Of a stretch of DNA of 39,066 nt, positions 1 through 39,066 are shown in pieces. This DNA comes from Borrelia coriaceae (GTDB lineage Bacteria > Spirochaetota > Spirochaetia > Borreliales > Borreliaceae). The notes beneath the pieces were generated by a model that did no database searches, was not told where the DNA came from, and saw nothing but the letters and a program-made list of their open reading frames with translations. Numbering within the stretch: position 1 is the first letter of the stretch; every line of letters begins with the position of its first letter. The position numbers were made by a program, and so were the translations under genes. The DNA lies in NCBI RefSeq assembly GCF_023035295.1, contig NZ_CP075098.1, positions 1 to 39,066 of the forward strand, in the 5' to 3' direction.

Positions 1-30
1 TAGTTTAATTGTTATTAGTACAATATATCC
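1..30. other. Left hairpin telomere (probable)
   Basis: The first 22 bases match the reverse complement of the last 22 bases of the window at 17 of 22 positions without gaps. Both contain TTAGTACA, close to the TTAGTATA box of Borrelia telomeres that the telomere resolvase ResT recognises, preceded by an AT-rich box near the tip. This is what the covalently closed end of a Borrelia linear plasmid looks like. The match rests on memory of the consensus; the closed hairpin itself cannot be seen in sequence. Confidence 0.8.
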
Positions 31-143
31 TGCCGTGGGCCTCTCTTAATAGTTAAGATTCATAACTAAATAGTTCTCTTATCACCCATTTTAACATATA
101 AAACACTTGCCTTTCTTCCCTAATTAAAGTATCCTATACTATA

Positions 144-875
144 ATGCTAAAATTACTACTATTCTTAACTATGATCATTAATCTATCTGCTATATCTGAA
201 GAAAAAAGAAAAGAATATGAAAAACGCGATCAGTACACTGAAGCAACAAGAAATTTAATACGCGTCAAAGACTGGAAAACTAACTTTAATAACCTCAATA
301 AACTTGGTCCATATTTTATGAAAGAAATCGAAAACATTAAATCTTTATTTAATCTATCAGAAAAAGATTTCTCTATATTTTGTACCCCTTATGACACTAT
401 CTGCCCCCCACTATCATTAAATGATATATTTAGAAGACACCAATATACAATGAAAGAATATTTCTCATTTTTAAATACTCTCAAACGCAAAAACCCTGAC
501 CAAGCTGCCTATCTCATATCTGAAATATATGAATTACGCATAATATTTGGTATCACACAAGAAACTATATATGGTTTCAACTATGAAAAACCACAAAACG
601 CAATCAAACACAATCCTGAATACAAAAAAACTTTTGAATCACTCAAAAACATATATTACAAAGCACAACATGATCTCGATTTAGCTACCAATATACTTAA
701 ACAAAATTATACAGATAATAATTTCGATACATTCATGCTTAAATTCATCGAAATTCATAAACTTGCTACCCACGCATATTTTAATATTTACAACCTCCTA
801 TATAAATGCATACACAGTCAATCAACAGAAGAAAAAAATAAATATTGCAAATACACACATAATACATATTATTAG
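144..875 (+). CDS. Secreted hypothetical protein, tandem paralog 1
   Basis: I do not recognise this 243-aa family. Residues 1-17 form a hydrophobic signal-like segment (MLKLLLFLTMIINLSAIS) but no lipobox cysteine follows, so the product looks secreted or membrane-associated rather than a lipoprotein. The body is charged and probably helical. Two cysteine pairs are visible, FCTPYDTIC near residue 80 and KCIHSQ...KYC near the C-terminus, possibly disulfides. It is the first of three head-to-tail copies next to the left telomere. The last third is almost identical in DNA to copies 2 and 3; the first two thirds are diverged. Unlike copies 2 and 3, it lacks a clear AAAGG ribosome site before the ATG. 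Confidence 0.75.
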   Translation: MLKLLLFLTMIINLSAISEEKRKEYEKRDQYTEATRNLIRVKDWKTNFNNLNKLGPYFMKEIENIKSLFNLSEKDFSIFCTPYDTICPPLSLNDIFRRHQYTMKEYFSFLNTLKRKNPDQAAYLISEIYELRIIFGITQETIYGFNYEKPQNAIKHNPEYKKTFESLKNIYYKAQHDLDLATNILKQNYTDNNFDTFMLKFIEIHKLATHAYFNIYNLLYKCIHSQSTEEKNKYCKYTHNTYY

Positions 876-2459
876 TATTATCCAAATCATTATACATAAC
901 CTTGTTATTTTTGCATAAATAAAGTATCCTTTTATTAAAGGTTAACAATGTTAAAAATTCTCCTATTCTTAACTGCTATCATTAATATATTCCCTACTTC
1001 TAAAGAAGAATATGATAAATATCATAAATTTAACGAAAAAAAAAAAAAATTAGTACGCGTAAAAAACTGGCAAACCAATTTTAATAACTTGAAAAAGTTA
1101 GGAGTACACTTCACACACGAAATCGATAATATTAAATACGCACTTGAACTCTCTGATCAAGAACTCTCTCTTTCCTGTAAATACAAACCTAACACCAATA
1201 TCTGCTCACCTCTACCAGAAAACAGAACATTTGAACCATACAAATACATTCTTGAAAAATTTCATTCATTCACTAATCCCATCAAACATAAAAACCCTGA
1301 CCAAACTGCTTATCTAATATATGAAATATATGATCTAGAAACAATCTTTGGTATCACACAAGAAACCATATATGGTTTCAACGAAAACAAACCAGAACTA
1401 GCAACCACATACAATCTTGCATACAAAAAAACATTCGAAACACTCAAAAACATATATTACAAAGCAAAACATGATTTCGATTTTGCTACCAATATACTTA
1501 AACAAAATTATACAGATAATAATTTCGATACATTCATGCTTAAATTCATCGAAATTCATAAACTTGCTACCCACGCATATTTTAATATTTACAACCTCCT
1601 ATATAAATGCATACACAGTCAATCAACAGAAGAAAAAAATAAATATTGCAAATACACACATAATACATATTATTAGTATTATCCAAATCATTATACATAA
1701 CCTTGTTATTTTTGCATAAATAAAGTATCCTTTTATTAAAGGTTAACAATGTTAAAAATTCTCCTATTCTTAACTGCTATCATTAATATATTCCCTACTT
1801 CTAAAGAAGAATATGATAAATATCATAAATTTAACGAAAAAAAAAGAAAATTAGTACGCGTAAAAAACTGGCAAACCAATTTTAATAACTTGAAAAAGTT
1901 AGGAGTACACTTCACACACGAAATCGATAATATTAAATACGCACTTGAACTCTCTGATCAAGAACTCTCTCTTTCCTGTAAATACAAACCTAACACCAAT
2001 ATCTGCTCACCTCTACCAGAAAACAGAACATTTGAACCATACAAATACATTCTTGAAAAATTTCATTCATTCACTAATCCCATCAAACATAAAAACCCTG
2101 ACCAAACTGCTTATCTAATATATGAAATATATGATCTAGAAACAATCTTTGGTATCACACAAGAAACCATATATGGTTTCAACGAAAACAAACCAGAACT
2201 AGCAACCACATACAATCTTGCATACAAAAAAACATTCGAAACACTCAAAAACATATATTACAAAGCACAACATGATCTCGATTTAGCTACCAATATACTT
2301 AAACAAAATTATACAGATAATAATTTCAATACATTCATGCTTAAATTCATCGAAATTCATAAACTTGCTACCCACGCATATTTTAATATTTACAACCTCC
2401 TATATAAATGCATACACAGTCAATCAACAGAAGAAAAAAATAAATATTGCAAATACACA
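876..2459 (+). repeat. ~801-bp tandem gene duplication
   Basis: The starts of the three paralogs are 804 and 801 bases apart. The spacer at 876-947 recurs at 1677-1748, and the following gene bodies (948-1676 and 1749-2459) are nearly identical. The repeat ends inside the last codons of copy 3. Confidence 0.85.
948..1676 (+). CDS. Secreted hypothetical protein, tandem paralog 2
   Basis: A 242-aa member of the same unrecognised family, nearly identical to copy 3 over its first two thirds. It has an N-terminal hydrophobic segment (MLKILLFLTAIINIFPTS) without a lipobox and four conserved cysteines (CKYKPNTNIC, then KC and YC near the end). The start is supported by AAAGG six bases upstream of the ATG. 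Near residue 195 it reads KAKHDFDFA where copies 1 and 3 read KAQHDLDLA, so the copies are mosaics. The 72-base spacer before it is repeated before copy 3, showing that gene plus spacer were duplicated as a unit. Function unknown; the location suggests a variable surface or secreted antigen, which is inference. Confidence 0.75.
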   Translation: MLKILLFLTAIINIFPTSKEEYDKYHKFNEKKKKLVRVKNWQTNFNNLKKLGVHFTHEIDNIKYALELSDQELSLSCKYKPNTNICSPLPENRTFEPYKYILEKFHSFTNPIKHKNPDQTAYLIYEIYDLETIFGITQETIYGFNENKPELATTYNLAYKKTFETLKNIYYKAKHDFDFATNILKQNYTDNNFDTFMLKFIEIHKLATHAYFNIYNLLYKCIHSQSTEEKNKYCKYTHNTYY

Positions 2460-2462
2460 TAA
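1749..2462 (+). CDS. Secreted hypothetical protein, tandem paralog 3
   Basis: A 237-aa third copy. The N-terminal ~190 residues match copy 2 except for KKR in place of KKK near residue 33. The segment KAQHDLDLA matches copy 1 instead, consistent with gene conversion or unequal crossing-over. The C-terminus stops five residues early, after KYCKYT, where the repeat unit ends and unique DNA begins. It has the same signal-like N-terminus, the same cysteines and the same AAAGG ribosome site. The next gene is convergent, with a hairpin in the ~110-base gap. Function unknown. Confidence 0.75.
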   Translation: MLKILLFLTAIINIFPTSKEEYDKYHKFNEKKRKLVRVKNWQTNFNNLKKLGVHFTHEIDNIKYALELSDQELSLSCKYKPNTNICSPLPENRTFEPYKYILEKFHSFTNPIKHKNPDQTAYLIYEIYDLETIFGITQETIYGFNENKPELATTYNLAYKKTFETLKNIYYKAQHDLDLATNILKQNYTDNNFNTFMLKFIEIHKLATHAYFNIYNLLYKCIHSQSTEEKNKYCKYT

Positions 2463-2504
2463 TCATTTATTCCCCTTTCATACCTATGAAAATGCAAAAA
2501 GAAA

Positions 2505-2535
2505 AGAAATTTAAATATTTCAAACCCAAATTTCT
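2505..2535. terminator. Hairpin between convergent genes
   Basis: AGAAATTT and AAATTTCT form an 8-bp inverted repeat with a 15-base loop, followed on the plus strand by T-rich sequence. It lies between the stops of the third paralog and the convergent lipoprotein gene and could terminate either. The stem is all A/T-rich, so confidence is moderate. Confidence 0.4.
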
Positions 2536-2573
2536 TATTCTTTTACTATTTTTAAATCACTATCTTGAGTTCA

Positions 2574-3695
2574 TCATGCTACCGATTTTATCAACGCTAC
2601 TATTTCTCCCCACTTACTATCTACCACATCTGAAAACTCTTTCATAGTTGGCTCTGCGAAAAAGCTATCCAATATATTCTTTATCTCCCTTTGATCACCC
2701 TTATCTTTCACACTCTTTATTACATTAATAGCTCGACCTAGAAGTCCTTTCCTTTTATCAATTATCTGTTGTAGCGCATCATCAATCCTAATAATAACTT
2801 CTGAATTAAATTTCGAATTAGTTGAAACTGAATGCTTAATTATCTCTTTATGCAAATCTTTTATTACCAAGTCTAAACGATATGACAAATAGTATAAAAA
2901 TACATACATACTATCAATAGAATCATAAAGAATTTTCCCATCAGAATCATAAACAGACTTACCCCACTCATTACAAATACCAAGACCAGTTTTTGGTATT
3001 ACTTCTGACTTGTCCAATAAAGGCACCAAATAGCTCCAGTAATTTTCTTCTATCCCTGTCTCTCCCTTTTCAAGATCGTTTGTTAGGCTTAGGTAAATAT
3101 AATGTCGGCCTTTATCAAAAGACTTAGGTTTAAAGTCTGTGTTTAAATTTAAACGGCCCATTTTTTTTGTTGAACAATAGAATCTGTCATCATCAGGCGC
3201 CCCAGTCAGTAATAGTCTAACATATAGGTTTCTATAGTAATTAATTTTACCGATCATACGATTATAAGCCACTACTTTTTGATTAAAATCTTTCCTTGCT
3301 GCATCTTCTTCTGCCTTTCTTCTTGCTGCTTCTTCTGTTTCTCTCACTTTAGCTGCATCTTCTTCTGCCTTTCTTCTTGCTGCTTCTTCTGTTTCTCTCA
3401 CTTTAGCTGCATCTTCTTCTGCCTTTCTTCTTGCTGCTTCTTCTGTTTCTCTCACTTTAGCTGCATCTTCTTCTGCCTTTCTTCTTGCTGCTTCTTCTGT
3501 TTCTCTCACTTTAGCTGCATCTTCTTCTGCCTTTCTTTTTGCTGCTTCTCCCTTTTTCGCTACCACGCCTCCAAGTAAACTGAAAACCGTACTCTCACGA
3601 CCCAAATTATTATCAAAACCTTCTTTTCGACTATTTTGAGAACAGCCTAGAATAAATACATACAATGTATAAATCACTAAACAAAATCGTTTCAT
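2574..3695 (-). CDS. Lipoprotein with 18-residue charged repeats
   Basis: A 373-aa predicted outer-surface lipoprotein. The signal peptide ends in a lipobox-like FILGC with the lipidated Cys at residue 18. A short linker is followed by four exact copies of KAEEDAAKVRETEEAARR plus a partial fifth (about residues 50-135), a highly charged helical stalk. The C-terminal ~235 residues form a non-repetitive domain rich in aromatic residues with cysteines in FYCST and GICNEW; I do not recognise it. The start is supported by AGGAG nine bases upstream. It is transcribed toward the telomere-side paralogs. Repeat number could vary by slippage and alter stalk length. A display or adhesion role is inference. 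Confidence 0.8.
   Translation of the reverse strand: MKRFCLVIYTLYVFILGCSQNSRKEGFDNNLGRESTVFSLLGGVVAKKGEAAKRKAEEDAAKVRETEEAARRKAEEDAAKVRETEEAARRKAEEDAAKVRETEEAARRKAEEDAAKVRETEEAARRKAEEDAARKDFNQKVVAYNRMIGKINYYRNLYVRLLLTGAPDDDRFYCSTKKMGRLNLNTDFKPKSFDKGRHYIYLSLTNDLEKGETGIEENYWSYLVPLLDKSEVIPKTGLGICNEWGKSVYDSDGKILYDSIDSMYVFLYYLSYRLDLVIKDLHKEIIKHSVSTNSKFNSEVIIRIDDALQQIIDKRKGLLGRAINVIKSVKDKGDQREIKNILDSFFAEPTMKEFSDVVDSKWGEIVALIKSVA
3298..3549 (-). repeat. 54-bp in-frame tandem repeat, 4 full copies plus partial
   Basis: A 54-base unit starts at 3298, 3352, 3406 and 3460, with a degenerate partial unit from 3514. The full units look identical at the DNA level, which indicates recent expansion. The unit encodes 18 residues in frame in the lipoprotein gene. 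Confidence 0.9.
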
Positions 3696-3710
3696 AATTA
3701 AATATCTCCT

Positions 3711-3856
3711 AATTTAAAACATAAATAACAATAAAAGTTATAGGCATTTATTATAAGCTCACACGAGCTTAAGACCTCTCTGTTTTAAAACATAAATAAC
3801 TATAATAAAAAGTCATAAACATTTATTATAGGCTCACAAAAGCTAAGACATCCCTG
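3711..3856. repeat. Imperfect ~72-bp duplication upstream of lipoprotein gene, with hairpin
   Basis: Two diverged copies (about 3711-3780 and 3781-3856) share AAAACATAAATAAC, CATTTATTATA and GCTCAC blocks. The first holds a perfect 7-bp hairpin, TAAGCTC-acac-GAGCTTA (3754-3771), degraded in the second. The position upstream of the minus-strand lipoprotein suggests a promoter or operator element. The rest of the gap to 4053 is AT-rich with no recognisable gene. Confidence 0.55.
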
Positions 3857-4053
3857 TTTTAAAACAGATAAACAATCAATATTGTTACAATAAATATACT
3901 AACCTTTTTAAATATTATTCGGTATAAATATTTTCCTCCTTTTCTAATATCAAATATTAGTTACTCTAAAACAAAAGAATACTATTATTTAACTTACATC
4001 ACATCAAATTTATTGAATCAATCAATACAATATTATTAACTCAATAAACTACA

Positions 4054-5301
4054 TTACAATTTTTCAATTGCAGCATCATTATTAAGTACAAGTCTTTTTT
4101 TATCTTTTATAATAAAACCTCTATCCATTAAATCTGATAAATATTGCCTTATTCTATAATCAGACACATTTGTCTCTTTATTAATTTTCCTTAAAGGCTT
4201 TATTGTACGCTTATCATCCTCTAAATTAGATTCAATAAATCCAAGTACTTCTTCAACCCTTTGCAAGGGTTTTTTATACTTTCTTGAACTTGAAATTTGA
4301 CGATTTTTAACCTTGCCCTTTACACCAACCCCACTTCCTGTAGGTAATGTGACTAAGTGTAATAACTTTTGTTCATAAAATTTATGATACGCATTTTGTA
4401 TTATGCAAAATACCATTGCTAAAAATATATCTAGACAAACAGACAATAATAATAATAAATAAACAAAAACTATATTAAGATAATCATCTCTAGCAATAAC
4501 AGCAGATGTTCCATTTAAAACATTAGCTGCCTTAAACTTATTATTATTTACAGCCGACCTTTCAATTAAACTGCTAAGCTTCAACCTCAAATCCTGCAAA
4601 GACTCTAAATACTCATTCCTTTGATTAAATAACTCCTTATTCTCCCTACTTGCATTCTCAATCTCTCTCATATAATCTTGCTTCATGGTTCTATACCTAT
4701 AATCCAAGCTTAAATGCTTATTTTTAGCAAACTCTATACGATCATTATTATTCTTAATCTTAATATCAATACTAGCTATCTCACCTTCAATTATCTTCTC
4801 TTTATCAAAGAGTAGCTTACGCATACCTTCCTCTTTTGCTATCTGACTCTTTTGAGTACCCAAAACAGTGTCCTTAATAGTATCTTCAAACATCAGGCTA
4901 AAGAAACTCTCAAAGCTCATCCATGAACTTACAGATTGCGTTATAAGTCCTATCACTAATAATACAAATATTGCTATTTTTTCTAAGCATGCAAATACTG
5001 AAATCCTAACACTACCTTCAGTAACACGCTTCCTTAATAAATAAAGAAAATACAATAATATTGAAGACGGTACTATTATAACGATTATTGTAAAAGGCAA
5101 TGTAAAATAAAGCTTAGAATTACTACCAACCTCATAACTTGCAATACCTCTATGTGAATGCAACACATTGAAGAAAAACAAAAATAAAGCAAATAATATT
5201 AACCAAATATTACGAATTAAAAATTCAAAATTAAGTCTTAAAGACTCTACAATATTAAACTCAATATTATGATCTTTTGTTGGCTTGCTTTTACTCATCA
5301 T
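4054..5301 (-). CDS. Four-TM protein with coiled coil and C-terminal winged helix
   Basis: A 415-aa protein I do not recognise by name. Hydrophobic segments lie at about residues 27-46, 66-88, 104-125 and 278-303. Between TM3 and TM4 is a charged, probable coiled-coil region (about 150-265). After TM4, residues about 340-410 look like a winged helix-turn-helix (VSDYRIRQYLSDLMDRGFI then a KDKKRLVL wing). Four TMs would put both termini in the cytoplasm and the coil outside the inner membrane. The start is ATGATG with AAAAGG upstream. It sits downstream of the 38-bp repeat array. It could be a membrane-tethered DNA-binding regulator or segregation factor; both are inference. Confidence 0.75.
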   Translation of the reverse strand: MMSKSKPTKDHNIEFNIVESLRLNFEFLIRNIWLILFALFLFFFNVLHSHRGIASYEVGSNSKLYFTLPFTIIVIIVPSSILLYFLYLLRKRVTEGSVRISVFACLEKIAIFVLLVIGLITQSVSSWMSFESFFSLMFEDTIKDTVLGTQKSQIAKEEGMRKLLFDKEKIIEGEIASIDIKIKNNNDRIEFAKNKHLSLDYRYRTMKQDYMREIENASRENKELFNQRNEYLESLQDLRLKLSSLIERSAVNNNKFKAANVLNGTSAVIARDDYLNIVFVYLLLLLSVCLDIFLAMVFCIIQNAYHKFYEQKLLHLVTLPTGSGVGVKGKVKNRQISSSRKYKKPLQRVEEVLGFIESNLEDDKRTIKPLRKINKETNVSDYRIRQYLSDLMDRGFIIKDKKRLVLNNDAAIEKL

Positions 5302-5378
5302 GTATATAACCTTTTTACTTATAATACTAATATCTATAATACTATAAAATTAACAAATCATATATAACCTTTTTCACT

Positions 5379-5603
5379 TTCATGAAAGTTATCATTCTGC
5401 GGTGAATTTATTATATTTCATGAATGTTATCATTCTGCGGTGAATTTATTATATTTCATGAATGTTATCATTCTGCGGTGAATTTATTATATTTCATGAA
5501 TGTTATCATTCTGCGGTGAATTTATTATATTTCATGAATGTTATCATTCTGTGGTGAATTTACTACATTTCATGAATGTTATCATTCTGTGGTGAAATAT
5601 AAA
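5379..5603. repeat. Six-copy 38-bp tandem repeat array
   Basis: TTCATGAA recurs with exact 38-base spacing (CATGAA at 5381, 5419, 5457, 5495, 5533, 5571). Each full unit holds the palindrome TTCATGAA, overlapping an inverted repeat GAATG-TTAT-CATTC, then CTGCGGTGAA and an AT-rich linker. The first unit has AAAGTT in place of AATGTT; the last two have GTGG in place of GCGG. There are no spacers, so it is not CRISPR. It fills the gap between two minus-strand genes and resembles an iteron or operator array. Confidence 0.9.
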
Positions 5604-5615
5604 TTATTATGCCTA

Positions 5616-6266
5616 CTAAGAAATGCCTAAATATTTTCCTAAAGCCACAAATAATTGTGCAACAAAATATGATACAGCAAATGCAGCAACAACTGTCAAA
5701 GAAGAAACTAACTGTCCTTTAAATCCTAATCTATTTTCTATTAAAGTTAATCTAGAATTGATCTGCCCTAGATCACTCTTAACATCCTCTATCTTTGAAT
5801 CAAGCTTATCTACCCTAGCATCAAGTTTGCCTATCTTGGCATCAAGTCTAGCCTCAACTTTATCTATCTTTTCGTTAAGTCTAGTCTCAACCCCATCTAT
5901 CTTTGAATCAAGCTTATCTACCCTAGCATCAAGCTTGTCTATTTTTTCATTAAGCCTACTCTCTACTCCATCTATCTTAGTATTTAAATCATTTTTAACC
6001 GTCTCTATTTTTTCATTAAGCCTACTCTCTACTCCATCTATCTTAGTATTTAAATCACTCTTTAGTATGCTTATCTTATCATCTAAATAATGAAAATTAT
6101 CCAACATTCTATCTTGAAGAAGATCAAACTTTTCTTCAAGAACATAATAACTTATAATCTGGCCTTCAAATGTCACACTATGATAATCTTTTTTAATCCT
6201 CTCAGGCCTAACAGCATTCTTAGCTATCTCTTCATCAACTACTTGTTCTTTTACTTCAGCACTCAT
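5616..6266 (-). CDS. Coiled-coil protein with C-terminal TM, Bdr-like architecture
   Basis: A 216-aa protein. Residues about 60-175 are a long heptad coiled coil built from short repeats such as SKIDGVE.RLNEKID and KLDARVD. A hydrophobic anchor lies at about 185-208 (VVAAFAVSYFVAQLFVAL). The layout (head, KID-type coil, C-terminal TM) is Bdr-like, but the N-terminus lacks the Bdr ELTYKDIEYLE block, so I do not call it bdr. The start is supported by AGGGG upstream. It lies just beyond the terminator of the phage operon with TATAAT between, suggesting its own promoter or readthrough control. Role unknown. Confidence 0.75.
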   Translation of the reverse strand: MSAEVKEQVVDEEIAKNAVRPERIKKDYHSVTFEGQIISYYVLEEKFDLLQDRMLDNFHYLDDKISILKSDLNTKIDGVESRLNEKIETVKNDLNTKIDGVESRLNEKIDKLDARVDKLDSKIDGVETRLNEKIDKVEARLDAKIGKLDARVDKLDSKIEDVKSDLGQINSRLTLIENRLGFKGQLVSSLTVVAAFAVSYFVAQLFVALGKYLGIS

Positions 6267-6314
6267 ATCTAACCCCTAATTCCCTACATTCTAATTAATT
6301 ATAACATAAGAAAA

Positions 6315-6350
6315 GAATAAGGCCAGTAACAGAAGTTACTAGCCTTATTC
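6315..6350 (-). terminator. Late operon terminator
   Basis: A 16-bp stem with one mismatch (GAATAAGGC...GCCTTATTC outer arm, AGTAAC/GTTACT inner arm, AGAA loop). On the minus strand it is followed by TTTTCTT. This is a convincing intrinsic terminator ~110 bases after the tape measure gene. Confidence 0.8.
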
Positions 6351-6358
6351 AGGGTGTA

Positions 6359-6391
6359 ACACAGTAAGGATAATAAATTATCTTACTGTGT
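6359..6391. terminator. Second hairpin after tape measure gene
   Basis: ACACAGTAAG pairs with CTTACTGTGT (10 bp), then a bulged G, then ATAAT/ATTAT (5 bp) closes on a 2-base loop. It lies directly upstream of the main terminator in the transcription direction, so the two form a tandem terminator or an mRNA 3-prime-end stabiliser. Confidence 0.6.
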
Positions 6392-6457
6392 ACAAGTAAT
6401 ATTATTTAATATTTTTAAAAAAAGTCAATAGATTTCTTCAATTGTTGCCGCATTTTT

Positions 6458-9400
6458 CTATTCTGACATCCTAAAACCTATTGAATGCTCCCTAGCTTTA
6501 AGCATACGCACAAGCTTATCAGCATCCAAAACATCACCATTAAAATTATAATTATTAATAATTACTGGGCTCTTTCTCTCACTTTGCTGTATTTTATTAA
6601 TTTCTTCTGCAATGATTCTTGCTTCAATATTTCTCAAATTTTCATCAATCGGGGCTGGAGTTACTCTTATAAGCTCACTCTGTCCCATCTCACTAGTCAT
6701 AAGTCTTAAGCCAGGCATATAAGTTGGCCTTGTACTCTTAAAAATAGCGCCTTTACGAGCAAGCTTTATCTCCTCAACCGAGCCTGCTGACTTGACTCTT
6801 GCTATTCTTCTTAATATTTCTTCTAATATTTTTTGAGCATCCTCTATATCAGCAGATCTACCAAAATGCCACCACCTTGCCTTTACTTTTTCAACTTCCG
6901 CTGCTGCTTTAATGCGCTCTGCTTCTAATTTTTCAAGCTTACGTGCACGCTCTACTTCAATCTTTTTAGAAGTCTCAGCCTTAGTTAGTGCTCCACTCTC
7001 TTGTTGCCTTTTAGATTTATACTCACTCTCTACTTGCGCAATTCGTCTTTGAAATTCCTCTCCAGATATCTGTCCCTTACTTTGTGCTTGCTTTAAGAAT
7101 TCAATCTCTTTACTATACTGATCATCAAGCTCGTTTAGTTTTTCTTTTCGCATTGCAATTTCACGATCAAACCCTTCCTCAAGACGCATAAGTTCAACCT
7201 CACTTTGCTTAACTAATTCATCTAAGTCCTTATCACGCTTAGCTTCAATCTCTTTCATTCTTTGCTGTTCAAATCCTGTAAAAATACCTAAAACAAAATC
7301 CAAACCTGCTGAAGCCATTGCTCCCAAAGGCCCCGTACTTGATAGCATGCTTTTTGATACATCAAATAATGAACTAGTAAGGGTATCTGCAACCTTGCCT
7401 GAACCTTCTGCAAAACTTTTACCTAAATCCTGATTAACAATCCCAGAAAAATTATCTAAAAGACTATCTAAAAGCATAGAAAAAAAGGACTTAAAATTAT
7501 CAGATGACTCTTCTAAAACTTGTTCTGATTGCTTTACAATTTGTAGCAAAGTACTTTTATTTGAATCATTAAGAGTATCAAAACTTTTTAAATATTTAGA
7601 AACAAATTCTTCCTTTTTCTTATTAATATCATTAGCAAGCTTCCTCATTGCCTTTTCTTGTTCTTCATATGGAAGCACCAAAATGTCTCTACTAAGTTTT
7701 GATATTTCATTTTGCAAATCCTTATGTTCACTTACAAAACTAAAATTAGACTTAGCAAAATTACTAACCTCCTTCTCAACATTAGCAAGTGTTTTTTGAT
7801 TATCAGCAGTTAAAGAGTTAAAACTCTTACCATACCTCTTAATAAACTCCTTATTTTTAGCATTAATTGTAGCTTGTAAATCACGAGTAGCCTTCTCTTG
7901 TTCCTTTAAAGGTTTAAGAGCTACTTCTCTTTGACGAATAAAAATTTGTTCTTGTAAAGCCTTATAGTCTTTAATAAGATTATCATTTAACTTCTTTACT
8001 CGGTCAGGCTCATCCTTTTTTTTGCCACCCTCATCATTAGAAAGAGAAGTATTAGTCTTTTGCTCTGAATCCTTACTAACACCCCAAAACCCCTTCATCT
8101 TATCCCAAAGATTAGTTACCCAATTTGTAAGCTTTTTAAACATCTCGATAATTGGATCAAGTGCAATCTTAAACCCACTAACAAATTTGATAGTAACATA
8201 AGATACAAGATTTTTAAGCTTACCTAAAAGCTCCATTACTGATTCACTAATATTGCTTAGAGGAGTTAGAATACTTGAATGTATCCACTCTTGTGCTTTT
8301 CTAAAACCCGTCATCATGGTATTAAACAATAACTTAAATCCTAAAGTCAAAGTTCCAATAACATAAGATACAAGTTCTTTTATCTTATTAAACCCAATCA
8401 TGAGGGTATTAAACCACAGTTTAAATCCTGAAACTACCGTTCCACCCATATACTTATAAAACTCTACATACTTATTAAATAAAAAAATTGTTGCAGAAGC
8501 CACTTTGGTTATTGGAACTACAATTCCTAAAAGTAAAGCTTGTTTTAACTTTTCAAAACCTATCATCATAGGTTCAAGGGCCTTCCCAAGCTCTAAAAAT
8601 AGCTTCTGACTCATTTTAAAGGTTTGAAGTTGCGCTTCTGCTAGGGTTTTAGCACCACGAGCAGTATTGCCATAAAACTTACCACCCTCACTTGTAGCCT
8701 TTTTAAGGGCATTGCTTAATTCATTAAACCCTAGCTTACCATCACTTGCCATCTTAAATAAAGAACTACCAGCATCTTCAGCCTCTTTTGCTAAAATATC
8801 AGTAATATCAACCCCAACATTACGAAGTTCAGAAAGGTCCTCTAATGCAATATTATTCCCAGCTTCAACTTTAGAATAAACTTCTGCTAACTTCTCAAGC
8901 CCAGCACTACTACCCCCTGCTGCTTCTCCAAACATGCGCATTCGCTCACTAACCTCAGAAGCCGCTGCGCCATAAGAGAGCATAGTCTTAGCAGCATTAC
9001 TTATAGCCTCACCAGTAAATAATGTCTCCTCACCAAAAGCTCTAATATCATCTGCTAAAACCTTCCCAACTTCAGTATCACCTAACATATCAGAAAATAC
9101 ACTGACCTCTTCATTAAATGAAGCTAGTGAGTCTAAAGCCCCAGTAAATACCCCAGTAATAGCCGAACCTATCCTCTCAACTACTTTAATAACCAGTGTT
9201 ATTGGCAATGCGCTTACTGCAAGTTGATCTAATGCTTGTGCTGCCTTATTAGAAAAGGCCTTAACATCAAACAAGCTTTTACCAACACCTTTAAGAGTAC
9301 TACTTAAGCTCTTAATATTACTAGACTTATCTCCAACGCCCTTAATTGAATTTGCAAGATTTTTAAAATTCTTTGAACTCTTCTCAGTATTTGCAAGCAA

Positions 9401-9583
9401 AGCATTATAAACCGTATTAAAACCGACCCCAGCCTTAGTTGCATGTTCTAATTTTGATTTTAAATCTTTTAAGTTCTCAAATTCTTCATATGCAATGTTT
9501 TTAAGCGCACTAGATATCTCATCCAATTTAGACTCATTACTAGTATTAATTGAAATAGGAATTACAATCTCATCAAGTGTCAT
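6458..9583 (-). CDS. Phage tail tape measure protein
   Basis: At 1041 aa this is the longest gene here and sits directly after the two-frame tail assembly chaperone, the canonical tape measure position. Residues about 130-330 resemble the conserved tape-measure N-terminal region (GEETLFTGEAISNAAKTM, then the LAEVYSKVEAGN and KLGFNELSNALKK blocks). Hydrophobic stretches lie at about 345-480. Long coiled coils follow at about 520-880 (repeated LKEQEKATRDL / YEEQEKAMRKL blocks). The C-terminal VIINNYNFNGDVLDADKL is typical of tape measures. It sets tail length and acts in DNA ejection. The ATG overlaps the previous stop by 4 bases. It ends the operon; no distal tail or baseplate genes follow. 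Confidence 0.9.
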   Translation of the reverse strand: MTLDEIVIPISINTSNESKLDEISSALKNIAYEEFENLKDLKSKLEHATKAGVGFNTVYNALLANTEKSSKNFKNLANSIKGVGDKSSNIKSLSSTLKGVGKSLFDVKAFSNKAAQALDQLAVSALPITLVIKVVERIGSAITGVFTGALDSLASFNEEVSVFSDMLGDTEVGKVLADDIRAFGEETLFTGEAISNAAKTMLSYGAAASEVSERMRMFGEAAGGSSAGLEKLAEVYSKVEAGNNIALEDLSELRNVGVDITDILAKEAEDAGSSLFKMASDGKLGFNELSNALKKATSEGGKFYGNTARGAKTLAEAQLQTFKMSQKLFLELGKALEPMMIGFEKLKQALLLGIVVPITKVASATIFLFNKYVEFYKYMGGTVVSGFKLWFNTLMIGFNKIKELVSYVIGTLTLGFKLLFNTMMTGFRKAQEWIHSSILTPLSNISESVMELLGKLKNLVSYVTIKFVSGFKIALDPIIEMFKKLTNWVTNLWDKMKGFWGVSKDSEQKTNTSLSNDEGGKKKDEPDRVKKLNDNLIKDYKALQEQIFIRQREVALKPLKEQEKATRDLQATINAKNKEFIKRYGKSFNSLTADNQKTLANVEKEVSNFAKSNFSFVSEHKDLQNEISKLSRDILVLPYEEQEKAMRKLANDINKKKEEFVSKYLKSFDTLNDSNKSTLLQIVKQSEQVLEESSDNFKSFFSMLLDSLLDNFSGIVNQDLGKSFAEGSGKVADTLTSSLFDVSKSMLSSTGPLGAMASAGLDFVLGIFTGFEQQRMKEIEAKRDKDLDELVKQSEVELMRLEEGFDREIAMRKEKLNELDDQYSKEIEFLKQAQSKGQISGEEFQRRIAQVESEYKSKRQQESGALTKAETSKKIEVERARKLEKLEAERIKAAAEVEKVKARWWHFGRSADIEDAQKILEEILRRIARVKSAGSVEEIKLARKGAIFKSTRPTYMPGLRLMTSEMGQSELIRVTPAPIDENLRNIEARIIAEEINKIQQSERKSPVIINNYNFNGDVLDADKLVRMLKAREHSIGFRMSE

Positions 9584-9858
9584 TTACCCACACTCTCACT
9601 TTCAAGTTTTTTAATATAAAGATTAAGCTCCCTAAAAACAAGTACAAACCAGTAATTTTGATCATAAAGGCCTCCTTGACATGGAAGGCTTTTAACATTT
9701 CTTGAGAGAAGGGCTTGGCCAATTAAATATGCTAAAGAATCTTCATTATAATTAATCCAACTCATCTCACGCTTCATACTCTTTACAAACTCTGAATTTA
9801 TCTTATCTGAATACTTTAAGACTTGGTTGTAGTGGTCTTTTTTGACGATGTAGTGCAA
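9580..9858 (-). CDS. Tail assembly chaperone, downstream (-1) frame
   Basis: This frame lies exactly in the -1 frame relative to the preceding 159-aa gene and overlaps it. Its own candidate start is only a TTG within the overlap. The preceding frame carries two A-AAA-AAG slippery heptamers inside the region where both frames are open, so the product is most likely a ~238-aa fusion made by -1 frameshifting, as for lambda gpG-T and many siphophages. The unique part ends YIKKLESESVGK and overlaps the tape measure start by 4 bases. The chaperone coats the tape measure during tail assembly. Conserved position plus slippery sites make this persuasive, but frameshifting is inferred. Confidence 0.8.
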   Translation of the reverse strand: MHYIVKKDHYNQVLKYSDKINSEFVKSMKREMSWINYNEDSLAYLIGQALLSRNVKSLPCQGGLYDQNYWFVLVFRELNLYIKKLESESVGK

Positions 9859-10295
9859 TGCGAGCTCGACTTTTTTAATGCACCCTCTGCCTTTAATGTC
9901 TCAGACACATTGTTAATCTCAACTGCTAAGTTTGAAAGCATATCTTGTAAAAGCACTGCATCTCTTTCAACCATTTCTTTAGTTACAAGATTACCATTTT
10001 GATCAAAGAGTCCTTTAAACCCCACAACATTATCTCTCCAAATTTTTTTTACAAACTCAAGTTGCTTAGTTGTAACTTCTAAAGCCACCTTAGTATCAAT
10101 CTCTTTACTAGAATTTAGTGTCAATTTTTGCAATAATTCGATTTGAAGGACTTTAATCCCCTCAATAAACCCATAATTTACACCTTCAAGTATTACAAAT
10201 GCGTCTTTACTTTCAACCACATTTCCATTTCTTCTTATATAATCTGGAATATAAGGCAACTCAATACGTCCTGACAAATTAACATTAATAACCAT
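9816..10295 (-). CDS. Tail assembly chaperone, zero-frame product
   Basis: A 159-aa protein between tail tube and tape measure genes, the usual place of the short tail chaperone. The body is mixed alpha/beta and helical (VERDAVLLQDMLSNLAVEIN). The tail is low-complexity, KKSSSHCTTSSKKTTTTKS, which encodes the overlap and slippery sites. ATG is preceded by AAGGAG. In siphophages the short form is made in excess and a minor -1 fusion recruits the tape measure. Assignment rests on gene order, the frameshift architecture and size; family-level similarity was not computed. Confidence 0.75.
   Translation of the reverse strand: MVINVNLSGRIELPYIPDYIRRNGNVVESKDAFVILEGVNYGFIEGIKVLQIELLQKLTLNSSKEIDTKVALEVTTKQLEFVKKIWRDNVVGFKGLFDQNGNLVTKEMVERDAVLLQDMLSNLAVEINNVSETLKAEGALKKSSSHCTTSSKKTTTTKS
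9837..9876 (-). promoter_or_regulatory. Two -1 ribosomal frameshift heptamers
   Basis: In the zero frame, codons TTA-AAA-AAG (heptamer 9870-9876) and TCA-AAA-AAG (heptamer 9837-9843) each present A-AAA-AAG, the classic -1 slippery site also used by E. coli dnaX. A GAGGG Shine-Dalgarno-like stretch lies just upstream of the first heptamer. Slipping at either site gives the same 238-residue length. A weak TCTTA/TAAGA stem lies downstream of the second. Confidence 0.75.
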
Positions 10296-10314
10296 AAAAC
10301 TACATTCTCCTTAA

Positions 10315-11136
10315 TTAAATTTCAAAAAACACCGCATCTTTAATATAGTCATAAGACATTGAAACTAACGGTTTTGAAAGGGTAACTTCACATTTAAGAT
10401 CAATTTTTTGATTTGATAAATCCTGACTTGGACTAAATGTTGCTATTTGTCCTTCAGCAGCAATAAACTTAGTACGCTGATCCTCACTTTGAATCTGATT
10501 TACAAAAAGAACAAAAAATTCATAATTGCGTGGAAGTAGTTGCTTACCAATCTCATAATTCCCACTATCAGGCTTATTTACTATATCTCTTGTTATAAAA
10601 TGTGAACGTTCTATATAAGTCTCAAGTAATTCTTCCTTATTAGCAACAGTTTCTCTAACAGAATATCCTGAAAACTCAACTGTTTGTTCTGGAACCTTTC
10701 CAATAGCTGAAATTGAACCACAAACTGTCTTTAGTGTCTCAGTAGCCTTAGTTGAATTGATTGCATACGAATAACCAATACAATATGTTCTAAAAAGCAA
10801 TACTTCAATCTCATCATTATCACCAAAAGCTTTTTTAAAATCTTCGTACATTGAATCGTGATAGTAAAAAACACTACCCTCTTTAAAATCAAAATTTGCT
10901 AGTTTTGAATTTAAACTCAAGCTCTTAACTCTAAACACACATTCTTTAATTGATTTCCATTTACTAGGTTTAGTAAATGAGAGTGGCAAATCTTTTACAA
11001 CCAAGTCTTTAGGCAATCCCCCTTCAATAGGAGCACTATCCTTGATCTGCGCCCCCTTAAAATTCCACTTGAATTTAGGTATATTTACTGATACTAAAAC
11101 CGCACCAGATGGCATTTTTAACTTTTGTTCTGCCAT
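10315..11136 (-). CDS. Probable major tail tube protein
   Basis: A 273-aa protein between the tail terminator candidate and the tail assembly chaperone, where the tail tube gene sits in siphophage operons. It is beta-rich with alternating hydrophobic strands (AVLVSVNIPKFKWNF, DLKCEVTLSKPLVSMSYDYI) and has no signal peptide or TM. ATG has AAGGAG upstream. It would polymerise around the tape measure to form the tail lumen. No sheath gene is seen, so the tail is predicted non-contractile. Assignment comes from gene order and strand-rich composition. Confidence 0.65.
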   Translation of the reverse strand: MAEQKLKMPSGAVLVSVNIPKFKWNFKGAQIKDSAPIEGGLPKDLVVKDLPLSFTKPSKWKSIKECVFRVKSLSLNSKLANFDFKEGSVFYYHDSMYEDFKKAFGDNDEIEVLLFRTYCIGYSYAINSTKATETLKTVCGSISAIGKVPEQTVEFSGYSVRETVANKEELLETYIERSHFITRDIVNKPDSGNYEIGKQLLPRNYEFFVLFVNQIQSEDQRTKFIAAEGQIATFSPSQDLSNQKIDLKCEVTLSKPLVSMSYDYIKDAVFFEI

Positions 11137-11209
11137 TAATCTTCTCCTTAATTAAACTTAAAAAAATTTAAAAACAAATTATCTCTACATATGCTTCCAA
11201 AAGCATCAT

Positions 11210-11632
11210 TTAACACCCCAAATCACTGCTATTAAGCCTAATCCCAAGCTTAGATCTAATTACAGTTACCATATTTACATCCTCTAAATCTTCACCTGAC
11301 ACTTGTGAGTCATCAATACTAAATGACTCAAGAGAATAATTTGAAACTAAAAAATTAACTATTAAAGTTGCAATCTCAAGACCAAGCGTCGGGTGATCAC
11401 TACAATGTGTATAAACTAAAAAATCAAGACTTAATGCAAAAGAATAGTTTTTACATTTAAAGACAACTTCCCCTATGCTCTTTAATGCAAAAACTACAAC
11501 CGGCAGTTTTAACGTCGTACAAGTATAAATCTCAGATTTATAGTAAATTTGGGTTGTTGTCAATTTGCTATAAAATAAATAATTCTTCAAATCCTTCTTG
11601 AATGTACTAAGAAATTGTTCTATAAACTTCAT
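11210..11632 (-). CDS. Probable tail terminator / tail completion protein
   Basis: A 140-aa protein whose ATG overlaps the stop of the preceding gene by 4 bases (ATGA), implying coupled translation. It lies between the gp10-like protein and the tail tube, the usual tail-terminator slot. The start MKFIEQFLSTFKKDLKNYL is a helix followed by strands, as in terminator proteins that cap the tail tube. No catalytic motif is visible. The gene also resembles in size the Borrelia phage DUF families, but I cannot name which one. Confidence 0.55.
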   Translation of the reverse strand: MKFIEQFLSTFKKDLKNYLFYSKLTTTQIYYKSEIYTCTTLKLPVVVFALKSIGEVVFKCKNYSFALSLDFLVYTHCSDHPTLGLEIATLIVNFLVSNYSLESFSIDDSQVSGEDLEDVNMVTVIRSKLGIRLNSSDLGC

Positions 11633-12024
11633 TTAAGCAAATCCTTAGCATTTCTTACAAGATTTACTTTCCAATTTGTATATTTCTTAGATGCACCCTT
11701 AGATTTAATTTTAAGCCATATAGGAACAGCTGCCGCCTCAAGCCCTTTATAAGAAGCCCAATTTCTAATCTTTGATAAACTAGGCTTTGGAAAATTAAGG
11801 CCATAAACCGCACCTGAATCTAACATATCTGAAAGCTGTGATCCAACTTTAATCCTAATATCAAAACCCTTAAGCGACTCTTGTGCTTCAATATTAGATA
11901 TGTCTTTAAGCCTTCCTGGAATCTGAGTCTTTAGAACATCAAAATTCTTCCTTATCTTAAATCCAATAAAACTTTTAACCCTTTCAAAGATCGATTTTTT
12001 TATATCAAATCTAATATCACTCAA
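11629..12024 (-). CDS. HK97 gp10-like neck / tail completion protein
   Basis: A 131-aa protein. The segment SGAVYGLNFPKPSLSKIRNW, then AAAVPIWLKIKSKGASKKYT, resembles the HK97 gp10 pattern (variable N-terminal helix, YG.P...P.L..W, then ..A..I..KI...G). It lies three genes after the capsid, as expected for a head-tail joining protein. The likely start is TTG, with a poorly spaced G-rich ribosome site. It overlaps the next gene by 4 bases. Role: joins the completed tail to the head. Confidence 0.6.
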   Translation of the reverse strand: MSDIRFDIKKSIFERVKSFIGFKIRKNFDVLKTQIPGRLKDISNIEAQESLKGFDIRIKVGSQLSDMLDSGAVYGLNFPKPSLSKIRNWASYKGLEAAAVPIWLKIKSKGASKKYTNWKVNLVRNAKDLLK

Positions 12025-12038
12025 ATTTAAAAGGCCCC

Positions 12039-12398
12039 CTAACCAATACTCAAAAAAGCACCACCATCAACCCTAGGAAAAAGCAAATCAAGCTGATCAA
12101 GTACTTGTCTAAACTTACAATCCTTCTGTTGCCCAGCCTTAGCACATCTAGAATTAAAAACTTCTGGATATACAACATCAAGCAATATAAATAACCAATT
12201 ATTGTAAGCGTCACCTTTAATATAATAAAGTTTTAAAATTGACTTTGAATAACGCAAACACTCACAAAGCTGCAATTTAAGGCCTTGTGGGATATCTAGC
12301 TTACCATCTTCTCTAATGCATGTCATACGCAAAGATTCTAGAGAAGTTATACTTATCCACATCTTTAAAATGTCATCATCTCTAATTTTACGACTCAT
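12039..12398 (-). CDS. Probable head-tail adaptor
   Basis: A 119-aa, mostly helical protein directly after the major capsid gene, where siphophages encode the gp6-like adaptor. It has three cysteines (LCECLRY, SRCAKAG, DCKFRQ) and ends in LLFPRVDGGAFLSIG. No motif identifies it directly, so the call is positional. ATG start; only a weak ribosome site is seen. It is 14 bases from the next gene in the operon. Confidence 0.5.
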   Translation of the reverse strand: MSRKIRDDDILKMWISITSLESLRMTCIREDGKLDIPQGLKLQLCECLRYSKSILKLYYIKGDAYNNWLFILLDVVYPEVFNSRCAKAGQQKDCKFRQVLDQLDLLFPRVDGGAFLSIG

Positions 12399-12433
12399 CT
12401 TAAGTTAATTGCCTTCTTAAGCCAAAATTAATA

Positions 12434-13270
12434 TTAAGTTGTAATAGTAATCTCAACAACTTCTTGTGGATGGAAATGAATAACTCCTGCTGATTCCATT
12501 GAAGCATGAATATAATCACCATCAGGCCCTGCAAAACGTCTAAAGAATATTTCAGGAATCATTGGAACAAACATTACTTCAGGATTTGGCTCATAAAGAA
12601 TTGGATGTTCAAGACCTTTAAATATTGAAGTTACTATATTATGGTCTTTTAAAAGCGCATCTTTTACTGTTATGTACTGTGGTTCACTATAAAGATCTAC
12701 TAATAAATGTGAAAATTTATGTGGTAAGAGTAGATGATAAAACCCATCAAGTTTTTCCTTATACTTCTCAGATTCACGTTTAGCCTCTACAACCTTTTGA
12801 TGCAATGCGCTCCCAGTAATTAGTGATGCAGCAGTCGTAGTACTAGCTATCTTACTCCTTCCCTTAAGTGTTGCAATCCCTTCCATCTTAATTGCTGGCT
12901 TTCCAAAAATAATTGAATGATACGCATCCTTCATAAGCCCAAGTTCCAAATTAGCCTTAACCTCATCCTCACTCATAGAACCATACATCAAATCCTTAAG
13001 TGATATTCGCTGTACTGTATCAAATACATGCATTTTATATGCCATTTCTTGAAAGAACATACTACTTCTTCCAATCTCATTACTATAATCTCCAAAACTT
13101 GCTGTAACATTATGTTCTAATACTGCCTTACGAGCAACATAATATCCTTGTCTAAGCTCACTTCTATTTATGATCTTGTAAGGCATTAACTCCTCAAGTC
13201 CATCCCTTGCAAGCTGCACAATATCTCCACTGTAAGTACCGCTTGACTCTACAAAAATACTTCTACTCAA
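12434..13270 (-). CDS. Major capsid protein (HK97 fold, probable)
   Basis: A 278-aa protein following the scaffold and decoration-like genes, the canonical capsid position. The N-terminus reads SGDIVQLARDGLEELMPYKI. The middle is helical. The end, MFVPMIPEIFFRRFAGPDGD then IHFHPQEVVEITITT, resembles the terminal beta strands and P-domain of HK97-like capsids of the DUF2184 type. It is short, with no N-terminal delta domain, consistent with a separate scaffold. TTG start with GGAGG eight bases upstream. Confidence 0.7.
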   Translation of the reverse strand: MSRSIFVESSGTYSGDIVQLARDGLEELMPYKIINRSELRQGYYVARKAVLEHNVTASFGDYSNEIGRSSMFFQEMAYKMHVFDTVQRISLKDLMYGSMSEDEVKANLELGLMKDAYHSIIFGKPAIKMEGIATLKGRSKIASTTTAASLITGSALHQKVVEAKRESEKYKEKLDGFYHLLLPHKFSHLLVDLYSEPQYITVKDALLKDHNIVTSIFKGLEHPILYEPNPEVMFVPMIPEIFFRRFAGPDGDYIHASMESAGVIHFHPQEVVEITITT

Positions 13271-13304
13271 TCTTTAATCCTCCTAACCTATAATTAACCT
13301 ATAT

Positions 13305-13829
13305 CTATGCTGTAAACTTCCTACTACCACTAGAATCATATTCAGGACCAATCTGAATGTCTAATAGCACTAACCTTCCAACTCTATCACTACTAGTAGC
13401 ACCTAAATCCTTGATCCTACCAACTTGAACCCCTCCCTTACCATCACTTACAAACTTGCCTTCTTTAAAAAATACGTACTGACCAATCTTAGGATCTAAA
13501 TACAGCGCATCAAGAGTGATTACCACTTCTCCAAATCTCCTAATAGGAACCAATTCGCCTGGCAAGTAATTACAACTCTCATGCGATGCTATGTTTGTCT
13601 TTCTAAGAGCAAATCCACGAATAAAGTCTGATTCTTGAATACTAGATGTTGCTTTTTTAACTAAAACATCACCCATAGGGGACGATTTACTTGCTATTAC
13701 CAAATCTCCAGGACCTATAGCCTCTGATCCAATATCAACTATTCCAGTCTCAGTTTGATGAAGGCCTGATTTGTGCTCAAATCCTGGTAAAAAATTCTTC
13801 TCTGTCTTAGTAAAATCAAAATTAGGCAT
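13305..13829 (-). CDS. Capsid decoration-like structural protein
   Basis: A 174-aa beta-rich, glycine-rich protein encoded between scaffold and major capsid. It has repeated turns such as GSEAIGPGDLVIASKSSPMGD and a PGELVPIRRFGEVVITLD strand pair, the barrel-like pattern of head decoration proteins. It may correspond to Borrelia DUF228, which I cannot confirm. ATG lies 8 bases inside the end of the upstream gene with GGGAGG in the overlap. Expected role: stabilises the expanded head. Confidence 0.6.
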   Translation of the reverse strand: MPNFDFTKTEKNFLPGFEHKSGLHQTETGIVDIGSEAIGPGDLVIASKSSPMGDVLVKKATSSIQESDFIRGFALRKTNIASHESCNYLPGELVPIRRFGEVVITLDALYLDPKIGQYVFFKEGKFVSDGKGGVQVGRIKDLGATSSDRVGRLVLLDIQIGPEYDSSGSRKFTA

Positions 13830-14400
13830 TTACAACCTCCCTAGTAACAAGTCGATCCTTATGTCTTTGTGCTTTAGTATTATTTATAATCTGACCAACA
13901 TACCTATTACGAGCATTAACCATTTGCTTGTAAGCTGTAAGTTCTTGTACAAGCAAACTTATATTATCAATCTGTGAATCAAGATCACCCGATTCATCAA
14001 CCTTAAATTTGATGCTATATTTCTTTTTCATAGCATCTAAGAATGCCAATTTTGCATCCTTAATGCTACCAGCATTAGAAAATGGGGGAGTAATTTCATA
14101 CTGCTCGCAAGCTTTCTCTAGATGTGCTAAAAGCTTAGAATCTTTAAATGCATCAACTTCGGCTTGCTTTTCAGCTTGTTTCCTAGCTTTAATAAAATTG
14201 CTCTCAGCTTCTGCCAATCTTCTCTCAAAATCTTCCCTTGAGATCATATCTGGCAGTCTCTTAGAATCTGCAATCAATTTCTCATACTCATCAGCAGAAA
14301 TTGTTACAATGTCTTTAGCATCCTTACTACTAACATTACTAGCATCAGAAGATGAGCTACTTGATACTGATGCTTCATCCAGTAATTGTTCTCCTTTCAT
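13822..14400 (-). CDS. Phage scaffold protein
   Basis: A 192-aa protein with a serine-rich N-terminus (SVSSSSSSDASNVSS), a strong charged coiled coil at about residues 55-100 (REDFERRLAEAESNFIKARK), and a helical middle. Coiled coil, position between portal and capsid, and low aromatic content are typical of internal scaffolds (GP20/GpO-type). ATG is preceded by GGAGG with good spacing. It directs procapsid assembly around the portal and is then lost. No protease is evident nearby, so release rather than cleavage would be expected. Confidence 0.7.
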   Translation of the reverse strand: MKGEQLLDEASVSSSSSSDASNVSSKDAKDIVTISADEYEKLIADSKRLPDMISREDFERRLAEAESNFIKARKQAEKQAEVDAFKDSKLLAHLEKACEQYEITPPFSNAGSIKDAKLAFLDAMKKKYSIKFKVDESGDLDSQIDNISLLVQELTAYKQMVNARNRYVGQIINNTKAQRHKDRLVTREVVNA

Positions 14401-14468
14401 ATTTACCTCCTTTAAAAAATTAAAAAAATTATTAATTATGTTTTTACCTAATCACCTTAACACTCCTT

Positions 14469-15503
14469 TTAAACTTGCAAAAACTCCTCAAGTTCAGATT
14501 GAATTTTTAAACTTAAATCTAAATCTCCCATTTCTTTAGCCTTGCTTAAAAGCTCTGTATATAAGGCTAGAGTACGTGCGTGCTTCTCATCAATTTCTGC
14601 TTGCTCCTTTTGACTAATAGGTTTAACCGCCTTAAACTGCCAATTAGACTCAAGCCCAAATTTTTCTAGTACTGAGTTTATAAATGGGGCTACCATAAGC
14701 CTACAGATTTGCTCAATATTAAGGTAAAATATGTCATAATTCCCAACACTGCCCTCCCCAGAAGGAGATATGGGATAGAGCACTTCTTTAGGAATCCCAG
14801 AATGAAGTGTTATATCAGATACAATAATATCAAAAGCATCTCTTATAGGACTTACAGAGCGTGTAATATTTGCAATATCATCCTCTCTTCCAAGTATCAT
14901 CATCTTATGATTACTGTCTAGTACCCCTTCTATATTTTTCTTAAGCTCTGCTAAATCATAAGCAGTCATATCTTTTACTGATGGAAGGGTTGCTGACTTT
15001 AAGAAAGTAAAATTATTAACCTTTAAAAACCCTACAGTCTCATCAAGTAAAGTATTCATAATCCTACTACTCTTCTCTAATGCCCCAAAATTTAAAAATG
15101 AGGATTGCATTTTTATAATACGAGTTGGATGAATATTTTCAAAAGAATAATCATCACCATTACACACTTGCCCAAAATTAAAACAAAGACAAGGAAATCC
15201 ACACTTAAGAGGTGTACGTGGATCTTCTGAATCGGGGACTACTATGTAAAATGCGCTCACTCCAGTAAGAATTGCTTTGTAGACCATATTCTTAATAACC
15301 CCTCTAAAATTATTATCAAATAGCTTAGAAAGACCATCACCCGTTTTATGCTCAATATCTCTTGATGCTGCAAATCCTGCGTATATCTCTGCTATTTGAT
15401 GAGCAAGTCTTAAAGGGTCGCCAGTTAATGAATTGCTTGCTGGCATTAAAGGTGACTTTAGACTAGCATTCTCACTTTTTCTTAAAAATTTAAACTTAAA
15501 CAA
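14469..15503 (-). CDS. Phage portal protein (DUF1073-like)
   Basis: A 344-aa protein directly downstream of the large terminase. Residues 236-257, GIPKEVLYPISPSGEGSVGN followed by YD, match the conserved G-I-P...LF/Y...SP.G....G..D motif of DUF1073/HI1409-type portals. The upstream SFENIHPTRII block also fits. The C-terminus is helical (QKEQAEIDEKHARTLALYTE). It forms the dodecameric ring through which DNA is packaged and to which the terminase docks. It is shorter than most portals (~400-500 aa). TTG start with a strong AAGGAGG seven bases upstream. Confidence 0.85.
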   Translation of the reverse strand: MFKFKFLRKSENASLKSPLMPASNSLTGDPLRLAHQIAEIYAGFAASRDIEHKTGDGLSKLFDNNFRGVIKNMVYKAILTGVSAFYIVVPDSEDPRTPLKCGFPCLCFNFGQVCNGDDYSFENIHPTRIIKMQSSFLNFGALEKSSRIMNTLLDETVGFLKVNNFTFLKSATLPSVKDMTAYDLAELKKNIEGVLDSNHKMMILGREDDIANITRSVSPIRDAFDIIVSDITLHSGIPKEVLYPISPSGEGSVGNYDIFYLNIEQICRLMVAPFINSVLEKFGLESNWQFKAVKPISQKEQAEIDEKHARTLALYTELLSKAKEMGDLDLSLKIQSELEEFLQV

Positions 15504-15515
15504 ATACTGCCCTCC

Positions 15516-16718
15516 TTACATTAAAATTGATACTGCATTAAGAAATGCTGGAATGTACTCTAAATCCCTTTGCATAACAAGATTTGTAGCAGCACCACTA
15601 TCCCTACCTAAAGATTCATCATAATAATACTCAGTCTGGCTAAACTCTAAAACCACATCCTCAGTCTCTTCTCTTTTAACTACATTAAGATTATTAGGTA
15701 TAAGATAATCTGAGAGCACATAAAGATTACGATTTCTTGCAATTAAAGACCCCCTACCGAACTTAGAAAAAACAAATCTTAACTCTTCTCTAGCACAAGG
15801 CAAAACAAAAGTCCCTCTAAAACGTGCACACTCACTAGCATAATCTTCTCTTGAGAGTAACACTTTACTACTAGCATTAGTTACAACTGTTACTGGAAGG
15901 TAAGCAATTCTTCCAACAAGAACTTCTAGAAAGCAAACCCTATTTCCCTTAATGTGAACTCCAGTATAAAAACTGCCCTGCAACCCTGAAATAAAACTCT
16001 CATCACAAACATTAAAATCTTTTATAAACCGTGCTGTACCAAACTCAAATTCTTCTCCTAAAACCTCAATTCGAAATCCAATATCATTACCATGATACGC
16101 AAGTCTTTGTCTCTCTAGCCACAAATCAATATCTCCTCCATTTAAGAAAGGATTATCTTTATAAGTACTCTTAATAACACACACCGCAGGATTATCTTCA
16201 TTTGAAATATAACGTTTGTAAAGCCAATGCGAACTAGGTACTGGATTACTTGACATGTAAATCCTACCACCACGCTCTCTCATTGTAGGAACAAGCATTT
16301 CAATATCAGATTCAGTAAATTGATTAGCCTCCTCAAGCCATAAATCTTTAAAATGTGCATAGGATTTAAGATCCGTTGTATCATGACCACCTTCAAATAC
16401 AAATGCTCGTTTACGCCCATATATTAAATTTTTTGTCTCTATCTTAGCCTTACTCACATTAAATTCACGCCTTAAGTTATACCTATGGAGTAACTCTAAA
16501 ATTTCTTTATGAATTGACTGAATTGTTTTATTTTTCTTCTTTCTAACTGCTAAAGTATCACCGCCTTCGGGTGTAAACTTTCTCTCAAGATTTACTGTTG
16601 CAATATCATAAGTCTTCCCAGTACCACGACTTGAGTAATAAATAAAAATCTCAGCATTAGGTTTATTTTGGTATGCTTCAAAGTAAACTGGCAGTCTTTT
16701 AAATCTCAAATTATTCAC
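15516..16718 (-). CDS. terL: Phage terminase large subunit (PBSX-like)
   Basis: A 400-aa packaging motor. ATPase motifs are intact: Walker A SSRGTGKT (29-36), Walker B with tandem acids DLWLEEAN (about 125-132) and coupling motif YMSSNP (154-159). The C-terminal nuclease domain looks degenerate. The position normally occupied by the first metal-binding Asp reads YTGVHIKGN (His255), and the second-acid position reads TVVTNASS (Asn281). The GTG start overlaps the preceding gene by 8 bases. The ATPase would drive DNA into the prohead; end cutting may be impaired or done by other residues. Confidence 0.9.
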   Translation of the reverse strand: MNNLRFKRLPVYFEAYQNKPNAEIFIYYSSRGTGKTYDIATVNLERKFTPEGGDTLAVRKKKNKTIQSIHKEILELLHRYNLRREFNVSKAKIETKNLIYGRKRAFVFEGGHDTTDLKSYAHFKDLWLEEANQFTESDIEMLVPTMRERGGRIYMSSNPVPSSHWLYKRYISNEDNPAVCVIKSTYKDNPFLNGGDIDLWLERQRLAYHGNDIGFRIEVLGEEFEFGTARFIKDFNVCDESFISGLQGSFYTGVHIKGNRVCFLEVLVGRIAYLPVTVVTNASSKVLLSREDYASECARFRGTFVLPCAREELRFVFSKFGRGSLIARNRNLYVLSDYLIPNNLNVVKREETEDVVLEFSQTEYYYDESLGRDSGAATNLVMQRDLEYIPAFLNAVSILM

Positions 16719-17073
16719 TCACACTCTTATTTATAAAACTCTTAATCTCATCATCACTATAAGCGCAACTACCAAAAACTTTACTATCCTTACTACTTAA
16801 AGGTAATTTTTCTTTATTAATGATGTCTAAAACCAAATCCTCAACTTCAGATATTCCAAGCACTGCAAAAAACATTCTATATGCATGAAGACTTGTTGCT
16901 AAAACATTACTATTTGAAAATTCAAACATACGAGCAGCAAATGCCTTAAGTAATGCCTCGCGAGCACTAGAAGAATTATTCAAAGCTAAAAAATGTGCCT
17001 CAACTGATTCTTTTAATATTCTCTTATAATCAAATTCATCACTACTCAAACCAAAACTCCTTTTAATTTGCAT
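16711..17073 (-). CDS. Possible small terminase subunit
   Basis: A 120-aa, largely helical protein encoded directly upstream of and overlapping terL, the classic small-terminase slot. The N-terminus is basic (MQIKRSFG) and the middle helical (EAHFLALNNSSSAREALLKA). No clear helix-turn-helix is visible, so the call rests on position and size. Its ATG overlaps the stop of the upstream gene by one base (TAATG), indicating termination-reinitiation. A DUF603-like HTH gene elsewhere on the plasmid is an alternative small-terminase candidate. Confidence 0.45.
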   Translation of the reverse strand: MQIKRSFGLSSDEFDYKRILKESVEAHFLALNNSSSAREALLKAFAARMFEFSNSNVLATSLHAYRMFFAVLGISEVEDLVLDIINKEKLPLSSKDSKVFGSCAYSDDEIKSFINKSVSE

Positions 17074-17861
17074 TAAAGATCATATCTGTAAAACGAAAGA
17101 TAAGCTAAATTCTTAGGTCTAGTCTCACTACCAGCGTTTTCAGTTGCCTTTGGAAAATGGTACTTAGCAACATAAGAACCAAGCACTATGCCATATACCA
17201 AAGCATAAGACCCATCTTTCCAATACCAACTATCCTCACGTTTTGACCCATAAGCCCTCTTAAATAATCTATAACGCTCATCATAATCTATGCCCTTATA
17301 CTTAATAAGGTGTTTATGCTTCTTTAATGAAGAAGACTGAATATGACCAATAGTACGAACAGAGTCATTTAAACCTTTTGCATCATAATGCCTTAAGAAC
17401 CCACCTAAAAGATATGGCGCATAAGTCATACCTAAGACTTTAGTTGCATAGCAATTTTGTGGTAACAGCCTACCATCTGGAATACAAAATTTATTGGTAT
17501 TAGTAAATGCTTCAATAAGCTTAGATCCATTAAGTTTTCTCCCTTCAACTGGGAATTTAGCAGTTAGCATGCCAACTGGAACCTTTTCTATAAAAAAATT
17601 AATCATATGTTCTAAAACAGCATCCAAATTATCATCTAAAATTGCTTGCATACTATTATTAATGGGATAGTACTTTCTATTTGCAATACTCTTACCATCA
17701 CAAACTGCAAACACATTTTTATCTTTTAGTAAAATAGGCTCGCCAATTACTCCTTCATAACCTTTAGCATCAAGATAATCACCAACTCCAAATTGTATGC
17801 GAACATTACTATTTGCAATTCGTGATTTTAAATCCTTATAATCCTTGTTACTAATACTCAT
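17073..17861 (-). CDS. Tail-collar-like fibre protein, copy 2
   Basis: A 262-aa protein paralogous to its upstream neighbour. It shows tail-collar features: VCDGKSIANRKYYPIN (about 53-68) like the xCDGS...Y motif; LLGGFLRHYD (151-160) like the G-R-F-L-R block; an H-K-H triplet (182-184) where fibre tips can bind metal; and ETRPKNLA (246-253) like the terminal E-T-R-P-x-N-x-A motif. Expected role: distal fibre or receptor-binding collar. ATG lies 6 bases after the upstream stop with no strong ribosome site, implying coupling. Compared with copy 1, the distal tip (190-245) diverges most. Confidence 0.7.
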   Translation of the reverse strand: MSISNKDYKDLKSRIANSNVRIQFGVGDYLDAKGYEGVIGEPILLKDKNVFAVCDGKSIANRKYYPINNSMQAILDDNLDAVLEHMINFFIEKVPVGMLTAKFPVEGRKLNGSKLIEAFTNTNKFCIPDGRLLPQNCYATKVLGMTYAPYLLGGFLRHYDAKGLNDSVRTIGHIQSSSLKKHKHLIKYKGIDYDERYRLFKRAYGSKREDSWYWKDGSYALVYGIVLGSYVAKYHFPKATENAGSETRPKNLAYLSFYRYDL

Positions 17862-17867
17862 AACAAA

Positions 17868-18650
17868 CTACCAATCATATCTGTAAAACGAAAGACAAGC
17901 TACATTTACAGGTCTAGTTTCACGATCACCATAATATTCTGTAGAATCTGGGAAGTTGTACTTTGAAACATAAGGACCAAGAACCATATTATGTACAAAT
18001 GCATAATTACCATTAGCCCAATCACCAGACTTGTAAAGCTCCTGAAAACTTGAAATCAGACGTCCCTCAAAATTCATAGAACTTTTATTTAAGACGTGAG
18101 AATGTCTTGCAAATGAATCATATTGAATATTCCCAATAGTACGAACATAGTCATATACACCAGCTGGGTCATAATGCCTTAAGAACCTACCTGCAAGATT
18201 TGGTGCATAAGAAATTCCAAATTTTGTCCTTACAAAACATCCTTCTGGAAGTTTTCTGCCATCTGGTAAGCAAAACTTTCCCGTCCCTTCAAATGCTTCA
18301 ATTAATTTAGACCTATTAAGCTTGATGCTTTCTTCTGCAAACTCTGCTGTTAAAAACCCTGGATAAGTATTCTCCATACAGTTTTCAATTAAATTTCTTA
18401 CATAAGAATCTAGAGTATCATCATCTAAGACTGGTAATAGTCCTTTATTTATTGGATAATACTTTCGATTTTGGCTACTCTTACCATCACAAATAGCAAA
18501 AAGCTCCTTATCTTCTACTACAATAGGCTCTCCAAGCTTACCAACATAAGTCTTTGCTTGCTCTATATCCCCAACGCTAAATTGTATTTTTACATTATCA
18601 GCTTGTAAGCGTCTTTTTATCTCTTCAAAATCCTCATCACTTATAGCCAA
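17868..18650 (-). CDS. Tail-collar-like fibre protein, copy 1
   Basis: A 260-aa protein. Visible collar-domain features: AICDGKSSQNRKYYPIN (about 52-68), LAGRFLRHYD (152-161), VRTIGNIQYDSFARHSH ending in an H-S-H triplet (183-185), and ETRPVNVA (244-251) before the terminal LSFYRYDW. This order matches phage tail-collar/fibre tip proteins. The N-terminus (SDEDFEEIKRRL) is helical and probably mediates attachment. TTG start with strong GAGGAGGT nine bases upstream, lying inside the end of the beta-helix gene. Encoded upstream of terL rather than after the tape measure, an unusual position for fibres. Confidence 0.7.
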   Translation of the reverse strand: MAISDEDFEEIKRRLQADNVKIQFSVGDIEQAKTYVGKLGEPIVVEDKELFAICDGKSSQNRKYYPINKGLLPVLDDDTLDSYVRNLIENCMENTYPGFLTAEFAEESIKLNRSKLIEAFEGTGKFCLPDGRKLPEGCFVRTKFGISYAPNLAGRFLRHYDPAGVYDYVRTIGNIQYDSFARHSHVLNKSSMNFEGRLISSFQELYKSGDWANGNYAFVHNMVLGPYVSKYNFPDSTEYYGDRETRPVNVACLSFYRYDW

Positions 18651-18651
18651 A

Positions 18652-19188
18652 TTATGCTACCTCCTCTTTATCCCTCAAATTACCCTCATAAACATTTGCA
18701 TCAATAACTTGAGTATCAACATCTAATTTTTTTGTAAACGAAATACCAATCTCGTTTTTTAAGAAAAAATCACGCATAAATAAACTTAAAGAATCAATCT
18801 TAAGACCCACCTTATTTTCTGCAAAACCATTACCCTCAAGCCTTGCACTTACAACCTCATCAAGTTGTAATGCAACACCCAAATTTTTTATAAACTCAAC
18901 TCCAGTAGCTTTAAAGCTTGAAAATTTGCTAAAGTGTAAGCCTTCGCGATTTCCCTTAACAATCCCACCACGCATTATTGCATTAACTCCATTTGCAACT
19001 GATGCCTTTTTATTGGAATGAACTTCAACACCAATAAGAGTCATATCACGAACATCATGAATAGCAAATCCACAATTAGTTGACTTAAAAGCAACATTCT
19101 CAAGAAGTATCTTTAAAACCCCACTTGTTTTTAAAGCCACTCCTTGATTGCAAATAAATGTAATGTCTTTAAGATATAAAAAATTTAC
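18652..19188 (-). CDS. Parallel beta-helix protein, 5-prime end uncertain
   Basis: A GTG at 19140 gives 162 aa, but the frame stays open to 19188. The protein is built of ~22-residue rungs (for example LKILLENVAFKST, RDMTLIGVEVHSN, AIMRGGIVKGNRE), the right-handed beta-helix pattern of phage tailspikes and fibres. The residues encoded upstream of GTG (NFLYLKDITFICNQGVALKT) make one more rung, so the true fold begins before the only candidate start. No start codon is seen in that extension, and AAGGA directly abuts GTG. The gene therefore looks 5-prime truncated, or uses unusual initiation. It is translationally close to the fibre genes downstream. Confidence 0.65.
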   Translation of the reverse strand, partial: VNFLYLKDITFICNQGVALKTSGVLKILLENVAFKSTNCGFAIHDVRDMTLIGVEVHSNKKASVANGVNAIMRGGIVKGNREGLHFSKFSSFKATGVEFIKNLGVALQLDEVVSARLEGNGFAENKVGLKIDSLSLFMRDFFLKNEIGISFTKKLDVDTQVIDANVYEGNLRDKEEVA

Positions 19189-19556
19189 TTATCATAATTT
19201 ACGTCCTCAACGCTTCTTAATGCATCAAAACATTTTTTTAATTCTTGCTTAAATGCACGTTTGATTTTAAATTGCTCTTTAAATAAAAGTGCTTCTAATT
19301 CCCCTATCATTTCTTTAATGTGTGAATCTAACTTTTCAATATCTTTTTTAAGGCTTTCTTTTAAGAAACTCTTTAATGATTCAAATTCACTCTTAAGTCG
19401 TTCTTCAGCTTCAACACGTAATTCACCCATCATCTCTTTTTTAAATTCAACTAAAAAACCCTTAAATGCGTAAGTTCCAATCCAAGAAACACACACAAAT
19501 AATGCAGTTGCAATACTTCCAATAATATTAATATGCTTTTTAATTCCATTAGACAA
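19185..19556 (-). CDS. Single-TM coiled-coil protein, first gene of phage operon
   Basis: A 123-aa protein with one N-terminal TM (about residues 9-31, INIIGSIATALFVCVSWIGT) followed by a long charged coiled coil (EFKKEMMGELRVEAEERLKS onward). TTG start with AAAGGAG nine bases upstream. It is the promoter-proximal gene of the structural operon. Size and layout would fit a holin-associated or membrane-tethered phage protein, but it is not recognisably BlyA or BlyB of the cp32 prophages. Function is open. Confidence 0.65.
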   Translation of the reverse strand: MSNGIKKHINIIGSIATALFVCVSWIGTYAFKGFLVEFKKEMMGELRVEAEERLKSEFESLKSFLKESLKKDIEKLDSHIKEMIGELEALLFKEQFKIKRAFKQELKKCFDALRSVEDVNYDK

Positions 19557-19949
19557 TTAAATATTCTCCTTTATTTAATAGGCCTTTAAGACTTGAATGA
19601 TAAACAAGAATACTTTACTTTTCCTCACCTTTAACAAAGCCAATAAAAGCAAAGTAACTTGCCCCTCTTTTTGGAAAAACATTACTGAAAATCAGTATTA
19701 TAACTATAAGATCTCTAATTATAATACTATTATATATATTAATAATTGACTTAAGTCAATTATTAATATATATAATGAAAAATTCAGCTCTTAAAAGCCA
19801 AATAAGGCCATTACAGACTAAATAACTTACATTTTGCTATAAAAAATAGTTAACAATTAGCCAATAATTATTATTATATGAACTATATTTAAATTTTTAC
19901 GTATAATAAAGTATAAAAATAAAAAAATATAAAAAGGAAAAACATTACT
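19557..19949. promoter_or_regulatory. Divergent control region with 48-bp perfect palindrome
   Basis: 19729-19752 and 19753-19776 are exact reverse complements with no spacer. The core is TTGACTTAAGTCAA. Each strand carries TTGACT and, 19 bases on, TATAAT, so two identical promoters face outward from overlapping -35 boxes. Leftward transcription reaches the phage operon and rightward the 157-aa gene. A further small inverted repeat, TACTGA-aaa-TCAGTA, lies near 19683-19697. No gene is supported here. Confidence 0.7.
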
Positions 19950-20423
19950 ATGAAAAGAATAGAACATATAAAATTATATACAGTTGGAGAGGTAGTAGAA
20001 ATATTAAATGCAGACTTCAACCATCAGACAACTTCCCCTGTTCTTTGCAGGAAAATAACAATGTTAACTGCTTACGTTATATATAATAAATCAAGATATA
20101 TCCCAGAAGACATAATTGGCGACTTAATTGTAAGCATAAGAAAAAGAGAAATAAGATTCAAGACTGAAAAAATCATTGCAAAAAAATTAGAAAGCATAAA
20201 AAATTTTATAAAGGTATATGAGCAAAAACATAAACAACCTTCTTCTACAAAAGAAATAAACAATATCAATACGAATGAAATTCTAGAAGCAATAATACAA
20301 CTAAAAGAAGAAATAATACAACTAAAAGAAGAAATACAAAAAATGAGAAAACAAGAACAAGAAGAACTCAAAGAAAAAAACAAGGAAATAACGGAACCAA
20401 AAGAAATGATGCAAAAAAAATGA
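19950..20423 (+). CDS. Hypothetical protein with C-terminal coiled coil
   Basis: A 157-aa protein, unrecognised. Residues about 10-75 form a compact basic domain (YTVGEVVEILNADFNHQTTS, later IGDLIVSIRKREIRFKTEK) that could bind DNA. The C-terminus is a heptad coil with an exact 21-base DNA duplication (20292-20312 and 20313-20333) encoding EEIIQLK. ATG is preceded by AAAGGA. It is the first rightward gene from the symmetric divergent promoter, so it is placed where a phage or plasmid regulator would be. That role is inference from position. Confidence 0.65.
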   Translation: MKRIEHIKLYTVGEVVEILNADFNHQTTSPVLCRKITMLTAYVIYNKSRYIPEDIIGDLIVSIRKREIRFKTEKIIAKKLESIKNFIKVYEQKHKQPSSTKEINNINTNEILEAIIQLKEEIIQLKEEIQKMRKQEQEELKEKNKEITEPKEMMQKK

Positions 20424-20937
20424 CACAAACAAAATTTATGCACATACACAAAAGTCATTCAAACACATGCAATACAAAAAACATTTGACTTTAATTTTAA
20501 ATTTTATTAATTTTAATAAGCAGGTTCACATAACATTTTAAATCAAAAACTAAGACTGCAAAGAATATTCTATTCAAATTTAAAATCACTGTAACTAAAA
20601 TGTAGGAGAAATATTTTTTGATTTTTTAGATAAATCAAAAAATATGTCAAAAAAAATCAACATTAAAGTCAATATCAACAAATTAATTAAAAATCTGGTT
20701 GACATTAATTCTGAATTGATCTAAACTTAAAATCATGATTCTACTTATTACAATTAATATTAAGGTTTTTTATTATATATATTGTTTTACTAAAGTCGTT
20801 TCCAAGGTGTTTGGGAGGATAAGAGAATGGTGCATAAAAAAAATCACCTCGACTTTAAGTCTAGTCAAGAGTGAATTATTTATATATAATAAATATATAA
20901 ATTTCCAAAGCTTCATGAACACATGAAAATCTAAACT
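20424..20937. promoter_or_regulatory. Intergenic region with 14-bp inverted repeat
   Basis: 20611-20624 and 20632-20645 are perfect 14-base reverse complements around a 7-base loop, rich in A/T, suited to terminating the 157-aa gene or binding a regulator. The rest is AT-rich with no supported gene. GTTTGGGAGGATAAGAG near 20810 resembles a ribosome site but no long frame follows it. Confidence 0.45.
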
Positions 20938-22533
20938 TTGGAATACAAAAATATTAATCCTATGAATAGTGTAACAAAAGAAACAAAAAAATTCAATTCA
21001 AATGATACCAAAGACCAAATAAAGTCAATACTAAAATCACTTGTAGAATTAAATAAAGATAAAACATCTTCTGCTGCTACTAAATTTATCCGTGTATCAC
21101 AAGTTAGATATCAAATAAACAGAATGTTAAGACGCAAGCTGCGCTTGTATAAAATATACTGGATAATAGATATAAAGAATGCAAAATACAGGAAGTCGTG
21201 TGGAGTAGAAGAATACTCAGCACGTGATATATACAATATAGTAATCAAGCTGCTGAAAAATGATGGACAAAAGACAGTATGTAAACGAACAATTGAAAGA
21301 GATATAAAGTTATTAAATGAAATGGGTCTTTTAGAATCTAAAATCATAAGATTTGGTGAAAATAAGGGCAGCATGTCTTTTTATAAACAAAATATGCAGT
21401 TAGCACATTTACATAAAGACATAATCTTTAAATACCTTTTACATTTACTAAAAGAGAATTTAAGTGATAAAAAAATTGTTGGTAATTTTGATGACTCATT
21501 AGAAGAAAGCAATTTTAATTACACAAATCTAAAAAAATTTGGAATCCTATCTGAAATAGATGACCCAAATAAAAGTGTAATGTCGCATCGTGTCGCCCCT
21601 CATGCTTTTAATAGTAAAGCTAATATAAGCAATAATAAGAATTCTAAAGAATTGCTTCTTAAGAATAATGATTCGAGTAAACCAAAAAAAGAAGAGTGTA
21701 GATTTAAAAGGAATGATGTAGAGACAAGGTTAACCTCTGAACATAAAATCAGTAAAAATTATCTAAACCAAATAAAAGAATACAGTAACAACGATGCAAC
21801 ATATATCAATGCCCTAATCAATCTAGAGACTGCAATAAATGAGTACCAAGGTGAATATTACATCGAAGATATTTTAGAACATTTCTTAAAGCAGTTTGGT
21901 AATAGGTACAAGTATAAGATTTGGATGATGATGAAGCGTAGTGATGGAGTTATTAGCGATTATGATCTTATTTGGGAAGGTAGGTTTAGGGATTGGTATC
22001 CCAATAAGTACAAGAGTAATTGTGCCGTCAAATCGACTTATGGAGAAAATTTACGAATAGGAATTAAAAAAGCATCTGTTGTTAAGGAGAAAAGGGCTAA
22101 TGAGCAGTTAAATGTAGAAGAATTAAGAGAGAAAGAAAAAGAAAAAGAAAAAGAGAGTGAAGAGCAAAGAAAACGCGAATCTGCTAGTCTGCAAAAATAT
22201 TTAACTGGGTTATTTGAAAGAGAAGCAAAAGAAAGAGAAGAGCGACTTAGGAAGGCAAGAGAAGAAGAATTGAATTTAAAAAAGAAAGCTAGAGCAAGCA
22301 TGCTTGCTACTTTGGAAAGGAGTAAGAAAGGGTGTGTTGAGTTGGGTATAGCAAATAATGGGATGGATAACATGATAGATGCTAGTTCAAATGATGATTC
22401 TATGGTTAAATTTGCAATTAGAGATGAGTTTGGCGGCTTTAAAACTACTAAGGGGATGAGTATGCTGAATTTGGGAATAATGATTGAAGATATAGGCCAA
22501 AATGAGAATTTAAAAGAAAAGGAGAGTAAATGA
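20938..22533 (+). CDS. Winged-helix Rep-like protein with charged C-terminal coil
   Basis: A 531-aa protein. TTG start at 20938; ATG at 20962 is an alternative. Residues about 50-160 look like a winged-helix DNA-binding domain. LLKNDGQKTVCKRTIERDIK then GENKGSMSFYKQ lines up in pattern with PF57 (K.NGQ....KTLQ..L.KL then G.N.GTE..Y). A second region (about 290-360) ends WEGRFRDWYPNKYKS. Residues about 385-470 are a very charged KE/RE-rich coil. It resembles Borrelia plasmid replication or maintenance proteins; a phage replication role is also possible. It is followed only by tiny frames, a 21-bp hairpin and bdr. Confidence 0.6.
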   Translation: MEYKNINPMNSVTKETKKFNSNDTKDQIKSILKSLVELNKDKTSSAATKFIRVSQVRYQINRMLRRKLRLYKIYWIIDIKNAKYRKSCGVEEYSARDIYNIVIKLLKNDGQKTVCKRTIERDIKLLNEMGLLESKIIRFGENKGSMSFYKQNMQLAHLHKDIIFKYLLHLLKENLSDKKIVGNFDDSLEESNFNYTNLKKFGILSEIDDPNKSVMSHRVAPHAFNSKANISNNKNSKELLLKNNDSSKPKKEECRFKRNDVETRLTSEHKISKNYLNQIKEYSNNDATYINALINLETAINEYQGEYYIEDILEHFLKQFGNRYKYKIWMMMKRSDGVISDYDLIWEGRFRDWYPNKYKSNCAVKSTYGENLRIGIKKASVVKEKRANEQLNVEELREKEKEKEKESEEQRKRESASLQKYLTGLFEREAKEREERLRKAREEELNLKKKARASMLATLERSKKGCVELGIANNGMDNMIDASSNDDSMVKFAIRDEFGGFKTTKGMSMLNLGIMIEDIGQNENLKEKESK

Positions 22534-22572
22534 GATTTAATTTGAAATATTTAGCAAGAAGATTATATAAGA

Positions 22573-22701
22573 ATGCCTAGATTTTGGAATACTTACATGA
22601 GCCGTGAAGTGCAATCTAAAAGGACAGATAAGAAAATAATTAACTTTGTAATGTATAAGTTTTGTTTGTATTATACTTTATTTAAAGAATTGGTGAAATA
22701 A
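22573..22701 (+). CDS. Small ORF or gene remnant
   Basis: A 42-codon frame, MPRFWNTYMSREVQSKRTDK onward, after the Rep-like gene. The ribosome site is weak and the end runs into the 21-bp inverted repeat. It could be a remnant or a chance frame. No function assigned. Confidence 0.25.
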   Translation: MPRFWNTYMSREVQSKRTDKKIINFVMYKFCLYYTLFKELVK

Positions 22702-22721
22702 ATTCTTTAAATAAAGTATAA
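22671..22721. terminator. Perfect 21-bp inverted repeat upstream of bdr
   Basis: 22671-22691 and 22701-22721 are exact reverse complements with a 9-base loop. It lies 21 bases before the bdr start codon, directly before its AAGGAG ribosome site. It could terminate transcripts from the Rep-like gene or act as an operator or 5-prime UTR hairpin of bdr. Confidence 0.6.
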
Positions 22722-22742
22722 TAGTCAAGCAAGGAGATTCTT

Positions 22743-23351
22743 ATGGGACTAGCCCAACCAATAGTTACGCAACAAATGGTAGTAGCAGAGCTAACTAAAG
22801 CAGGAATTGATAGAGATATTGCTATTGATTTATCTTATAGGTACTATAGGAATGAGTTAACGTATAAGGATATTGAGTATTTAGAAAATACATTTAATCT
22901 TAAACTCGAGAAAGTAGAGTCAAACTTAAAATCCGATGTTAAGGATTTAGATAATAAAATAGACATTAAATTTAATGATCTTAATAATAAAATAGATACT
23001 GTAGAGAATAGTTTTAATGTAAAGGTAGAGAATATAAGGGGTGAATTAAAGTCAGATATTAAGGATTTAGATGATAAGATAGGAAATGTAGAGAATAATC
23101 TAAATGTAAAAATAGAAAATGTAAGGAATGAGTTAAAGTCCGATGTTAAAGATCTTGATAATAAGATAGAGAGTGTAAGGAGTGAGTTAAAATCAGATAT
23201 TGCTTTAGTAAGTAATGAGATTTCACTTGTAAGGAAGGATATAGAAATCAATAAGATGGAGTTTAAGAGTACATTGAGGTTACACAATTGGTTGTTTGGA
23301 ACGATTATTACTATATGTTTAGGAATATTATTAACATTGATATTTAAGTAG
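22743..23351 (+). CDS. bdr: Bdr family protein
   Basis: A 202-aa Borrelia direct repeat protein. The conserved head MGLAQPIVTQQMVVAELTKA and ELTYKDIEYLE block is followed by coiled-coil repeats (about 55-170) built from VKDLDNKID, VENSFNVK and RNELKSD units. The C-terminal anchor WLFGTIITICLGILLTLIF lies at residues 183-201. Bdr proteins are inner-membrane-anchored, polymorphic in repeat number, and found on most Borrelia plasmids and prophages; their function is unsettled. ATG has AAGGAG upstream. It is convergent with a second bdr and shares its 3-prime flank in inverted orientation. Confidence 0.95.
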   Translation: MGLAQPIVTQQMVVAELTKAGIDRDIAIDLSYRYYRNELTYKDIEYLENTFNLKLEKVESNLKSDVKDLDNKIDIKFNDLNNKIDTVENSFNVKVENIRGELKSDIKDLDDKIGNVENNLNVKIENVRNELKSDVKDLDNKIESVRSELKSDIALVSNEISLVRKDIEINKMEFKSTLRLHNWLFGTIITICLGILLTLIFK

Positions 23352-24027
23352 GGTACGAATATATACTAATGGGTGTTATTCTAGAGGGACTGACAAGTTG
23401 TTAGAATAATAGCGAATAGCACAGAGGTGTTTAGTACAGTGGAGAGGGGAGGAAAAATATTTTTTGCAGCGATTTTTATATCTTTTAAAGAGTAGTGACT
23501 ATTTTATTTGTTTTGAATTTAATATATGTTAATAATGATTTTCGAAATCAATTAGTGAATATTATGAAAGTGCTCAAATTATTATTTAATTTGCCTATTC
23601 TTTGTAAAGAATAGGCAAATTAAATAATATTCCTACAACATACATTGCAAAAAAATACACATAAAAATCTTTATTTTTTTACTTCCAAGATCTATGACAG
23701 TAGACATATTGATATTTTCTAAACTAAAATTTATACTAAAATACACTAATTAAAGTTATATATAATCGAATACAAAATTCGTACTAATTTACATTTAAAA
23801 ATGTAGTAAATTTATATATTTCAATCTTAACAAATTATTATGTATAAATATGCAAATTTAAAGTAAATAAAATATCATTTTTTATTTAAAATATTTAAAA
23901 ATCGATGCTGAAAATACTTTCTTATCTCCTCACTGTACTAAACACTTCTGTACTATTAACTGTTATTCTAATCACTTAAAATTATTCTTCCTGGAATAGT
24001 TTTAAGTAGTACATATTAATACCCGAC
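23352..24027. repeat. Inverted bdr 3-prime flanks around a 24-bp perfect hairpin
   Basis: Sequence downstream of the plus-strand bdr (about 23352-23515) is related to the reverse complement of about 23865-24027. Shared blocks include GTGTTTAGTACAGTG and the GCGATTTTTA/TCGATTTTTA region. Between them, 23580-23603 and 23606-23629 are perfect 24-base arms with a 2-base loop. There is no gene. The hairpin may be a bidirectional terminator; the conserved flank may be regulatory. Confidence 0.7.
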
Positions 24028-24561
24028 CTACTTAACCAACAATGATATTAAAGCTAAAAATATACCTAAACTTATAGTAATAATCGTCCCAAACATCCAA
24101 CCATGCAGCTTTAATACACCCTTAAGTTCTGAAATTGATTTGTCTATCTTTATATTTAAATTATTCTCAATAATACTGATTTTGCTATCTAAATCCATTT
24201 TATTAATCTCTATATCTTTCCTTACAAAAGAAATTTCATTACTTATACTCTCTATCTTATTATCTAAGTCCTTTATATCTGATTTTAACTCATTTCTTAC
24301 AGACACAATCTCCGATTTTAAACTACGTTCTGTCATCTCTATTTTTAAATTTAAATTATTTTCTATACCATTAACCTTATCTTCTAATCTTTTTTCTACT
24401 CCGCTTATTTTTTCTTCTAGTTTTTCAAATTTAAAATTAAAATTATTTTCTAAATACTCAATATCTTTGTAAGTAAGTTCATTATGGTAATATCTTTTAA
24501 ATAGATCATTTGCAATAAAATCTTGCATTCCTTTAAACATTGGTAATTTATATATATCCAT
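24028..24561 (-). CDS. bdr: Bdr family protein (divergent)
   Basis: A 177-aa protein. The N-terminus (MDIYKLPMFKGMQDFIANDL) differs from typical Bdr, but LFKRYYHNELTYKDIEYLEN is the Bdr signature block. It is followed by a coiled coil (ELKSDIKDLDNKIES, SFVRKDIEINKMDLDSK) and a C-terminal anchor (WMFGTIITISLGIFLALIS). Coil and anchor are close to those of the convergent bdr, so the two are paralogs in an inverted duplication. It starts 23 bases after the DUF603-like gene, probably in one operon with it. Function of the family is not established. Confidence 0.9.
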   Translation of the reverse strand: MDIYKLPMFKGMQDFIANDLFKRYYHNELTYKDIEYLENNFNFKFEKLEEKISGVEKRLEDKVNGIENNLNLKIEMTERSLKSEIVSVRNELKSDIKDLDNKIESISNEISFVRKDIEINKMDLDSKISIIENNLNIKIDKSISELKGVLKLHGWMFGTIITISLGIFLALISLLVK

Positions 24562-24584
24562 TTCTTAATCTTTAAACTTGAAAT

Positions 24585-24884
24585 TTAAAACGTGATTTTG
24601 AATCTATTATTACTAAGCATGCCAAACTGATTCTTTAAATAACGGATTTGCGCATTACTACTTGTCGCATGAAGTAAGATATTAGTTAGAGTAACTTCAT
24701 GAATAGTAAGTTTATCATTATCCCTAACATATTCAGAATTAGCTTTAACTCCTTTCCATTTATGTCTCATCTTACTTACATTTGCTTTTGAAACACCCAT
24801 TTCTTTTGCAATACTAACATCATTAAGCTTTCCTTCTTTAAAATACACAATATAATCATCAAATGATTTCTTGAATCTACTCAT
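24585..24884 (-). CDS. Short HTH protein, DUF603-like
   Basis: About 99 aa from ATG at 24884; an upstream GTG at 24896 would add four residues. SRFKKSFDDYIVYFKEGKLN then SIAKEMGVSKANVSKMRHKW is a helix-turn-helix and resembles the start of the Borrelia phage DUF603 family, which tends to be nearer 180 aa, so this copy may be truncated. It could bind DNA as a small terminase or regulator. It is distant from terL and paired with bdr. Two GTTAAC boxes lie just upstream, a plausible self-operator. Confidence 0.6.
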   Translation of the reverse strand: MSRFKKSFDDYIVYFKEGKLNDVSIAKEMGVSKANVSKMRHKWKGVKANSEYVRDNDKLTIHEVTLTNILLHATSSNAQIRYLKNQFGMLSNNRFKITF

Positions 24885-24898
24885 ATTCTTTAACACCA

Positions 24899-24916
24899 GT
24901 TAACCAATAAGTTAAC
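24899..24916. promoter_or_regulatory. Paired GTTAAC boxes in divergent promoter region
   Basis: GTTAAC at 24899-24904 and 24911-24916 with a 6-base spacer lies just upstream of the HTH gene and in the gap shared with mlp. A similar pair, AGTTAAC-ttgag-GTTAACT, occurs at 26222-26240. Candidate operator; no binding evidence. Confidence 0.35.
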
Positions 24917-25063
24917 AAAAATTATAATTAACATAAACTCTATAACAAAAAAATAAACTTTGCAAAAACAATGAGTAATCATTAATTATATAGACTAGTT
25001 ATAAAATAATAATCTATAATGACTAATTCAGATTATATATAAAAATTAAAAAAGGAGAATAAT

Positions 25064-26038
25064 ATGAAAATTTTTATTAAAACATTAATATTTTGCAGTA
25101 CATTATTATTGTATTGTTGCAATTCGGATAAAATTAATGGTACGTCTGATAAGACTATACCAATACTACATAAATTACCTAAACAAGGAGAAAACAATCT
25201 ACAGCCTAAAGCTCATGGAAAAGACGAAACAAGACTTAACACTTTAACTGATGATGAAAATCAGAAATTTGACGTTCTTATAAATGCATTTAATAAAATT
25301 ATAGAATTAAAGCGAGTGTCAGATGATGCATCACAAAAAAGTCAAAACTTTTTAAATTGGATAAGATCAACAGAAGTACAAAAACAAAAAGAATTAGCTA
25401 ATGCTTTTACTATAGTCTATGAGGCCTTAAAAGACAAAAAACCCCCACAATTAAAAAATTTAACCATAACTCAACTTATAAATAATGCCTTAACTTGCCC
25501 AAGTATAGATCAATGTAATGATACATATACAAATATTCGACCTCCAGATATACTAATGTTTTTTAGAAATGTCCTAAAAGACACAATTAGTGCAAACAAC
25601 ACCAACGCAAAAAGATTTAAAGCTCTCAAAATAGAATTACTTAACTTAAATCAACATGTACATAGCTTATTAGAAGGGGAGCAATACGAAATAATGCTAA
25701 GAATGCAAATAAAAAATGATAATAACCTAACACAGGCTTTTAATTTCTTAATAAATGCTTTGCCACAGAACAATCGTTATATTGCATGGAGCGCACTAAA
25801 GCTATTGTTTGAATTCAACGATAATGGAATGACAAAGTCCATAGACCTTGAAAAGCTAAAATCTATATTAAACCATATAAATACTGAACTTAACAAATGT
25901 AATAAAAATGAAGCTGGTAAAAATAATCTTGCAACTAGCATAAAAGACTATTTAGTAAAAGTAGACCGAGACAATACACCAGGAATAACTGCATTGAATA
26001 ACTTTGCAACTGAAATATTAAGCGATTGTCAAAAGTAA
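25064..26038 (+). CDS. mlp: Mlp family lipoprotein, extended
   Basis: A 324-aa lipoprotein. The signal peptide ends LLLYCC with lipidation at Cys18 or Cys19. A Mlp-type core follows: LTDDENQKFDVLINAFNKII (about 61-80), then FLNWIRSTEVQKQKELANAF, matching the Mlp F-x-x-F-L-x-W-I..V-Q-K-Q-K-E-L-A-x-A-F motif. Typical Mlp proteins are ~130-220 aa; this one has an extra ~150-residue helical C-terminus (ALPQNNRYIAWSALKLLFEF). Mlp lipoproteins are surface antigens encoded by plasmids and prophages and produced in the mammal. ATG has AAAGGAG seven bases upstream. Confidence 0.85.
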   Translation: MKIFIKTLIFCSTLLLYCCNSDKINGTSDKTIPILHKLPKQGENNLQPKAHGKDETRLNTLTDDENQKFDVLINAFNKIIELKRVSDDASQKSQNFLNWIRSTEVQKQKELANAFTIVYEALKDKKPPQLKNLTITQLINNALTCPSIDQCNDTYTNIRPPDILMFFRNVLKDTISANNTNAKRFKALKIELLNLNQHVHSLLEGEQYEIMLRMQIKNDNNLTQAFNFLINALPQNNRYIAWSALKLLFEFNDNGMTKSIDLEKLKSILNHINTELNKCNKNEAGKNNLATSIKDYLVKVDRDNTPGITALNNFATEILSDCQK

Positions 26039-27218
26039 ACAAAAGATAAAATACACCTCTCATAATTAAGGCTTGCAAGTCAATAAAGATCATTTAAGAG
26101 AGGTGAATTTAAAAAAAGTAATAGTTATAAGAAAAGATAAAGAAAATAAACAGAACATAACACTCAATAGTAAAAGAAAGATAAATTAAACTGATTATAA
26201 AAATAGTAAAAGGAATAAAAAAGTTAACTTGAGGTTAACTGATTGTAAGAAGTTAAAATTTGAAAGTAAAAATGCATCATTACAAAATGTGAATTTATCA
26301 AAAAAGATTATAGAGTATACGTAGAGTAAAGAGTTTAGTATTTGTAAATAAAAAGATAAAGTATATAAAAGATATTAACCAATATATACAAAAAAATACC
26401 TATCCTAACTACAAAAATTACCTTAAAAGCAATATTTATATACAATGATAAAACACCTATATTTGATTTTAATAACAAACATTTGCTAACATTTTTATAA
26501 CTAAATTTATCCTTTTAATGTGTTTAGTTAACTTTTAAAATACACACAAAAAAAACATTTAATTAATAAAGCAAAATACGCAATTAAATGAAGAACCAAC
26601 TCTCCTAAAATCAACCTTAAAGATAAAAAGACTAAGCAAACAAAAACTATTCCTATAAGAGGATACCTTAACAATAAGACTAGTAAAACTATGTACAAAA
26701 AGACTTAAAGAAAAAAATAAGACATACATATTCATTTCAAAAAAGTAAATTTCAATTCAAATAAAATTACCTAAACCTTCACATACAAGTTACATTTCAA
26801 CTTAAACATAATATTTAAAGAAATACTTATTTCCTAAGAAATTACTAGTTTTATTATACTCAATAACATCACCTCTTAAATGAACAGAATCACTATTAAG
26901 AATTGGTAAAAGCAAATGTTTTAAGTTTTATAGCAAAGTTGATTTTAGTGTGCAAAGAAAAGCTTGAAAATGTATGGTGAAAAAGACATTTTAGTAGGTT
27001 TAACGATTGATAGATAGTTTGTGGGTAGACACACAAGGCGAAGTAGAGTGAATTGAGATTAAACGTAGTTTACGACCTATTCTGTTTATTTTACTTATGT
27101 TATTTTTCTTATCCTTAACCTGATTTTGATATGTAACTGTTCAACTTTCAAACATTTTTTAACTATATAAACTAAGATGTTATAATTTAACTTAATTAAT
27201 TTTTGTCATATTTGTATG
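26039..27218. other. Long non-coding AT-rich region
   Basis: No convincing gene in ~1.2 kb. It holds an 8-bp inverted repeat CACCTCTC...GAGAGGTG (26054-26061 and 26098-26105), possibly the mlp terminator, and the IR AGTTAAC-ttgag-GTTAACT (26222-26240). The minus strand around 26820-27080 has short open stretches in one frame broken by stops, perhaps a decayed gene I cannot identify. It is a candidate for the replication origin, given the PF57 gene that follows. Confidence 0.4.
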
Positions 27219-27348
27219 CATTTGATACTCCTTATTATTTTGTTAAAATCTAAAAAAATATTTTTTATTAAAGGATAGTTTACTTTCCTTTAATAATTAC
27301 GCTATCATTAGTTATGATGATAAAACAAATAATAAGGAGTATCAAATG
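27219..27348. promoter_or_regulatory. Nested inverted repeats at the PF57 start
   Basis: 27219-27244 is the reverse complement of 27324-27348 apart from one extra base. The right arm contains the PF57 ribosome site AAGGAG and ends in its ATG. Inside lies a hairpin with 11-bp arms (TTATTAAAGGA at 27265-27275, TCCTTTAATAA at 27286-27296) and a 10-base loop. The outer repeat could hide the start site in RNA or be an origin element. Confidence 0.6.
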
Positions 27349-28449
27349 AGGAGCATAAAAAAGTTTACAAACAAACATCAATACAAGTGAATAGTTTTAA
27401 TATCTACACTAAACTACATAAATTCAAAGCTTAAACAATACACTCAAAACAATATACTTTACTACTTTAATAACAATATGAAAAAAAATGGCCAAGAGCC
27501 TGTTAAACTTAAAACTTTACAAAGCTATCTTTATAAATTAAAAAAAGTGCTAGGTGTCACAATAAACTATTATAGACATTTGGGTGTTAACATGGGCACT
27601 GAAATTCATTATGAACTCAAATACTCTAAACAAGAATGTTACCGCATAATCAATAAACACTTTAGAGAAAAGAAAGAGGAAAAACACAAAAACCGTGTTA
27701 ATACATATCTTGAAAAGACTTGTAATCAAAATAGCAGTGTAAAAAAAGAGGAGTGTTTACATAATACTTATAATAAAAAAGAAGAAGATAAAAACAAACA
27801 ATCCATAGAAAGACTACAAATAGAAAAATATGCATAAAAAATGCAAATTTAAACCAAATGTATTCTTTTCTATCTTAAATTTAAAATTAAGCAAAAATGA
27901 TACAATTAAAGTATGTAAAATGGTTAAGAGAATGGAAAATTCCATTAAGAGTAGCCAGGAAAAGGCCAATACTATTAAGCCAACAATGAGTCACATTAAA
28001 AGTAAAAAAAGGAATTAAATACAATACTTAATGAAACAAAGAGTAGCCTTGAAAATGAAGGTTATGATGGTAAACAGCTGGAAATACAAATACAAAAAGT
28101 ATATGAACAATATAAAAACAAACCACATTTCATTATAGAAAATAATAAGTACAATGACTTGAAAGATATAATAGAAAAAATTAAAAAAACAGTTAAATAT
28201 ATCAAAACAAACACGCAAGAAGACAAAAAAGAAATTAGGAACAACATATTTAGTATACTTATCGAACAATTAAGAAATAAAATGAGCATTGAAATTTTAA
28301 TACCTATACTGAAAGATTACTTAGATAAACAAAATAAATTAGAATACAGCAAGGTACTTAGTAATCATTACTACTATGAACTTTTAAAGTCAATGGAAGA
28401 TAATAAAGATTATGTAAAAGTAGGAGAATTTGAAAAAATTACAATTTAA
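27346..28449 (+). pseudogene. PF57 plasmid replication protein, broken
   Basis: PF57 (Borrelia ORF-A family) is needed for autonomous replication of many Borrelia plasmids. Fragments in order: residues 1-14 from ATG 27346; in-frame TGA at 27388; then IVLISTLNYINSKLKQYTQN through NYYRHLGVNMGTE to IEKYA; frame change near 27830; KCKFKPNVFFSILNLKL; frame change back near 28003-28010 in an A-run; then KVYEQYKNKPHFIIENNKYN to the end at 28449. All parts of the family appear in order, so only three point lesions separate it from an intact gene. The indels lie at A-rich runs and could be sequencing errors; the TGA is less easily explained so. Confidence 0.8.
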
Positions 28450-28458
28450 GGACTAGTC

Positions 28459-29022
28459 ATGAAGAGTGTGTTGGCACGACTTAAAGAGAAAAAACTAGAA
28501 ATTAAGGATAAAGTAAAAAGTAAGAATCTTTTCACAAAAATAGAAAAAATTGATAACAAAACAATATACCATACAAAGATAATGAATGATTTATATACAT
28601 TTGGAGTTCATAGAAGACAAAAGAATAAATTTTTTATTGCATTCAGAGGTTTATTTAATCAAGAAAAGATAGGCACACTTAATTTATTTTCTATAAAGGG
28701 GGATGACAAATTTCTGGATATTTTTTATGGATATAGGAAACCTCTACAAAATATCATAACAAGATATGAAGAAAATGGTGTCATGAAAGCATATACCTTT
28801 TCAAGGGTGTATTACATAGAATTTAGATTTAAAAAAGGTAGTGTATTTTGTTATATTAAAGGAATGTCTCGTTTGATTAGGAAGGAAAAATTAGAAACAC
28901 AATATAGTCAATTTTTACTTGAACTGATAATCAATTTAGAAAAAGAAGTATATAAATTCTACAATAAGAATTTACTAGATGGAGGTCTTATAAACAAATG
29001 GATAAAAAGAACCCTAAGATAA
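28459..29022 (+). CDS. PF50 plasmid maintenance protein (DUF226)
   Basis: A 187-aa member of Borrelia family PF50. Typical features are MKSVLARLKEKK at the start, FGVHRRQKNKFFIAFRGLFN (about 49-68), and SRVYYIEFRFKKGSVFCYIKG (about 113-133). It is encoded between PF57 and PF32, as is standard for these partition clusters. Role in plasmid maintenance is known only by conservation. ATG with AAGGA nine bases upstream and ten bases after PF57; its end overlaps PF32 by 25 bases. Confidence 0.9.
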   Translation: MKSVLARLKEKKLEIKDKVKSKNLFTKIEKIDNKTIYHTKIMNDLYTFGVHRRQKNKFFIAFRGLFNQEKIGTLNLFSIKGDDKFLDIFYGYRKPLQNIITRYEENGVMKAYTFSRVYYIEFRFKKGSVFCYIKGMSRLIRKEKLETQYSQFLLELIINLEKEVYKFYNKNLLDGGLINKWIKRTLR

Positions 29023-29828
29023 TCACTTTTGCCTCGATTAAAGGAGGTGTTGGAAAAAGTACAAGCTCAATTCTATTTGCAACTTTACTGGCCCGAAAAT
29101 ATACAGTACTGTTAATTGATATGGATACACAAGCATCGGTTACTAGTTATTTTTTTAACGAGATAAAAGAAAAAAATATAAACTTAATGGAAAAAAACGT
29201 ATGCGAAGTTTTAAAAGGAAATTTAGAGCTTGCTAGTGCAATTTTTAATATTGAAGGCAGTTTAGATTTACTTCCTAGCTATTTAACTTTACACAGTTTA
29301 AATGAAGATTTTTATTGTGCAAATAGGCATAAATCTATTGATTTAAAGCTAAAGGTAGAATTAAGAAGGTTAAAAATAAAGTACGATTATATAGTGATTG
29401 ATACTAATCCAAGTTTAGATTTTACATTAAAATGTTCTTTAAATTCTACTGATTATATTATAGTTCCAATGACAGCTGAGAAATGGACTCTTGAAAGTTA
29501 TGAACTTTTAGAATTTTTCATTAAAAAGTTGGACAGGTTAATACCAATTTTCTTTATTATAACAAGATTTAAAAAAAATAATACCCATAAGAAATTATTG
29601 AAAATAATTCAAGAAAAGGACACCTTTTTAGGTGTTGTATCTGAAAGAGAAAATCTAAATAAAAGAATAGCAAGTAACAGTGATTTTGATTTAAAGTCTG
29701 ATTATATCATAGAATATAATCAAATATTAAGTAATTTATTATACCACATAAATCTTAGTGACGATACGATGGAGATTCCTAGTATAAGTTGTCCAGCGCT
29801 GGAGAACTATAAAAATCCAATAGAATAA
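28998..29828 (+). CDS. parA: PF32 ParA-type partition ATPase
   Basis: A 276-aa protein. Deviant Walker A IKGGVGKST at 14-22 with signature Lys15 and Lys20; DMDTQAS at 41-47; Walker B-like YIVIDTNPS at 131-139. This is the ParA/MinD family. PF32 drives plasmid segregation and its sequence type determines plasmid compatibility in Borrelia. ATG lies within the end of PF50 with GGAGG upstream. The cluster order PF57-PF50-PF32-PF49 is intact. Confidence 0.95.
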   Translation: MDKKNPKIITFASIKGGVGKSTSSILFATLLARKYTVLLIDMDTQASVTSYFFNEIKEKNINLMEKNVCEVLKGNLELASAIFNIEGSLDLLPSYLTLHSLNEDFYCANRHKSIDLKLKVELRRLKIKYDYIVIDTNPSLDFTLKCSLNSTDYIIVPMTAEKWTLESYELLEFFIKKLDRLIPIFFIITRFKKNNTHKKLLKIIQEKDTFLGVVSERENLNKRIASNSDFDLKSDYIIEYNQILSNLLYHINLSDDTMEIPSISCPALENYKNPIE

Positions 29829-29837
29829 GGGGATTTT

Positions 29838-30422
29838 ATGGATAAAAAAAGTAATGATGAAATAATAATTAATGCAAGAAATTTAAACAATGATAAAAAT
29901 TCTATTTTGTTGATTAATAATAATATTAACATAAGTGATGATCAAAAGAGATTTGCACTTTTAAAAAGTAAGTTAAAGGATAATATAAAAGATGATATTT
30001 ATAATAAAATAGAGGCCATGCATATTTTAAGAGAAATAAAAGAAAAAGAGTATTATAAGTTAGATGGTTATAAAAGCTTTTCTCAGTTTATAAAAGACTA
30101 TAAGTTAGCCAAATCTCAGGCCTATTCTTATTTAAGAATAGCTAGTGCTATTCAAGATGGAATTTTAAAAGAAGAATATTTAATTGAAAATGGATTTAGG
30201 CAGTCTTTATCATTTTTGATGAAGAAAGAAAGTAAAAATTTGGAAAAATCAAAAACAAATCTAGTAAAACCATTAAAGCTTCAACTTAAGAGTCAGGAGA
30301 GTTATGCTTTTTATAAGAAAAATGTCAACTTTACAAGTTTCTTAATGGATGAACTTTTCAAAGACAAAAAGGATTTGCTAGAAGAGTTTATGAAAAAATT
30401 TAGGGGTTTAAAAGGTGAATAG
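29838..30422 (+). CDS. PF49 plasmid partition protein
   Basis: A 194-aa member of Borrelia family PF49, the gene after PF32 in plasmid partition clusters and the probable ParB-like partner. The core EAMHILREIKEKEYYKLDGY then FSQFIKDYKLAKSQAYSYLR (about 56-100) is the family signature and includes a helix-turn-helix-like segment. C-terminal FTSFLMDELFKDKKDLLEEF also fits. ATG with AAGGGG nine bases upstream, nine bases after PF32. Confidence 0.9.
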   Translation: MDKKSNDEIIINARNLNNDKNSILLINNNINISDDQKRFALLKSKLKDNIKDDIYNKIEAMHILREIKEKEYYKLDGYKSFSQFIKDYKLAKSQAYSYLRIASAIQDGILKEEYLIENGFRQSLSFLMKKESKNLEKSKTNLVKPLKLQLKSQESYAFYKKNVNFTSFLMDELFKDKKDLLEEFMKKFRGLKGE

Positions 30423-30434
30423 TAAGGAGTATTT

Positions 30435-30968
30435 ATGGGTAATTTAGCGTATAAAGTATATAGAACAGAAGATTTAAAGAAGGAATTTTTAAATAAAGGA
30501 TTTACTGAAGAAGCAGTGGATTTTATTTTGCTTCATAATGACAATTTTAGTTTTGAAATTTTGAAAGAAAAAATAAATTCATTAGAACAACAAATCATGA
30601 ATGTAGAGAATAACTTAAAAAAGGATATTGAATTTACTAAGATAGAATTTAGACGAGACATATCTAATTTGGATATCAAAATAGATAATGTTGAAAAAAA
30701 TTTACAGAAAGACATATCTAATTTAGATGTCAAAATAGATAATGTTGAAAAAAATTTACAGAAGGACATATCTAATTTAGAAAAGAACTTACTTAAAGAA
30801 ATGGAAAGTAACAATGCAATATTGCGAGAAGAAATGAAAAATAGTCATTCAATACTGTTGGAAAAGCTTGGTGTAGGGAATAGGATGTTAACTATTATTA
30901 CGGCAATAGGAATACCAATAATTATATCTATTATTATGTCTCTAATAAGTAAATTCTTTGTAGGGTAA
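30435..30968 (+). CDS. bdr: Bdr family protein (partition-linked)
   Basis: A 177-aa protein. The N-terminal domain VYRTEDLKKEFLNKGFTEEA is of the second Bdr type (no ELTYKDIEYLE). The coil holds direct repeats of the form ISNLD.KIDNVEKNLQKD, the KID repeat that defines the family; at the DNA level a 54-base unit is repeated around 30655-30775. C-terminal anchor: MLTIITAIGIPIIISIIMSL. It is placed directly after PF49, as is usual in cp32-like and linear plasmids. ATG has AAGGAG upstream. Role unsettled. Confidence 0.9.
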   Translation: MGNLAYKVYRTEDLKKEFLNKGFTEEAVDFILLHNDNFSFEILKEKINSLEQQIMNVENNLKKDIEFTKIEFRRDISNLDIKIDNVEKNLQKDISNLDVKIDNVEKNLQKDISNLEKNLLKEMESNNAILREEMKNSHSILLEKLGVGNRMLTIITAIGIPIIISIIMSLISKFFVG

Positions 30969-31613
30969 AAAAGTTATTGTGAAAAAGGATTGATTTTATT
31001 TAGGATTTGTTGTATTTTAATTATTGTTAGTAGTGCTGTCATTTTAGTACTATCTTATTATTTTGTTCAATTTAGACAGACTTAAAGTTTATAATAAGTT
31101 ACTATTTTCATGTTTCATGATATTGTTAAAAATTTTGTAAAATTTAACAAATCTAGTTTTTAATATGATTATATTTATATATAAAACAAATAATAAGGAA
31201 ATTAACAGTACAAAATACAAAACTAGGTTGTATAAAGCAAATATGGAACCAAAATCAAATAAAAAAAGAGAAGAAGTACAAGATATAGTAATAAATAATC
31301 AATGTTGTTAAAATAAAGTTTTATAGTCCTCTAGTAGTGGCTATAGTGAGTCATTTGATATACCAATATATACAGGAGAATTAATCTATATCAGGAGTAA
31401 AGAATCAGAATACACTTCCATGACTTGTAAGTTAATATATAAAGAATACACTTCCATGACTTGTAAGTTAATATATAATATGTTGCAAATGATATGCTCT
31501 TGTAGTTTGTCGTTCAATTGAAAGTGAGGTTGATACTGATGCATGTTCTTTAGAATATATTCAGAAATGCCATAAAAAACAAGTTAACAGTATAAGTAGC
31601 GCATCTATGGGGG
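30969..31613 (+). pseudogene. Decayed sequence, part of a broken lipoprotein-like gene
   Basis: About 645 bases without an intact gene. 31182-31199 repeats an 18-base word found just upstream of PF57 (27321-27338). Short in-frame pieces follow: a 17-codon frame from ATG 31243 (MEPKSNKKREEVQD...), then SSGYSESFDIPIYTGELIYI near 31336, then CRSIESEVDTDACSLEYIQ near 31510. They end by frame changes and may be the 5-prime part of the fragment at 31614. Parent gene not recognised. Confidence 0.4.
31407..31478 (+). repeat. 36-bp perfect tandem duplication
   Basis: 31407-31442 and 31443-31478 are identical 36-base units. The unit is divisible by three and lies in frame in one of the decayed pieces (EYTSMTCKLIYK twice). 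Confidence 0.9.
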
Positions 31614-31931
31614 TTGTCAAGTAAAGTAAAACTGTTAATATTAAAGAAACTTAATACTAAAAGAATTGCTATTAAAGAGGCAGTTAAAACTAAGGCGGTA
31701 GCATTTAAAGCTAAGTTATTTCAACAAAATAGTACTTTAGGGGCTAGTGGAGGTACCCAAGATAATCATGCAGAACAGGCTATAGATGGAACTACTAATG
31801 GTAGCAGTGGAATGCATGGAACAAAAGAACTTGCTGAATTACATTCAGCAGTTAATACTTTAATTGGTACTGCTAAAGAGATATTAGGAGGGATAATCGC
31901 ACCTGCTAAGGAAGTGAGCCCTGTTAACTAA
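31614..31931 (+). pseudogene. C-terminal fragment of a Borrelia surface protein gene
   Basis: A 105-codon frame with only a TTG at its head, no ribosome site, and a different frame (SISSASMGVVK, then stop) running into it, which indicates a frameshifted gene. The basic start (KLLILKKLNTKRIAIKEAVK) and glycine/serine-rich middle lead to ELAELHSAVNTLIGTAKEIL. No signal peptide or lipobox is present. The helical alanine-rich end is like that of plasmid-borne Borrelia lipoproteins, but I cannot name the family. The next gene is vlp, 23 bases on. Confidence 0.45.
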
Positions 31932-31954
31932 GGGAAAAATGGTGCACGTAATAT

Positions 31955-33001
31955 ATGGAAATAAATATTAAAAATATTAGAGTAAAAAGTATTTGTACAA
32001 CATTATTTATCTCTTTATTCCTTTCTTGTAATAATGGGATAGAAGAACTTGAAAAACAAAGGGATTCTATACTATCTATATCTAATTTAAGACAAGGATT
32101 CTTAGATATTTTTATTTCTTTTTCTGATATGTTTACTGATGCATTTGGTATTAAGGCTGAGACACCAAAAAGTGAGGTAGGAAAGTATTTTACTAATATT
32201 GAAGAGACAATGAAAACAACGAAAGAAAAGTTAAAAGACGTTTTAGCAAAGAATGGTGATTATCCAAAGGTGAAAGAAGAGGTTGAGAAATTTATTGAAA
32301 AATTGACAAAAATTGAAGAGGGTGCTACAGAAGCTGCTAAAGGAGCTATAACGGGTGATGCGATAGGAAATGCTGTTAAAGATCAGGCTGCTTTAGCAGC
32401 AGATCCTGCAAGTATAAATTTGCTTGTTAAAGGAATGAAATCTATTGTTAAAGGAGTAGTCTTAAAAGAAGGTAAAGCGGAGGCTAATTATACTAAAGAT
32501 AGTGATAAAACAGATATTGGTAAATTATTTAGTTCAAAGAAGGATACTGATGGAACGGATGCCCAAGCTGCTTCAGCTAGTGCATCAATTGGAGTTGTGA
32601 GTGGTGCTGATATTCTGCAAGCTATTGCTGAATCTGATGAATCTGCTAGTGATCAGGTTGGAATTGAGAAGGCAAAGAATGCAGCTGAGATTGCTGCAGC
32701 TAAGGTTGAACAGAGTAAATCCCTTAATACGGTAAAGAAAGATGCAGTGATAGCAGCAGGAATAGCACTAAAAGCTATGGCTAAGGGTGGTAAATTTACT
32801 ATTAAGGACAGTGGTGCTGATAATGCTGCATCCACAATAAATGGAGCGGTGGCAAGTGCAGTAAACAAGACATTAAGTACTCTTATAATTGCAATAAGAA
32901 ATACTGTTGATAGTGGTTTGAAATCAATAAATGAAGCATTAGCGACAGTTAAACGAGAAGATATGTCAGCAGACACAAATGAATCTGGCGCTGCTAAGTA
33001 A
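31955..33001 (+). CDS. vlp: Variable large protein (Vlp), probably an archival copy
   Basis: A 348-aa Vlp lipoprotein, the major variable surface antigen class of relapsing-fever Borrelia. Lipobox LFLSC with Cys25. Family blocks: FSDMFTDAFGIKAETPKSEV, GKYFTNIEETM, SINLLVKGMKSIVKGVV, SGADILQAIAESDES, GIEKAKNAAEIAAAK, KKDAVIAAGIALKAMAKGGK and TLSTLIIAIRNTVDSGLKSI. The reading frame is intact, but there is no promoter in the 23-base gap to the upstream fragment and the ribosome site is poor, so it is probably a silent donor for antigenic variation. That is inference. A strong terminator follows. Confidence 0.9.
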   Translation: MEINIKNIRVKSICTTLFISLFLSCNNGIEELEKQRDSILSISNLRQGFLDIFISFSDMFTDAFGIKAETPKSEVGKYFTNIEETMKTTKEKLKDVLAKNGDYPKVKEEVEKFIEKLTKIEEGATEAAKGAITGDAIGNAVKDQAALAADPASINLLVKGMKSIVKGVVLKEGKAEANYTKDSDKTDIGKLFSSKKDTDGTDAQAASASASIGVVSGADILQAIAESDESASDQVGIEKAKNAAEIAAAKVEQSKSLNTVKKDAVIAAGIALKAMAKGGKFTIKDSGADNAASTINGAVASAVNKTLSTLIIAIRNTVDSGLKSINEALATVKREDMSADTNESGAAK

Positions 33002-33053
33002 GGAAATAAATAAAATTTAGGAAAAGATAAGCAAACAAAATAATAAAGTCATT

Positions 33054-33095
33054 AAAGGGAAACACTCTTTTGTATGAGAGTCGTTTCCCTTTTTG
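33054..33095 (+). terminator. Intrinsic terminator after vlp
   Basis: AAAGGGAAAC pairs with GTTTCCCTTT (10 bp), then ACTCT with AGAGT after a bulge, followed by a T-run. Strong rho-independent terminator ~50 bases after the vlp stop. Confidence 0.9.
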
Positions 33096-33150
33096 TGTAT
33101 TTAACTAGCCTTTTTGGTTAAAATAAAGGGGAAAAGGAGACATGTAATAT

Positions 33151-33407
33151 ATGAAAATAAATATTAAAAATATTAGGATAAAAAGTATTTGTGCAACATT
33201 ATTTATCTTTCTATTCCTTTTTTGTAATAATGGAATAGGAGAACTTGAGAAGGGAAATCACTTCTTATCCTCACTTGCTAATTTAGGGAATGACTTCTTA
33301 AATATGTTTTTATTTCTTTTTTTGATATGTTTACTGTAGCTTTGGTCATTAAAGTTTGTACTAAACAAAGCTATGTAGGAAATTGTTTTATTGCTAAAGC
33401 TTTTTAA
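33151..33407 (+). pseudogene. vlp: Truncated vlp fragment
   Basis: The start MKINIKNIRIKSICATLFIF and FCNNGIGELEKG closely match the upstream vlp, and AAGGAG lies upstream. After ~55 residues the frame shifts near 33315; the continuing frame DMFTVALVIKVCTKQSYVGN aligns with vlp DMFTDAFGIKAETPKSEVGK and stops at 33405-33407. Only the first ~85 residues of a vlp remain. It is an N-terminal relic, perhaps from a recombination event. Confidence 0.8.
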
Positions 33408-33578
33408 TTAGATATAGATGATTTTATAAAATTTACTTTAATTAGTAAGAGCGTACCTAGATATGTTGTTGAGAATTTATTTAATGTTAAGATAAACGGT
33501 GTATATTTGATATTAGTTATTTTATTTAGATATTAAAATTTGATATTTGAGTAATGTAGGTAATCTAGGAGAGGAAAT

Positions 33579-34415
33579 ATGAAGAAAAGTATCGTATCAA
33601 TATATATGTTAACACTAATGTGTTTATTCTCATGTGATATTAATTTTCTTAATGAATTATTAGGCAAATCAAGAGAAAAATTTTTAGAAGAAACTGATAA
33701 TGTAAAAGACTTAAATTCTAAAGAAGAAAATCAAGAGGGTAAGGAGAATCAGGTAGATGTTTCAAAGGTTAAAAGGGATGTAGTGGTAAATAAAGACTTT
33801 ATGGAAAAAAGTATTGAATTATCCCAAATTAAATTAACAGAGGATCAAGAATCTTATCTTATTAGTAAAGATGCTGAGGCTAATGCTATGCAAAATAGAA
33901 TTGATTTTAAATTACTAAAGATAAATGAAAAGTATGATGAGTTGGATAAATCGTTGTCAGAACTTAAGAAAATGGAAGCTTTTGTTATAAAAGCTGAGTC
34001 TGATTTTGATGAGGCAAGAAGAGGTATTTCTGGAAACGAGCATGTAACGAAAGCTTTGCCTTATTTGTATGAAGCAATTAAGACAGTTAAAGTTAGTAGA
34101 CATATTGCAGAAGTAGGATATAATGGACAACTTAATGCATTAGAACATGTAAAAGCTGCTGCTGAGTATGCAAAGAGTCTTATTAAGTCTGCTTTAGGTG
34201 AATCAGCACAGGCAAGGGCAAGCGGTTATTATTATGTGCAGCGTATGATAGATAATATTTCAAAGGCAGAAACCAATTTGAGTAAAGCAAAAAATATGTT
34301 TGGTGAAATAGAGTTAAAATTGGATACTCTTAGAAATGATATGAAACAAGCAAAGAACGATTTTACTGTTTTAGAGAAGGCATACCAATTATTATTGGAA
34401 GTTAATAAGAGATAA
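33579..34415 (+). CDS. Surface lipoprotein, helical, family not identified
   Basis: A 278-aa lipoprotein. Lipobox LFSC with Cys19 after MKKSIVSIYMLTLMCLFSC. An acidic linker (about 35-70) precedes a helical domain (about 80-275), for example LKINEKYDELDKSLSELKKM and AETNLSKAKNMFGEIELKLD. GNEHVTKALPYLYEAIKTVK and GYYYVQRMIDNISK stand out as aromatic patches. Size and helical fold recall relapsing-fever binding lipoproteins such as BBK32/Fbp-like proteins, which I cannot confirm. It shows faint similarity to the lipoprotein at 37484. ATG is preceded by GAGAGGAAAT. Terminators follow. Confidence 0.75.
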   Translation: MKKSIVSIYMLTLMCLFSCDINFLNELLGKSREKFLEETDNVKDLNSKEENQEGKENQVDVSKVKRDVVVNKDFMEKSIELSQIKLTEDQESYLISKDAEANAMQNRIDFKLLKINEKYDELDKSLSELKKMEAFVIKAESDFDEARRGISGNEHVTKALPYLYEAIKTVKVSRHIAEVGYNGQLNALEHVKAAAEYAKSLIKSALGESAQARASGYYYVQRMIDNISKAETNLSKAKNMFGEIELKLDTLRNDMKQAKNDFTVLEKAYQLLLEVNKR

Positions 34416-34418
34416 TAT

Positions 34419-34454
34419 ATAATTGAATTATTAATCAAATAATAATTCAATTAT
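34419..34454 (+). terminator. Hairpin after lipoprotein gene
   Basis: Perfect 15-bp arms (34419-34433 and 34440-34454) around a 6-base loop, beginning four bases after the stop codon. A/T-rich. Confidence 0.7.
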
Positions 34455-34481
34455 TTGTTGAGGATATAATATTTGAGTGCG

Positions 34482-34514
34482 ATAGGGTCTAATGTTATTA
34501 GGTCCTATTTTTTA
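34482..34514 (+). terminator. Second terminator
   Basis: ATAGGGTCTAAT pairs with ATTAGGTCCTAT (two G-U pairs) around a GTT loop, followed by six T. Likely intrinsic terminator. Confidence 0.7.
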
Positions 34515-34522
34515 TATGTGTG

Positions 34523-34594
34523 CCTTTAAAATTTGGTTACGTCGTTATAATAGTGTAGAAATAAATGATATAATCAAATTTTAAAGGTGTTTTT
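34523..34594 (+). terminator. Third inverted repeat with T-run
   Basis: 34523-34539 and 34571-34587 are 17-base arms with one mismatch, a ~31-base loop, and a run of seven T after. It could be a third terminator or a small regulatory element. Confidence 0.45.
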
Positions 34595-35010
34595 TTATTG
34601 TAAGGATCTTTATTATATGGTTACGGGTTTTAAATTAAATGAATTTATAGGAAGATGGAATGATATGTCATCAATTTGAATGATGATAACTACACTAGGG
34701 TAACAACTTTTGCTAATATTATTGAATATACTCTTTTCTGCTTATAAACATGCTATTAATTAAAATATAGATAGGTTATATAAAAGTTAATAATCGGTTA
34801 AGAAACTACAATGTTAATTTCTTGCTAGAAAATTTGAGCAGAATTATTAATCAATAATGATAAAATTTTATCTTTCTTTCAAAGAGTCATAGAGGGGATA
34901 TGTCTACTTAAGAGTAAGGATGAAGAAAAAATAAATAATTTTGATGTAAGTAATTTGTATTTTATACTAAATGGTATATATTTTAATTTAATAATGATTC
35001 TTAATTCAAA
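34595..35010. other. Non-coding region before PFam54 gene
   Basis: AT-rich, with short broken frames on the plus strand and nothing I can identify. It probably holds the promoter of the gene starting at 35024. Confidence 0.4.
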
Positions 35011-35023
35011 AAGGAGAGTATTT

Positions 35024-35950
35024 ATGAGAAAAAAATTATTTATTTTTACATTATTAATTGTAGGTTTAGTGTCATGTGATGTAAATTCTAAATTATTGGT
35101 AGAAGGAGCAATCAGAGATGTTGCAGGAGATGTTGGAAGTGGTGTTCAAAGAGATGAAGGCAGCAAAAGTATTATTAATAATGGTGATTTTTCAGAAGAG
35201 GTTGTAAGTAGTGGGGTTATAAATAGTGTTCAAAGTGATGAAGCAGTAAAACCAAAAGAAGATGAGATTAATAAAGTTCCTGTTGCAGAGGTAATAAAGG
35301 TAGATGTTGCAATCAAAGATGAAAAAGAGGAATTAATATCTGCTATTAAAAAAGATGTTAATAATGTTAAGGCATTAGTAAGTGCAGATAAGGCAGAAGT
35401 TGAAGATATAGATCAGTATGGTATGAAGGAAAAAGTATTTAAAGCAGTACTAAATAAGTCTAATCAGAAGACATTAGATGACAATTCTAATAAAGAGTTA
35501 AGAAGATTATTTTATTCATCTTTATTGTACAATAAAGAAAGAATAAAGGAATTTGCAGGAATTCTGAAAAAAATAGAATCAGATGTAAAAAATCGAGGAA
35601 CATGGATTATAGATATAATGAATTCTGTAATAGGCCAGCTTCAATTTAACTTTGAGAGTGTAATTAATAAGTTAGAAAAGAATAAAGACAAGCTAGATAA
35701 ATTAAGTCTTGATGATTTAAGAGAGGTTAAATCAAAACTTGAAGAGATTCAATTACAAAGATTAACTTGGAGAAAAAGTGTAGATGCTATTATAACAGAT
35801 TATAAAGGGAAGAAAGATGGTATTGATTCTGATAGTGAAAAATTGATAAGTCATATTAGTGAAGGATATAAAAATCTTATTACAGTTAAGATACCGAGAA
35901 TTCAAGAGGTTTCTGATAAGATTATATTTTTAATAGATAAAGTTAAGTAA
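35024..35950 (+). CDS. PFam54 (CRASP-1/BBA68-like) lipoprotein
   Basis: 308 aa from ATG 35024, chosen because AAGGAG lies eight bases upstream and the signal peptide MRKKLFIFTLLIVGLVSC follows (Cys18). The longer frame from 34955 has no such site. The C-terminal ~170 residues resemble the PFam54 fold: ELRRLFYSSLLYNKERIKEF, AGILKKIESDVKNR, IGQLQFNFESVINKLEKN, LDDLREVKSKLEEIQLQR. In Lyme Borrelia this family includes complement-regulator-binding CspA; the ligand of this copy is unknown. The N-terminal ~120 residues are a low-complexity acidic spacer. A strong hairpin terminator follows. Confidence 0.7.
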   Translation: MRKKLFIFTLLIVGLVSCDVNSKLLVEGAIRDVAGDVGSGVQRDEGSKSIINNGDFSEEVVSSGVINSVQSDEAVKPKEDEINKVPVAEVIKVDVAIKDEKEELISAIKKDVNNVKALVSADKAEVEDIDQYGMKEKVFKAVLNKSNQKTLDDNSNKELRRLFYSSLLYNKERIKEFAGILKKIESDVKNRGTWIIDIMNSVIGQLQFNFESVINKLEKNKDKLDKLSLDDLREVKSKLEEIQLQRLTWRKSVDAIITDYKGKKDGIDSDSEKLISHISEGYKNLITVKIPRIQEVSDKIIFLIDKVK

Positions 35951-35971
35951 TTTTAAATTTTATTAAAATAA

Positions 35972-36006
35972 AGGAATCTAGGTCATATTATATGACCTAG
36001 ATTCCT
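35972..36006 (+). terminator. Intrinsic terminator, perfect 17-base arms
   Basis: 35972-35988 and 35990-36006 are exact reverse complements with a single central base, outer arm AGGAATCTAGGTCAT, followed by ATTTG. It follows the PFam54 gene by 22 bases and is symmetric, so it could work both ways. Confidence 0.85.
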
Positions 36007-36040
36007 ATTTGTTATTTAAAGTAAATAGGTTTTTTTATAA

Positions 36041-37303
36041 AAAATAGAGTTTAATATAATCTTAAACACAAATGATATTTTTAGTATTGATTTTGAACAG
36101 CTTAAGACTGCACCTCCTTATTATTTTTTTGTAAAAAGAAATGTAGAGAATAAAGATATTTATAATAAGGGGATTTCACTTGAAGATATTTTTATCACTT
36201 ATAACAGCGGATTAAAACTTGTAAGAGAAAATGTGACACTTGATTTTACTAAAGATGCGCTTTTAGCTAAACTGCATGACTTTGCTTATCTTGATGAACA
36301 AACTGCTAGAGATAAGTATAAGCTAACTCAAGATTCTAGAAATTGGAAGTTACCAATTGTTCAACAATTTTTAAAATCTGTAAATATCAATGCAAAGTAT
36401 GTTAAAAGCATAGTTTATAAGCCTTTTGATGTTAGATATACTTACTATACTGATAGAAAAAAAGGTATTGTAGAAAGGTCGGGTTATTCAATTAATATCC
36501 CAATATCTCTTGTGGTTGAAATTGTTTATGGTACTTTTCATTAATAAAACTTATAAAACTTTCTTTAAAATTTGATTTCATTGAACTTTCTAATAAAGAC
36601 TTTTGTTCCTCTATAATAAATAATGGGAATATATAACAAGTCTCTCCACTTACTTGATTCTCCTTCAAACATCGTCCCGTTGCAGTAAAACCACCTGAAA
36701 TAACAAAATTATGTTTAAATACTTCTGTTGCTAGACATCTTGTTGATAACAATGCTACATTATCATCAATGCTTAACATATGGATATATTTGTGCAATAT
36801 TAAGTTCAAATATCTATAGAACAAAATTCAATGAGTTTTTAAGAATTGACTTTGCAAAAATCATTTTTGTAGATTCAGTGAACCTATTTGAAAAACTTAG
36901 TAAATTAGGAATGAATCTAATTAATGCACAATTATTTAGAAATTTAATTGATTTAGATAAGAGTGTTGGGGTTCATATATCAAAAGTCAATGCAAAACGT
37001 ATTGTAGAAAAAGTTGAATACTTGAAAGACAAAAAAGAACTTATTTATAGTGACAATTGTAAATTTATAAATGTGCCTTTTAAGGTATATGAATTTAGTA
37101 TTGGTACTTATAGAGTGCTTAAAAATTATCTTAGATTTAGAAAGGGAAGAGAATTAAGTAATGATGAAATTGAACACCTTGAGAATGTGATTAGGGTAAT
37201 TAATTATACGTTTGATATTCAAGAACAGATTGACTTGATAATTTGTAATTTACAAGAATTTAGTAGTAATGATGACTTATCAAGTTTGTCATTGGTAAGT
37301 TAG
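36041..37303 (+). pseudogene. Type IIG restriction-modification C-terminal remnant with internal inversion
   Basis: Plus strand 36041-36499 reads FSIDFEQLKTAPPYYFFVKR ... IVYKPFDVRYTYYTDRKKGI, typical of the specificity half of fused type IIG methyltransferase-endonucleases (BBE02/BBQ67-like). Plus strand 36782-37303 reads GYICAILSSNIYRTKFNEF, DFAKIIFVDSVNLFEKLSKL to LSSLSLVS. The missing piece (HMLSIDDNVALLSTRCLATE ... FINEKYHKQFQPQEIL) is present on the minus strand of 36501-36781. Flipping that segment restores one frame of ~420 codons. The nuclease and methyltransferase N-terminus is absent; the frame is closed by a stop at 36038. Non-functional as read. Confidence 0.85.
36495..36787. repeat. 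6-bp inverted repeats bounding the flipped segment
   Basis: ATATCC at 36495-36500 and GGATAT at 36782-36787 are the exact junctions. Re-inversion joins AAT-ATC-CAT-ATG on the left and TTG-GGA-TAT-ATT on the right, both in frame. Confidence 0.85.
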
Positions 37304-37483
37304 AAACTTATCTAAGGACAGGCTAAAGTAAAAATATTATGATGTCATAGTGAAATTTTATATTAATTGAATGAATTTATTTGAAATTTAAAAAAGAGGT
37401 GTATACTTATCAGTAATTCTTGTATTTCAATATAGATACTTAATAATGAAATAATTTTTTTTGATGTTCTAGTTGAGGGGATC

Positions 37484-38782
37484 ATGAATAAAAATGTTTT
37501 GGCAGTATGTGTTTTGACACTATTATGTTTTCTATCATGTCATATGGCTTTACTTGATAGATTGATCGGAGTAGTAAGTGAAAGATTTTCAGAAGAAGAA
37601 TATTATTTAGGTTTATTAAAAGAAAGTAAAGAGGGCGAAGAAGATCAATCGGATGTTATTATAAATGCTGGAAAAAAGTTTAAAGTACTAGGTGTTGTAG
37701 GTATTCCCAAAAAAGGTATGACACAGCCATTACAGTCTGTATCTCAAGTTGGTGAAGCATTAAATCAAAAACAACAAAAGGTAGAATCTGTTGTGACTAA
37801 GGTTATGGGATCTGATATTTCAAATCCAGCAGAGGCTGCTTTGGAAAGTGTAAAAAATTTATCTGAAAATAATATTTCTACAACAACGGTTAGTCAGTCA
37901 TCTTTGGAGAAGCAACTTTTGGCGCAACAAACTGAAGATAGTAGTAAAAATATTTTCAATAAAGGTGAAGAAGAGAAGCGATCTGATAAAAGAGTGATAG
38001 ATGGAGCACCACAGTCTGATCAACCTCAACAAGTTGCTGAGCCTCAATCTGTTGAATTGGTGCAAGAGGTGGAATATTCTGCTAAAGAGACTGAGTCAGA
38101 AAAAATTAAGAATGAAATAGATTCTGCTTTAACACAGATTGGTTCATTTAGTGATAGTTTTAACAAAAAGTTGTCAGAACTTGAGGGGTATAAATCTAAG
38201 ATTTCTGATGCAAAGTCTAGGGTGAAAACTTTGAATCATCATCAGGAAGCAAAGACAGTTTTAGATGAAATTGTGGTTCAAAGATTTAAGAAGGATGGGA
38301 TAGTGAATTTAGAGCAATTTGTAGAGCGATTAAGTGAGAATATTATGAAGAATATAAGTGTTGCAAGTGCTTTATATAAGGAACAACTTGATAGATTAGT
38401 AAAGGCAAAGTCGGAAGCTGAGAGTGCAAAGCAAAATTCCATTGATTCTTCTTCTGATATTATGTCAAAGGCAAAAGATAGATTGGACAGTGCGATTGAA
38501 GAAATAATATCTGGCAACAAAAGTGCGAGTGCAAGGTCTGCTCGTCAAAAGGTAGTGAAAGCGTATGGTGTTTTCGAAGAGTTCATTTGGCGTGTAAAAA
38601 AAATTGATAGTATTGTTAGAGCTGGTTCATATACTAATCTAGCTACTCAATGGAAATATGGTGCTCTATACTTGGAGAAATTTGCTCAGAAAGGTATTAC
38701 TTATGATAAGCTAAAGGAAGATACTGAGCGAGAGATGGAGAGATTTGTAGATAACAATTTTGACTATTTTCTAGGTAATTAA
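37484..38782 (+). CDS. Subtelomeric surface lipoprotein, family not identified
   Basis: A 432-aa lipoprotein. Signal MNKNVLAVCVLTLLCFLSC with Cys19. Residues about 60-205 are a low-complexity Q/E/S-rich spacer (QSVSQVGEALNQKQQKVESV, SDQPQQVAEPQSVELVQEVE). Residues about 205-430 are helical: FNKKLSELEGYKSKISDAKS, IVQRFKKDGIVNLEQFVERL, RQKVVKAYGVFEEFIWRVKK. The length and disordered-then-helical layout resemble fibronectin- or complement-binding Borrelia lipoproteins, but I cannot assign it. ATG with GAGGGG upstream. It is the last gene before the right telomere and has its own terminator. Confidence 0.75.
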   Translation: MNKNVLAVCVLTLLCFLSCHMALLDRLIGVVSERFSEEEYYLGLLKESKEGEEDQSDVIINAGKKFKVLGVVGIPKKGMTQPLQSVSQVGEALNQKQQKVESVVTKVMGSDISNPAEAALESVKNLSENNISTTTVSQSSLEKQLLAQQTEDSSKNIFNKGEEEKRSDKRVIDGAPQSDQPQQVAEPQSVELVQEVEYSAKETESEKIKNEIDSALTQIGSFSDSFNKKLSELEGYKSKISDAKSRVKTLNHHQEAKTVLDEIVVQRFKKDGIVNLEQFVERLSENIMKNISVASALYKEQLDRLVKAKSEAESAKQNSIDSSSDIMSKAKDRLDSAIEEIISGNKSASARSARQKVVKAYGVFEEFIWRVKKIDSIVRAGSYTNLATQWKYGALYLEKFAQKGITYDKLKEDTEREMERFVDNNFDYFLGN

Positions 38783-38830
38783 AGAAAGATGTTTATGTAA
38801 GTATTTATTCTATATTATTGATGAAGGGGG

Positions 38831-38854
38831 GAGACATTCTTAATAGAATGTCTC
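38831..38854 (+). terminator. Intrinsic terminator of the last gene
   Basis: GAGACATTCT-taat-AGAATGTCTC, perfect 10-bp stem, followed by TTTT. It lies 48 bases after the stop. Confidence 0.9.
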
Positions 38855-39036
38855 TTTTAAGTTTTATTTAAATTAGGTTATGTAATTTGTAAGTTACAAA
38901 TATCGGGATTATTTATATTAGGAAAATCAGTTTTGTTTTAATTTTATTTCTGTTAGTTAGTTGAGGGAAATATGATTTTGCTTGGTATATATGAGGGAAT
39001 TTTATTTGAGGAAACTTTGTTCAATATTATTAGCCA

Positions 39037-39066
39037 AACACTTATGTACTAAAAACAAATTATATA
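39037..39066. other. Right hairpin telomere (probable)
   Basis: Read inward from the end, the sequence begins TATATAATTTG and reaches TTAGTACA at the same distance (22 bases) as the left end, and includes a TATAAT box. This matches the layout of Borrelia telomeres. Between 38855 and here only a 26-codon frame (ATG 38971) is present, with no support as a gene. Confidence 0.8.

Follow-up and report, generated by a model that had tools for sequence, protein, structure and literature searches.

Short in-place inversions have been described on the linear plasmid lp17 of Borrelia burgdorferi, one of 259 bp in N40 and one of 101 bp in the d20 pseudogene of JD1, in passages of PMC3303823 that also present a 5.6-kb inversion in cp32-5 of N40 and call it non-homologous. 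Template switching between non-identical inverted repeats was described in yeast, with arm matching and spacer inversion as its outcome (a part of PMC8604942), and the invertible hsdS loci of type I RM systems, as they appear in excerpts of PMC4948785, have inverted DNA in the specificity region. The inverted repeats flanking human-chimpanzee microinversions range from 3 to 75 nt, and the authors doubt template switching for many of them (passages of PMC8755829).

The window, i.e. the whole stretch of DNA that was analysed, is contig C23 with a length of 39,066 bp, from a genome of 24 contigs and 1,787,333 bp. Its plasmid relatives belong to Borrelia and Borreliella; plasmid records covering most of positions 20000-39066 have 75-85% identity to it, and the best piece reaches at least 95% in 33 of 267 records. 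The features around the inversion are as follows, C1 being the chromosome and C16 another contig of the same genome.

34955-35950, plus strand: PFam54-family lipoprotein gene upstream of the gene fragment; related sequence lies upstream of the C1 and C16 fragments too
36055-36497, plus strand: 5' part of a type ISP (IIG-like) RM gene fragment, Type_ISP_C positions 1-99; its frame runs to a stop at 36542-36544
36495-36500, plus strand: left arm ATATCC, which is ATAAAC in the uninverted paralogues; the two bases that differ both match the right arm
36501-36781, minus strand: segment of 281 bp inverted in place, with its coding sense on the minus strand
36782-36787, plus strand: right arm GGATAT, the same as in the uninverted paralogues
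36782-37303, plus strand: 3' part of the gene fragment, Type_ISP_C positions 194-330, up to the stop codon
37304-39066, plus strand: right end of the contig, free of substitutions against the chromosome right end except for a 4-base hairpin-loop flip

The event is a member of the already known class of short in-place inversions among Borrelia plasmid rearrangements, as far as the passages of PMC3303823 describe that class. Like the lp17 inversions it lies on a linear plasmid, measures 0.1-0.3 kb and is exactly in place, and one of the lp17 cases is likewise in a pseudogene. The resemblance to lp17 d20 extends to arms that end up matched and to an unflipped form that is ancestral, whereas the 259-bp inversion has inverted repeats of ~130 bp, of which the window has none. 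The cp32-5 inversion is also in place, without long repeats and with zero net loss or gain at its junctions, but it is twenty times longer, lies on a circular prophage plasmid and left its arms unchanged. For this particular locus we found no published report among titles and abstract openings, and it may still have been reported. We consider it probable that the locus carries a single mutation scar, assumed to be fixed in the lineage, in which a template switch produced a conservative in-place inversion of 281 bp within a truncated type ISP fragment. We infer that it is not a programmed switch, and a function is unlikely.

The preliminary description of this DNA had seen two plus-strand fragments of one gene around a middle of minus-strand sense, and both the domain search and the paralogues bear this out. 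When the three pieces were searched apart against Pfam, a single family was found, Type_ISP_C (PF18135), and the matches are collinear once the middle is read on the minus strand: plus 36086-36544 matches positions 1-99, minus 36492-36824 positions 131-195 (E 0.0059, below the curated cut-off), and plus 36728-37303 positions 194-330. Uninverted paralogues that are 96-100% identical occur in the same genome at the chromosome right end (C1:917386-918926) and on C16 (3740-5093). In both, the stretch matching window 36495-36782 has the opposite orientation and the flanks are unmoved, so that relative to these close relatives only the segment is reversed; the copies on C21 and C24 have the unflipped order as well.

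The limits given earlier for the flip, 36501-36781, proved exact to the base. Against C1, the left flank match ends at 36497, the inverted match spans 36495-36782 and the right flank starts at 36782, with 284 bases between the flanks in the flipped and the unflipped form alike. These bases (36498-36781, i.e. the three arm bases 36498-36500 plus the 281-bp segment) have a reverse-complement identity of 284/284 to C1 and 283/284 to C16, and on the C1 figure the in-place inversion is far beyond chance. The comparison with the paralogues shows the uninverted state to be ancestral and the segment to have been inverted where it lay, without any net change in length from flank to flank. One continuous frame across both joins had also been proposed, and the two plus-strand fragments do share a frame, the stop at 36542-36544 being brought in only by the flipped segment.

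Assignment to one type IIG RM gene held in part: a type ISP (IIG-like) domain was found, but the gene is not whole, as homology to full-length relatives starts near 36055-36062, corresponding to about codon 650 of the 1045-codon C21 paralogue. Of the full-length type ISP genes, those of C21 (1045 aa) and C18 (1048 aa) have open frames. The C24 gene (locus L014, 2383-5522) is frameshifted into two overlapping frames of 325 and 768 aa, with its open relative on C21. In the C21 protein, Pfam places N6_Mtase at 320-510 and Type_ISP_C at 695-1015 and does not show a nuclease domain; the nuclease part of type ISP and IIG enzymes is usually located at the N-terminus. Since the copies on C1, C16 and C23 start near codon 650, they are without the methylase. 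The C16 copy has a frameshift of its own, and C12 and C13 hold only the 3' half. NCBIfam gave no name for the C21 protein, for the C1 fragment or for a 432-aa protein at 37484-38782 of the window. Judged from these alignments, the host gene is an already dead 3' fragment and a whole enzyme is possible from neither orientation.

The short repeat at the ends of the segment did not exist beforehand, as both close paralogues show. The left end reads AATAAACATATG in C1 and C16, and the right end reads TTGGGATATATTTG in C1 and TTGGGATATATATTG in C16, so the unflipped copies carry ATAAAC/GGATAT and the perfect ATATCC/GGATAT repeat is therefore a product of the event. Arm pairing was 4/6 (3 contiguous bp) before and is 6/6 after, with equal length, a pattern suggestive of copying from the right arm to the left one during inversion of the 281-bp spacer. 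Inverted repeats of 6 bp with a loop of 100-400 bases are at chance level, with 7110 pairs in the 39,066-bp window. The overlaps of 3 and 1 bp at the two junctions are chance-like for the composition (per-junction P 0.079 for 3 or more and 0.50 for 1 or more). Both new junctions are present once in the genome, and the left one was found in one of 18 genomes of the genus, namely the window's own.

The orientation of the segment was surveyed in 36 Borreliaceae genomes, sixteen of which have a match. Among the 18 loci that span the segment (a count that includes the window and is based on coverage of residues 96-191 in the C1 frame), seventeen from ten genomes are uninverted and only the window is flipped, each locus being read from a single assembly. 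Plasmid records agree: 139 match the C1 frame, and the 60 listed all do so on one strand over at least 81% of the frame; with the window as DNA query, the middle matches on the strand opposite to the flanks, i.e. in the unflipped form, in all 30 listed plasmid records that have the middle. Serine recombinases (PF00239) were found at no place in the genome, as opposed to ten of 14 control genomes, and tyrosine recombinases (PF00589) gave six matches, all on C2-C6 and none on C23. The frames with PF00589 matches are open over 246-249 aa, and their contigs measure 29-48 kb. No recombinase site of the size used by tyrosine recombinases flanks the segment, and an enzyme acting in trans is possible.

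A DNA-inversion switch of the specificity region, one of the three readings offered in the preliminary description, was rejected on these results. The methylase part is absent, and the flip gives a stop (at 36542) without an alternative recognition domain, the product being a 3' fragment either way. The repeat is derived from the event and chance-sized, so that in place of inverted recombinase sites in both forms there are 3 contiguous bp (4/6) before and 6 bp after; no recombinase family matches on the contig and no cognate invertase lies in or near the element; and none of the 17 other spanning loci is flipped. Like the hsdS loci of PMC4948785, the window has inverted DNA in a specificity region, but unlike those loci, as the excerpts present them, it is without a recombinase on the contig, long repeats, an alternative recognition domain and a whole gene. 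An active element, in which the segment still flips via ATATCC/GGATAT and turns its product on and off, is extremely improbable in our estimation. A perfect 6-bp inverted repeat does flank the segment now, and yeast spacers between perfect arms can flip repeatedly (in the part of PMC8604942 on such arms), but the repeat was made by the event and has 7110 equals in size within the window, PF00239 is absent from the genome with PF00589 proteins confined to C2-C6, and the 3' fragment gives a whole enzyme in neither orientation, with no second flipped locus among the 18.

The right end of the window has a history of its own. Positions 36782-39066 are 99.6% identical to C1:918225-920509 up to the last base, a comparison beside which PMC5310021, on B. 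burgdorferi, is cited for the portion that bears on it, and plasmid and chromosome have probably exchanged ends recently. Substitutions against the chromosome right end number five in 36782-37303, whereas 37304-39066 has none apart from the 4-base loop flip. At 36883, 36970 and 37173 the window agrees with C16 and differs from C1, and only beyond 37173 is it free of substitutions against C1. Inversion as a part of the end exchange was considered and dropped, as these three positions side with C16; the boundary of the exchange lies to the right of the inversion, and the two events therefore look separate. The loop flip belongs to a hairpin at 38833-38852, GACATTCT-TAAT-AGAATGTC, whose loop is ATTA in the chromosomal copy, so that this molecule carries one more in-place inversion, a very small one.

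With three near-identical copies of the locus in the genome, an artefact of assembly or sequencing has to be weighed, and we regard it as very unlikely. Reads could be misplaced given a right end 99.6% identical to the chromosome end and a left flank 98% identical to C16, but reads misplaced from uninverted copies would not by themselves yield an inversion together with two changed arm bases. The bases at 36110, 36424, 36993 and 37054 are unlike those of every copy compared there and mark this copy as its own, and like inversions occur in independently finished Borrelia genomes (passages of PMC3303823).

We searched for further in-place inversions in 906,410 bp of the same genome (all but 414 bases of contigs C2-C24, together with 20 kb from each of two chromosome ends) and found the window event to be the only one of 25-6000 bp. 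The strict scan is blind to inversions between repeats longer than 60 bp, and a laxer rerun gave the same single event. A scan for small inversions over 853,007 aligned columns found two 4-base cases: the hairpin-loop flip of 38841-38844, and one that lacks a flanking repeat and could be a chance match. Exact inversions had been called rare in gene decay, which is true of these 906 kb of genome but not of other Borrelia plasmids, where short ones recur.

Among 18 B. burgdorferi plasmid records (eight lp17, five lp36-type, four lp38 and one lp54, with B31 lp36, lp38 and lp54 ending short of their last bases), 27 pairwise detections reduced to four inversions, namely lp17 d20, the lp17 259-bp case, JD1 lp36 and B331 lp38. 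Altogether, three inversions in the passages of PMC3303823 were re-derived (lp17 d20, lp17 259-bp and cp32-5) and three more were met, on lp36, on lp38 and in B. miyamotoi. The in-place inversions of JD1 lp36 (18457-18587, ~122 bp) and B331 lp38 (23759-29205, ~5.45 kb) have no long flanking repeats, and no report of either was found in the 'inversion' passages of PMC3303823, PMC5310021, PMC9158201 and PMC12958805. The sixth, of ~121 bp, lies in a type ISP pseudogene on lp97 of B. miyamotoi LB-2001 (5316-5435) and is common to HT-31 lp70. It comes from six relapsing-fever plasmid records (three each of B. turicatae and B. miyamotoi, two of these only to base 50,000), was judged against B. turicatae lp48 and lp47, B. 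miyamotoi 1999 lp20 and C21 and C24 of the present genome, and was kept out of the junction comparison because it is too diverged. The 259-bp case of lp17 was set aside as ordinary homologous recombination because it lies between inverted repeats of ~130 bp.

Five inversions without long repeats thus have readable junctions. At the window junction AAC has become the reverse complement of GGA (two bases differ), in B331 lp38 GAA has become that of ACT (three differ), and in JD1 lp36 GATA that of TTAT (three changed positions). In lp17 d20 the arms went from TAACA/TATTA to TAACA/TGTTA, TGTTA being the reverse complement of TAACA with one base different, while the cp32-5 junction is blunt with no change. 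Length neutrality was observed in 5/5 and a 3-4 nt copy fits 4/5, with internal indels of 1-2 nt set aside for d20 (100 vs 98-99 bases) and an internal difference of 11 nt for lp38 (5456 vs 5445). The unflipped form came first in the window (17 loci), in d20 (orientation shared by B. finlandensis and B. lanei; the segment had no match in B. americana) and in lp36 (B331, Gr39 and the diverged B31 lp38 paralogue). The direction for lp38 rests on B31 and N40 against B331 without an outgroup, and that for cp32-5 on the passages of PMC3303823 and the cp32 records compared.

Template switching, the second of the readings in the preliminary description, is the best supported of the three since the event conserved length and brought one quasi-inverted arm into agreement with the other. 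On this view the type ISP fragment, already truncated, lay close to the right plasmid end when a strand growing in replication or repair may have left its template for the complementary one where the arms ATAAAC/GGATAT pair. It would then have read the segment backwards and returned on the same axis, leaving homogenised arms and an inverted spacer. The yeast cases in PMC8604942 match in the respects its relevant part describes, as originally imperfect arms end up perfectly matched around a spacer that has turned round in place; imperfect arms beforehand are present in C1 and C16, and in the window the arms are homogenised, the spacer inverted and the length unchanged. The dimensions are far outside the yeast range: yeast spacers are 2-5 bp and arms >9 bp in that part of PMC8604942, as opposed to a 281-bp spacer and 6-bp arms here. 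Three further points speak against a template switch. For a loop of 281 bp, the prior pairing (3 contiguous bp, 4/6) is weak. The junction overlaps, 3 and 1 bp, do not exceed chance expectation. The inversions of 5.4 kb and 5.6 kb, equally length-neutral, would be long for a double switch in one fork, and the 5.6-kb one has no arm change.

An alternative, which we hold to be unlikely, is conservative breakage and rejoining with a short stagger, in which an enzyme holding both ends (e.g. DNA gyrase or topoisomerase IV, by a subunit swap between two cleavage complexes) would re-ligate the segment inverted, and mismatched overhangs would segregate at replication to leave one arm sequence on both sides. 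All five readable inversions are length-neutral at their junctions, and four of the five have 1-3 bases of one arm altered to match the other, which a copied tract of 3-4 nt fits; such a process would work equally well for spacers from 0.1 to 5.6 kb. That gyrase interface swapping may give rise to micro-inversions was suggested in the passage of PMC11164529 on this subject. Against this, the cp32-5 inversion has no changed arm bases, and the same four arm patterns are predicted by template switching. A fixed stagger of 3-4 nt for all events was dropped, as the cp32-5 inversion has no copied tract. Breaking and rejoining would fit the long inversions better than template switching does, and the five events do not separate the two. 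For the window, template switching is preferred because it accounts directly for the copied arm and does not require an enzyme to act at two positions separated by 281 bp.

It is unlikely, though conceivable, that Borreliaceae carry out conservative, sequence-independent plasmid inversions of about 0.1 to 5.6 kb with zero net junction change and often a 3-4 nt tract copied end-to-end. If this were true, an enzyme holding both ends (e.g. gyrase swapping interfaces with a short stagger) would be indicated in preference to slippage or end joining, and the non-homologous reshuffling of Borrelia plasmids would become easier to explain. Taken alone, the window inversion is a fossil in a dead gene fragment. 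Together with the other cases, it defines a signature at base resolution (in place, length-neutral, arms matched) that could be used to test, over hundreds of finished Borrelia plasmids, by what mechanism non-homologous rearrangement occurs. It also serves as a warning that a precise inversion beside a short inverted repeat need not be a phase switch, as the repeat here was made by the inversion.

Finally, several minor observations were made on the window. An inverted repeat at 35953-36025, with 36-base arms that are 81% complementary and 1 base between them, separates the PFam54 lipoprotein gene from the gene fragment and is probably a terminator; sequence resembling it is present on C1, C16, C9 and C14. 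Rfam gave no match in 35000-39066 at the gathering threshold, nothing in a phage collection matched window 36100-36300, and the junction 20-mer is absent from the viral contigs searched. The minus strand of 6458-18650 holds a late gene block of phage type, with the following members.

15516-16718, minus strand: terminase large subunit
14469-15503, minus strand: portal
6458-9583, minus strand: tape measure
17073-18650, minus strand: two tail-fibre-like proteins (weak)
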